Source: a virus. Taken from it: 35,536 nucleotides of DNA. The DNA lies in the IMG/VR virus record IMGVR_UViG_3300045974_000426, positions 1-35,536 of that record; one strand, given 5' to 3'. Position 1 is the stretch's first letter. Each line of letters starts with the position of its first letter. Both the position numbers and the translations under genes were made by a program. This document shows, in pieces, positions 1 to 35,536 of this stretch. Under the pieces are notes generated by a model. That model was given only the letters and a program-made list of their open reading frames with translations, was not told where the DNA came from and made no database searches.

Positions 1-205
1 CCAGCCTGTCATGGAGATAACTGGCCTCCAGCTCGAGCTCAGCTATCTGCTCGAGGACGGTGAGAAGACGCCGCTCCTGCTCAGCTATCTGCTCGAGGAC
101 GGTGAGAAGACGCCGCTCCTGCTCAGCTATCTGCTCGAGGACGGTGAGAAGACGCCGCTCCTGCTCGGCGAAGTCCTTTCGTAGCTCTTCAACTTCTTGC
201 TTGTA
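1..205. repeat. Terminal overlap, left copy (pairs with 35374-35536)
   Basis: Bases 1-205 match the last 163 bases of the window, apart from one extra 42-bp tandem unit in this copy. This is what an assembler leaves at the ends of a circular or circularly permuted genome; headful packaging by a P22-type terminase would produce such permuted ends. A true direct terminal repeat is the alternative, but it would be short and would lie inside a coding gene, which makes it less likely. Confidence 0.9.
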
Positions 206-211
206 GTTCAT
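1..211 (-). CDS. Coiled-coil 14-residue-repeat protein (5' part, runs off the left edge)
   Basis: The ATG is at 211-209, preceded by AAGGA about 6 bases upstream. The frame stays open to base 1 and continues, through the contig overlap, into the gene copy ending at 35300. The protein begins MNYKQEVEELRKDFA and then repeats the 14-residue unit EQERRLLTVLEQIA three times in this copy. Each unit is two heptads with leucine/isoleucine spacing typical of a coiled coil, so an oligomerising or rod-like role is likely; no enzymatic motif is visible. On the circle the full protein would be 94 aa with three units or 80 aa with two. It heads the operon containing the glycosyltransferase and the second GIY-YIG nuclease. 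Function unknown. Confidence 0.75.
   Translation of the reverse strand, partial: MNYKQEVEELRKDFAEQERRLLTVLEQIAEQERRLLTVLEQIAEQERRLLTVLEQIAELELEASYLHDRL
38..163. repeat. Three tandem 42-bp units inside a coding gene
   Basis: Units lie at 38-79, 80-121 and 122-163 and are identical. Because 42 is a multiple of three, each unit adds exactly 14 residues and copy-number change keeps the frame. The right-end copy of this locus has only two units. Confidence 0.95.
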
Positions 212-357
212 GTTAGTCCTTGTTAGGTGCCGGCGACTGTTTGACCGGCGTTTGCACATTCAGTTCTTACCTAGAGTACCAGCGCTGGGACGATGTCGAG
301 GTCGCCTCGTGAAACTCATTCAGAGCTGTTTCACATGTGCAATGTGCCGTCGTCTCT

Positions 358-365
358 TATTTATG
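358..365 (-). promoter_or_regulatory. CATAAATA motif, minus strand
   Basis: This is one of five CATAAATA octamers in the window, all outside or at the very end of genes. It lies in the 212-429 gap, about 147 bases upstream of the coiled-coil gene start. The rest of that 218-base gap shows no gene; a weak GAAAC/GTTTC inverted repeat at about 311-332 is the only other structure seen. A promoter role is inferred only from the recurrence of the motif. Confidence 0.3.
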
Positions 366-429
366 GTCTGAAACAGGTTTAGGACCTGCGGTTAGAAACG
401 TTTCGCCCTGGTGGCTCGGTAGCGGTTCC

Positions 430-939
430 TTAAAGTGAGTAGATGAGAAAGTCAGCCAATGTAGATGTGGCTTGCGTGGCAATAAACTGTGCCTCAGGTA
501 CATCCGCACCCGTGGCAAGCAGGGCGAGGGCGTATTCATGTGCCACAGTCATCTCAGATGGGATCTGTAGTACTGGTGTTTCGCCTGTCACCCAAAGACC
601 AAGGTCACGAAAGATATGGTCCTCCATGATGGGCATCATTGCTGCGTCGCGTAACAACATTAGCTCATAGAGCTCAGCGTTGGCACGCCTTACCTGCCCA
701 AGGTCTCCATGGAGGCGACGATGCCCATGGATGGTGTAGTTGCTGGTGTATGAGCCACCCGGTGCATAGTACATCAAGATGATGTAGAAGCCGTCCTCGA
801 GCTTGGGCCAGTCCGCGACCGCCTTGCAGGGATGCAGCTTCTGATCCCTGTCACGTACGAAGTAGTGCTTGCCACCGCGCATACCAACGATGTCGAACTG
901 GATGGGCTGGCGGGCATAGAGGTCGGCGTTGTAGCCCAT
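430..939 (-). CDS. Hypothetical protein, 169 aa
   Basis: The ATG at 939-937 overlaps the stop of the preceding gene (TAATG), so the two are translationally coupled. The protein begins MGYNADLYARQPIQFDIVGM. It looks soluble, with an aromatic-rich middle (GFYIILMYYAPGGSY) and no signal peptide or membrane segment. No family was recognised. It is the last gene before a 218-base gap in the leftward operon that starts at the 1175 promoter. Confidence 0.75.
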   Translation of the reverse strand: MGYNADLYARQPIQFDIVGMRGGKHYFVRDRDQKLHPCKAVADWPKLEDGFYIILMYYAPGGSYTSNYTIHGHRRLHGDLGQVRRANAELYELMLLRDAAMMPIMEDHIFRDLGLWVTGETPVLQIPSEMTVAHEYALALLATGADVPEAQFIATQATSTLADFLIYSL

Positions 940-1151
940 TACTTGGCCCTCTTCGTGCCGTGGAATGCCTTCAGCGCCTTCAGTGCAAGCCGCTGCTCCG
1001 CCTCCATCATGTCGTTGATGACGTTGCTCAACTTCAAGAGGACTGCTGGGTCAATCAAGTTGGTCCCCTGATTGGCTCGGTGGCTTGACTGTAGGAAGTC
1101 CAGGTGCTGCTCGACTTCCCGAAGGGCTGTAACTCGTTCTGACATCTTCAT
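939..1151 (-). CDS. Hypothetical small helical protein, 70 aa
   Basis: The ATG at 1151 has a good ribosome-binding site (AAGGAG, 7 bases upstream). The protein begins MKMSERVTALREVEQHLDFL and is predicted by eye to be mostly helical, with a basic C-terminus. The gene follows a TATGATA box at 1175-1181, so it is probably first in its own transcript, with the 169-aa gene second. No family recognised. Confidence 0.75.
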   Translation of the reverse strand: MKMSERVTALREVEQHLDFLQSSHRANQGTNLIDPAVLLKLSNVINDMMEAEQRLALKALKAFHGTKRAK

Positions 1152-1174
1152 GTTGGCTCCTTGTTGAATAGGTC

Positions 1175-1194
1175 TATCATAACACCTATTTATG
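1175..1194 (-). promoter_or_regulatory. Putative minus-strand promoter: TATGATA box next to CATAAATA
   Basis: Reading the minus strand, CATAAATA (1194-1187) is followed five bases later by TATGATA (1181-1175), a good sigma70 -10 box, and then the ribosome-binding site and start of the 70-aa gene at 1151. No convincing -35 hexamer stands at the expected distance, so either the promoter needs an activator or the CATAAATA element replaces the -35 region. Confidence 0.45.
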
Positions 1195-1199
1195 CACCA

Positions 1200-1679
1200 T
1201 CATGGAATAATCAGGATGGAGTGCCTTTCTTTCAGCCACTCACGTGTCGCTACCTCATCGTTGAAGAGACGAGAGTTTCCGTCATACTCCTCACGCTTAG
1301 ACGAGATGTAGTCCATAAACTCAGCCTCAGTCAGCGGGTTAGGCAGTTCAGATGCACGAATGCCCGTGTATGGCACGGCTGGCTTTGGCTCCTTCGGCGG
1401 CTTGACTGGCTTTGAAAGAGGAACGCGCACTTGCTCAGGCCCATAGGTCCGACGGGGCTTCTGCATGACAACTGCACGTGGAATACCCACAAGCCCACTT
1501 GCAAGCTTGATGTAGGAGGAAAGGCTGTCCTGCAGGATGGCTACCGTCTCTCCTTCTGACAGCTCAAGCACATCAAGGTTGAGCTTCTCCAGCTCATGAA
1601 GCAGGTCCGCAAACTGAGGCTTTAGCTTGATAAGCTTTCGGACCACAAGTTCACGAGGTGAAATGTTGCTAGTTAGCAT
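1200..1679 (-). CDS. Hypothetical protein, 159 aa, downstream partner of the polymerase-like gene
   Basis: I chose the ATG at 1679 because GAGGAAG lies 6 bases upstream; a TTG at 1694 in the same frame would add five residues. The start overlaps the end of the 411-aa gene by 11 bases, so the two are likely co-translated. The N-terminal half is helical (about residues 10-60); the middle is rich in proline and lysine (KPVKPPKEPKPAVP) and looks like a flexible linker; the C-terminal third holds a compact acidic/basic segment ending in HSILIIP. No family was recognised. Its tight coupling suggests it works with the polymerase-like protein, but that is inference. Confidence 0.75.
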   Translation of the reverse strand: MLTSNISPRELVVRKLIKLKPQFADLLHELEKLNLDVLELSEGETVAILQDSLSSYIKLASGLVGIPRAVVMQKPRRTYGPEQVRVPLSKPVKPPKEPKPAVPYTGIRASELPNPLTEAEFMDYISSKREEYDGNSRLFNDEVATREWLKERHSILIIP

Positions 1680-2904
1680 AGTGCTCTTCCTCAAGTCTCA
1701 CTTCAAATCCCAGTTTACGATGGATACGACTACTTAGTTCAACTACATCAACGGGTCTCTCTGCAGCCCAGCCATCGTGTAGCAGAAAGTGCCTGTTGCC
1801 TGTCTCGAGCAGGTAGGACCTAACCTCGTTCATCACGAGACGCTCAAGATAGAAGTAGCGCGCCCACTTGTGGCGGCTGTTGATGGCCAACTTGCGCGGC
1901 TTGCCTGTCTTCAAGCTAACCTTCTCAGTCCGTGTCATGGACTGCTCGATGTAGGCCCAGCACTGCTTGATGTCCTCTCGCAACTCGGTGACGAAGGGAT
2001 CAGCACGGAGGGCATTCACTCTGTCATAGTCCTGGCCGAGCATGTGAAACAGCGAGTAGGACCTGTTGGCACCCAGTCGAGCACCGCAGAAGAGCGCATT
2101 GATGAGGGTCTTCGCCAGCTTCTTGTCGATACCTCCGACCTGAGCCACGTATTCTCTGGCTAGGTCCCGGTTAGCCAGGTAGTCCCGAAGGGCGAACAGA
2201 TAGAGGTCCATGTTGAATGGTTGTTGTTGCTGGGCGTGCTGGTGTATCAAAGTCGGTGCGCAGGCCTCAATATCATACGAATACGTCAGCCCGGATGCAG
2301 CAAGCACCTCGGTTCTCACCTCCCGGGTGACGTTCTGGAGCGAGTGCCACAACCGTGATGCTTTATCCTTGTAGGAGAAGGTCAGGCTGCTTAGGTCAGT
2401 TGCATACTCGCGCTTCACCCATTCGACTGCGACCTGGCGGTCATAGAGGTCCTCAACCTGCCCGGATACTTGTGCTACAATAAGGAGAGAATTGAGAGGA
2501 GAGAAGATACTCTCCTCGGTCATTGTTTGGTCGGACTTTAGGGCTGCACTCCAGTCACCCGTCTTCAAGCCGGCCTTTACTGCCTCCGACCCGACTTTGG
2601 ACAGGGCGTACTGCTTCACCTTGCCCTCGGCCATGTCGAAGTGGTTGTCAGTGCACACGAGCAGTACTCGTCGCATCCACCGGCTCAGGTCGTGGTTCTG
2701 GGAACCAAAGTGCTTGTCCAGCACAATCTTGGCAACCGGCTTTGAGTTTCGTGTGGAGAGCACTGCGCGGCAGAAGCCATAGACGTGCTTCACCTTGCGC
2801 AGGATGCGCGGGTCAGAGAAGTTTGGGGTGTAGTTGGGTTTCATGATGTCTCTCGTAACCTGCTTGCCGACAGGGTCAATCGAGGAGCGGGAGAAGACAT
2901 CCAT
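1669..2904 (-). CDS. Putative small single-subunit polymerase-like protein, 411 aa
   Basis: The protein shows, in order, three motifs resembling those of right-hand polymerases. YDIEACAPTLI at 210-220 has an aspartate like motif A; it also resembles the DxxSLYPSII pattern of family B enzymes. K261-xxx-K265-xxx-N269-xxx-C273-G274 has the spacing of the family A / T7 RNA polymerase O-helix motif (R/K-xxx-K-xxx-F/M-xxx-Y-G). LLHDGW at 374-379 resembles motif C (HDE in DNA polymerase I, HDS in T7 RNA polymerase). At 411 aa it is much shorter than usual family A polymerases, and no exonuclease domain is apparent. It is the largest early-strand gene and the only candidate replication or transcription enzyme in the genome. 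The start at 2904 lacks a clear ribosome-binding site; Met21 (MKPNYTPNF) is an alternative. The assignment rests on motif reading only and could be wrong. Confidence 0.5.
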   Translation of the reverse strand: MDVFSRSSIDPVGKQVTRDIMKPNYTPNFSDPRILRKVKHVYGFCRAVLSTRNSKPVAKIVLDKHFGSQNHDLSRWMRRVLLVCTDNHFDMAEGKVKQYALSKVGSEAVKAGLKTGDWSAALKSDQTMTEESIFSPLNSLLIVAQVSGQVEDLYDRQVAVEWVKREYATDLSSLTFSYKDKASRLWHSLQNVTREVRTEVLAASGLTYSYDIEACAPTLIHQHAQQQQPFNMDLYLFALRDYLANRDLAREYVAQVGGIDKKLAKTLINALFCGARLGANRSYSLFHMLGQDYDRVNALRADPFVTELREDIKQCWAYIEQSMTRTEKVSLKTGKPRKLAINSRHKWARYFYLERLVMNEVRSYLLETGNRHFLLHDGWAAERPVDVVELSSRIHRKLGFEVRLEEEHYAN

Positions 2905-2943
2905 TACACGGCAAGGTAACCGCTTCGCTCGACTGACATAGCT

Positions 2944-2973
2944 ATTTTATCATAAGATGGGAGGCGAGTGCAA
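2944..2973 (-). promoter_or_regulatory. Putative early promoter of the polymerase-like gene
   Basis: On the minus strand, TTGCAC (2973-2968) is followed after 18 bases by TAAAAT (2949-2944), which overlaps a TATGATA box (2954-2948). It lies in the 122-base divergent gap and points toward the 411-aa gene start at 2904. The same gap must also feed the plus-strand genes from 3027, but no good plus-strand promoter is visible there. Confidence 0.5.
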
Positions 2974-3026
2974 GCATTCGGTCAGGTTGACCAACCCAGC
3001 AGGTCGACCACCTCCATACATATCTC

Positions 3027-3392
3027 ATGCACCTCCTCTACACCCCGCTTAAAGACGGCTACCTCCTCTCGGTGAATGACGCGCACTACGTAGATGGACC
3101 ACCTCGGATGCACATCCCCACTCCGTTTACTCGTATCCCCACCCCGAAGATAAAGCGCCGACAGGCCACCTTCAACCACCAGTACGTGGGGAAGATACCC
3201 ACTCGAGATGAACTGGTCGACCTGAACAGCGACTGGCGGCGCACACTTGACGTGCTGCTTGACCCACCTCGACACGGACCTACCACTGCGTGGCCGAACA
3301 TGATTGACATGAAGGCCTGTGCGGCACAGGCCAAGGTGGACGTAAAGTTCGTCTCGACGGTGCGCATCTGGCTCGCCAAACAACCGGACTGA
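3027..3392 (+). CDS. Hypothetical protein, 121 aa, first gene of the rightward arm
   Basis: The frame opens after a stop at 2988-2990 and the only usable start is ATG 3027, which has no clear ribosome-binding site. The protein is basic, with a proline-rich stretch (HIPTPFTRIPTPKIKRR) at about residues 29-45 and a helical C-terminal third. No family was recognised. It is followed after 3 bases by the 73-aa gene, and together they lead a tightly packed run that ends with the endonuclease I gene. Confidence 0.65.
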   Translation: MHLLYTPLKDGYLLSVNDAHYVDGPPRMHIPTPFTRIPTPKIKRRQATFNHQYVGKIPTRDELVDLNSDWRRTLDVLLDPPRHGPTTAWPNMIDMKACAAQAKVDVKFVSTVRIWLAKQPD

Positions 3393-3395
3393 TCT

Positions 3396-3617
3396 ATGAA
3401 CAAAGTAGAACACACCTTTACCTCACTGGCCATTCGCCAGCTAAGCGTCGGCCTTAAGCCCACCTTCTGTCTCGTCACATCCACCCACCTGAAGAACAAG
3501 GTCATCGCCCAAGAGATGACTGGACCCCTTCCCTGGGAGATGTGCCTGCACCTCATGAAGCAGACCGCGTCACAGGTCTGGCAGCCACGTGGCATGGGAG
3601 TTACCGCAGATGAGTAA
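3396..3617 (+). CDS. Hypothetical protein, 73 aa
   Basis: ATG 3396 lies 3 bases after the preceding stop. The protein begins MNKVEHTFTSLAIRQLSVGL and contains EMTGPLPWEMCLHLMKQTA. It has no signal peptide or membrane segment and no recognised family. Its last eight bases (ATGAGTAA) contain the start of the next small gene, a coupling typical of real phage genes. Confidence 0.6.
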   Translation: MNKVEHTFTSLAIRQLSVGLKPTFCLVTSTHLKNKVIAQEMTGPLPWEMCLHLMKQTASQVWQPRGMGVTADE

Positions 3618-3735
3618 ACCCACTACAGAGCAGCTCGCCAAAGAGCTTGCCCAACTACTCATCCTCATCCAGGACCTCCAGCTCGAGTTGTCCCTATTGA
3701 AGCGCAAGCTACACACACAAGGCATCGCAACTTGA
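3610..3735 (+). CDS. Small leucine-rich helical protein, 41 aa
   Basis: ATG 3610 overlaps the end of the 73-aa gene, and the stop TGA (3733-3735) overlaps the TTG start of the endonuclease I gene (TTGA). The peptide starts MSKPTTEQLAKELAQLLILI and continues with leucines spaced as in a short coiled coil (DLQLELSLLKRKL). The exact packing between two genes, with overlaps on both sides, is the main support. It may be an assembly or anti-host peptide; function unknown. Confidence 0.6.
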   Translation: MSKPTTEQLAKELAQLLILIQDLQLELSLLKRKLHTQGIAT

Positions 3736-4082
3736 CTACCTACAAGTCCGGCTTTGAGCGTACCTTCGCCAAGCAGTTCAAGCTGCCCTACGAGACCACT
3801 CGGCTGGCCTATGTCGTTACCCACCACTACACCCCCGACTGGACAGTGGGACCAACCCGGTTCATTGAGACCAAGGGGCTATGGACCGGTGCCGACAGGC
3901 AGAAGCACCTCTACATCAAGAAGCAGCACCCACACATCGAGGTCCTCTTGGTGTTTCAAGACCCCAACCGTCGGCTCAGCAAGGCATCCAAGGTGACCTA
4001 CTCAGCCTGGTGCGAGAAGCACGGACTACCATGGGCATCGGCGACAGATCTAAGTGCCATCACTGCCTGGGTCCATAAATAG
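3732..4082 (+). CDS. T7 endonuclease I-type Holliday-junction resolvase
   Basis: The 116-aa protein resembles phage T7 gp3 along its length. SGFE (residues 6-9) supplies the first catalytic glutamate, HYTPDW (32-37) the aspartate D36, and IETKGLW (45-51) the E46-x-K48 pair; these correspond to T7 E20, D55, E65 and K67. The conserved tail CEKHGLPWA is also present. The enzyme resolves branched DNA during replication and packaging by paired nicks, acting as a dimer. It begins with TTG overlapping the previous stop (TTGA). T7 gp3 is 149 aa, so this is a trimmed version lacking part of the termini. The assignment is strong. Confidence 0.93.
   Translation: MTTYKSGFERTFAKQFKLPYETTRLAYVVTHHYTPDWTVGPTRFIETKGLWTGADRQKHLYIKKQHPHIEVLLVFQDPNRRLSKASKVTYSAWCEKHGLPWASATDLSAITAWVHK
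4074..4081 (+). promoter_or_regulatory. CATAAATA motif at the end of the endonuclease I gene
   Basis: The octamer overlaps the last codons of the resolvase gene and stands 52 bases upstream of the ParB-methyltransferase start. It is one of five copies at gene junctions. A short CCCC/GGGG hairpin (about 4104-4118) follows. A promoter role is conjectural. Confidence 0.3.
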
Positions 4083-4132
4083 AACTGCCCATAGACCATA
4101 TTCCCCCATCTTGGGGATGTAATGGAAAGAGA

Positions 4133-5479
4133 ATGAACAGAATGCAGGTAAAGCAACTACCCATCGATGCCGTCAAGCCCTATCCGGGTAACCCACGCAT
4201 CAACGACAAGGCAATCGACCCTGTCGCCGCCTCCATCAAAGAGTTCGGATTTCAACAGCCCATCGTAGTCGACAGTGAGAACGTTGTCATCGTAGGCCAC
4301 ACCCGCCTACTGGCTGCCAAGCGCCTTGGACTGACTGAGGTGCCGGTGGTGGTGGCCGACGACCTGACCCCCGACCAAGCTAAGGCCTACCGCCTGGCCG
4401 ACAACCGGACCAACCAGAACGCCGAGTGGGACTGGAGCCTGCTAGGTGAGGAGCTGCAGGGTCTACTTGAGGACTGCCCTGACCTGGTGCCACCCACCGG
4501 GTTTGATGCTGAAGAGATCAAGAAGGCCCTGCACTTCGACGACGGAACCCACATTCGAGACTACACCCCTCGAGACAAGGAAGACCCACTGTCGGCCTAT
4601 GGAGATGTATGGACCTCAACCGACGGCGAACACATCGTCGTCTGCAGCGAGAACAACCAGCAGCTGGCCACAGACCTCATCAAGAAGAACCCCATCGACT
4701 GCATCTGGACGGACCCACCGTACAACCTGGGGCTAAGCGGTGTTGGTGGCAAGGTCCACAACGACACCTTTGCAAGTGACACCGAGTTTACCAGCTTCCT
4801 GACCTCCTGCTTCAAGGAGGCCATCGCTGCACTTCCAGCAGGCTGCTTCGTGTTTAGCTGTGGTGTTCATGGCTCCTACATTCCAAACCGAGCTGCACTT
4901 GAGGGGCTTGGAATGCAGCTAAAGCACCAACTTGTCTGGGTCAAGCCACCCTCCTACACTATGAATGGGACCTTCGCGAAGTCCCATGAGGTCATCTGGT
5001 TGTTCCAGAAGCCAGGGTCGAGACACATCAACAACACCGCCCAGAACCCGCGTGAAGAACACGACGAGCTCCTTATCCCCCACGAGCACCTGGAGAAGAA
5101 GTCGAAGAACGAGCTGCTCGACTACGTCCAGAAGCTCACCGCGTCAATGGACACGCAGCGCACCACCCGAGAGCACGACAGGTGGGCCGACCACCCGACC
5201 GTGAAGCCGTCAAGTCTTATCAAGCAGCACCTGAGTCGCGTCACCTACCCTGGAGACCGGGTACTTGACATCTTCGGTGGAAGCGGCAGCACCGCGGTTA
5301 CCTGCTTTAGCATGGGTCGAAAGAGCCTGACGTTTGAACTTGACCCAGGCTACGTCGATGTGACGCTGACCCGCCTCTACGAGAACTACCAGTGCGACTT
5401 CACCAACCAAGCCGGTGTGAAGTGGTCAGACATCTGGGAACCCGAGAAGAAGCGTCGGGAGTCACTCGATGCTGCCTGA
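4133..5479 (+). CDS. ParB/Srx-like domain fused to a DNA methyltransferase
   Basis: The 448-aa protein has two parts. Residues 5-130 form a ParB-like nuclease/Srx domain: IDAVKPYPGNPR at 11-22, then VIVGHTRLLAAKRLG at 52-66 and the ADNRTNQN block. Residues about 155-430 are an S-adenosylmethionine-dependent DNA methyltransferase with DPPY (194-197) as catalytic motif IV and FGGSGST (381-387) as motif I; this IV-before-I order is that of beta-class N6-adenine/N4-cytosine enzymes. ParB-methyltransferase fusions are common in phages and are thought to modify phage DNA against host restriction. ATG 4142 is a possible alternative start. It is placed just before the terminase genes, and its short coupled neighbour starts inside its last codons. 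Confidence 0.93.
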   Translation: MNRMQVKQLPIDAVKPYPGNPRINDKAIDPVAASIKEFGFQQPIVVDSENVVIVGHTRLLAAKRLGLTEVPVVVADDLTPDQAKAYRLADNRTNQNAEWDWSLLGEELQGLLEDCPDLVPPTGFDAEEIKKALHFDDGTHIRDYTPRDKEDPLSAYGDVWTSTDGEHIVVCSENNQQLATDLIKKNPIDCIWTDPPYNLGLSGVGGKVHNDTFASDTEFTSFLTSCFKEAIAALPAGCFVFSCGVHGSYIPNRAALEGLGMQLKHQLVWVKPPSYTMNGTFAKSHEVIWLFQKPGSRHINNTAQNPREEHDELLIPHEHLEKKSKNELLDYVQKLTASMDTQRTTREHDRWADHPTVKPSSLIKQHLSRVTYPGDRVLDIFGGSGSTAVTCFSMGRKSLTFELDPGYVDVTLTRLYENYQCDFTNQAGVKWSDIWEPEKKRRESLDAA

Positions 5480-5660
5480 ACTACTTGAGACCCAAGGGTC
5501 GGCTGCCAAGGAGTGCAACGAACTCTATGCCCGCCACCGCATCAAGCAGCACCTTGAAGCCATCGAGCAGCTGAAGGTCTACCTCAACCAACCCTACGAG
5601 ACCCCACCTTGCCACCGGTGCGCAAGTCTACGAACGGAGAGCGTCTATGACCGAGTTTGA
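5469..5660 (+). CDS. Hypothetical protein, 63 aa
   Basis: ATG 5469 lies inside the end of the methyltransferase gene, with GGGAG upstream; its own end overlaps the start of the small terminase gene by 14 bases. The peptide is helical over residues 1-42 and ends with a CHRC pair that could bind metal. No family recognised; the nested overlaps on both sides support translation. Confidence 0.6.
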   Translation: MLPELLETQGSAAKECNELYARHRIKQHLEAIEQLKVYLNQPYETPPCHRCASLRTESVYDRV

Positions 5661-6093
5661 ACTCATCCCCGACGAGGTCATCCTTGAGCCTGAAGACTAC
5701 GACCTGCCCGGCTACATCAAGGGGTCCTACCGTCTGCACCAGTCTAAGCAGAAGCAGAAGGTCAAGGTCACCCGTCGCCAGATACAGTACTTCGGGGAAC
5801 GCGGCATACCCTGGCTGGACATCGAGAAGTTCTACGGTGTTGACCGCGTCACCCTGATGCGTCACTACAAGACCGACTACGAGAAGGGTCTTGCCAACAC
5901 CAACATCGCGCTGCGCAACAAGATGGTCGAGATGGCGCTGAACGGCAGCATCCCAATCCTTATCTTCACCGCCAAGAACCGCCTGTTTATGTCCGACAAC
6001 GGGCAGACCAAGGACCACGAGACTGACGAGAAGATCAGCGGGCTGACAGATGAAGAGCTGCGAACCCAGGCGGAGAAGCTGCTTGGTCGCTGA
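5647..6093 (+). CDS. Terminase small subunit
   Basis: The 148-aa protein has a helix-turn-helix-like region (RRQIQYFGERGIPWLDIEKF, then GVDRVTLMRHY; about residues 43-75) followed by the KMVEMALNGSIPILIFTAKN segment typical of phage small terminases. It recognises viral DNA and recruits the large subunit to the portal for packaging. It sits directly before the large subunit gene and overlaps its start, the usual order. The assignment follows from the sequence pattern plus position. Confidence 0.85.
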   Translation: MTEFELIPDEVILEPEDYDLPGYIKGSYRLHQSKQKQKVKVTRRQIQYFGERGIPWLDIEKFYGVDRVTLMRHYKTDYEKGLANTNIALRNKMVEMALNGSIPILIFTAKNRLFMSDNGQTKDHETDEKISGLTDEELRTQAEKLLGR

Positions 6094-7498
6094 CTGGTCA
6101 CTTGAGGAGGTCGTTGCCGAGCTAAGTCGACGGCAGAGCGTAGGGGGATGGAGCACCAGGTACTTCAACACCCCTGATACCCGGCTCAAGTATCCCAAGC
6201 ACTGGGAGTACTTCGATGCGGGAGCAACTCATGGCACCCGTCTCTTTACCGCCGGAAATCAAGTTGGTAAATCCCTGTCCTCTGCCTGTGAGCTCGTCAT
6301 GCACCTCACTGGGGACTACCACCCGGACTGGAGAGGTCGCCGCTTTGATGGCCCAGTCAACGTCTGGAATGTAGGCAGAACCGCTGAGCTTGTCCGTCAG
6401 ACCATCCAACCCTTGCTGCTTGGGCAGGTCAACGCCTTTGGGACCGGGCTCATCCCCAAGGACAAGCTCGACCTCGGCACCCTCACCGACGCCAAGCGCG
6501 CCTCGACCCCAATCAACGCCTTCCGGGTCCTCAGCAGGAACGGTGGCTACAGCACGGTCGCCCTGAAGTCAGGTGAGCAGGGTCGTGAGGCATTTCAGGC
6601 GGCTACGCTGGACATCGTCTGGGTGGACGAGGAGATCCCCTTCGACGTCTTCAACGAGTGCCAAGTCCGGTTGCTTGTTCGCAACGGCATCATGATGTAC
6701 TCATTCACTCCACTGAAGGGCACGACTGAGGTCATCCAGTCGTTCAGCGTCGATGGGACGTTCGTTGAGGGCGACGTTGGCAGTGGTCGCTACGTGGTGC
6801 GCTGCTCCATGTATGACGTGCCTCACCTCTCCACGGAGATGATCGACAAACTCGCAGTAACGACACCGCCCTTCCTGCGAGATGCACGTATCTACGGTAT
6901 CCCATCCCTTGGTGCCGGCGCGATCTACCCAGTCCCTGAGAGCGACTTCGTCATCGAGCCCCAGCCCATTCCCAAGCACTGGACCCGCTGCTATGGGATG
7001 GACGTCGGGAACAAAACAGCTGCGGTCTGGCTTGCCATCGACCCAGATGGCGGCGAGATCTGGACCTACGCCGAGTACTACCGAGAAGGCGCTGAGCCCT
7101 CCATCCACACCGCCGGCATCAAAGCCAAGGGCGACTGGATCCCAGGCGCCATCGACCCGGCCGCCAACGCCGGCTCACAGAAGGACGGAGAGAAACTGAA
7201 GGAGCTCTACGTCGACCTCGGGCTTGACCTCGTAAACGCCGTCAACGCGGTTGAAGCTGGGCTCTACACCATCTGGGAGATGCTCTCGACCGGTCGCCTG
7301 AAGGTGTTCAGCTCCTGCACCGGTCTCTTGAAGGACATCAAGGGCTACCAGCGGGATGAGAAAGGCAAGGTCAAGAAAGAGAACGACCACCGTGCCGACG
7401 CCTGGCGCTACGCCGTGATGACGAGAGACATCGCGATCACTCAGCATGCGCTAAATAAAGCATTCACCGGGCGCCCAACCGCGAGACCGGTATTCTAA
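6083..7498 (+). CDS. Terminase large subunit (packaging ATPase/nuclease)
   Basis: The motor that pumps DNA into the prohead and cuts the concatemer. Walker A is TAGNQVGKS (residues 56-64 from this start) and Walker B is DIVWVDEE. The RNase H-like nuclease part shows GMDVGNKTAAVWLAIDPD, then GAIDPAAN, and the final acidic motif DHRADAWRYA. The TTG at 6083 is preferred because GGAG stands 7 bases upstream; an in-frame ATG at 6050 without a ribosome-binding site would add 11 residues. It overlaps the small subunit gene and is followed after 9 bases by the portal gene. With P22-like head genes, headful packaging is expected. Confidence 0.93.
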   Translation: MVADWSLEEVVAELSRRQSVGGWSTRYFNTPDTRLKYPKHWEYFDAGATHGTRLFTAGNQVGKSLSSACELVMHLTGDYHPDWRGRRFDGPVNVWNVGRTAELVRQTIQPLLLGQVNAFGTGLIPKDKLDLGTLTDAKRASTPINAFRVLSRNGGYSTVALKSGEQGREAFQAATLDIVWVDEEIPFDVFNECQVRLLVRNGIMMYSFTPLKGTTEVIQSFSVDGTFVEGDVGSGRYVVRCSMYDVPHLSTEMIDKLAVTTPPFLRDARIYGIPSLGAGAIYPVPESDFVIEPQPIPKHWTRCYGMDVGNKTAAVWLAIDPDGGEIWTYAEYYREGAEPSIHTAGIKAKGDWIPGAIDPAANAGSQKDGEKLKELYVDLGLDLVNAVNAVEAGLYTIWEMLSTGRLKVFSSCTGLLKDIKGYQRDEKGKVKKENDHRADAWRYAVMTRDIAITQHALNKAFTGRPTARPVF

Positions 7499-7507
7499 AG
7501 GACACCC

Positions 7508-9661
7508 ATGGACGTTACCCTCTCCTCCTCCGATGCGAACCTGTCCGACGAGGACCTCATCAAGGTCGCCTTGGAGCAGTTCGACCATGCAAGTTCCGCC
7601 TGTCGCGAGCACCGGCAGCTTGCACGTCAGGACCTGGACTTCCTCGCCGGGAACCAACTTCCCGGGAACAACCAAGACCCCTACGCCCTGAAGGTAAACC
7701 TCCTGACGCCGTTCGTCCAGCAGGTCATCGCCGAGGCGCAGCAGAAAAACGCCGCCATCAAGGTGGTCTGCAACGGCGATGGAGCCGACGAGGAGATCGC
7801 CGAGGTCCGTGGTGGCATCGTGCGCGACATCGAGGACAAGTCCGATGCCAAAACAGCGTACAACACGGCGATCTTCTACGCGACAGCCGCGGGTGAAGGT
7901 TACCTCCTGCTCACCGGGGAGTACGTCAAGGAGGATGGGTTCGACCAAGACCTGCGCATCAAGGGCGTCTTCAACCCCGAGATGATCTTCCTGGACCCAG
8001 CCCACGAGGACCTGACGGGTGAAGATGCCGAGTTTGGGTTCATCATCAAGGACGTCCCGACCTCGGTGTTCCGTCGGCAGTACCCGAAGTCGAAGCTGGA
8101 GGACATGCTTCAAGGACGCGGGTTCAACCGGCTCAGTCTGCCCAACGCCTGGGTGAACGAGCACACCATTCGGGTCGCCGAGTACTGGCGCAAGGTCTTG
8201 ACCCCGACGAAGCTGTACCTCTGTCAAGACCTCCTGGACCCGATGAAGCCCGACGTCACCCTGGACACGAAGCCCGACCCTCTGCAGCACGTCGTCAAGA
8301 AAGTCCGGAACTCGTTCAAGACGACCATCAAGGCACACACCCTGACCGCCTTCGAGGTCCTGGACACGATGGAGTGGCCAGGCACCCGTCTCCCGATCTT
8401 CAAGGTCAGCGGCGAGACGTTCTACGTGGGTGGTCAACGCCAGATCCGCGGTGCCATTCGCTCGATGATCGACGCGCAGCGCCAGTACAACTTCGCCGTC
8501 AGCAAGCAGATGGAGATGCTGGACCAAGCACCGAAGAACTCCTGGGTGATGACGAAGAAGCAGCTCGGCGACGGTGACGACGCCACGAACTGGGCGAACA
8601 GCAACGTGCTGAACATCTCAGTGCTGACCTACACCGCCGACAGCTCAGCACCACCTCCGTTCCGGTCGCCAGGGTTGAACATGGAGAGCTTCACCGCCCT
8701 TGCCAACGCCCGAGACCAGTCCTACAGCGCCCTACAGCTCGTGACCGGCTTGAACCCATCCAGCTTCGGTCAGAACCCACAAGACCTCAGCGGCGTCGCC
8801 CAACAAGGTCAGGTCGAGCAAGGTTCCCGCAGCACCTTCATCTACATCGACCACTTCTTTACCACCCTACGCGCCCTTGGTCGAGAGATCAACCACCTCA
8901 TCCCGACGTTCTACGACACCGACCGGGTGCAGCGCATCGTGAAGTCCAACGAAGAGGAGCAGATCGTCCAGTTGAACTCCCCAAGCAATGACTACCGGTA
9001 CGACCTCTCGAAAGGGGACTACACCGTCAGCATCAGCACCGGCCCGGCGTTTGCCTCGAAGCGGGAGGAGGGCTTCAACGCGATCATGCAGATCCTGTCC
9101 GCCCTGCCCGAGAACATGCGCCCGAACGTCGCCGACCTGGTGGCATCTCAGGTCGAGAGCCCAATCTCGAAGGACGTTGCCGCCCGCTTCAAGGCGTTGC
9201 TGCCACCTGCTGTACTCGCCGCCACCGAGACGGGCGACACCGACCTGGCACCACGCGCCCAGGTGCAGGCTCTGAAGGGCCAGCTCGCGCAGGCGATGCA
9301 AGCCGGTGAGCAGCAAGGCATGAAGCTGCAGGAGCTTGAGCTTGAGAACAAGACCCTAAAGGACCAGTCCGCGCTTGAGCTGACGAAGGCGGACATGACG
9401 CACACCGAGAAGATGGCGCAGCTGAAGCTGGATGACCAAGTCGCCGAGGTCGAGGCACACCTGACGGTGATGAAGCTGCAGCTCGAACACGAGAAGTTAG
9501 CTCTTGCTCGACAGGAGCTGGAGATGAAGTCCCTGCTGGCCGCACATGAGGTCAATGAAGCCGGCAAGCCCGAGAAGGAACTAACCTCGGAGGACCTCGA
9601 TATCTCGCTGAGTGGTATTGACATGCCAAACACCACAGATATCGGTGGAAAGCTGGATTGA
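7508..9661 (+). CDS. Portal protein (P22 gp1-like)
   Basis: The 717-aa protein matches the P22-type portal family in size and pattern: an N-terminal RQDLDFLAGNQL segment, the LKVNLLTPFVQQVIAEAQQK block at about 60-80, and GVFNPEMIFLDPAHEDLTGEDA around 150-175. Portals form the dodecameric ring at one head vertex through which DNA enters and leaves and to which the tail adaptor binds. The C-terminal ~130 residues are a long charged coiled coil (LKLQELELENKTLK and after), analogous to the helical barrel of P22 portal. AAAGGA 6 bases upstream supports ATG 7508. Confidence 0.92.
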   Translation: MDVTLSSSDANLSDEDLIKVALEQFDHASSACREHRQLARQDLDFLAGNQLPGNNQDPYALKVNLLTPFVQQVIAEAQQKNAAIKVVCNGDGADEEIAEVRGGIVRDIEDKSDAKTAYNTAIFYATAAGEGYLLLTGEYVKEDGFDQDLRIKGVFNPEMIFLDPAHEDLTGEDAEFGFIIKDVPTSVFRRQYPKSKLEDMLQGRGFNRLSLPNAWVNEHTIRVAEYWRKVLTPTKLYLCQDLLDPMKPDVTLDTKPDPLQHVVKKVRNSFKTTIKAHTLTAFEVLDTMEWPGTRLPIFKVSGETFYVGGQRQIRGAIRSMIDAQRQYNFAVSKQMEMLDQAPKNSWVMTKKQLGDGDDATNWANSNVLNISVLTYTADSSAPPPFRSPGLNMESFTALANARDQSYSALQLVTGLNPSSFGQNPQDLSGVAQQGQVEQGSRSTFIYIDHFFTTLRALGREINHLIPTFYDTDRVQRIVKSNEEEQIVQLNSPSNDYRYDLSKGDYTVSISTGPAFASKREEGFNAIMQILSALPENMRPNVADLVASQVESPISKDVAARFKALLPPAVLAATETGDTDLAPRAQVQALKGQLAQAMQAGEQQGMKLQELELENKTLKDQSALELTKADMTHTEKMAQLKLDDQVAEVEAHLTVMKLQLEHEKLALARQELEMKSLLAAHEVNEAGKPEKELTSEDLDISLSGIDMPNTTDIGGKLD

Positions 9662-9674
9662 ACCACCCCCGCCA

Positions 9675-9682
9675 CATAAATA
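9675..9682 (+). promoter_or_regulatory. CATAAATA motif upstream of the scaffold gene
   Basis: This octamer lies 13 bases after the portal stop and 47 bases before the scaffold ATG, followed by a small hairpin at 9691-9704. It is the clearest intergenic copy in the late arm. Its role as a promoter is inferred from position only. Confidence 0.35.
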
Positions 9683-9690
9683 AACCACCT

Positions 9691-9704
9691 GGTGCTAAAG
9701 CACC
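9691..9704 (+). terminator. Small hairpin between portal and scaffold genes
   Basis: GGTGC-TAAA-GCACC forms a 5-bp stem (6 bp if the loop closes to two bases) followed only by TT. It is too weak to be a sure terminator; it may trim or stabilise the downstream mRNA. Confidence 0.3.
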
Positions 9705-9728
9705 TTCCCACGCAACGGAGTAGATTGC

Positions 9729-10505
9729 ATGACGACGCAGACAGAAGGCAACCCAACTGAGTTGGATGAGGCCATCAAGACACAAGACGAGCAAGGTTTG
9801 AACCCCGAACCCGAAGTCGAGGCACCCGCCGAGGACAAGGGTGAAGAGGAACGGAAGCGGTTGAGCCGCACCGAGAGGATGGAACGACGCTTCGGCGAGA
9901 CGCTCCGTCGGCAGGAAGAGGAGATCAACCGCTTGAGGGCGATGATTGACACCTCGACCGAGAAGTCGACCGAGAAGCCGCTGATGGCGAACTTCGACAC
10001 CCTTGAGGAGTGGGTTGAAGCCCGAGACGAGTGGAAGGAAGCCCAGCTGGTTGCGAAGCTGAAGTCCACTACCTATGATGAGAACCTACAGGCGGCATAT
10101 GAACGTCGACTGCAGGCAGCCAAGCCTAATCTTCAAGACTGGGACGAGGCAATGGAGAACCTACAAGGTGTGAAGATCTCACCCGACACGGTTCACTTCA
10201 TCAAGGAAAGCGAACTCGGACCGCAGCTTACGCAGTACCTCGGGCTGAACGTCGAGGAACTTGAACGTCTGAACAAGCTGTCCCAGACCCGTCGTCTGGC
10301 TGAACTCGGAAAGTTAGAAGACAAGCTGGAAGCTAAGAAAGCGCCGACCAAACAGGTCACCAAGGCGCCGACGAAGCTGACGGATGTCAAAGGAACACCG
10401 GTCATTATGTCGGACCCTGATGCCGCAGCTCGAGCAGGTGGTTATGCCGCCTGGAAGGCCGCCAAGGAAGCACAGAAGTCCACTGCAAAGACCAAGAGCG
10501 CCTAA
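9729..10505 (+). CDS. Scaffolding protein
   Basis: The 258-aa protein is acidic at the start and highly charged and helical throughout, with a coiled-coil segment (SRTERMERRFGETLRRQEEE, about 38-57) and a basic C-terminus. It stands between portal and coat genes, the fixed position of scaffolding proteins in P22-like phages; these guide coat assembly and leave the prohead before DNA packaging. GGAG precedes ATG 9729. There is no enzymatic motif, so the call depends on composition and position. Confidence 0.82.
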   Translation: MTTQTEGNPTELDEAIKTQDEQGLNPEPEVEAPAEDKGEEERKRLSRTERMERRFGETLRRQEEEINRLRAMIDTSTEKSTEKPLMANFDTLEEWVEARDEWKEAQLVAKLKSTTYDENLQAAYERRLQAAKPNLQDWDEAMENLQGVKISPDTVHFIKESELGPQLTQYLGLNVEELERLNKLSQTRRLAELGKLEDKLEAKKAPTKQVTKAPTKLTDVKGTPVIMSDPDAAARAGGYAAWKAAKEAQKSTAKTKSA

Positions 10506-10538
10506 ATAGGCAAGTCAATCTACATCTAAGGAGCCACT

Positions 10539-11813
10539 ATGGCAGCCCCATCAAGCATTCTGAAGGTCCTCGGAGACGTTACGTTTTCCAGCGCCGAATA
10601 CCTGTACAACATCAACGGTCTTCTGCCCCGCGTCAACCGCGACTATGACAGCCGCTTCGGCAAGACCGGCGCCAAGATCGGTGCGATCACCAACGCCCGC
10701 CTGCCTGGTCAGTTCAACGGCACCACGAACCTCTCAAGCTCACAGTTCGAAGGTCAAGCCCTGACGGACAAGACCGTGCCGGTCGCCCTGACGGACAACT
10801 ACAAGCAGCACATGTTCCTCGACATGGTCGACTTGAACCTGTCGGTCGACGACTTCATGGTTCGCTACGGCCAACCGGCAATGCGTCGGATGTCCGCTGA
10901 GATCACGCAGCGTGGCTTCACGAAGCTGATGCAGTACACCCCGAACGCCGTTGGCACCCCAGGCACCGCGATCACCAGCAACGCCGGCTTCCAAGGTCTG
11001 ATCGGCTCCGCCCGTCAGGTCCTCACGGAAAACCTGGCACCGATGGGTGAGCAGTGGGCGATGGCTACGCCGCCTTCGTTCGAGAACCTCGGCTACACCT
11101 ACACGACCAACCAGTTCAACCCACAGGTGTTGATCTCCGACATCCAGAAGTCCGGACACATCTCCGGCTTCAGCGGTATGGACTGGTTCGTGACGACGCA
11201 GCCCTTGGTTACCGCCGCATCCACCTACGGTGGCACCCCGCGCGTCAACGGCGCATCGCAGGCGGGCTCCTCGCTGATCACCGACAGCTGGACCGCAACG
11301 ACCACGACCCTCGCAGTCGGCACGGTGTTCACCATCGCCGGTGTCAACGCCGTCAACCCTGAGACCAAGCAGGACCTCGGCTACGCCAAGCAGTTCAGCG
11401 TGACCGCCGCTACCGTTACCGACGGCGCTGGCAACTCCACGGTCGCGATCTCTCCTGAGATCATCGCTCCTGGTGACCCGCGTTCGAACATCTCCATCGC
11501 CATCCCGGACAACGCCCTCATCACGGTGCTCGGCGCCACGGGTACGACCGGCAAGACCGGTCTGGCCTTCGCCAAGGACGCCATCATCTTCGCAACGGCT
11601 GACATCTCCCCATCGGGTGCCGGTCAAGTTGGCGGTGGTGCTTCCAACGGCGGTGCTGACTTCTTCGTCGCCTCGCTGCCGGAACTCGGCCTCTCCGTGT
11701 ACTGCGCCCTGCAGTTCGACATCGACACCCGTGCGTACAAGCTGCGTTACGACGTGCTCGGCGGTTGGGCTCCCCTGTACCCACAGCTGGCCACCAAGGT
11801 CTACTACGGTTGA
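10539..11813 (+). CDS. Major capsid protein (P22 gp5-like, HK97 fold with I-domain)
   Basis: The 424-aa protein follows the P22 coat pattern: LPRVNRDYDSRFGKTGAKIG near residues 29-48, then TVPVALTDNYKQHMFLD and a later TIAGVNAVNPETKQD block that matches the beta-barrel I-domain inserted in P22 coat protein. About 420 copies of such a protein would build a T=7 head. AAGGAG precedes ATG 10539 and a strong hairpin terminator follows at 11820, as expected for the most abundant late product. Confidence 0.93.
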   Translation: MAAPSSILKVLGDVTFSSAEYLYNINGLLPRVNRDYDSRFGKTGAKIGAITNARLPGQFNGTTNLSSSQFEGQALTDKTVPVALTDNYKQHMFLDMVDLNLSVDDFMVRYGQPAMRRMSAEITQRGFTKLMQYTPNAVGTPGTAITSNAGFQGLIGSARQVLTENLAPMGEQWAMATPPSFENLGYTYTTNQFNPQVLISDIQKSGHISGFSGMDWFVTTQPLVTAASTYGGTPRVNGASQAGSSLITDSWTATTTTLAVGTVFTIAGVNAVNPETKQDLGYAKQFSVTAATVTDGAGNSTVAISPEIIAPGDPRSNISIAIPDNALITVLGATGTTGKTGLAFAKDAIIFATADISPSGAGQVGGGASNGGADFFVASLPELGLSVYCALQFDIDTRAYKLRYDVLGGWAPLYPQLATKVYYG

Positions 11814-11819
11814 GCGAAC

Positions 11820-11838
11820 GGAGGCTTCGGCCTCCTTT
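11820..11838 (+). terminator. UUCG-loop terminator after the coat gene
   Basis: GGAGGC-TTCG-GCCTCC is a perfect 6-bp GC-rich stem with a very stable UUCG tetraloop followed by TTT, six bases after the coat stop. The short T-run suggests partial termination, giving more coat mRNA than downstream mRNA. Confidence 0.8.
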
Positions 11839-11868
11839 GCCTAACCTGTTCACACATAAGGAAACATC

Positions 11869-12081
11869 ATGAGCACATTCACCACGCAGTCCTCACAGAC
11901 CAGCACTCCATCCACCGTTACGACCGCGAACTTCCAGTTCGTTGGTCCTGACATCATGGTCGCCTCGTCTACCGGCAACATCGGGTTCTTCGGCACCACC
12001 CCGGTCCTGAAGCCAACCGGCGTTACCGACCTCGCCACTCTCCTGGCAGCCCTGACCGCCCTCGGTCTGATCTCGGCTTAA
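11869..12081 (+). CDS. Small head-associated protein, 70 aa
   Basis: The protein is rich in Ser/Thr at its start and ends PVLKPTGVTDLATLLAALTALGLISA, a helix-like tail seen in small head-fibre or decoration-type proteins of phages. TAAGGA precedes ATG 11869. It lies directly after the coat gene and between two hairpins, so it is expressed with head genes. A decoration role is inference. Confidence 0.65.
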   Translation: MSTFTTQSSQTSTPSTVTTANFQFVGPDIMVASSTGNIGFFGTTPVLKPTGVTDLATLLAALTALGLISA

Positions 12082-12117
12082 GTCAACGGGCCCCATCGTT
12101 GGGTCCTCTACCTCGAT

Positions 12118-12139
12118 GGGGTCAAGCAAGCTTGACCCC
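12118..12139 (+). terminator. 10-bp inverted repeat, hairpin before the split adaptor gene
   Basis: GGGGTCAAGC and its complement GCTTGACCCC are separated by two bases; allowing a small loop this gives an 8-9-bp stem. Only a broken T-run follows (TTGCCGTTT), so it may be a weak terminator or an mRNA processing site. The ribosome-binding site for the next gene begins 14 bases further on. Confidence 0.5.
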
Positions 12140-12160
12140 TTGCCGTTTCTATGGAGAGTT

Positions 12161-13249
12161 ATGGCTACCATTCAGTCCATCACAGCCGCCGCCCTACGCA
12201 AGTTGAACGTCATCGGGGTCAATGAGGTCCCGACCGCCGTCGACGTCGAGCAGGCGCAGGAGCGACTGAACGCCCTGTTAGACAGCCGGTCTAACGAGTT
12301 GACGAATATCTTCAAGCGGGTTCCACTGGTGTTCCTGTTTGAGAACAACCAGTACAGCTACAACCTTGGTCCGACGGGTGACTGGGTAACTGAGCGCCCG
12401 ATGAGACTTGAGCTCAGCCGGGTCTTGCTCTCACCGGACATCGTGACGTCACCAACCGCTAACTTCACCTCGACCCGTACCGACCTGACCATTGCATTCG
12501 TTGATGCAAGCACCTTTAACCCAACAAGTTGGCTCTGGGACTTCGGCGACGGCTCGACCTCCACCACTCAAGACCCAACGCACACCTACGCCACTGCGGG
12601 TAACTACCTCGTCTCGCTGACGGTCGCAAACTCCGCAGGTACGGACACCAAGCTCTGGTATGTGCAGCCAGCCGACCCACCGGTCGTCGGGCTCTGGCAG
12701 TACAACGGGACCGCCGCCACGATGCAGTACGCCTCCGCCTATGGGGCATTTACCGACGTTGCCGGTGAGTTCGACAGCACTGCGCTGCCCACCGGCGGTG
12801 TGCTTTATGCACCGAACCTGGCGTACATCAACCAAGCTGACTTCCCACACAGCGGTTGGGTTCAGAACGGCGCGACCTTCAAGACCACCACCACCTGGGA
12901 TGACGACGGCACCAGTCGGGCATTCGAGATGAAGCTCCTGCAGACCCCGACGGCTTGGTGTCAAGCAGGTATCTTCATCCAGTCCTACGGTCCGCCCTAC
13001 GACCCGAACACCATGGCTGGCGGACCTCTGTCGTCCTACCTCGCGACCGACCAGTACACCGCCGCGGTCTACGGCTACGGTGGTGTGCAGTCTACCCTAC
13101 CTCCGCTGGTCGCCGGTGACGTCGTCGGGGTCGTAAACTCCAGCTACTCCGTGCAGTTCTACGTAAACGGGGTCTATGTGAGCAACTCGAACACCTCGAA
13201 CAACATCGGGTTCGTGCCGATGTGTGGCGTCGGCACCTACGCCTACTAA
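12161..13249 (+). CDS. Tail-adaptor N-half (gp4-like) fused to PKD and SPRY-like domains
   Basis: Residues 1-94 match the N-terminal half of the intact adaptor encoded at 14042: MATIQSITAAALRKLNVIG versus MTIQSIITGALRQLNVIG, and NLGPTGDW versus TLGPGGDW. At the point where the intact copy continues with a loop (YPAIGGDGSIG), this protein switches to a PKD domain (97-164; WLWDFGDGS, HTYATAGNYLVSLTV) and then to a SPRY/lectin-like beta domain (about 177-362; AGDVVGVVNSSYSVQFYVNG). The C-half of the adaptor is in the next gene. GGAGAG precedes ATG 12161; an upstream ATG at 12116 falls in the hairpin and is rejected. It probably sits in the neck ring and exposes the extra domains; binding to sugars or host surface is inferred. 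Confidence 0.85.
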   Translation: MATIQSITAAALRKLNVIGVNEVPTAVDVEQAQERLNALLDSRSNELTNIFKRVPLVFLFENNQYSYNLGPTGDWVTERPMRLELSRVLLSPDIVTSPTANFTSTRTDLTIAFVDASTFNPTSWLWDFGDGSTSTTQDPTHTYATAGNYLVSLTVANSAGTDTKLWYVQPADPPVVGLWQYNGTAATMQYASAYGAFTDVAGEFDSTALPTGGVLYAPNLAYINQADFPHSGWVQNGATFKTTTTWDDDGTSRAFEMKLLQTPTAWCQAGIFIQSYGPPYDPNTMAGGPLSSYLATDQYTAAVYGYGGVQSTLPPLVAGDVVGVVNSSYSVQFYVNGVYVSNSNTSNNIGFVPMCGVGTYAY

Positions 13250-13258
13250 GGAGACACG

Positions 13259-14032
13259 ATGAGCACACCAGGTGTACCAACCGCCGCGTTCCTCACACCA
13301 GCTACTTGTCGAGTTGGTGATGTAGTCCAGCTCCTGAACACCACCACCGTGAACGAGAACTACACCGCCACGTATGTCTGGACGTTTAGCGATGGAACGA
13401 CCTCGACTGCAACTGAGCCCGTCAAGGTCGCGACGACGCCCGGAGTTCTCACGATCATGCTGCGCGCAGCAGGACCTATCGGGACCACCGACGCCCTCCA
13501 TCAAGTCACGATCAGACCAAACACGAACACCCGAGCCGGGTCCATCGGCGAAGGTACGGTGAGCATCAACATCGAGACCGTCAACGACGAGCAGTACGCC
13601 GGCATCCCACAGCGAGGTGTCACCAACGCCATCCCTCAGGTGATGCTCGACAACGGCGGGTACCCGAACCGACAGCTGTTGTTCTGGCCCATCCCAACGG
13701 ACCGCACGGTAGGTGTCGAGCTCTGGTGCTGGGAGCCCCTTGGGGTCTACACCTCACCCACCGAGGAGCTGAACCTACCACGTGGCTATGAGCGCTGGTT
13801 GACCTACACCCTCGCCCTTGAGCTCAGCGACCTGTTCGGCAAGCCACCTTCGGCGGACATCATTGCCAGCCAGGCGGAGGCTGAAGAGGCCCTACAGTCC
13901 ATCAACCGAGTTGCCTTGACGACACCCGCCTCCGACCTCGCCTTGTCCCTGAACAGCACAGGCACGGTGTACAACAAGATCGACTTCCTTTCTGGGGCGT
14001 GGTTGCTCAGTCCACGCGCCAAGACACGATAA
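13259..14032 (+). CDS. PKD-like domain fused to tail-adaptor C-half (gp4-like)
   Basis: Residues about 7-87 form a second, degenerate PKD-like domain (YVWTFSDGTTST). From residue 93 the protein matches the C-terminal half of the intact adaptor: AGSIGEGTVS aligns with DGSIGQTSST, FWPIPTDRTVGVELWCWEPL with LWPVPQNAFAIELWLWAPL, and ELNLPRGYERW with DLNLPKGYERY. It is in the same reading frame as the previous gene, separated by one TAA and three codons, but has its own AGGAGA ribosome-binding site. The two products together contain one complete adaptor fold plus the inserted domains. Confidence 0.83.
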   Translation: MSTPGVPTAAFLTPATCRVGDVVQLLNTTTVNENYTATYVWTFSDGTTSTATEPVKVATTPGVLTIMLRAAGPIGTTDALHQVTIRPNTNTRAGSIGEGTVSINIETVNDEQYAGIPQRGVTNAIPQVMLDNGGYPNRQLLFWPIPTDRTVGVELWCWEPLGVYTSPTEELNLPRGYERWLTYTLALELSDLFGKPPSADIIASQAEAEEALQSINRVALTTPASDLALSLNSTGTVYNKIDFLSGAWLLSPRAKTR

Positions 14033-14041
14033 AGGACCAAT

Positions 14042-14794
14042 ATGACCATCCAGTCCATCATCACCGGCGCCCTACGTCAGCTGAACGTCATCGGCGCGTC
14101 TGAGCCACCACAGGCGCAGGACACCGCGATCTGCCTCGAGGCCTTGAACGCCTTGATGGACAGCCTGTCGAACTCCCTGAGCAACATCTTCACCATCACG
14201 CCCCTACGGTTCCTACTCACGGCGAACAAAGAGGCCTACACCTTGGGTCCAGGTGGCGACTGGGACACTCCACGCCCAATGCGCATCGAGACTGCGAACG
14301 TGATGCTCTATCCAGCCATCGGCGGTGACGGCTCCATCGGACAGACCTCCAGCACGCAGTTCTTCGGGTTGAAGCTGGCTAACTACTCCCAGTTCGCCCA
14401 GCAGCCCCTTCGGTTCGTCGGCAGCACTTGGCCCACGATGCTGTACGACGACTGTGCCTACCCGCTGCGCACCGTTCGGCTCTGGCCGGTTCCCCAGAAT
14501 GCGTTCGCCATCGAGCTCTGGCTATGGGCACCTCTGAGCACCTACACCGACCTCACGGCGGACCTGAACCTCCCAAAGGGCTATGAGCGGTACCTCACGT
14601 TGAAGCTCGCCGTTGAGGTCGCACCTGAGTTCGGCAAGCAGGTCTCAGACACCACACGCGCCAACCTCGAGCAGGCGGAGACGGCTATCAAGACGTTGAA
14701 CAAACAGACCCAGGTCGTGACGCCGTCCGATGCCGGGCTTAGCTTAACCGGACGAGCACTGCGCCGGCCGGCACTCTACCCAAGGGGCTACTGA
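14042..14794 (+). CDS. Tail adaptor / head completion protein (P22 gp4-like), intact copy
   Basis: This 250-aa protein is an uninterrupted copy of the fold split across the two preceding genes. It begins MTIQSIITGALRQLNVIG and ends with a tail segment RRPALYPRGY. In P22, gp4 forms a ring below the portal that connects it with the tail machine. AAAGGA precedes ATG 14042, and its stop overlaps the start of the gp10-like gene (TGATG). Confidence 0.87.
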   Translation: MTIQSIITGALRQLNVIGASEPPQAQDTAICLEALNALMDSLSNSLSNIFTITPLRFLLTANKEAYTLGPGGDWDTPRPMRIETANVMLYPAIGGDGSIGQTSSTQFFGLKLANYSQFAQQPLRFVGSTWPTMLYDDCAYPLRTVRLWPVPQNAFAIELWLWAPLSTYTDLTADLNLPKGYERYLTLKLAVEVAPEFGKQVSDTTRANLEQAETAIKTLNKQTQVVTPSDAGLSLTGRALRRPALYPRGY

Positions 14795-16248
14795 TGGAAC
14801 GACTACCACAAGCTGAGTTCCCTTTTATCTCTGGCAGCTATCCCGCCAAGTCACGGGCGTTCGACAACCAGCGCACCCTGAATATGTACGTCGAGGCCTC
14901 CGACGTCGGAGGCGGCAAGAACGCCGCTCCTGGCTACCTGACGGCCTGCGCCGGCCTGCGCCAGGTCCAGTCCTTGGGCAGTGGTCCACACCGCGGGTCG
15001 TACCTGCTCAGCAACGCCTCACGTGCGTTCTTCGTCAGCGGCAATGAGGTGTACTTCCTGACCTCACCTCTCGGCAGCCCGGTGCGCATCACCGGTAACC
15101 TGAACACCTCCGTCGGGTTCGTCAGCATGGTGGACAACGGGACCGACCTGCTCATCGTTGACGGTGCCAACGGGTACTTCGTTGACCTCAGCACCAACGT
15201 CTTGACGACCATCAACGACCCGCACTTCTACAACGGGGCTGTTACCTGCACCTACCTCAGCGGTTACTTCATCTGTGACGAAGGTCCGAACTCGACGTCG
15301 TTCTTCATCGGCACACCCGACAGCACGACTTGGCCGGCCTTGAATGAGTTCAGCGCCGACACCTCGCCCGATGTCATTCGCGCCTTGATCTCCGCAAACC
15401 AGCAGCTGTACGTCCTCGGCTCGAAGACGCTGGAGGTCTGGGCTACGAACTCACAGGCAACGGCGCTCTCCGATGCCTTCACCCCTAACTCCGGTCGGTC
15501 CATCAACATCGGCTGTCAGGCACCTGGCACTGTGCAGCGGGTCGCCAATACGTTCATCTTCCTCGGACAGAACGACCAAGGTGCGGGCGTCGTCTACGCC
15601 CTGGACAGCGACGTGCCGAACCGGGTATCTACCCACGCCATCGAGCACGTCCTCCAACAGGCGGGTGACTTGACCTCAGCCACAGCGGTTGCTTGGCAGG
15701 AGGACGGGCACTACTTCTACGCTCTGCAGGTCCCAACGTTGAACACCACCTTGACGTACGACTTGACGACGAAGACTTGGTTCGACAAGCAGACCCGCTA
15801 CAGCGGAGTGTTTGACCGGTGGGCTGGTCAAACACACTGCTTCCTGAACGGCGTGCACCTCATCGGGGATCGTTCAAGTGGAAACTTGTACCAGCTCGAC
15901 CAGACCTACGACAAAGACGGCGACAGCACCTGCTACCGTGAGCGTCGGACACCACACATCTCGAAGGGCGTCAGTGTCTGCTTCTACACGACGCTACAAG
16001 TCGACATCCAAGCGGGCATCGGGTCACTCACCGAGGACCCAAGACTGACCTTGCGGATCTCTCGTGATGGCGGTGCCACCTACGGCAACCCGGTCTACGC
16101 CTCGATGGGCAAGGTCGGTGAGTACCGCTGGAGAGCTCGATGGAACCGGTTAGGCTATGCACGTGACGCGGTATTCGCCATCGGGTGTGACGGTTTTCAG
16201 CCGGTCTTCTTGGGCGCCTTCCTGGACTACACTGAGGGAACTTCTTGA
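14794..16248 (+). CDS. Packaged DNA stabilisation protein (P22 gp10-like)
   Basis: The 484-aa protein starts LPQAEFPFISGSYPAKSRAF, followed by NQRTLNMYVE, the pattern of the Phage_stabilise family, and has repeated beta-rich blades across its length. In P22, gp10 forms a hexamer that joins the gp4 ring to the tail needle and closes the head after packaging. Order (adaptor, then gp10) is as in P22. No needle (gp26) homologue was recognised next to it. Confidence 0.9.
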   Translation: MERLPQAEFPFISGSYPAKSRAFDNQRTLNMYVEASDVGGGKNAAPGYLTACAGLRQVQSLGSGPHRGSYLLSNASRAFFVSGNEVYFLTSPLGSPVRITGNLNTSVGFVSMVDNGTDLLIVDGANGYFVDLSTNVLTTINDPHFYNGAVTCTYLSGYFICDEGPNSTSFFIGTPDSTTWPALNEFSADTSPDVIRALISANQQLYVLGSKTLEVWATNSQATALSDAFTPNSGRSINIGCQAPGTVQRVANTFIFLGQNDQGAGVVYALDSDVPNRVSTHAIEHVLQQAGDLTSATAVAWQEDGHYFYALQVPTLNTTLTYDLTTKTWFDKQTRYSGVFDRWAGQTHCFLNGVHLIGDRSSGNLYQLDQTYDKDGDSTCYRERRTPHISKGVSVCFYTTLQVDIQAGIGSLTEDPRLTLRISRDGGATYGNPVYASMGKVGEYRWRARWNRLGYARDAVFAIGCDGFQPVFLGAFLDYTEGTS

Positions 16249-16808
16249 GCACCGCACTGACATTGCTGCAGGACCTCACAGGTCTCCCACCGGTCGAGCA
16301 TCGTTCGCTCCACCTGCTTGACATCCCGAAGCGGCTCAGCCGCGAGGAGTTCGACGCCCTTCCAGTCTCACCCGAAGCACTAAATAACCGACTGAAGATT
16401 GAACGCCTTGAGGCCGCCTTGAACGAGCTGCCCGACCACCTGTCTCCGGAGGACGACCCGTTTGAAACTTGGCACGACATTACCGGCAAGGTTTACAACC
16501 GCACCCTGCACCTGCCGCCAGGTACGCTCATCGTCGGCAAGAGACACGCGATTGAGCATGTGTTCATGCTGCTCTTCGGTGAAGCTACCATCATGACGGA
16601 GCGTGGTGTCGAGCACTTCGTCGCACCCTTTACCTTCATCTCTCCGGCGGGTGAGAAACGGGTGATCTTGACCGAGCTTGGCTGCACCATGGTTACCTGC
16701 CACGCCACCACAAAGACAACGCTTGAGGACATTGAGCTCGACGTCATCATGTCCGACGCACCACTACTTGAAGGAGCCGAACATGGCATGGTTTGCAACG
16801 GGGATTAG
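16245..16808 (+). CDS. Cupin-like protein, 187 aa
   Basis: The TTG start overlaps the previous stop (TTGA) and has GAGGGA upstream. Residues 1-75 are helical; from about 82 the sequence has a cupin-like double-stranded beta-helix pattern: GTLIVGKRHAIEHVFMLLFG, then GVEHFVAPFTFISPAG and TELGCTMVTCHAT. Paired histidines (HAIEH, EHF) could bind metal. Proteins of this kind occur in podoviral structural operons without a settled function; a small virion or ejection-related role is inferred from position. Confidence 0.7.
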   Translation: MSTALTLLQDLTGLPPVEHRSLHLLDIPKRLSREEFDALPVSPEALNNRLKIERLEAALNELPDHLSPEDDPFETWHDITGKVYNRTLHLPPGTLIVGKRHAIEHVFMLLFGEATIMTERGVEHFVAPFTFISPAGEKRVILTELGCTMVTCHATTKTTLEDIELDVIMSDAPLLEGAEHGMVCNGD

Positions 16809-17751
16809 CGTAGTCGGAGGACTGCTCGCCGCGGACAGCAGCCGAAAGGCAGCTGGGATGCAGCAAGCCGCCGCTGGGCAGGCGTCGGACAACACACTAA
16901 AGGCGACGCAGCAGACGAACCAGCTGCAAGCGGACCTGTACAAGAACGGGCTTCAGCAGAACGCGCCCTACCAACGGACGGGTCAGCTTGCCTTGTCGGC
17001 TCTATCCGGCGGCTTGGGACTTGGCGCCGCTCGAAACCCAAGCTTGAACCCAACGATGCAGCCAGGCGGAGCACCGGGTGGCACCTACACCAACGCGCAA
17101 GGTCAGCCGACGGACGCCCAAGGCAACGTCGTCACGAACAACAGCGACATGTACGGTCTTGCCGGTGCCAACTACGGCGCGACCGACAGCGAACTTGCAG
17201 GTGCAGCATCTGCCGTCCCAGCTGGTTACTTCACACACCAGTTTGACGCAACGGACCTCAAGAACGGCATCGACCCAGGCTACCAGTTCCGCATGGACCA
17301 GGGCAACCAAGCGCTGCTGGCACGACGTGCCGCCACAGGTAACCGGTTTGGTGGGCAGGCGTTGAAGGACATCTCGAACTACAACCAAGACGCCGCCTCA
17401 CAGGAGTACGGCAACGCGTACAACCGCTACACCACGAACCAGAACAACATCTTCAGCCGGCTCAGCGGGTTGGCGAGTGGTGGTTCCACGGTCGGCGCAG
17501 GTAACCAGTCCGCGGGTGCGAATGCCGGTCAGAACATCGCCTCGAACACCATGAGTGGCGTGGGCGCATCTAACGGGTTCTTGACGAGCGGTGCCAATGC
17601 AGGTGCCGCCGGTCAGGTCGGCTCGACCAACGCCATCGTCGGTGGTATCAACACCGGTCTGAACAACTACTACACCCAGCAGTGGCTCAAAGGCCCAGGT
17701 GGTGGCGGCGGTGCCTGGAACGGGACTGACTTCACCGGCAAGAAGCCCTAA
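16783..17751 (+). CDS. DNA ejection protein 1 (P22 gp7-like position)
   Basis: I chose ATG 16783 because AAGGAG stands 7 bases upstream; the longer frame from 16678 is only antisense-free overlap with the cupin gene. The 322-aa protein begins with a hydrophobic helix (MAWFATGISVVGGLLAADSS) and is rich in Gly, Ala, Asn and Gln, including FRMDQGNQALLARRAATGNR. These traits are typical of internal virion proteins that leave the head with the DNA and help form a channel across the host envelope. Confidence 0.78.
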   Translation: MAWFATGISVVGGLLAADSSRKAAGMQQAAAGQASDNTLKATQQTNQLQADLYKNGLQQNAPYQRTGQLALSALSGGLGLGAARNPSLNPTMQPGGAPGGTYTNAQGQPTDAQGNVVTNNSDMYGLAGANYGATDSELAGAASAVPAGYFTHQFDATDLKNGIDPGYQFRMDQGNQALLARRAATGNRFGGQALKDISNYNQDAASQEYGNAYNRYTTNQNNIFSRLSGLASGGSTVGAGNQSAGANAGQNIASNTMSGVGASNGFLTSGANAGAAGQVGSTNAIVGGINTGLNNYYTQQWLKGPGGGGGAWNGTDFTGKKP

Positions 17752-17760
17752 GGAGCACAT

Positions 17761-19182
17761 ATGGCTAACAACATCGACGCCTCCATCGCCTTGAACGCAG
17801 GCAACAACGTCCCTCAGTTTGACCCAATGGGTGCCGCCCAGAAAGGGATGAACCTGCAGCGCACCGTCCTCGAGAACGCGAACCTGCCGACGAAGCTGGC
17901 GAATGAGAACGCCGCCTCACAGGTCGCCACCGCCCGGGCACAGCAGGAGCTCGAGCAGCAGAAGCGTGAGAACGCCACGCGTGTGCGTGCCGCCCAGATC
18001 GCTAAGGACTACACCAAGAAAGACGCCGACGGGAACCGGATCATCGACCACTCCGGCATCGCGAACCAGCTGTCGGAGGAAGGTCAAGACCCAGGGATCA
18101 TCTTCGGGTACCAGCAGAAAGCCATCGAGAACCAACGGGGTAAGTTTGACAACGCCACCGTGGTGAAGAACCTCACGGACAACATCACGACCACCCACGA
18201 CAACATGATGCGTGTCGCCAAGAGCCCTCAGCAGGCCTTGGGCATCATGCGCTCGACGCATGACCTGTTACTGCCGGTCTTGGGTGAAGCGGGCACCAAG
18301 CAGTTCCTGTCGAACCGGTACGGCGGCGATAACCTGCAGGGCGTCGACCCGAACGACCCGAGCGTGCAGGCCCAGGTAGCCAAGCACTTCGTCGACACCA
18401 GTGAGGGATATGCCAAGGCCCGCAGCATCTCACCTCAGCAGGAGATCGCGAACCGGCAGACCGAGGAAAGTCTGCGTCAAGGGCGCGAAGGCCAGGCGAT
18501 GGGTGGTGCTTCGGGTGTCTCAGGCCCCGAGGCTCGCAATCCAACCTCGGCGGTGTCACGCCAAGCGCAGGAAGACTACCTCGCAGCCAATCCAACTGCC
18601 GACCGCGCGAAGGTGATTGGACTGTCCGCCGCTGAAATCCAGCACCTGGCCGGTCCTTCAGCCGTCATCGCCTCGTCCATCCCATCCGCCGGTGAGCGAG
18701 CTGGTGCCAAGAAAGGCGCCGCACTTACCAGTGGTGATGTGGACATCATCGACGCCGCTTTAGCGGCGATCCCGAAGCTACAGCAGACCTTCGGCACCCA
18801 GCTTGGCTCGATGGGTCAGGATACGTACAACCGTCTGGTCACGCAGAACAAGGAACTTGGTAACCTCGACGCCGCGGTCCAGGCGTACAACCAGCGCAAT
18901 GGCACCAACGTCGACGTCCGCAAGGATGGCTTCGCCGCGGTCCAGGCTCGTTTGAAGGGTGAAAGCGGTCGTCTCGGCAAGCTTGCCTCCGCACAGGCGG
19001 ATATCGCAAACAACCCTACCTTGGTTACTCCTCCGAAGGCGGCAACTGAAGCACCAGCACCCGCCCTTCGCAAGACGGGAGACATCATCAAGCGCAACGG
19101 CAAGGCCTACGTGTACACGGGCAAGACCGGACCGGTCGGTTCTGCTGCGACCAAGGACCCTAAGAACTACAAGGTGCAATAA
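17761..19182 (+). CDS. DNA ejection protein 2, 473 aa
   Basis: The protein is helical and rich in Gln, Ala and Asn, with long charged helices (ARAQQELEQQKRENATRVRA at about 58-77). It has no enzymatic motif. The middle of a three-gene block between the gp10-like gene and the fibres matches the place of P22 gp20. Its C-terminal tail (RKTGDIIKRNGKAYVYTGKT) is a small beta segment. AAGGAG precedes ATG 17761 and its stop overlaps the next start (TAATG). Confidence 0.75.
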   Translation: MANNIDASIALNAGNNVPQFDPMGAAQKGMNLQRTVLENANLPTKLANENAASQVATARAQQELEQQKRENATRVRAAQIAKDYTKKDADGNRIIDHSGIANQLSEEGQDPGIIFGYQQKAIENQRGKFDNATVVKNLTDNITTTHDNMMRVAKSPQQALGIMRSTHDLLLPVLGEAGTKQFLSNRYGGDNLQGVDPNDPSVQAQVAKHFVDTSEGYAKARSISPQQEIANRQTEESLRQGREGQAMGGASGVSGPEARNPTSAVSRQAQEDYLAANPTADRAKVIGLSAAEIQHLAGPSAVIASSIPSAGERAGAKKGAALTSGDVDIIDAALAAIPKLQQTFGTQLGSMGQDTYNRLVTQNKELGNLDAAVQAYNQRNGTNVDVRKDGFAAVQARLKGESGRLGKLASAQADIANNPTLVTPPKAATEAPAPALRKTGDIIKRNGKAYVYTGKTGPVGSAATKDPKNYKVQ

Positions 19183-20240
19183 TGGCGCTCGCAGACTTCC
19201 TTGATGAGCTAAAGCTGAACGCCCAAGCCGCCACCCGTGGCTTCGCTAAGTCGGCTACCTTGGGATTGGTACAGTACCCACAAGCCGGCTTGAAGCAGCT
19301 GGTGAATGGAGGCACCTTTGGGGAGAACCTCTCGGACCTGCGTGCTGAAGAGGCACAGCTGGCAGCCGACCACCCTGTGCCATATCAAGGTGGCAGTGCG
19401 GCGGGCACCTTGCTTCAAGCGGCGGGCACCGGCGGAGGTGGGCTACTGGGTATGGTCGGTCGTGGCGCCATTCAAGGTGGTGTGTCCGGTTTTACGCAGA
19501 ACGAGGACCTCGGTGATGCAGCGGCTGGTGCAGGTGTAGGTGCTGGGCTGGGCGCACTTGCTCGAGGTGTGGACATCGGCAAGAACATGTTCTTGCGTGG
19601 CCAAATGAAGTCGCACTACAGCGGTATCGTGGGCGCACAGGAACAGAGAATAGCTGACCTTGCCATCCAGCGAAGTCAACTACAGGCGGCAAGAGCCACC
19701 ACGTCGTCACCCAAAGAGCTCGCACAGATCGACCAGAGCCTTCGAACTATCAATCAACGCCTTGGCGGAGCCAAGGGCGTCTTGACCCAAGCCAAGCCAA
19801 AGCTGTCGATCGCCAAGAACGGTGATGAGCAGGCAATGCTTGATCTGGCGGGAGAAAAGGGCGCAAGCGCCTTGGCGCATAGTGCGATAAACAACGCCGG
19901 TTTGAACCTGGCTGCGGGTGGTGCCTTGGGTGGTGTTCTTGGTGGAGCGGGTGCTGCCTTCACAGGCAGCGACCCAGTCAAAGGTGCGCTTTACGGGGCC
20001 GGCCTACTTGGCGCTGGCTCGTTGATCAAAGGTAAGGCGGCGCTACTCGCGAGTGCTCCTCGGGGTCTAACTGAGACTGCAGCTCGAGGAGCGACAGCCG
20101 TTGCAGTTCCGCGTTTAGTAGCTCCCGATGTGCTGCCTTCCGAGCCACATCCTTGGGAAGATACAGCCACGGAAACAACACCCGAACAAGCTGCTCCGGC
20201 AACGAAGACCAAGTCAGAACCTCATCCTTGGGAAGATTAG
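19182..20240 (+). CDS. DNA ejection protein 3 with glycine-zipper segments, 352 aa
   Basis: Two glycine-rich hydrophobic stretches (AAAGAGVGAGLGALARGV near 110-130; NLAAGGALGGVLGGAGAAF near 240-260) look like membrane-inserting glycine zippers, which suits a protein that crosses the host membrane during infection, as P22 gp16 does. The C-terminus carries SEPHPWED twice, the second copy being the very end. Its last 215 bases overlap an antisense membrane-protein gene. Confidence 0.75.
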   Translation: MALADFLDELKLNAQAATRGFAKSATLGLVQYPQAGLKQLVNGGTFGENLSDLRAEEAQLAADHPVPYQGGSAAGTLLQAAGTGGGGLLGMVGRGAIQGGVSGFTQNEDLGDAAAGAGVGAGLGALARGVDIGKNMFLRGQMKSHYSGIVGAQEQRIADLAIQRSQLQAARATTSSPKELAQIDQSLRTINQRLGGAKGVLTQAKPKLSIAKNGDEQAMLDLAGEKGASALAHSAINNAGLNLAAGGALGGVLGGAGAAFTGSDPVKGALYGAGLLGAGSLIKGKAALLASAPRGLTETAARGATAVAVPRLVAPDVLPSEPHPWEDTATETTPEQAAPATKTKSEPHPWED

Positions 20241-20334
20241 AGGATTTCCAGGCGTCCTTAAAGAACAACCAAGCTTGACATGCTAAGCACCAGATCAAAA
20301 AAGTGGCGATCGCGTACAGAATGAACATAAACAT
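20026..20334 (-). CDS. Small inner-membrane protein, antisense to the ejection gene end
   Basis: The 102-aa protein starts with a hydrophobic helix (MFMFILYAIATFLIWCLACQ) followed by basic residues, suggesting an N-out or anchored inner-membrane protein with a helical cytoplasmic tail. CGGAG lies 7 bases before the ATG, and a sigma70-like promoter with the shared TTGTAACC site stands just upstream. The part coding residues 1-31 is free of overlap; the rest overlaps the opposite-strand ejection gene. Early expression of a membrane protein in a late region is typical of superinfection exclusion or similar add-on genes, but no family was recognised. Confidence 0.62.
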   Translation of the reverse strand: MFMFILYAIATFLIWCLACQAWLFFKDAWKSSNLPKDEVLTWSSLPEQLVRVLFPWLYLPKDVARKAAHRELLNAELQRLSLLELQSQLDPEEHSRVAPPYL

Positions 20335-20355
20335 AGGTTGCTCCGTTGTTAGGTT

Positions 20356-20399
20356 ATTGTATCATACTTAGCCGACCAAGTGTCAACTAAGTTGTAACC
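20356..20399 (-). promoter_or_regulatory. Promoter for the antisense membrane gene, with TTGTAACC site
   Basis: Minus strand: GGTTACAA (20399-20392), five bases, TTGACA (20386-20381), 19 bases, TACAAT (20361-20356) overlapping TATGATA (20366-20360). The layout of site, spacer and -35 box is the same as at 31815 and 31417. Only a half-site is present here, not the full palindrome. Confidence 0.6.
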
Positions 20400-20416
20400 A
20401 AGAAGGATATGTAAAA

Positions 20417-21418
20417 ATGACGATCAGCATCAGTCCAGTCTTCGCAAGCGGCACCCAGTTCGACGTGCTCGGCAAGCCCTTGGCTGGAGGAAAGCTGTAC
20501 GCCTACGAAGGTGGCTCATCTTCCCTCCTGAAGGCGACGTACACGAACAACTCCGGTGTGGCGGTCCAGAACACCAACCCGATCGTGTTGAACTCCGCCG
20601 GCAAGCTCGGCACCAGCGTGTGGCTGCTCGCCGGTCAGACCTACGACCTGGTCTTGACCTCCTCGACCGGTGCCGTCATCGAGACCTACTCCTACGTCGA
20701 GGGTCTCGTCACCGCCAGTCAAGTCACCGCGATGATCGCCGCAGGCAGCGGTGCGTATCTGCCCTTGACGGGGGGTGCGGTAACCGGCTCCATCTCCATC
20801 AGTGGCACGTTGTCCGCCGGGGCGACTACCCTGTCGTCGACCCTGTCCGTCACCGGCGGAACTACCCTGCACGCCGTGACCGCCACCTTGGTGACCGCCA
20901 CGTTGAACGCGGCTTCAGCTCGCATCCAAGCCGTCGCGACACCTACGGTTTCAACCGACGCCGCCACCAAGGGCTATGTAGACACCACCATCGCGACGGG
21001 CAGCCGTCCTGCCGGCTTCGTGGATATGTACGCCGGCGCCACTGCACCTACTGGCTGGCTGCTCTGTGACGGCGCCTCGGTCTCGACGACGACCTATGCT
21101 GCGCTGTTCGCCGCCATCGGCTACACCTACGGCGGTGCATCCGGCTCGTTCAACCTACCCGACCTACGTGGTCAGTTCCTACGGGGTCTTGACAACGGGC
21201 GGGGTGTTGACCCAGGTCGCACGCTTGGCTCAGCGCAGGCAGACGCCTTCAAGTCGCACAACCACACCATCAACGCCGACAACGGCGGGTTCAATGCGGG
21301 TACCATTACAGTGTCCGGCACGGACCGCTCCATGGTCTACACCCCGCCGACGAGCTTCACCGGCGGCACCGAGACGCGACCTGTCAACGTAGCAATCAAT
21401 TTTGTCATCAAGACGTAA
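20417..21418 (+). CDS. Tail fibre with collar domain, 333 aa
   Basis: Residues 1-95 form a beta-rich attachment domain (GKPLAGGKLYAYEGGSSS; VLNSAGKLGTSVWLLAGQTY) shared with the next gene. The middle is Ser/Thr-rich repeats, ending in TDAATKGYVDT. The C-terminus is a phage tail-collar domain: GATAPTGWLLCDGASVS, YGGASGSFNLPDLRGQFLRG, and KSHNH, a likely metal-binding pair. It should trimerise into a fibre tip contacting the host. AAGGA precedes ATG 20417. Confidence 0.88.
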   Translation: MTISISPVFASGTQFDVLGKPLAGGKLYAYEGGSSSLLKATYTNNSGVAVQNTNPIVLNSAGKLGTSVWLLAGQTYDLVLTSSTGAVIETYSYVEGLVTASQVTAMIAAGSGAYLPLTGGAVTGSISISGTLSAGATTLSSTLSVTGGTTLHAVTATLVTATLNAASARIQAVATPTVSTDAATKGYVDTTIATGSRPAGFVDMYAGATAPTGWLLCDGASVSTTTYAALFAAIGYTYGGASGSFNLPDLRGQFLRGLDNGRGVDPGRTLGSAQADAFKSHNHTINADNGGFNAGTITVSGTDRSMVYTPPTSFTGGTETRPVNVAINFVIKT

Positions 21419-21427
21419 AGGAACAAC

Positions 21428-22945
21428 ATGGCTACCGTACTCCTTTCGCCGATCTTCAACATCCCTACCTTCCTGGACACGGCAGGCAAGCCCCTGTCCG
21501 GTGGCTTGATCTACACCTACGTCGGTGGGTCGAGCGGCACCCTGCTTGAAACCTACACCTCCGCCTCAGGTACGGTCCAGAACACCAACCCCTTGGTCCT
21601 GAACTCCGCCGGTCAGCTTAGCACCAGTATCTGGCTCATCAGCGGCGACACGTACAACCTGGTGCTGACGAGTTCAGACGGCACGGTCTTGAAGTCGTTC
21701 GACGGGGTGACGGGTGTAGGCGCATCTACCTCAGGTGGTTCCACGACGACCTCCGCGGTGTGGGCATCCATCGGGACGGGCACGTTCCTGACGACGACGT
21801 CCTTCCTGGTACCGGGGAACCAGACCACCGCCTTGGCGGTCGGCAACCGAGTTCGACTGACGCAGTCCGGTGCCAAGCTGTACGGCACGGTGTCCGCTAT
21901 CTCGTACTCCTCGCCGAACAGCACCGTTACGGTCCTCCTCGACGCCGGGGTCTTGACCTCAGGGCTGTCCTTGGTCGAAGGCAGCGCCTTGGTCGCCAAT
22001 GGAGTGACCGTAGATGCGGGTGCGGTCTCTTGGTTCGATGGACTGACCTACTCCACGGCGAACACGTTGGGCGCCAAGGTAACGTCGATCAACACCACCT
22101 TGACGACGTCCATCGCCTCCACCGAGGCTAAGCGAGCCAGAGCCGCCTTGGTCCAGACCGCCACAGGAACGGGCACCTATGTGCTGACGCCTACACCCGC
22201 CATCTCCGCCTATGGAACCGACGGGGCCTGGTCGGTGAAGTTCGTTGGTGCCGGGACCGCACCCTGCACGTTAAACATCTCCGGTCTGGGAGCACTCGCC
22301 CTGAAGGCGTACAGCTCAGCCGGTGCAAAGTACAGCATCAGTATCCCAGCTGGACTGACTACACCTGTGCTCTACGACGGGACGGACCTCATCGTGTGCA
22401 GCCCACCTCCGTCGGCGACCAGCCTGCCACCTCGAGGAACCGCGGTGTTCACCTCGAACTCCTCCTGGACCTGTCCATCGAACGTGACTACTGTAAAGGT
22501 AACCTCAGTTGGTGGAGGTGGTGGAGGTGGTGGTGGCTACACCTGGACCGACGGCGATGGGTACAACCACGACCAGCCCGGTGGCGCGGGTGGTGCGGGT
22601 ACTACCACGTGGACGTACGTCACCGTCATCCCAGGCACCTCCTATCCGGTCTCCATCGGCTCGATGGGTGGTGGTGGAACGTCCTTGGGTGGTACGGGAA
22701 CCGCGGGTGGCACGACCTCGTTCGGCATCACTCTATCGTCGGCTACAGGTGGTCAGCCAGGCACGGGTGCGTCGTTCAGCTCGGGTACAGCCGGCACGCC
22801 GGGCAGCTCAGGCACGGGGCTTGTCCTCGTCGGCACAACTCGCTCGATGATGGGCGCCTACGGGGCTGGTGGTGCAGGTGGCTCAGGTGGGACCGGACCG
22901 GCGGGTAGCAGCGGCGGTGCCGGTCTCTGCGTCGTGGAGTACTGA
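21428..22945 (+). CDS. Tail fibre / receptor-binding protein with glycine-rich tip, 505 aa
   Basis: Residues 1-92 repeat the attachment domain of the previous protein (GKPLSGGLIYTYVGGSS; VLNSAGQLSTSIWLISGDTY). After a beta middle region, the last ~150 residues start with WTCPSNVTTVKVTSVGGG and are loaded with glycine runs, ending GGAGLCVVEY. Such polyglycine-II-like tips form adhesins in other phages (for example T4-type gp38). The glycine loops are a likely place for receptor specificity. The stop overlaps the next start (TGATG). Confidence 0.83.
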   Translation: MATVLLSPIFNIPTFLDTAGKPLSGGLIYTYVGGSSGTLLETYTSASGTVQNTNPLVLNSAGQLSTSIWLISGDTYNLVLTSSDGTVLKSFDGVTGVGASTSGGSTTTSAVWASIGTGTFLTTTSFLVPGNQTTALAVGNRVRLTQSGAKLYGTVSAISYSSPNSTVTVLLDAGVLTSGLSLVEGSALVANGVTVDAGAVSWFDGLTYSTANTLGAKVTSINTTLTTSIASTEAKRARAALVQTATGTGTYVLTPTPAISAYGTDGAWSVKFVGAGTAPCTLNISGLGALALKAYSSAGAKYSISIPAGLTTPVLYDGTDLIVCSPPPSATSLPPRGTAVFTSNSSWTCPSNVTTVKVTSVGGGGGGGGGYTWTDGDGYNHDQPGGAGGAGTTTWTYVTVIPGTSYPVSIGSMGGGGTSLGGTGTAGGTTSFGITLSSATGGQPGTGASFSSGTAGTPGSSGTGLVLVGTTRSMMGAYGAGGAGGSGGTGPAGSSGGAGLCVVEY

Positions 22946-23949
22946 TGAGCACCTTACCGGTCAATATCCCCATCGCCGACAAGCGCGGGCTGGTCCCACG
23001 GGAGTGGCTTGCCTTGATGGCGCAGTGGAACAAGAACGCATCGATCTTGAACGGCTCAGGGTTCGTCACGACCGAGGGCACCGTGGACCTCAACGTCGGG
23101 CTCTTGGCGAACCGCCCTGCGCTGTCCGTTGGATCTATCTACCTCAGCACGGACAGCGGCGAGGTCTACATCGGGACATCGTCCGGTTGGTTGAACCTCA
23201 GCCCCGAACTCACGGGCGACGTCACTAAACCGGCGAACTCCTCGGTAACCTCCTTGGCGTCGGTGTTCCCGTTGCCCGGGACGTATGGCACCACCAGTCA
23301 GACCCCTGTCTTGACCATCGACGCCCAAGGTCGAGTAACGAACCTGACCTTGGAGCCGGTAACGGCAACGGTCCTGCCCAGCGGTGGTATCGGTGCCTTG
23401 CAGTTCAACAACTCCGGAGTTACCGGTGGTGCGTCGATCTACTTCGACCCCATCGGTGGTGGACTGACCTTCACCTCACCTGCACCGACGAGAGAGGCAC
23501 TCAGCCCCTTGACGACGAAAGGTGACATCTTCGTCCGGTCTGGGACGGCAAGCACGAGACTGCCCGTCGGCACAGCCAACCAGGTCTTGACTGCAGACAG
23601 CACGGCTACTACAGGTCTCGTCTGGGCCAGCAACCGCGTGGTCGACATCCCGTGGCAGTTCAACGTAACCACGATCTTCCCTTTACTCATCGTGCCGGCT
23701 AATGTATTCGTAAAGGTCATCACCACCTACGTGGACGTTGCCTTGAATGGGACTGGAGCTACGATGACCATCGGCGACACAGCTGATAACTCCTCGCTTC
23801 AAGCTAACATAGATCCGTATGAGGCGTGTGGCTATCAATCCACCAGCGGACTTAAATATGTGGTAGACACGCAGGTGTCGCTCTACATCAACCCCGGCTC
23901 GTCTACACAGGGTAGCGGGTTAATCTCCATCGAACTTCAGCAGAGGTAA
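22945..23949 (+). CDS. Tail fibre protein, 334 aa
   Basis: The N-terminus (VNIPIADKRGLVPREWLALM) differs from the two preceding proteins and resembles the short connector used by other modular fibre genes. It has GSIYLSTDSGEVYIG, then a GDVTKPANSSVTSLASV and TIDAQGRVTNLTLEPV pattern common in phage fibre shafts, and the GTANQVLTADSTATTGLVW linker. The C-terminal ~110 residues form a separate domain with somewhat lower GC in the gene. It is coupled to the glycine-rich fibre by TGATG. Confidence 0.8.
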   Translation: MSTLPVNIPIADKRGLVPREWLALMAQWNKNASILNGSGFVTTEGTVDLNVGLLANRPALSVGSIYLSTDSGEVYIGTSSGWLNLSPELTGDVTKPANSSVTSLASVFPLPGTYGTTSQTPVLTIDAQGRVTNLTLEPVTATVLPSGGIGALQFNNSGVTGGASIYFDPIGGGLTFTSPAPTREALSPLTTKGDIFVRSGTASTRLPVGTANQVLTADSTATTGLVWASNRVVDIPWQFNVTTIFPLLIVPANVFVKVITTYVDVALNGTGATMTIGDTADNSSLQANIDPYEACGYQSTSGLKYVVDTQVSLYINPGSSTQGSGLISIELQQR

Positions 23950-23954
23950 ATCAA

Positions 23955-24644
23955 ATGGCAATAAAGCACCTGTTCGCCGATCTCATCGGTACCACGCTCT
24001 CGTACTTCCGTATCGGCAAGACGGGTCCTCGTCTGAAGGACAACTCCGGCGCCCTCGAGGTCCGGAACTCCGGAGACACCGCCGACGTAGCGGTGACCGC
24101 CGACCAGTTCAAGGCCTCGAGTGACACAGGTCTCGTCATCAACAGCGACGCGACTGAGGCCGGCGCGGACTGGAAGCTGAACATCGCCCGTCCAGCTACG
24201 GGCATGACGGCGGACTGGACGCTGACCCTGCCGACCTCAGGTGGTTCGCCGAACCAGGTCCTCAAGACCGACGGCTCTGGTAACACCTCCTGGATCGACA
24301 CCGCTTCAGGCGCCACGGATATCACGGACACGACTACCATCGCCTTCGGCGCCTCGTCTCCAGTCACGATGTTCACGCTGCCGGCTAACGCGGTGATCTT
24401 GAACGTAAACTGCATCGTCGACACGGTGTTTGACGGAACTGCTACGGTGACCGTCGGCATCGCGGGTGACACAGCTAAGTACATGGGCGCCGGTGACAAC
24501 TCCCTGCAGGAACTTGCGGTGTGGCAGACCAATCCTGGCGTCCTGCCCGATGCATCGCCTGAGGCACTCATCGCCACGTACTCCGCGGGCGGCGCAACGG
24601 TCGGCTCAGCACGCCTGCTCGTCAACTACAGCATCCCTTCGTAA
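23955..24644 (+). CDS. Tail fibre-associated protein, 229 aa
   Basis: The N-terminal half is a shaft segment ending in GGSPNQVLKTDGSGNTSWID, a motif shared by neighbouring fibre proteins; the C-terminal half (about 120-229) is a separate beta domain (TMFTLPANAVILNVNCIVDT, then TVTVGIAGDTAKYMG). It starts five bases after the preceding stop without a strong ribosome-binding site. It is probably a fibre tip or an extra subunit. Confidence 0.75.
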   Translation: MAIKHLFADLIGTTLSYFRIGKTGPRLKDNSGALEVRNSGDTADVAVTADQFKASSDTGLVINSDATEAGADWKLNIARPATGMTADWTLTLPTSGGSPNQVLKTDGSGNTSWIDTASGATDITDTTTIAFGASSPVTMFTLPANAVILNVNCIVDTVFDGTATVTVGIAGDTAKYMGAGDNSLQELAVWQTNPGVLPDASPEALIATYSAGGATVGSARLLVNYSIPS

Positions 24645-24655
24645 TCTTCTGGTAG

Positions 24656-24663
24656 CATAAATA
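24656..24663 (+). promoter_or_regulatory. CATAAATA motif in the gap between two fibre genes
   Basis: The octamer lies 12 bases after a stop and 54 bases before the next start, in one of the few real gaps (72 bases) among the fibre genes. A GNRA-loop hairpin follows it. Its position suits a promoter for the fibre genes from 24717 on; no -35 box was found. Confidence 0.4.
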
Positions 24664-24675
24664 GGACATCGCTGG

Positions 24676-24691
24676 GGTAGCGCAAGCTACC
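24676..24691 (+). terminator. GCAA-loop hairpin between fibre genes
   Basis: GGTAGC-GCAA-GCTACC is a perfect 6-bp stem with a GNRA tetraloop. The following TCTGCTCCTTCT is only loosely T-rich, so it may be a weak terminator or a 5'-end stabiliser for the downstream mRNA. Confidence 0.45.
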
Positions 24692-24716
24692 TCTGCTCCT
24701 TCTACCAGGAGTTGCG

Positions 24717-25589
24717 TTGAAGAACTTTATTCCCGTACAGCGGGGCACCAAGAGTGCCCAGTTCAGCATCGGCACGATCAATCTCGATGCCACCGGTGCG
24801 GCTGCACCGTACTCCCTGAAGCTGCCCGTAAACGCGGGCACCGCGGGGTACTCACTCATCACAGACGGCTCAGGCAACTTGTCCTGGGCAGCCCCGGGCT
24901 CGGTTGGTGCCGCAGCGCCGGACAAGGCGGTCCAGTTCAACAACGGCGGGGTGCTTGCCGGAGATGCAGGCTTTACGTGGGACGTTAGCGCACAGAAGCT
25001 CCAGGTGCTTGGTGCGATAACTTCACTCGGTGGACCCAACTCCTGGGAGCTTAGTGGTTACGGCGGGACCGGTGACAGCACGACCCCGAGCAATGGTCAA
25101 GACCTCACGATCAAAGGCGGCGGTACGACGAACACGTCTACTGGACACGTCGCTCAGGGTGCTTACTTTCAGGTTGGCAGCGCGAACGACGATGGCACTA
25201 CCGCGACTGGTGGTAGCTTTAACGCTTCGACCGGTGGTGGAGACATCAGTGGATCGATGGTGTTCAGTGTGCCCTCTGGAACTACCACAGGAAACATCTT
25301 CTTTGACGTAGCTGGTGCATCGGCTGGAGGTATTACCGGCAGCATTGCGTTCATCACTGGACCATCCGTCTTGACCGGTGATGCAACGATTGTGTTTGCC
25401 CCGGGCGGATCCGCACAACTTCAGCTGAACCCGAATGGCTCATTCGGCGTGGGTCCGGCGGTCGACACGGGCACCGCCGGCCAGGTGCTGACCTCGCAAG
25501 GGCCCAGCGCGTCGCCGATATGGAGTTCGGCTGGAGGTGGACTTACGCCTCGCCAGGTCTCTAAATATTCCGCACTGAGGGCGTTCTAA
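24717..25589 (+). CDS. Tail fibre protein, 290 aa
   Basis: It starts with TTG, with AGGAG 6 bases upstream. The N-terminus (FIPVQRGTKSAQFSIGTINL) precedes the linker GYSLITDGSGNLSWAAPGS, then VQFNNGGVLAGDAGFTWD, a pattern repeated in the large fibre downstream. The rest is Gly/Ser/Thr-rich beta repeats. It ends with GTAGQVLTSQGPSASPIW, a linker usually found before a fibre tip. Its stop overlaps the next start (TAATG). Confidence 0.78.
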   Translation: MKNFIPVQRGTKSAQFSIGTINLDATGAAAPYSLKLPVNAGTAGYSLITDGSGNLSWAAPGSVGAAAPDKAVQFNNGGVLAGDAGFTWDVSAQKLQVLGAITSLGGPNSWELSGYGGTGDSTTPSNGQDLTIKGGGTTNTSTGHVAQGAYFQVGSANDDGTTATGGSFNASTGGGDISGSMVFSVPSGTTTGNIFFDVAGASAGGITGSIAFITGPSVLTGDATIVFAPGGSAQLQLNPNGSFGVGPAVDTGTAGQVLTSQGPSASPIWSSAGGGLTPRQVSKYSALRAF

Positions 25590-28354
25590 TGCTATTCCTA
25601 ACAACAACATCTGAGACACTCTCACTCGTCACCACCGGGACCGTTGACTGGGCCGTGACCTGGGTTGACATGACCGATGCGGGTGCACTTGCTGGCTCCG
25701 ACCAAGGCAGCGCGAGCGGGGCCTTCACCATCGTGGCATCTCCCGCTGCGTCTACACAGCGCCAGATCAAGGTGATCTCGGTGGTCAGCACCGGCGGCAC
25801 CATCACCGCCCAGGTCAAGAAAGGCACAGTTGTCCTGACCTCGACTGTAACCTTGCCGAACGAGTGCAAGTTATCATACCTCGACACCGTGGGTTGGCAG
25901 GTCTTCGGCAGCACTGGCGCGGTCTTGACCGCGGGTGTGTTGCCTACATTGCTCTCGCCGACGCCTACGCTCATCCCCGCCGGCAAGACCGTTACGGTCG
26001 AGACGAACAGCCAGATGCTGTTCATCGAGCCCATCACGGTCGAAGGTGTGCTACAAGTTGACGGCTTGCTTATGGATGTCAAGCCAGGAATAGTTACAAT
26101 AACCAGCGCTGGACTTGTCCCGCCTACTAACTTTTCTGGAAACTACAGGTTTCTACGTAACGATGCAACGTGGACCTTGCCGCTGCCGGAACAGACTACC
26201 TTGTACACCACGCAGTTCCTGACTGGGTTCAACTACGGGTCAAACACCAACTACGACTGGACGTCAACTGCACCCGCGGCTGGGTCCGACGGTCAGGTTC
26301 AGTTCAACTCAGGTGGTACGCTCGGTGCCAGTCCGTACTTTACATTCACCTCTACTGGATATCAAGATGTCCTAAGAATAGGGCAGAGCAGCTTCGCGCC
26401 TACAGCGGAACCGCTGTTGATGATGGGTGGTTCATACATGTGGCAAGGCACCGGGATGTACGGTGACTTCAACATAGTGCCTATCCGGAACCTAAACCTG
26501 GTCATTGGGAACTCAGACAGCTTCGACGGGTCTCTTATTGTTCAGGACACGGGTGCGAACAAGATCATCGAGATCAGTCGAGGCAACACCTGGAAGTTGA
26601 ACACCGTCGCGGGTACGGATGGACAGGTTATCGGCCAAGCGAGCGGAGTTACCGCGTGGACCAATGTGGTAAACTCGTTTAACACCCGGACCGGTGCCGT
26701 TACCTTGACCTCAGGTGACGTGACTGGTGCACTGGGCTTTACACCCAGCTCGGTCGCCGGCAGCACCACGCAGATCCAGTACAACTTAGCCGGTGTAAAC
26801 GCCGGATCCTCAGCCCTAACGTTCGTAGACACTCCCGCTACCCCACAGGCGGATATGACCTTGGGCTCCGGTGGCTACACCTCGACCTTGACGTTCAACG
26901 CCGCCACGGTGCTGACTGCCTACCCAAGCGGCAGTATTCGCCTCCAGTCCAGTCGAGCGATTGACTTTATCGGCGGCACCGGTGTGATGGACACCCGCGC
27001 AGGTGGACTGTTCAGCTCCTTGTCCGGCTCGACGGTGTACACCCCGACCGGTGAGACCGTGCCGGGTGCCTCAATTGATCTGGCCGGCTCCGACGTCACG
27101 ACCGCGTACCAGTCCACAGGAAACGTGTCGATCAGCACCGGGGTCTTGCCGACGGGTATCGCCGGTGGGTACGTATCGGGTGCGACCATCACGGCTGAGG
27201 CGCTGACGAACACCTCATCGGTCATGACCGGTGGTCGGATAGTACTCGATGGCGCAAGCACGTCAGTCACGCCGAACAGACTAACCGTAGGTCCAGACGG
27301 TTTGAAGTACAACGGGGCACAGCTCGTCGAGAGCTTCAACACCCGTGTTGGTGCGGTTACGTTAACGTCAGGTGACGTTACGACTGCGCTTGGCTTTACA
27401 CCAGGAAGTGGATCAGTCACCTCAGTCGCCGCTTCAGTTCCTGCGTTCCTCTCGGTCACCGGCTCACCCATCACCACGAGTGGAACGTTAGCCATTACCC
27501 TGTCGGGCACGGCACTACCCGTCGCCAACGGTGGCACGGGACAGACCACAGCTACCGCCGCGTTCGATGGGCTTGCACCGACACAGGCCGGCAACGCCGG
27601 CAAGTACCTGACCACGAACGGCACGACTACCTCTTGGGGCACGGTATCGGCTGGTACGCCTGCAGGGTCGAACACACAAGTACAGTTCAACTCAAGCGGT
27701 GCGTTTGGCGGATCAAGCAGTCTAACGTACGCAAGCAATAACTTGCGAGTAGGCAACAGCGGCACCGATGGATCACTACAACTTGGGAGCTACGGTACAT
27801 ATGTTGCCGCCGTAGGACGCGTGTTGAGACTGTTCACGGCCGCCGCGACCGGCGGCGCGACCGTGGCGGGGAACATAGAGGGAATAGCCGGTAACTACGT
27901 CGGAACAGACACCGCATATGGTTCAATATTCCACGCTGAAGGCGGAACAAGTTTCGGCGGTGGCAATACCTACTTTAACTCCGGCGACTACTACTCCGGA
28001 GGCACGACTACCTACGGTGCCCGCTTCTTTGCGCAAGGAGCAAGCTCTTCTGGTGCCGGTTCAGTTCGGATATCCACCGCCGGGACCGATAGGCTACGTA
28101 TTGGACCACAAGGTGAGTTCCAGTTAGGGTCGGGTTGGGAAGCCGGTTCATCTGGCCAAACGCTCACGTCAAGCGGCTCAAGCGCTGCGCCTACCTGGGC
28201 CTACCCAGCCCCAGTCTACACCCTGGCCACACTGCCCACACCGGTAGCTGGCTTGATGATCACCGTCTCCAATGCCAACTCAGGTGCCGGAGCTCTCTGC
28301 TACTCCGACGGTTCTACCTGGAAAGACGCCGGCACCCACGCAACTGTAGTCTAA
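25589..28354 (+). CDS. Large tail fibre protein, 921 aa
   Basis: This is the longest gene. Residues 1-150 are a distinct N-terminal beta region that may be the attachment part. The shaft holds two copies of SFNTRxGAVTLTSGDVT followed by ALGFTP (near 370-396 and 587-613), the ANGGTGQTTATAAFDGL unit, and several VQFNSxG units, all common in long phage fibres. The tip region ends with LATLPTPVAGLMITVSNANS and CYSDGSTWKDAGT, a small domain seen at the end of many fibre proteins. No chaperone or peptidase active site was recognised. Confidence 0.85.
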   Translation: MLFLTTTSETLSLVTTGTVDWAVTWVDMTDAGALAGSDQGSASGAFTIVASPAASTQRQIKVISVVSTGGTITAQVKKGTVVLTSTVTLPNECKLSYLDTVGWQVFGSTGAVLTAGVLPTLLSPTPTLIPAGKTVTVETNSQMLFIEPITVEGVLQVDGLLMDVKPGIVTITSAGLVPPTNFSGNYRFLRNDATWTLPLPEQTTLYTTQFLTGFNYGSNTNYDWTSTAPAAGSDGQVQFNSGGTLGASPYFTFTSTGYQDVLRIGQSSFAPTAEPLLMMGGSYMWQGTGMYGDFNIVPIRNLNLVIGNSDSFDGSLIVQDTGANKIIEISRGNTWKLNTVAGTDGQVIGQASGVTAWTNVVNSFNTRTGAVTLTSGDVTGALGFTPSSVAGSTTQIQYNLAGVNAGSSALTFVDTPATPQADMTLGSGGYTSTLTFNAATVLTAYPSGSIRLQSSRAIDFIGGTGVMDTRAGGLFSSLSGSTVYTPTGETVPGASIDLAGSDVTTAYQSTGNVSISTGVLPTGIAGGYVSGATITAEALTNTSSVMTGGRIVLDGASTSVTPNRLTVGPDGLKYNGAQLVESFNTRVGAVTLTSGDVTTALGFTPGSGSVTSVAASVPAFLSVTGSPITTSGTLAITLSGTALPVANGGTGQTTATAAFDGLAPTQAGNAGKYLTTNGTTTSWGTVSAGTPAGSNTQVQFNSSGAFGGSSSLTYASNNLRVGNSGTDGSLQLGSYGTYVAAVGRVLRLFTAAATGGATVAGNIEGIAGNYVGTDTAYGSIFHAEGGTSFGGGNTYFNSGDYYSGGTTTYGARFFAQGASSSGAGSVRISTAGTDRLRIGPQGEFQLGSGWEAGSSGQTLTSSGSSAAPTWAYPAPVYTLATLPTPVAGLMITVSNANSGAGALCYSDGSTWKDAGTHATVV

Positions 28355-28365
28355 ACGAGGTCAAT

Positions 28366-29112
28366 ATGTCCCAGATCAATCTCACCAACACCGCGTCCAC
28401 GGATGTCGTCACCCCAGCGGCAAGTTCAGCTGCGCTGTTCATCAACAGCGCCGACGCACACCTAAGCATGAAGAACCCAGACGGGACCGTCACCCAAGTA
28501 GGCGGTGGCATCCCTTCGGGTGCCGGATATTTAGCAGGTAGTCTCTTCGCCACAGACGGCGCAACTACACCGTACTGGAGCACCGCAGTAGTTGACCCAA
28601 GCAACGGAAACCTGACATTGAACGGCAGCGCCCCAACGCTGTACCTTGGTGGTGCCACCAAGTACCTTCAAGGTGGCTCAAACATTGATCTGCATAATAC
28701 CACTGGTGGTATTATGGTCTCCACGTCGACCTTTCTGAACATAAACGGAGACAGCGTATCGCTTTATTCCAGCGGCACCTTCGGCACCACCATCAACGCC
28801 GAGAGCGGTCACGTTGAGGTCGGCATCCGGCGCTCTGTCTGGGGCGTCAACACCGCTGGCTCCATCCAGCTTAGCAACATCTACCAAGGTTGCGGCACCG
28901 CTACGCTCTCAGGCGGCACGGCAACCGTTTCCTGCTCCATCGTCGACGCCAACACCGTCGTCCAGTTGACCATTCAGGACCCGAACGGCGCCACGCCCGG
29001 CGTGCTCTACATCAGCAGCAAGACCGTCGGGACCGGGTTCGTCATCACCTCGACCAACTCCAGCGACACCTGCAAGGTGTTCTGGAACGTCATTACCGTG
29101 GGAACTTTCTAA
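28366..29112 (+). CDS. Tail fibre protein, 248 aa
   Basis: ATG 28366 (MSQINLTNTASTDV) is chosen over the longer open frame from 28135, whose first 77 residues overlap the large fibre and look non-coding. GAGG lies 5 bases before the start. The protein has LFINSADAHLSMKNPDGTVT, a typical start of short fibre proteins, then a beta middle and a C-terminal domain (AGSIQLSNIYQGCGTATLSG) with two cysteines. It probably makes part of the fibre tip. Its stop overlaps the next start (TAATG). Confidence 0.77.
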   Translation: MSQINLTNTASTDVVTPAASSAALFINSADAHLSMKNPDGTVTQVGGGIPSGAGYLAGSLFATDGATTPYWSTAVVDPSNGNLTLNGSAPTLYLGGATKYLQGGSNIDLHNTTGGIMVSTSTFLNINGDSVSLYSSGTFGTTINAESGHVEVGIRRSVWGVNTAGSIQLSNIYQGCGTATLSGGTATVSCSIVDANTVVQLTIQDPNGATPGVLYISSKTVGTGFVITSTNSSDTCKVFWNVITVGTF

Positions 29113-29375
29113 TGGCACTTCAGAAATCAATAACCACCCCGAGTGGCATTACACTCAGTACGGCCTACGGACGAGTATGCGCCTTTCAATGGTCAGGCGC
29201 CAAGCTTCGGGTCGACTTCGTCTGGTTCGCCACGCAAGCTGCCCGCGAAGCTAACTTGCAGCCCGTCGAGATAAAGACGTACCACCTGGACCTGCCGGCA
29301 ACAGGTGATATTCGGGCGCAGGCCTACGACCAGCTAAAGCTGCTGCCCGACTTCGCCACCGCCGTTGACTGCTAA
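29112..29375 (+). CDS. Hypothetical tail-associated protein, 87 aa
   Basis: The start ATG at 29112 overlaps the preceding stop. The small protein (MALQKSITTPSGITLSTAYG) resembles short proteins often coded after phage fibre genes, with a beta N-half and a helical C-half. No enzymatic motif. A role in fibre assembly or the tail is inferred from position. Confidence 0.68.
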   Translation: MALQKSITTPSGITLSTAYGRVCAFQWSGAKLRVDFVWFATQAAREANLQPVEIKTYHLDLPATGDIRAQAYDQLKLLPDFATAVDC

Positions 29376-29385
29376 TGGAGGTTCC

Positions 29386-29751
29386 ATGGACATCGTAGCA
29401 TTTCTGAACGCCTACTGGGGTCCATTGGCCGCGGCCGGTGGTTTTGTTATTGGTTACTACCTGCTGAAACAGCGGGTCGAGGACCTTGGTGGTCGTGTTA
29501 GCACCATCGAGACGAACCTCGAGGAATGGAGAGACGAAGTGCGTAAAGAAGTGAACACTGCCCTGACTAAAGCCGACGACACCTTGAACCGCTACATCGA
29601 GATGGAGAAAGAGGAGCACGTCGTCATCATCGCTCGGTTTGAGGGTGAGATTAGCCGACTTGGTGCTCGGGTGGACAAGAACTTCGACCGGCTCAGCGAC
29701 AAGCTGGACAAGTTGGTCGAATACAGTATGAACAAGCGCCGTGAACCCTAA
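29386..29751 (+). CDS. Holin-like protein: one membrane helix plus coiled coil, 121 aa
   Basis: ATG 29386 has GGAGG 5 bases upstream; a TTG at 29365 is less likely. Residues 5-27 form one membrane helix (LNAYWGPLAAAGGFVIGYYL); the rest is a highly charged coiled coil. It stands first in a cassette followed by Rz- and Rz1-like genes, so a holin or holin-partner function is probable. Single-helix holins are known, but the long coiled coil is unusual and the protein could be an accessory lysis factor instead. Confidence 0.6.
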   Translation: MDIVAFLNAYWGPLAAAGGFVIGYYLLKQRVEDLGGRVSTIETNLEEWRDEVRKEVNTALTKADDTLNRYIEMEKEEHVVIIARFEGEISRLGARVDKNFDRLSDKLDKLVEYSMNKRREP

Positions 29752-30067
29752 GCTAATCGCGTACCTCATCCTCGCCGCCTCGATCGCCGGGGCTATGTTC
29801 TACGTGCACCACCTGAAGGCAGACATCGAGGATCTGACCACGAAGGTTGCTTCAGTCACCGTGGAGCGTGACACCGCCCTGGCTCAGGTCAAGGAGATCA
29901 CCTCAGCCCGTGACGAGGTTGCCAAGAAGCAAGCACTTGCTGAGACCGCAACGGCTCAGGTCAAGGCGGAGCTCAGCAAGGCCCGCGCTCGTGTCCAGTA
30001 CGTGACCATTCCAAGTGAGTGCCCGGCTAAGCTGGACTGGCTGTTTGAGCAGGTCAGTCAGCCTTAG
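29741..30067 (+). CDS. i-spanin (Rz-like), 108 aa
   Basis: It begins with GTG inside the end of the previous gene. Residues 4-22 are an N-terminal membrane anchor (KLIAYLILAASIAGAMFYVH) and residues 25-90 a long periplasmic coiled coil (DIEDLTTKVASVTVERDTAL and on), the architecture of lambda Rz. It would pair with the lipoprotein at 30643 to fuse inner and outer membranes at lysis. The final 14 bases overlap the opposite-strand homing endonuclease gene. Confidence 0.8.
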   Translation: MNPKLIAYLILAASIAGAMFYVHHLKADIEDLTTKVASVTVERDTALAQVKEITSARDEVAKKQALAETATAQVKAELSKARARVQYVTIPSECPAKLDWLFEQVSQP

Positions 30068-30623
30068 CAGCTTTACGTATGGCCCAGACCCTCTTCATAC
30101 CTTCTGACTTCTTAGCTCTTACTGCTGCTGAGTTTATTGCTGCAAGATGTCTAGCTCTAATTTCTGGGTCTGCCCAAGCCAATGTATTTGCTACCCTTAG
30201 CTTTGCCTTCTTGTCTTCTGACGCTGGTTGATGATGACAAGCTGCCATCTTCTGACGATACTCTTTATTAGTCCATAGAAGCCGTGTGGCTGCTGCAATA
30301 GAAGCAGCGCCTTGAACACTCTTGCTTTCACTCCATCCTTGTCCACCCTTTGTTCTGTTGTAAAGCGTTCCTGTTCCTAAATCTAGCCTGCCATACAGAC
30401 TAACCAAGCGGCGCTCTTCGTCAAGCGCCGCTTGTTCTGATGGATGGTAAACCTTGACGCAGATAGGGTAAATGCCTTTGGCTTGCTGTGTTCTAATGTG
30501 CTCGCCAAATGCAGACCTAGCCTTTAGATGGTCGCGATAACGGGTCTTGCTTCCCTTTCCTACGTATGTAGCAAGGGAAGAATTCTCTAAGGTAAAGTAA
30601 ACGTATGTGTAGAATTCACTCAT
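30054..30623 (-). CDS. GIY-YIG homing endonuclease inserted between spanin genes
   Basis: The protein (189 aa from ATG 30623, MSEFYTYVYFTL) has the GIY-YIG pattern YVYFTLENSSLATYVGKGSK, then TRYRDHLKAR and a glutamate in ALDEERRLVSLYG. The following GTLYNRTKGGQGW and short basic repeats (SIAAATRLLW, AKLRVANTLAW) resemble NUMOD3-type DNA-binding motifs of free-standing homing endonucleases. It is on the strand opposite the lysis genes, sits between Rz and Rz1 genes, and is visibly richer in A and T than its surroundings, all signs of recent invasion. No good ribosome-binding site was found. An open frame extends to 30749 but is rejected because it covers the Rz1 start. Confidence 0.82.
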   Translation of the reverse strand: MSEFYTYVYFTLENSSLATYVGKGSKTRYRDHLKARSAFGEHIRTQQAKGIYPICVKVYHPSEQAALDEERRLVSLYGRLDLGTGTLYNRTKGGQGWSESKSVQGAASIAAATRLLWTNKEYRQKMAACHHQPASEDKKAKLRVANTLAWADPEIRARHLAAINSAAVRAKKSEGMKRVWAIRKAAKAD

Positions 30624-30642
30624 TTGGTTATGGAGGTTAGAC

Positions 30643-30882
30643 TTGAGACATTCCCTGTACTGCATCGCCTTCGCCGTAGGTATGGCATCTTGTGCCACTG
30701 CTCCGCCTGCCGAGGTCCGGATCATCAAGCCACCGGTCCCACCGGTCATCGAGCTACCCGAGAAGCCAACCTTCCCGAAGGACGCAGCGACGGACCAGAA
30801 GCTGCGCAGCTTGGTGGACTACGTCCTCGTCCTACGGGCAAGGCTTGAACAAGCGCTCAGCGCGCTGGACGTGTACCGTTAG
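30643..30882 (+). CDS. o-spanin (Rz1-like) outer-membrane lipoprotein, 79 aa
   Basis: TTG 30643 has GGAGG 6 bases upstream. The peptide MRHSLYCIAFAVGMASC ends in a lipobox (M-A-S-C17) for lipid attachment, followed by a proline-rich stretch (RIIKPPVPPVIELPEKPTFP) and a short helix. This is the Rz1 architecture. Normally Rz1 overlaps Rz; here 575 bases with the homing endonuclease lie between them. The stop overlaps that of the converging minus-strand gene by four bases. Confidence 0.8.
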   Translation: MRHSLYCIAFAVGMASCATAPPAEVRIIKPPVPPVIELPEKPTFPKDAATDQKLRSLVDYVLVLRARLEQALSALDVYR

Positions 30883-31079
30883 CCCCTGTCGGTCTCTTGC
30901 ATGAGCGTAATGGCGCGTTGAAGCGCCCATTGATATGTCTCCAGAAAGGCCAGCATCTCGTCATCCGGAACCGAGCTGATGATCAAGCTCATCGCCTCCG
31001 AGATCTTCTCCTGTGGCTCCTTGCGCTCCACCATGTCAAGCCAGGCGTGGATCATGTCAGATGGGGTAAAGTTACTCAC
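30879..31079 (-). CDS. Hypothetical helical protein, 66 aa
   Basis: The start is coupled to the preceding gene by ATGA (31076-31079). The protein (MSNFTPSDMIHAWLDMVERK) is acidic and helical. No family recognised. It ends the leftward arm, with its stop overlapping the Rz1-like stop on the other strand. Confidence 0.7.
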   Translation of the reverse strand: MSNFTPSDMIHAWLDMVERKEPQEKISEAMSLIISSVPDDEMLAFLETYQWALQRAITLMQETDRG

Positions 31080-31324
31080 TTGGCGCCTCCGAAGAAACGA
31101 CGGGCTTTGACCAAGCTGGCAGAGGGCTCTTTGCCAGGCACAGGAAAGGCGCTCTCCACGGCTGCGGTCGCCAGGTCAGTAGCCGAGATGCACTGCTGAT
31201 ATCCCCAGATGATGGCTTCGCGTGGGATGTCCAGGTCGAAGATGGGCAGGGTGGGGTGCTCATCAGCAAGGGCATTGAGGGCGGTGCCGAGTTGAGCGCC
31301 GTAGAGATTGAGTGCGGTTACCAT
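31076..31324 (-). CDS. Hypothetical protein, 82 aa
   Basis: ATG 31324 has AAAGGA 7 bases upstream; the frame is open further up to 31360 but that part lies in the leader. The protein (MVTALNLYGAQLGTALNALA) has a helix, then a DLDIPREAIIWGYQQCI segment. No family recognised. It is first in the transcript from the promoter at 31367-31417 and coupled to the 66-aa gene. Confidence 0.72.
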   Translation of the reverse strand: MVTALNLYGAQLGTALNALADEHPTLPIFDLDIPREAIIWGYQQCISATDLATAAVESAFPVPGKEPSASLVKARRFFGGAK

Positions 31325-31366
31325 TATTGATCCTTTCGGTTGTGCTACATTCTGCAGCATAGGGCT

Positions 31367-31417
31367 ATTCTATCACAGTTGGCGAAGAATAGCACAACTG
31401 AAGTGTAACCGTTACAC
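31367..31417 (-). promoter_or_regulatory. Promoter with full palindromic site GTGTAACCGTTACAC
   Basis: The 15-base palindrome (31403-31417) has seven-base arms around one central base and overlaps the stop of the gene before it. Five bases further on the minus strand comes TTGTGC (31397-31392) as a weak -35, then 19 bases and TAGAAT (31372-31367). The weak -35 suggests that the palindrome binds an activator. Confidence 0.6.
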
Positions 31418-31759
31418 GCCGTGCTTCCAGTCAATCCTCTTGGCTGCCGCTGACCGGGTATCCACAAACTCCTCCAGCGCCTGCTCCATGTACTTCTTCT
31501 GCTTCTTGTCCCAGGCACGAAGTTCAGCCGCCATGGTCTTGCGACCATCACAGCCGCCGCCGCTGAAGTGCTCACTGTCTTCCCAGCGCCTGTAGAAGCC
31601 TACCGTCCCATCATGGCGCTTGTAGAGGGCTATTTCCTCGATGCCCTCTCCAGTGTCTATCTTGAAGGCGGTGTAGTCGCCCTTGTAGTTGCGGATGATG
31701 GGCTGCTCACCGATATCGAGGAGAGCCACGGTGATGGAGGAGAGGGTGTAGGTGTTCAT
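31412..31759 (-). CDS. Hypothetical protein, 115 aa, probably leaderless mRNA
   Basis: The chosen ATG 31759 (MNTYTLSSITVALLDIGEQP) is six bases after a TATGAT box, so transcription would begin at or next to the start codon; the longer frame to 31795 would run through the promoter. The protein has beta-like N-terminal half and a charged helical C-terminal part (KKQKKYMEQALEEFVDTRSA). No family recognised, and no helix-turn-helix was evident. Confidence 0.68.
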   Translation of the reverse strand: MNTYTLSSITVALLDIGEQPIIRNYKGDYTAFKIDTGEGIEEIALYKRHDGTVGFYRRWEDSEHFSGGGCDGRKTMAAELRAWDKKQKKYMEQALEEFVDTRSAAAKRIDWKHGV

Positions 31760-31765
31760 GTTGCT

Positions 31766-31815
31766 ATCATACCACACCCACGGGTTTCGTGTCAACTACT
31801 TTGTAACCGTTACAA
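31766..31815 (-). promoter_or_regulatory. Strong sigma70 promoter with palindrome TTGTAACCGTTACAA
   Basis: The palindrome is at 31801-31815. Five bases on lies TTGACA (31795-31790, perfect -35), then 18 bases, then TATGAT (31771-31766). It is the best promoter in the window. The start codon of the 115-aa gene follows directly. Confidence 0.75.
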
Positions 31816-31816
31816 C

Positions 31817-32128
31817 TCAGTCCTCCTCAGCAATCCTCGCGCAGGAGAGCTCCAGCTGCAGCTCCTCACTCGCCGCCTCCATCTCAGTTACAATGACTGA
31901 GGCAGCCAACTCGCTCGAGAGGACCCGTCTTCGTCGAGCATTCCTCGTCTTCTCTCGGCTGAGAATTGTCACCTGTCGCTGCCACCCATCCACCGAGAAG
32001 TAGATGAGACTTTGGTCGACCCAGGTGGTGCTGTAGCCGGTACGGTGGCGCACTCGATGTAGCTCACCCACCTTAAAGCCCTCGAAGAGGTCAGTCGCCT
32101 CCGGGCCAAGTTGGCCAAGATACCACAT
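31817..32128 (-). CDS. Hypothetical protein, 103 aa
   Basis: ATG 32128 overlaps the preceding stop (TGATG), with GAGG 7 bases upstream; a GTG one codon earlier is possible. The protein contains a basic block (REKTRNARRRR) after a beta-rich N-half (STTWVDQSLIYFSVDGWQRQ) and ends in an acidic helix. A nucleic-acid-binding role is possible from the basic block, but no family was recognised. Its stop is followed at once by the palindrome of the next promoter. Confidence 0.68.
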   Translation of the reverse strand: MWYLGQLGPEATDLFEGFKVGELHRVRHRTGYSTTWVDQSLIYFSVDGWQRQVTILSREKTRNARRRRVLSSELAASVIVTEMEAASEELQLELSCARIAEED

Positions 32129-32403
32129 CACGCCGCCTCATAGAGCGACATCAGGTGCCGGTAGTCATCAAGTTGAGCCTCAGCCCAGGCGAGGTGTAGC
32201 TCCGCTATCTTCTCGTGGATGTAGGAAAGGTGGTCCTTGACGGTCTCCAGGTCCGCCATTGACCAGTCACCATCGAGCCCAGTTAAGGTGATGACTATGT
32301 CTTCAGGATGGACTGGAGGACCGGCAAGGATGCCCTTACTCTCAAGGTAGGCTACCTGAGAGGAGCGCGGAAGTAGGCTGAACTGCCTCTTGGATAGCTG
32401 CAT
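32128..32403 (-). CDS. Hypothetical protein, 91 aa
   Basis: ATG 32403 with GGGAG 8 bases upstream. The protein (MQLSKRQFSLLPRSSQVAYL) looks like a compact helical protein with an acidic middle and an amphipathic C-terminal helix. No family recognised. Coupled to the following gene by TGATG. Confidence 0.7.
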   Translation of the reverse strand: MQLSKRQFSLLPRSSQVAYLESKGILAGPPVHPEDIVITLTGLDGDWSMADLETVKDHLSYIHEKIAELHLAWAEAQLDDYRHLMSLYEAA

Positions 32404-32532
32404 GAGGAACTCCCTGGGGTCTGATGCCCCGTATTGTGCCAGTTTAGTCTGGCTGTGTATTTAGAGGACAGATGGGTAGTACCCGGGAGGCTCTATGGTT
32501 AACCCAGTAACTTAGTACCGAGGTTATCTGAT

Positions 32533-32564
32533 GGGGTGGAGACCATGCAACTGGTCTCCACCCC
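32533..32564. terminator. Long perfect hairpin, 13-bp stem, in a 218-base gap
   Basis: GGGGTGGAGACCA and its exact complement are separated by TGCAAC. Neither side has a T-run, so it is not a classical terminator; it could be a factor-dependent one, an RNA-processing site or part of a small RNA. It lies in the 32404-32621 gap between two minus-strand genes, which otherwise shows no gene. Confidence 0.6.
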
Positions 32565-32621
32565 CGTGACCGAGGAGCGGTGGGCTGTTAGAAAGGTGTC
32601 AAAGACCAGCCTCGCTCAAAC

Positions 32622-32771
32622 TCAAGTCACGTTGTCTCCATAGATGGTCACAGCGAGGATGCCGAGGATGAGCCTCACGCACCACTTGGGCTCGCCGGTC
32701 TCATGCTCATCGTTGTAGATGAGTTCAAACGAGAGACCGAAGCCGGCAATCAACTCCAAGTCAAGGCTCAT
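32622..32771 (-). CDS. Hypothetical protein, 49 aa
   Basis: The start ATG 32771 lies within the end of the preceding gene, with AAGGTG upstream. The peptide begins MSLDLELIAGFGLSFELIYN and has a moderately hydrophobic C-terminal half (CVRLILGILAVTIYG) that might touch the membrane. It is supported by the chained-overlap pattern and fills the space before the hairpin; no family recognised. Confidence 0.58.
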   Translation of the reverse strand: MSLDLELIAGFGLSFELIYNDEHETGEPKWCVRLILGILAVTIYGDNVT

Positions 32772-33003
32772 TGTTCACCTTACTTGCAAGAAACTTGTTG
32801 GCATTTGCGAAGAACCAGATTCGGTCATTGATGATGTCATAGGACACGTAGCTTGAGACGACAATAGCCTTAGGCTCCTCGCGTATGACAACCTCAATAG
32901 TGTGTTTCAAAATGGTGTGCGATGGGTAGGTGCTTGTGCCCACAACCCGGGTAGGGACGAACTCCCCGGTTACAGTGCCTACGTTGACGGCTGTCTCAAT
33001 CAT
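32761..33003 (-). CDS. Hypothetical protein, 80 aa
   Basis: ATG 33003 (MIETAVNVGTVTGEFVPTRV) overlaps the end of the zinc-ribbon gene by eight bases; the open frame to 33042 is less likely. The composition is beta-rich (HTIEVVIREEPKAIVVSSYV). No family recognised. Confidence 0.66.
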   Translation of the reverse strand: MIETAVNVGTVTGEFVPTRVVGTSTYPSHTILKHTIEVVIREEPKAIVVSSYVSYDIINDRIWFFANANKFLASKVNNEP

Positions 33004-33184
33004 TGGGCGTCTCACTACGGTCAGGGTCCCGCGGCACCTCAAGGATGCGAGATACGTAGCAGTTAGGTGAGTAGCACGACATACAGGTAACTTGCGAGTT
33101 ACCCACTGCGGTTACCACCTCATTAGTTGACCCGCATGTCTCGCACAGCGTCTCGACAATCATGTTTAGCCTCGGGAGCGTCAT
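32996..33184 (-). CDS. Small zinc-ribbon-like protein, 62 aa
   Basis: Two CxxC pairs (C14-x-x-C17 and C34-x-x-C37, with C42 after) spaced by 16 residues give a zinc-ribbon pattern (LCETCGST, VTCMSCYSP). Such small proteins often bind nucleic acid or host transcription proteins. Starts by ATGA overlap with the preceding gene. Confidence 0.7.
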   Translation of the reverse strand: MTLPRLNMIVETLCETCGSTNEVVTAVGNSQVTCMSCYSPNCYVSRILEVPRDPDRSETPND

Positions 33185-33366
33185 GGCGTCTCACCACGGT
33201 TGGCAGCCTCATTAGCCTCAAGGAATACCTTGCGATATTGCTCAATGCTGCCCATGAAGGACTGGTGTTTGCCATTGCCGTAACCGGTCAGTGGCTGGGT
33301 GCTATTGAGGTGGGCGATGAAGCGGTCCCACATCTCAGTAGGTTGGAGTTGTTCGATGGTGCTCAT
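33181..33366 (-). CDS. Hypothetical protein, 61 aa
   Basis: Coupled by ATGA overlaps on both sides. The protein (MSTIEQLQPTEMWDRFIAHL) is helical with a central polar stretch and ends EANEAANRGETP. No family recognised. Confidence 0.66.
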   Translation of the reverse strand: MSTIEQLQPTEMWDRFIAHLNSTQPLTGYGNGKHQSFMGSIEQYRKVFLEANEAANRGETP

Positions 33367-33536
33367 GGTTGGTCCTCTACTTCGATGACAGGTAGGTGCC
33401 CAAACGCAGTCTCGAATGCAAAGGCCTCGTCATCTGTTTCATAGACCTTGTTGGTTCCGTCTGACATGGTCAAAGTCAGTTTGAAACGCTTCTCGTCGCC
33501 TTGTGATAGTTCAATCCGGTCGATGCTGGTGTTCAT
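33363..33536 (-). CDS. Hypothetical beta-rich protein, 57 aa
   Basis: ATG 33536 (MNTSIDRIELSQGDEKRFKL) is chosen because it forms an ATGA overlap with the preceding stop and has GAGGG upstream; a start at 33554 would lie inside that gene. The pattern of alternating residues (FKLTLTMSDGTNKVYETDD) suggests a small beta sheet. No family recognised. Confidence 0.66.
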   Translation of the reverse strand: MNTSIDRIELSQGDEKRFKLTLTMSDGTNKVYETDDEAFAFETAFGHLPVIEVEDQP

Positions 33537-33549
33537 TTCAATCCCTCTC
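33531..33549. repeat. 19-bp direct repeat, copy A (pairs with 33752-33770)
   Basis: The same 19 bases occur here and at 33752-33770, flanking the 74-aa gene. Each copy encodes the final REGLK of one protein, the ATGA stop/start overlap and the GAGGG ribosome-binding site of the next gene. Confidence 0.9.
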
Positions 33550-33757
33550 GGCACTTGTCAATCTCAGCAAACTCCTCATCGAAGAGACCGTCTGCTGCAT
33601 CTTGGGCAATCTGCTTGTCCCATTCGTCAGGCGTGATGACAGTCACTGGTCCTGGCTTCTGGTCCTCACGGACATACTCCACCTTCACAGCACGTACCTG
33701 CTCAAATGGGTTGCTGCTGTAGGAGGTGCTCTGCTTGTAGAGCTTATTGCGGTTCAT
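33533..33757 (-). CDS. Hypothetical protein, 74 aa, between direct repeats
   Basis: Starts by ATGA overlap with the GIY-YIG gene and ends by ATGA overlap with the next one. The protein (MNRNKLYKQSTSYSSNPFEQ) has a short basic start and an acidic helical C-half (DGLFDEEFAEIDKCREGLK). No family recognised. Its REGLK end is the same as that of the preceding protein because both lie in the 19-bp repeat. Confidence 0.68.
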   Translation of the reverse strand: MNRNKLYKQSTSYSSNPFEQVRAVKVEYVREDQKPGPVTVITPDEWDKQIAQDAADGLFDEEFAEIDKCREGLK

Positions 33758-33770
33758 TTCAATCCCTCTC
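33752..33770. repeat. 19-bp direct repeat, copy B
   Basis: Second copy of the junction sequence at 33531-33549, at the end of the GIY-YIG gene. The copies would permit loss or gain of the 74-aa gene by recombination. Confidence 0.9.
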
Positions 33771-34449
33771 TATGTAGGTAGTCCCGGTAGGGACGGTTCA
33801 GTGGGTGGTCCGTGGTGTACTCAGGGTGTGGGTAGCCCCAGGCTACACGTCTCTGGTGGTGCCGCTCGACCATCATCGCCGCCTGCTGCTCCCGGCCCTT
33901 GTGGGGCCTCCGCTCGCGATACAGAAGCAGCCAGTGCTCCTTGTTCGGGGGTGACGCCCGGGGCAGCTCCGGATGCGGATAACCGAGGCGCCGGCGCTCA
34001 TTTACGCGCTCCCCGGTGCGATAGAAGAGGCTCACTCCCTGCCCGATGGCTTTCCGGCGTTGCTCATCAACCTGCTTCAGCGCAGCCCGTCGGTTGGCAA
34101 CTGCGGTGGGGGTGTCCTTCGCCCCGAGCTGCCGACCTGGGTAGAGGCGACGGGTCAGTGGGTCATTCAACAGGTCCGGTAGCCACGCATCCACCAGCTG
34201 CAGCTCCTGCTCCTCGACCCGCTCTCGGTCCTCGCCGGTCATGAGGACGGTGAGCTCTGGCTCCAGTCCTTGGTCGAGGAGGTCCAGTATCCACTGGTTG
34301 AGCTTGGAGATGGGGAGGTCGTGCCGCTGTTTGAAGCGGGCACTGCAGATGTGGTCCCTCAGCTTCTTACGTGGCAGGACACCAGTACTACGAATGTACT
34401 GGATGACGTTGCTGCCTGGAGCGGAGAGACAATAGACTGAGTAGTTCAT
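33754..34449 (-). CDS. GIY-YIG nuclease-like protein with C-terminal repeat, 231 aa
   Basis: ATG 34449 (MNYSVYCLSAPGSNVIQYIR) overlaps the glycosyltransferase stop (ATGA); the seven residues upstream in the open frame are not used. SVYCLSAPGSNVIQYIRSTG followed by KKLRDHICSARF and a glutamate-containing helix (REREEQELQLVDAW-like region near 80-95) fits the GIY-YIG fold, with Y-to-R variation in the second motif. The C-terminal part carries two copies of a unit centred on GYPHPE (near 159 and 208), probably DNA-binding. It may be a homing endonuclease or a restriction-like defence or anti-competitor nuclease. Confidence 0.68.
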   Translation of the reverse strand: MNYSVYCLSAPGSNVIQYIRSTGVLPRKKLRDHICSARFKQRHDLPISKLNQWILDLLDQGLEPELTVLMTGEDRERVEEQELQLVDAWLPDLLNDPLTRRLYPGRQLGAKDTPTAVANRRAALKQVDEQRRKAIGQGVSLFYRTGERVNERRRLGYPHPELPRASPPNKEHWLLLYRERRPHKGREQQAAMMVERHHQRRVAWGYPHPEYTTDHPLNRPYRDYLHREGLK

Positions 34450-35303
34450 GGGGACCCTCTTGCGCGCCAATGCTCTTCACCCATTAACCTGTCCATAGCG
34501 CAGAGATGGTCTTCCTCTGCCTCCTTCATAAAGTCGTTGTAGGCTTGTGACCAATAATACTTTGCGTAGCCTGGCTTAGACGGATGTGGGCGTACCCACC
34601 GTGGGTAGAGGCGCATCATCTCAGCGTGACTGTCTATTTCAAGCTGGATATCATCGCCTTGATGGTCCTCATTAGACTTGTTTCCACCTGGGGCAAACAT
34701 AGGTGAGACCTGCATCTTGTATTGCTGTAGCTGTGCTGTCTTGAACCCAGATGAAAGTACCTGTAGACAGACACTTGCATCGGGACAACGGGGCGTATGC
34801 ATCCAGTTTATGTCAAGGTGCTTGAGGCGTGGCCCATCTACTGCCATAAACTGCACCGTCTGTGTATTGCGCCGGATGGGCCAGGAATTGAGTGCAGGAA
34901 TGCGCCAAGCTGGCGCAGGTTGAACGATGCCCATCTCAGGGTCATCGAGAGCGGTATGCAAGTCCCCAAGCATCTGCATCCATCCGGCTTCGTCAAGCGG
35001 TGCCGCTTTCACCTTCTGCTTTGCTTGTGGGTCATAGGTACGATACAGGAAACCATTGATATCATCATCGCAGTATGACCAACGTGTGTAGTTAAAGGCT
35101 TCCCAGAGATGCTGCATGACTTGACGATAACCTTTGATGTGATTAGGCAAGACATAGAGACCTACTGTTGGGTTGTGGCGCTTGTGTGCTTCCCACTCGT
35201 CTGCGTGGATAGCCAGCAGGACGTCTTTGTGACAGGCAACAGGGATATGTGCCAGTGTCTTCTGGCAATGCACACGGCGATATGTTGGGATAATGAGTTT
35301 CAC
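34446..35303 (-). CDS. GT-A glycosyltransferase, possibly DNA-base (TET-associated) type
   Basis: A GTG start overlaps the coiled-coil gene's stop (GTGA). The 285-aa protein begins MKLIIPTYRRVHCQKTLAHI, as nucleotide-sugar transferases of the GT-A fold do, and has a D79-D80-D81 metal-binding motif (WSYCDDDINGF) preceded by a GYRQVMQHLWEAF helix. This arrangement resembles the TET-associated glycosyltransferases (TAGT) that add sugars to modified bases in phage DNA; I recall that family but could not check it. No TET/JBP oxygenase was seen, so the substrate could be another modified base or a protein or lipid. ATGA-coupled to the GIY-YIG gene. Confidence 0.68.
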   Translation of the reverse strand: MKLIIPTYRRVHCQKTLAHIPVACHKDVLLAIHADEWEAHKRHNPTVGLYVLPNHIKGYRQVMQHLWEAFNYTRWSYCDDDINGFLYRTYDPQAKQKVKAAPLDEAGWMQMLGDLHTALDDPEMGIVQPAPAWRIPALNSWPIRRNTQTVQFMAVDGPRLKHLDINWMHTPRCPDASVCLQVLSSGFKTAQLQQYKMQVSPMFAPGGNKSNEDHQGDDIQLEIDSHAEMMRLYPRWVRPHPSKPGYAKYYWSQAYNDFMKEAEEDHLCAMDRLMGEEHWRARGSP

Positions 35304-35536
35304 CGTGCTGCCTTGGCTGCCTTCACTGCTGCCTTCAGCAGTGCCTCATTCGAGAGCACGTAGCGACCAGCTGCCAGCCTGTCATGGAGATAACTGGCCT
35401 CCAGCTCGAGCTCAGCTATCTGCTCGAGGACGGTGAGAAGACGCCGCTCCTGCTCAGCTATCTGCTCGAGGACGGTGAGAAGACGCCGCTCCTGCTCGGC
35501 GAAGTCCTTTCGTAGCTCTTCAACTTCTTGCTTGTA
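35300..35536 (-). CDS. Coiled-coil 14-residue-repeat protein (3' part, enters from the right edge)
   Basis: This is the same gene as 1-211, entered in frame two codons after its start (YKQEVEELRKDFA). This copy has two units of EQERRLLTVLEQIA and then a unique end: AELELEASYLHDRLAAGRYV, followed by an alanine/lysine-rich tail (LLKAAVKAAKAAR). The stop TGA overlaps the GTG start of the glycosyltransferase gene. The basic alanine-lysine tail could bind DNA. Confidence 0.75.
   Translation of the reverse strand, partial: YKQEVEELRKDFAEQERRLLTVLEQIAEQERRLLTVLEQIAELELEASYLHDRLAAGRYVLSNEALLKAAVKAAKAAR
35374..35536. repeat. Terminal overlap, right copy
   Basis: Matches bases 1-205 except for one missing 42-bp unit. 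See the left copy; the pair indicates a circular or circularly permuted genome. Confidence 0.9.
35411..35494. repeat. Two tandem 42-bp units
   Basis: Units at 35411-35452 and 35453-35494, identical to those at 38-163, where there are three. Confidence 0.95.

Follow-up and report, generated by a model that had tools for sequence, protein, structure and literature searches.

A predicted compact TV-Pol-like polymerase, divergent within the family A superfamily, encoded by a small tailed phage

The window, i.e. the whole stretch of DNA analysed, is the IMG/VR virus record IMGVR_UViG_3300045974_000426 and comprises 35,536 bases. It represents a small tailed phage. Virion genes (terminase, P22-like portal, scaffold, coat and tail genes) run rightward from about 6 to 30 kb, and small leftward genes flank both record ends. 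The ends (positions 1-205 and 35375-35536) have a repeat of about 160 bases in common, differing by one 42-base unit. This 42-base (14-codon) unit lies within a leftward reading frame and is present in about three copies at one end and in two at the other. Because of the shared repeat, we infer that the genome, of about 35.4 kb, is essentially complete and either circularly closed or terminally redundant; completeness is our interpretation of the repeat and not a statement of IMG/VR. The difference between the two ends would then reflect a closed genome with a variable coding repeat. The gene under study heads a leftward run near the left end, and the features around it are the following:

430 to 939, minus strand: leftward ORF of 169 amino acids (aa), downstream of the polymerase gene
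939 to 1151, minus strand: leftward ORF of 70 aa, downstream of the polymerase gene
1200 to 1694, minus strand: TTG-initiated ORF of 164 aa that overlaps the polymerase gene at the latter's 3' end
1669 to 2904, minus strand: putative TV-Pol-like polymerase of 411 aa with an ATG start
3732 to 4082, plus strand: T7-type endonuclease I of the Holliday-junction resolvase family (PF05367, E 2e-27)

The 164-aa ORF gave zero matches in Pfam and PHROG searches and could be an accessory protein of the polymerase. Endonuclease I is the sole other recognisable DNA-recombination gene in the window. According to Pfam, 4133-5479 encodes a fusion of the ParB N-terminal domain with an N6/N4 DNA methyltransferase.

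Searched by itself, the 411-aa protein had zero matches in Pfam (E up to 10), the canonical family A entry PF00476 included, in PDB sequences and, by tblastn, in phages, and its PHROG matches were weak (best E 0.032). Scans of viral contigs returned zero relatives among 3, 36 and 36 stretches, whether the query was the window protein or a profile headed by it or by P0003. Tblastn against plasmids gave two hypothetical proteins of Polaromonas plasmids (E 1e-3 and 3e-3). These led to gp30 of Microcystis phage Ma-LMM01, a protein of Vibrio phage GR11A and an E. coli plasmid protein. With a profile of the plasmid relatives, 8 of 51 candidate genome stretches matched (betaproteobacterial copies), as did 3 of 32 stretches from viral contigs, all three from tailed phages. 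Among 300 genomes of one order two matched, one of them being the centre genome. A scan of 120 genomes for PHROG_34692 gave none and is uninformative, as the controls were also at zero.

The relatives recognise the window protein in turn. An HMM of 11 plasmid, prophage and phage proteins, with the window excluded, assigns 77.5 bits to the window ORF (E 5.3e-23 at Z=1000) in a set of 274 window ORFs and 200 shuffles, the best shuffle scoring 5.5 bits. The same HMM gives 39.8, 35.1 and 20.7 bits to the GR11A, E. coli plasmid and Ma-LMM01 proteins. In profile-profile comparison the window protein and its ortholog from a sister phage (see below) match the relatives with probability 98.4 and E 8.6e-15. 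Shared ancestry of the 411-aa protein and the TV-Pol-like family is demonstrated by these profile scores. Two sequences, L031 (broken frame) and L032 (fragment), were excluded from all profiles and trees, and so were the LMM01-like copies L007-L024, except for L007, which is in alignment A2.

The original prediction called the protein a divergent right-hand polymerase and proposed a profile-profile comparison. When this was carried out, family A was matched through the family: the family including window and sister, aligned by HHalign to 28 PolA proteins, scored 67.1 (E 3.6e-7, probability 93), while 50 column-permuted decoys had a mean of 16.7 and a maximum of 24.9. Window and sister alone scored 17.4 against PolA, within the decoys (up to 24.9), and the link to family A is therefore transitive, resting on the relatives. 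In a tree of 17 family rows (last 300-330 residues) and 12 PolA rows (last 430 residues) the two groups are split at 100/99. Several branches are long and the tree does not settle the order within the family; the window protein sits with Ma-LMM01 gp30, apart from PolA. A distant relative, L039 from the Burkholderiales genome G232, has the motif A FDLSSAQL and the fingers sequence KxxxYGIIFG, and by its motifs looks intermediate between TV-Pol and PolA.

The motifs on which the prediction was built are present at the residues given, in the right order within 411 aa: YDIEACAPTLI with D211, K261-xxx-K265-xxx-N269-xxx-C273-G274, and LLHDGW with H376-D377. The ORF is on the minus strand; no strand had been named. 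A loose ordered pattern of these motifs is matched by 1 of 20,000 shuffles, a count that serves only as a rough guide since the pattern was composed after the protein had been seen. The positions that bear on function are listed below, with their state in the 17 family and 12 PolA rows; all are on the minus strand.

R184, 2353 to 2355: counterpart of the conserved template-side arginine; R in 14 of 14 lettered family rows (3 of 17 gapped) and in 12 of 12 PolA rows
Q190-N191, 2332 to 2337: LQN motif; Q190 in 16 of 17 family rows
D211, 2272 to 2274: motif A aspartate, predicted metal ligand (T7 DNA polymerase D475); 17 of 17 family and 12 of 12 PolA rows
A216, 2257 to 2259: aligned with the glutamate of the sugar gate in family A (T7 E480); A in window and sister only
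K261, 2122 to 2124: corresponds to the O-helix R of RxxxK; the sister has H
K265, 2110 to 2112: O-helix lysine (T7 K522); 17 of 17 family and 12 of 12 PolA rows
C273, 2086 to 2088: aligned with the tyrosine of the O helix (T7 Y530); C in window and sister only
L353-E354-R355, 1840 to 1848: in the alignment, in place of the relatives' QG-x-E motif
H376-D377, 1774 to 1779: motif C (T7 H653-D654), followed by G378; D377 in 17 of 17 family rows

In T7 DNA polymerase we take D475 to be a metal ligand, E480 the sugar gate, K522 and Y530 the O-helix lysine and tyrosine, and H653-D654 motif C. The alignment places D211, A216, K265, C273, H376 and D377 on D475, E480, K522, Y530, H653 and D654, in that order; 3 of the 28 sequences in its PolA set were in a wrong frame. 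D211, K265 and D377 had been predicted as catalytic positions, and the identity of all three in 17 of 17 family and 12 of 12 PolA rows agrees with this; it also argues more strongly than the shuffle count against a chance origin of the spacing. The sequence comparison shows the key residues of the 411-aa protein to be equivalent to those of PolA. R184 is kept in the sister phage, and the AlphaFold model does not resolve the beta hairpin. Of the RxxxK of the fingers, K265 is present and the R is replaced by K261; an R is found in just 2 of the 17 family rows and is missing also from Ma-LMM01 gp30. Residue 378 is G in 17 of 17 family rows versus E in 12 of 12 PolA rows.

Two positions set window and sister apart. 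Position 216 in the other 15 family rows is H (12), Q (2) or N (1), and in PolA it is E in 11 of 12 rows; at position 273 all 12 PolA rows and 14 of those 15 family rows carry Y or F, the remaining one having N. Ala216 and Cys273 appear to be new changes, confined to window and sister among the rows compared. The third departure, LER for QG-x-E, is read from a comparison in which 3 of 12 PolA rows (L035, L050, L053) are wrong-frame. In the PMC literature, searched together with other aims, no publication came up that describes a gate alanine in a TV-Pol. Such an active site may let the enzyme select its building blocks less strictly, and A216, C273 and LER instead of QG could also mean altered or reduced activity.

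The motif A had been described as resembling family B, making the protein a mixture of two families. This part of the prediction was dropped: motif A aligns on family A motif A, and the family B profile (T4, phi29 and 11 bacterial sequences) scores 24.4 with decoys up to 25.5. It is important to note that PolA against PolB itself reaches just 29.5, so that a distant kinship of A and B would not show in this test.

Structure prediction points in the same direction. The full-length AlphaFold model, made from seven sequences, has a mean pLDDT of 52; residues 1-192 are below 50, and in this region helices are predicted ahead of the palm, where a thumb would lie. Foldseek places family A polymerases at ranks 1-28 (best E 4.7e-3, none below 0.001). 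In VIA-align T7 DNA polymerase and Bst polymerase share the best Z, 10.3; rmsd values are 4.0-4.1 across 211-221 residues. All of the best 50 matches are family A DNA polymerases, and most span about residues 171-411, thus both D211 and D377; T7-like RNA polymerases are not among these best 50, an absence that proves nothing. The predicted fold is supporting, not decisive, for the assignment to family A. Modelling only the palm half, with 10 sequences, did not form the palm (Z 5.9 or less), and that model was discarded.

TV-Pols were described by Iyer, Abhiman and Aravind in 2008 as enzymes of plasmids, transposons and viruses, the named sources including Ma-LMM01 and Thauera; they occur with D5 helicases or resolvases, are predicted to have primase-polymerase activity and were proposed to be near the ancestral family A polymerase (PMC2579912). 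Their features include a thumb built from two antiparallel helices ahead of the palm as well as an RxxxK and a conserved aspartate in the fingers. We infer that Ma-LMM01 gp30 is the member meant there, although its gene name does not appear in the text of that paper, and that loci L004 and L028 of our set are its Ma-LMM01 and Thauera TV-Pols. The 411-aa protein resembles the TV-Pols of PMC2579912 in its two aspartates, the arginine before motif A, the O-helix lysine, the absence of a nuclease domain and the distribution in mobile elements and phages, the TV-Pols having 400-600 residues. It differs from them in A216, C273 and LER and in an N-terminal half not recognisably akin to that of the relatives. 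Of the original suggestion of a possibly new branch, the divergence stands; wholly new it is not, as the family contains the presumed Ma-LMM01 TV-Pol (PMC2579912) and the kind is already known. Judged from its sequence, the 411-aa protein is a real, conserved and compact polymerase, TV-Pol-like and divergent within the family A superfamily.

Compared with T7 DNA polymerase and E. coli DNA polymerase I (PF00476), the order and identity of motifs A, B and C and the fold over residues 171-411 are alike, whereas an exonuclease domain is lacking, motif C reads HDG and not HDE, and the gate is A and not E. TV-Pol-like genes lie near a ParA-type gene on the tailed-phage contig L071 (3687-6698) and on the Polaromonas plasmids L002 and L003; such neighbours suggest phage-plasmids.

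Two relatives of the phage help to place the gene. In a sister phage (G328), whose terminase is 73% identical to that of the window, an ortholog of the polymerase is found at the corresponding place, with 48% identity, the catalytic residues kept and the same Ala (A216), Cys (C273) and LER. Codon comparison of the two gives pN 0.38, pS 0.70, dN 0.54, dS 1.99 and dN/dS of about 0.27, with synonymous sites close to saturation; these values indicate purifying selection on the polymerase between two divergent phages. Directly upstream of its terminase gene the sister phage has a sigma-70 region 2 protein (L077 8504-9160, PF04542, E 1e-6), which suggests that late genes are served by the host RNA polymerase. 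The other relative (G327) is 96% identical in DNA across window 6128-17494. Its 33.6 kb contig, possibly incomplete, has zero match to the window polymerase and carries at its end a part of a helicase-primase-like gene (PHROG_3228, E 1.3e-8). Replication modules have likely been swapped between the window phage and this lineage.

Among the window proteins scanned, no second polymerase, primase or helicase of a recognisable family was found. Searches for a helicase in or next to the polymerase operon gave zero matches, and among the annotated ATPases the P-loop pattern occurs solely in the terminase. No D5 helicase, resolvase, integrase or transposase was recognised beside the gene, which is a difference from the TV-Pols, and no recombinase was found next to it, in contrast to most TV-Pols described. 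Virion-module relatives are equipped in another way: MW202483 and Rhodoferax phage P26218 encode helicase-type genes and an annotated DNA polymerase (643 and 654 aa, respectively). Both enzymes match the PolA profile (which contained L035, L050 and L053 as wrong-frame rows, 3 of 28) and not the TV-Pol profile. What appears to be new is a 35.4 kb phage in which a TV-Pol-like protein is the lone recognisable replication polymerase, with no primase or helicase recognised.

The 411-aa protein is most likely a phage primase and/or DNA polymerase. More specifically, we consider it probable that it belongs to the TV-Pol lineage in the family A superfamily, as a compact template-directed polymerase without an exonuclease, and that it primes and/or extends phage DNA together with a host helicase. 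D211 and D377 would bind the two catalytic metals, K265 would contact the incoming triphosphate, R184, Q190 and N191 would keep the template in place, and a thumb or a binding module could be formed by the divergent N-terminal half. The enzyme would be made early, and a host helicase would be borrowed for replication because the phage shows none.

The nearest characterised working mode is likely that of the CcPol-MP primase-polymerase of SCCmec, possibly with a small partner protein. According to PMC7581432, CCPol synthesises DNA primers jointly with its partner MP, requires two catalytic aspartates and prefers dNTPs, and no other member of the TV-Pol group had been characterised by 2020. PolA-SSB pairs extend this theme, as outlined in PMC10061031. 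On the same two sources, CcPol-MP likewise is compact, belongs to family A, comes from a mobile element and lacks proofreading; in contrast to it, the window gene has no adjacent helicase, any SSB-like partner is a candidate, and the 411-aa protein is far from Pol I while CcPol is close to the housekeeping enzyme. PMC11348598 describes divPolA1 and divPolA2; in divPolA2 of barbaviruses, too, the palm is PolA-like but divergent, the N-terminal domain is unrelated and an exonuclease is absent, but barbaviruses carry a regular PolB in addition. That divPolA2 belongs to the same family was rejected, the two being hardly related by profile (probability 5.5, E 0.007).

Many small phages use host replication, and the host replisome could likewise copy this genome, leaving the 411-aa protein as an accessory polymerase of repair or recombination. 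The endonuclease I gene nearby would fit, as would the proposal of divPolA2 as a possible repair enzyme in PMC11348598. We regard this as unlikely: no second polymerase gene was recognised in the window, and the nearest virion-module relatives each encode a larger PolA themselves.

The gate itself raises a different question. In T7 RNA polymerase the gate residue is small and the O-helix tyrosine is retained. If loss of the gate Glu (A216) and of the O-helix Tyr (C273) admits ribonucleotides, the 411-aa protein would be a single-subunit RNA polymerase or RNA primase, serving primers or phage transcription. Both changes are common to window and sister only and are kept at 48% identity, and for divPolA2 Yutin and colleagues thought RNA synthesis possible (PMC11348598). 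On the other hand, the tyrosine that T7 RNA polymerase keeps is missing here, CCPol-MP favours dNTPs (PMC7581432), and the sigma-70 region 2 protein of the sister phage suggests host RNA polymerase for late genes. T7-like RNA polymerase profiles score 20.6 against the polymerase family with decoys up to 23.5, in a test without power, as PolA is also at decoy level in it. We hold RNA synthesis to be rather improbable, and nothing found speaks positively for the late transcription raised in the original prediction. The bolder version is doubtful: a gateless TV-Pol with Ala216 and Cys273 for the Glu-Tyr pair, making RNA or mixed RNA/DNA, would be a 411-residue RNA primase/polymerase of an origin separate from T7-like RNA polymerases and the phage's only polymerase for replication or transcription. 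That the protein is a catalytically dead or DNA-binding relic, as the departures at 216, 261, 273 and the QG motif might be read, is very improbable given that both aspartates, K265 and R184 are kept and that purifying selection (dN/dS of about 0.27) acts between two divergent phages.

With a primase and/or DNA polymerase as the preferred reading, a minimal tailed phage with maybe a single replication enzyme poses, in a simple setting, the question whether the palm of a family A enzyme is sufficient by itself for priming and copying a genome. Since Glu-to-Ala and Tyr-to-Cys have occurred naturally at the sugar gate, it can be examined directly how the synthesis of DNA and of RNA diverged in the superfamily.

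Some further observations concern other parts of the window. A TET-associated glycosyltransferase-like gene at 34446-35303 (PF20691, E 3.4e-11) hints at modified DNA bases in the phage; a TET gene was not recognised in the window by Pfam. A homing-endonuclease-like ORF is found at 30054-30749 (PHROG_314, E 5e-10), and G327 DNA flanking its site is nearly contiguous (L083 7662/7676); judged against this relative, about 600 bases in the lysis region of the window look inserted. At 12116-14794 three adjacent genes all match PHROG_12985, the first with an inserted PKD domain, and by these matches they represent a tandem duplication of a connector-type gene.

What the first reader, a model, noticed from the sequence alone, without database searches (positions are those of the whole stretch)
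12161..14794. Neck-adaptor gene duplicated; one copy is interrupted by PKD, SPRY and PKD-like domains and divided between two proteins
The gp4-like adaptor occurs intact at 14042. Just before it, the same fold is present in two pieces: N-half in 12161-13249, C-half in 13259-14032. The break is at a single loop: the intact copy reads YPAIGGDGSIG, and the split copy leaves at SPDI and rejoins at AGSIGEG. The insertion is PKD, SPRY-like and PKD-like domains. Two polypeptides that rebuild one ring subunit while displaying immunoglobulin-like and lectin-like domains at the neck would be a new way to decorate a podovirus neck, and the ring could be mixed with the intact version.
Basis: partly seen in the sequence, partly recalled or inferred. 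Interest (0 to 1): 0.8.

Follow-up and report, generated by a model that had tools for sequence, protein, structure and literature searches.

The report
Phage neck ring protein in two halves
A P22-like phage carries, next to a normal copy of the protein that joins head to tail, a second copy cut into two genes whose new ends carry antibody-like and sugar-binding-like domains; related phages carry the same cut at the same loop, some with no whole copy at that place in the genome, so the two pieces probably work together as one ring part.

Summary
Gene A (12161-13249) holds the N-half of a P22 gp4-type head-tail adaptor plus a PKD domain and a SPRY/lectin-like domain. Gene B (13259-14032) holds a PKD domain plus the C-half. 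Gene C (14042-14794) is an intact paralogue. Joined at the loop, the halves match C end to end (46% identity).

It is not decay. Between two 97-98% identical genomes dN/dS is about 0.05 for both A and B, like the portal. B has its own ribosome-binding site.

The arrangement recurs in other IMG/VR phage lineages, in three states: split copy plus intact copy; two split copies with no intact one; and a single split copy as the only adaptor found between coat and gp10. All splits lie at the same loop, do not form one clade (AU p = 2e-5) and mean at least two origins. Every split copy carries a foreign domain at the break; none of 64 intact adaptor sequences does.

Best reading: a two-chain ring subunit opened in the fibre-dock domain and used as a display scaffold. 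Co-assembly, virion location and mixing with the intact copy are inferred. The contigs without an intact copy are short fragments.

The parts
12161..13249 (+). Gene A: adaptor N-half (aa 1-94: two helices and three strands), PKD domain (aa 92-163), SPRY/lectin-like domain (about aa 190-362)
   Evidence: RBS GGAG upstream of ATG 12161; dN/dS about 0.05
12161..12442 (+). N-half of the adaptor (helices 1-2, first strands of the dock domain), ending at SPDI
   Evidence: 48% identity to intact C; PHROG 12985 positions 1-88; HMM A5
12434..12649 (+). PKD (Ig-like) domain on the free end of chain A
   Evidence: Pfam PKD_4 E 3e-17; fold match to PrtV PKD1, TM 0.89
12674..13246 (+). SPRY/concanavalin-like beta-sandwich at the C-terminus of chain A
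   Evidence: no Pfam hit; moderate fold matches to SPRY domains and lectin-like sandwiches; homologue in L089 at 38%
13247..13261 (+). Junction TAA-GGAGACACG-ATG: stop of A overlapping the Shine-Dalgarno of B; translational coupling
   Evidence: stop and start lie within 12 nt or overlap in all ten junctions examined
13259..14032 (+). Gene B: PKD domain (aa 7-84) and adaptor C-half (about aa 92-235, strands of the dock domain and helices 3-4)
   Evidence: dN/dS about 0.05
13532..13957 (+). C-half of the adaptor, resuming at RAGSIGEG
   Evidence: 39% identity to intact C; HMM A4
14042..14794 (+). Gene C: intact paralogous gp4-type adaptor (250 aa); break loop YPAIGGDGSIG uninterrupted
   Evidence: PHROG 12985 E 9e-34; family profile matches P22 gp4 E 4e-7 and Sf6 gp7 E 1e-3
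7508..9661 (+). P22-type portal protein (context)
   Evidence: Pfam P22_portal E 3e-115
10539..11813 (+). P22-type coat protein (context)
   Evidence: Pfam P22_CoatProtein E 1e-27
14794..16248 (+). gp10-like nozzle / head-closure protein (context; the adaptor's neighbour)
   Evidence: PHROG 578 Hc3 E 3e-93

Best explanation
A and B are the two chains of one P22 gp4-type adaptor subunit. The adaptor has a helix bundle (helices 1-2 near the N-terminus, 3-4 near the C-terminus) and, between them, a beta 'dock' domain like that of SU10/T7 adaptors. In SU10 this domain sits on the outside of the dodecameric ring and holds the long tail fibres. Here the chain is cut at one loop of the dock domain. 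Helices 1-2 and the first strands are in A; the remaining strands and helices 3-4 are in B. The two new ends carry PKD, SPRY/lectin-like and, in relatives, other domains. Coupled translation makes the chains together; they fold on each other in the ring (inferred), leaving the extra domains projecting from the neck, where they probably add weak multivalent binding to the host or surroundings (inferred). A tandem paralogue, intact in the window phage and itself split in some relatives, supplies the rest of the ring or a second ring (inferred). Shown: the split, its recurrence, purifying selection on both halves, conserved pairing, exclusive association of break and extra domains. Inferred: physical co-assembly, virion location, binding function.
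For: Halves abut exactly and match C end to end. Same anatomy in L017, L087, L099 at 35-50% identity with intact copy 2 kept. L089 and L090 have two split copies and no intact one. L104, L113 and L158+L101 have one split adaptor only between coat and gp10. dN/dS 0.05 for A and for B vs 0.04 for portal. N- and C-halves of split copies diverge together (r 0.81, as in intact adaptors 0.83), keep orthologous pairing, and are as conserved as halves of intact adaptors: 50 vs 51% and 45 vs 45%. Overlapping stop/start or an RBS within 12 nt at all ten junctions. None of 64 distinct intact adaptor sequences carries a domain at that loop, whereas every split copy does. The same domain type sits on chain N in L017, L087, L099 but on chain C in L089, L090. 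AF2 of the A-B read-through chain with intact homologues gives N-half pLDDT about 85-95 and C-half about 76-95, break between strands 3 and 4; folds match portal-tail adaptors of A4, GP4, SU10, Sf6, P22. SU10 dock domain and its fibre dock loops: PMC9509320.
Against: No physical evidence of an A-B complex or of virion location. The AF2 result is partly circular, because the alignment came from intact adaptors and the two chains were modelled as one; pTM is only 0.41. The contigs without an intact copy are 4-13 kb fragments, so an intact adaptor elsewhere in those genomes is not excluded. In the window phage copy C could do the whole job and A/B could have another role. Mirror-tree correlation of linked genes is expected from shared descent alone. 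The display and binding role rests only on domain type.
Confidence: 0.72

Rival explanations
1. A and B are separate accessory virion proteins. Each keeps half an adaptor only as a docking module, binding singly to the intact ring or portal; they never rebuild a subunit together.
For: An intact copy C is next door in the window, L017, L087, L099. L090 has three N-halves for two C-halves, so 1:1 pairing is not strict.
Against: Phages with no intact copy at the locus; matched divergence and pairing of halves; helices 1-2 without 3-4 would expose half a helix bundle; A alone is predicted disordered over residues 39-95 (shallow alignment).
Confidence: 0.14
2. Decaying duplicate: a pseudogene of a tandem adaptor copy broken by an insertion and about to be lost.
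For: An intact paralogue exists; tandem duplication is common in the group (L102, L106, L159).
Against: dN/dS about 0.05 in both halves; conserved over large divergence; RBS or overlap at the junction; several phages with only split copies.
Confidence: 0.03
3. One long chain is made by stop read-through, frameshift, RNA splicing or a split intein, so the protein is a single adaptor with inserted domains.
For: In the window, A and B are in the same frame across a single TAA.
Against: Frame relation differs between phages (0, +1, +2) and stops are TAA, TGA or TAG; strong RBS in front of B; no intron or other Rfam match; no intein domain in Pfam hits of A or B; in none of 64 intact adaptor sequences is a domain joined in one chain at this loop.
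Confidence: 0.05
4. The second (duplicated) adaptor forms its own ring or an alternating 6+6 ring, and the split merely frees ends; the extra domains strengthen the neck or hold tail fibres rather than bind the host. (A variant of the best explanation in what the domains do, so its probability overlaps with it.)
For: The dock domain holds fibres in SU10 (PMC9509320); the window phage also has a separate tail collar fibre gene at 20417-21418; duplicates are maintained in many relatives.
Against: The domains vary widely in kind and number between phages, which suits binding better than structure; not distinguishable with these data.
Confidence: 0.35

Closest known systems
P22 gp4 / Sf6 gp7 head-tail adaptor (PHROG 12985, Ad3-type)
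   Same: Position between coat and gp10-like gene; helix 1-2 and helix 3-4 motifs match gp4 and gp7 by profile
   Different: About 125 residues between the helix pairs instead of about 28; here cut into two chains with added domains
SU10 / T7 / KP32 adaptor with long-tail-fibre dock domain (Pfam PF24175 SU10_adaptor)
   Same: Beta dock domain between the helix pairs; fold match of the A-B model to SU10 adaptor chains; weak Pfam match of B
   Different: SU10 gp11 is one chain and holds separate fibre proteins (PMC9509320); here domains are fused to cut ends of the dock domain itself
Phage genes-in-pieces: Aeh1 nrdA, T4 topoisomerase gp60/39, phage 25 gp43A/B
   Same: One ancestral protein encoded as two neighbouring genes whose products reassemble (PMC2988022)
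   Different: Those are enzymes split by a homing endonuclease or an untranslated spacer; here a ring structural protein, no endonuclease at the break, extra domains at the new ends, and recurrence in several lineages at one loop
Neck passage structure with carbohydrate-binding modules in lactococcal 936 phages
   Same: Accessory sugar-binding domains displayed at the neck (PMC6669499)
   Different: A separate, single-chain collar protein in siphophages, not a split adaptor ring subunit
Ig-like/CBM extensions of phage structural proteins by programmed frameshift (SPP1 MTP, 936 TpeX)
   Same: Optional Ig-like or binding domains on a virion protein (PMC6669499)
   Different: There a C-terminal extension on a fraction of copies; here the core fold is cut and both ends carry domains

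Membership tests
P22 gp4-type head-tail adaptor | Encoded between coat and gp10-like (Hc3) genes of a P22-type head module | tested here: met
   Pfam/PHROGs for portal, coat, gp10-like; same order in relatives
P22 gp4-type head-tail adaptor | Sequence/profile relation to gp4 or gp7 | tested here: met
   Family profile vs PDB: P22 gp4 E 4e-7, Sf6 gp7 E 1e-3, Pam1 adaptor E 8e-4
P22 gp4-type head-tail adaptor | Dodecameric ring on the portal | not testable with these tools
   No complex prediction offered
SU10/T7-type adaptor with dock domain | Beta domain inserted between the two helix pairs | tested here: met
   Helix pairs at 3-50 and about 177-210 of the profile map to P22 gp4 3-52 and 81-114; strands predicted between them
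SU10/T7-type adaptor with dock domain | Break loop equals the radially projecting fibre dock loop | tested here: inconclusive
   Break lies between strands 3 and 4 of the dock region; no residue-level superposition on SU10 was available
SU10_adaptor (PF24175) | Score above the Pfam gathering cut-off | tested here: not met
   B scores 21.8 bits, cut-off 27; C has no hit
Genes-in-pieces (split gene with reassembling products) | Two adjacent ORFs that together cover one family end to end | tested here: met
Genes-in-pieces (split gene with reassembling products) | Homing endonuclease or intron at the break | tested here: not met
   Junctions of -4 to +12 nt; no endonuclease domain in Pfam hits of the two chains; no Rfam hit in the window
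Genes-in-pieces (split gene with reassembling products) | Products bind each other and function | not testable with these tools
   Only indirect: phages with split copies only
Split intein / trans-splicing | Hint-type intein sequence at the junction | tested here: not met
   Only PKD and adaptor profiles found
PKD domain | Above the Pfam cut-off / PKD fold | tested here: met
SPRY domain | Above the Pfam cut-off / SPRY fold | tested here: inconclusive
   No Pfam hit; moderate fold match, TM about 0.48

The most novel reading that the evidence does not exclude
Cutting a neck-ring subunit at its fibre-dock loop is a recurrent route by which P22-like phages turn the head-tail adaptor into a two-chain display scaffold. 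Each new end takes up interchangeable Ig-like and lectin-like domains, both tandem paralogues can be converted, and the ring's decoration can change by swapping one short gene without touching the packing core.
Probability: 0.5. Interest if true: 0.85.

Novelty: new variant of a known kind. Interest (0 to 1): 0.74.

Why it matters
The adaptor ring seals the DNA exit and is under tight structural constraint, yet here it appears to be built from two chains in several lineages that became split more than once, always at one loop and always with extra domains. If true it is a natural split-protein display system on a phage neck, a rare structural counterpart of genes-in-pieces, and a guide for reading phage genomes: 'PKD-domain hypothetical proteins' before gp10 genes may be half adaptors. 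It also makes a direct test possible: do phages with no intact copy assemble a working ring from halves?

Tried and rejected
Read-through or frameshift joining A and B (frame differs among phages). Sequencing error or assembly artefact (same break in L003 at 97-98% nucleotide identity, and different stops in distant relatives). Pseudogene. RNA intron or structured RNA (Rfam none). tRNA-linked insertion (none). Search of bacterial genomes for relatives found none. Cultured phages: 35 relatives of C, those examined with a single unsplit adaptor, only 5 partial matches to B and none split. A first alignment of the read-through chain with single halves put PKD domains against the N-half (A6) and was not used. 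Literature searches found no description of a split adaptor; the library holds open-licence papers only. A single origin of all splits was tested and rejected; a single origin of the clade I splits was not rejected (p 0.067).

Full report
WHAT WAS CHECKED. The window is part of a P22-like podovirus: terminase 6050, portal 7508-9661, scaffold-like 9729, coat 10539-11813, then gene A 12161-13249, gene B 13259-14032, gene C 14042-14794, gp10-like (Hc3) 14794-16248. A's first 94 residues and B from residue ~92 each match intact C; joined at SPDI|RAGSIGEG they align to C over 235 residues at 46% with 4 gap positions, 189 bits, and shuffled halves never exceed 23 bits. PHROG 12985 covers A 1-84 (profile 1-88), B 79-223 (profile 76-219) and C 1-230 (profile 2-222).

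WHAT THE EXTRA PIECES ARE. A carries PKD_4 (E 3e-17) and B carries PKD_4 (E 9e-8). The rest of A has no Pfam hit, but its AF2 model (7-row alignment, pLDDT 70-84 over residues ~290-345) gives moderate fold matches to SPRY domains, galectins, LamG and CBM66. I call it SPRY/concanavalin-like. In relatives the same place holds other domains: a 'RNGYDGDVGVSGF' domain, LamG-like domains, proline-rich linkers (LamG-like by eye only, no Pfam hit).

WHAT THE ADAPTOR IS. A profile of the intact family matches P22 gp4 (E 4e-7), Pam1 adaptor and Sf6 gp7. The helix pairs at profile positions 3-50 and ~177-210 correspond to gp4 3-52 and 81-114, so about 125 residues lie where gp4 has about 28. AF2 of the A-B read-through chain (TAA read as a residue, only to model one chain; alignment of intact homologues) gives confident N- and C-halves (pLDDT ~85-95 and ~76-95): helix, helix, three strands | break | strands, helix, helix. 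The inserts are not confident and the overall pTM is 0.41. Fold matches are the adaptors of A4, GP4, SU10, Sf6, Pam1 and P22. In SU10 the adaptor has a helix bundle, a long-tail-fibre dock domain with radially protruding dock loops, and an embracing loop; P22 and Sf6 lack the dock domain (PMC9509320). The break here lies inside the dock-like domain. Whether it is the fibre dock loop itself was not resolved.

RECURRENCE. HMMs of the N-half and C-half run over all fetched loci give four states. (i) Tandem intact copies: L102, L106, L159. (ii) First copy split, second intact: window, L003 (97-98% identical in these genes), L017, L087, L099. (iii) Both copies split, none intact: L089, L090. (iv) One split copy as the only adaptor found between coat and gp10: L104, L113, and L158+L101 (two overlapping contigs of one metagenome). 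L103 starts inside a split B directly before gp10. Cultured relatives examined have one unsplit copy. Junctions are TAATG/TGATG or ATGA overlaps, or an RBS within 12 nt, so the chains are probably translationally coupled; the frame relation and stop codon differ, which excludes conserved read-through.

SELECTION AND PAIRING. Between the window and L003: A 20 synonymous/3 nonsynonymous, B 14/2, C 14/3, portal 50/7; dN/dS 0.05, 0.05, 0.07, 0.04 (simple counting, two sequences). N- and C-halves of split copies diverge in step (r 0.81; inside intact adaptors 0.83) and are as conserved as halves of intact adaptors. In L089 and L090 the N-half of copy 1 is closest to the other phage's copy 1, and so is the C-half; likewise copy 2.

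ORIGINS. A 29-row tree of joined adaptor halves puts L017's split copy with the intact first copies of L102 and L106 (99/93), L113 in the large group of mainly single-copy intact adaptors (open fork, 83/86), and the split second copies of L089/L090 with the window's intact C (96/88). One clade of all splits is rejected (AU p 1.7e-5); the fewest changes of state on the best tree is 6. Because one clade of the clade I splits is not rejected (p 0.067), the safe statement is at least two origins (or one with later re-joining), plausibly more. Extra domains and chain break go together: of 64 distinct intact adaptor sequences (near-identical ones included) none has a domain-sized insert at this loop, while L080, L118, L166-L168 have one-chain inserts of about 60-340 residues in a different loop (after YTLG). 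All split copies have a domain on at least one new end.

MECHANISM. The most economical reading is that A and B fold together into one ring subunit whose dock domain has been opened, with Ig-like and lectin-like domains on the new ends, at the neck. Phages with no intact copy at the locus are the strongest support. Not shown: physical assembly, location, what the domains bind, and whether A/B and C mix in one ring. The main weaknesses are that the contigs of states (iii) and (iv) are 4-13 kb fragments and that the structure prediction borrowed its alignment from intact proteins.

KNOWN OR NEW. Genes-in-pieces are known in phages for enzymes (Aeh1 nrdA, T4 topoisomerase, phage 25 gp43; PMC2988022), usually through a homing endonuclease; neck decoration with sugar-binding modules is known in 936 phages (PMC6669499). 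I found no description of a split head-tail adaptor, or of a structural ring subunit split repeatedly with display domains (open-licence papers only). I rate it a new variant of a known kind.

Noticed in passing
L090:123-1544: Three adaptor N-halves for two C-halves; the first ~85 nt of two N-halves (from 123 and 1233) are almost identical, as after recent duplication or gene conversion, and the PKD after the first is itself interrupted by an ATGA stop/start overlap at 482-485.
   Followed up: partly
L102:5201-5680 and 6607-7206; L081:5700-6188: HNH-like endonuclease genes lie between tandem adaptor copies or between adaptor and gp10 (L081 annotated 'endonuclease'; L102 judged by eye), so homing endonucleases could have caused duplication or breakage at this locus.
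   Followed up: no
L166:5995-7011; L167:5529-6569; L168:607-2424; L080:4992-5945: Single-chain adaptors with about 60-340 residue inserts in a different loop (after YTLG), i.e. a second, unsplit way to load the adaptor.
   Followed up: partly
window 11857-11877 and 13247-13267: The start regions TAAGGAAACATCATGAGCACA (gene at 11869) and TAAGGAGACACGATGAGCACA (gene B) are 86% alike over 21 nt; B's translation start may have been copied from that gene, or this is chance.
   Followed up: no
L087 2717-4318, L099 3825-5468, L017 6001-6813 versus L089 2172-3875, L090 1842-2966: A shared domain with RNG(Y/F)xGxVGVxGFI sits on the N-chain in three phages and on the C-chain in two others: domain exchange between the two chains.
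   Followed up: partly
window 4133-5479: ParB-like nuclease/DNA methyltransferase fusion protein upstream of the terminase.
   Followed up: no
window 16245-16808: Cupin-like small protein matching a 'short tail fiber' PHROG (12032) after gp10; conserved in relatives (L099, L090, L101).
   Followed up: no
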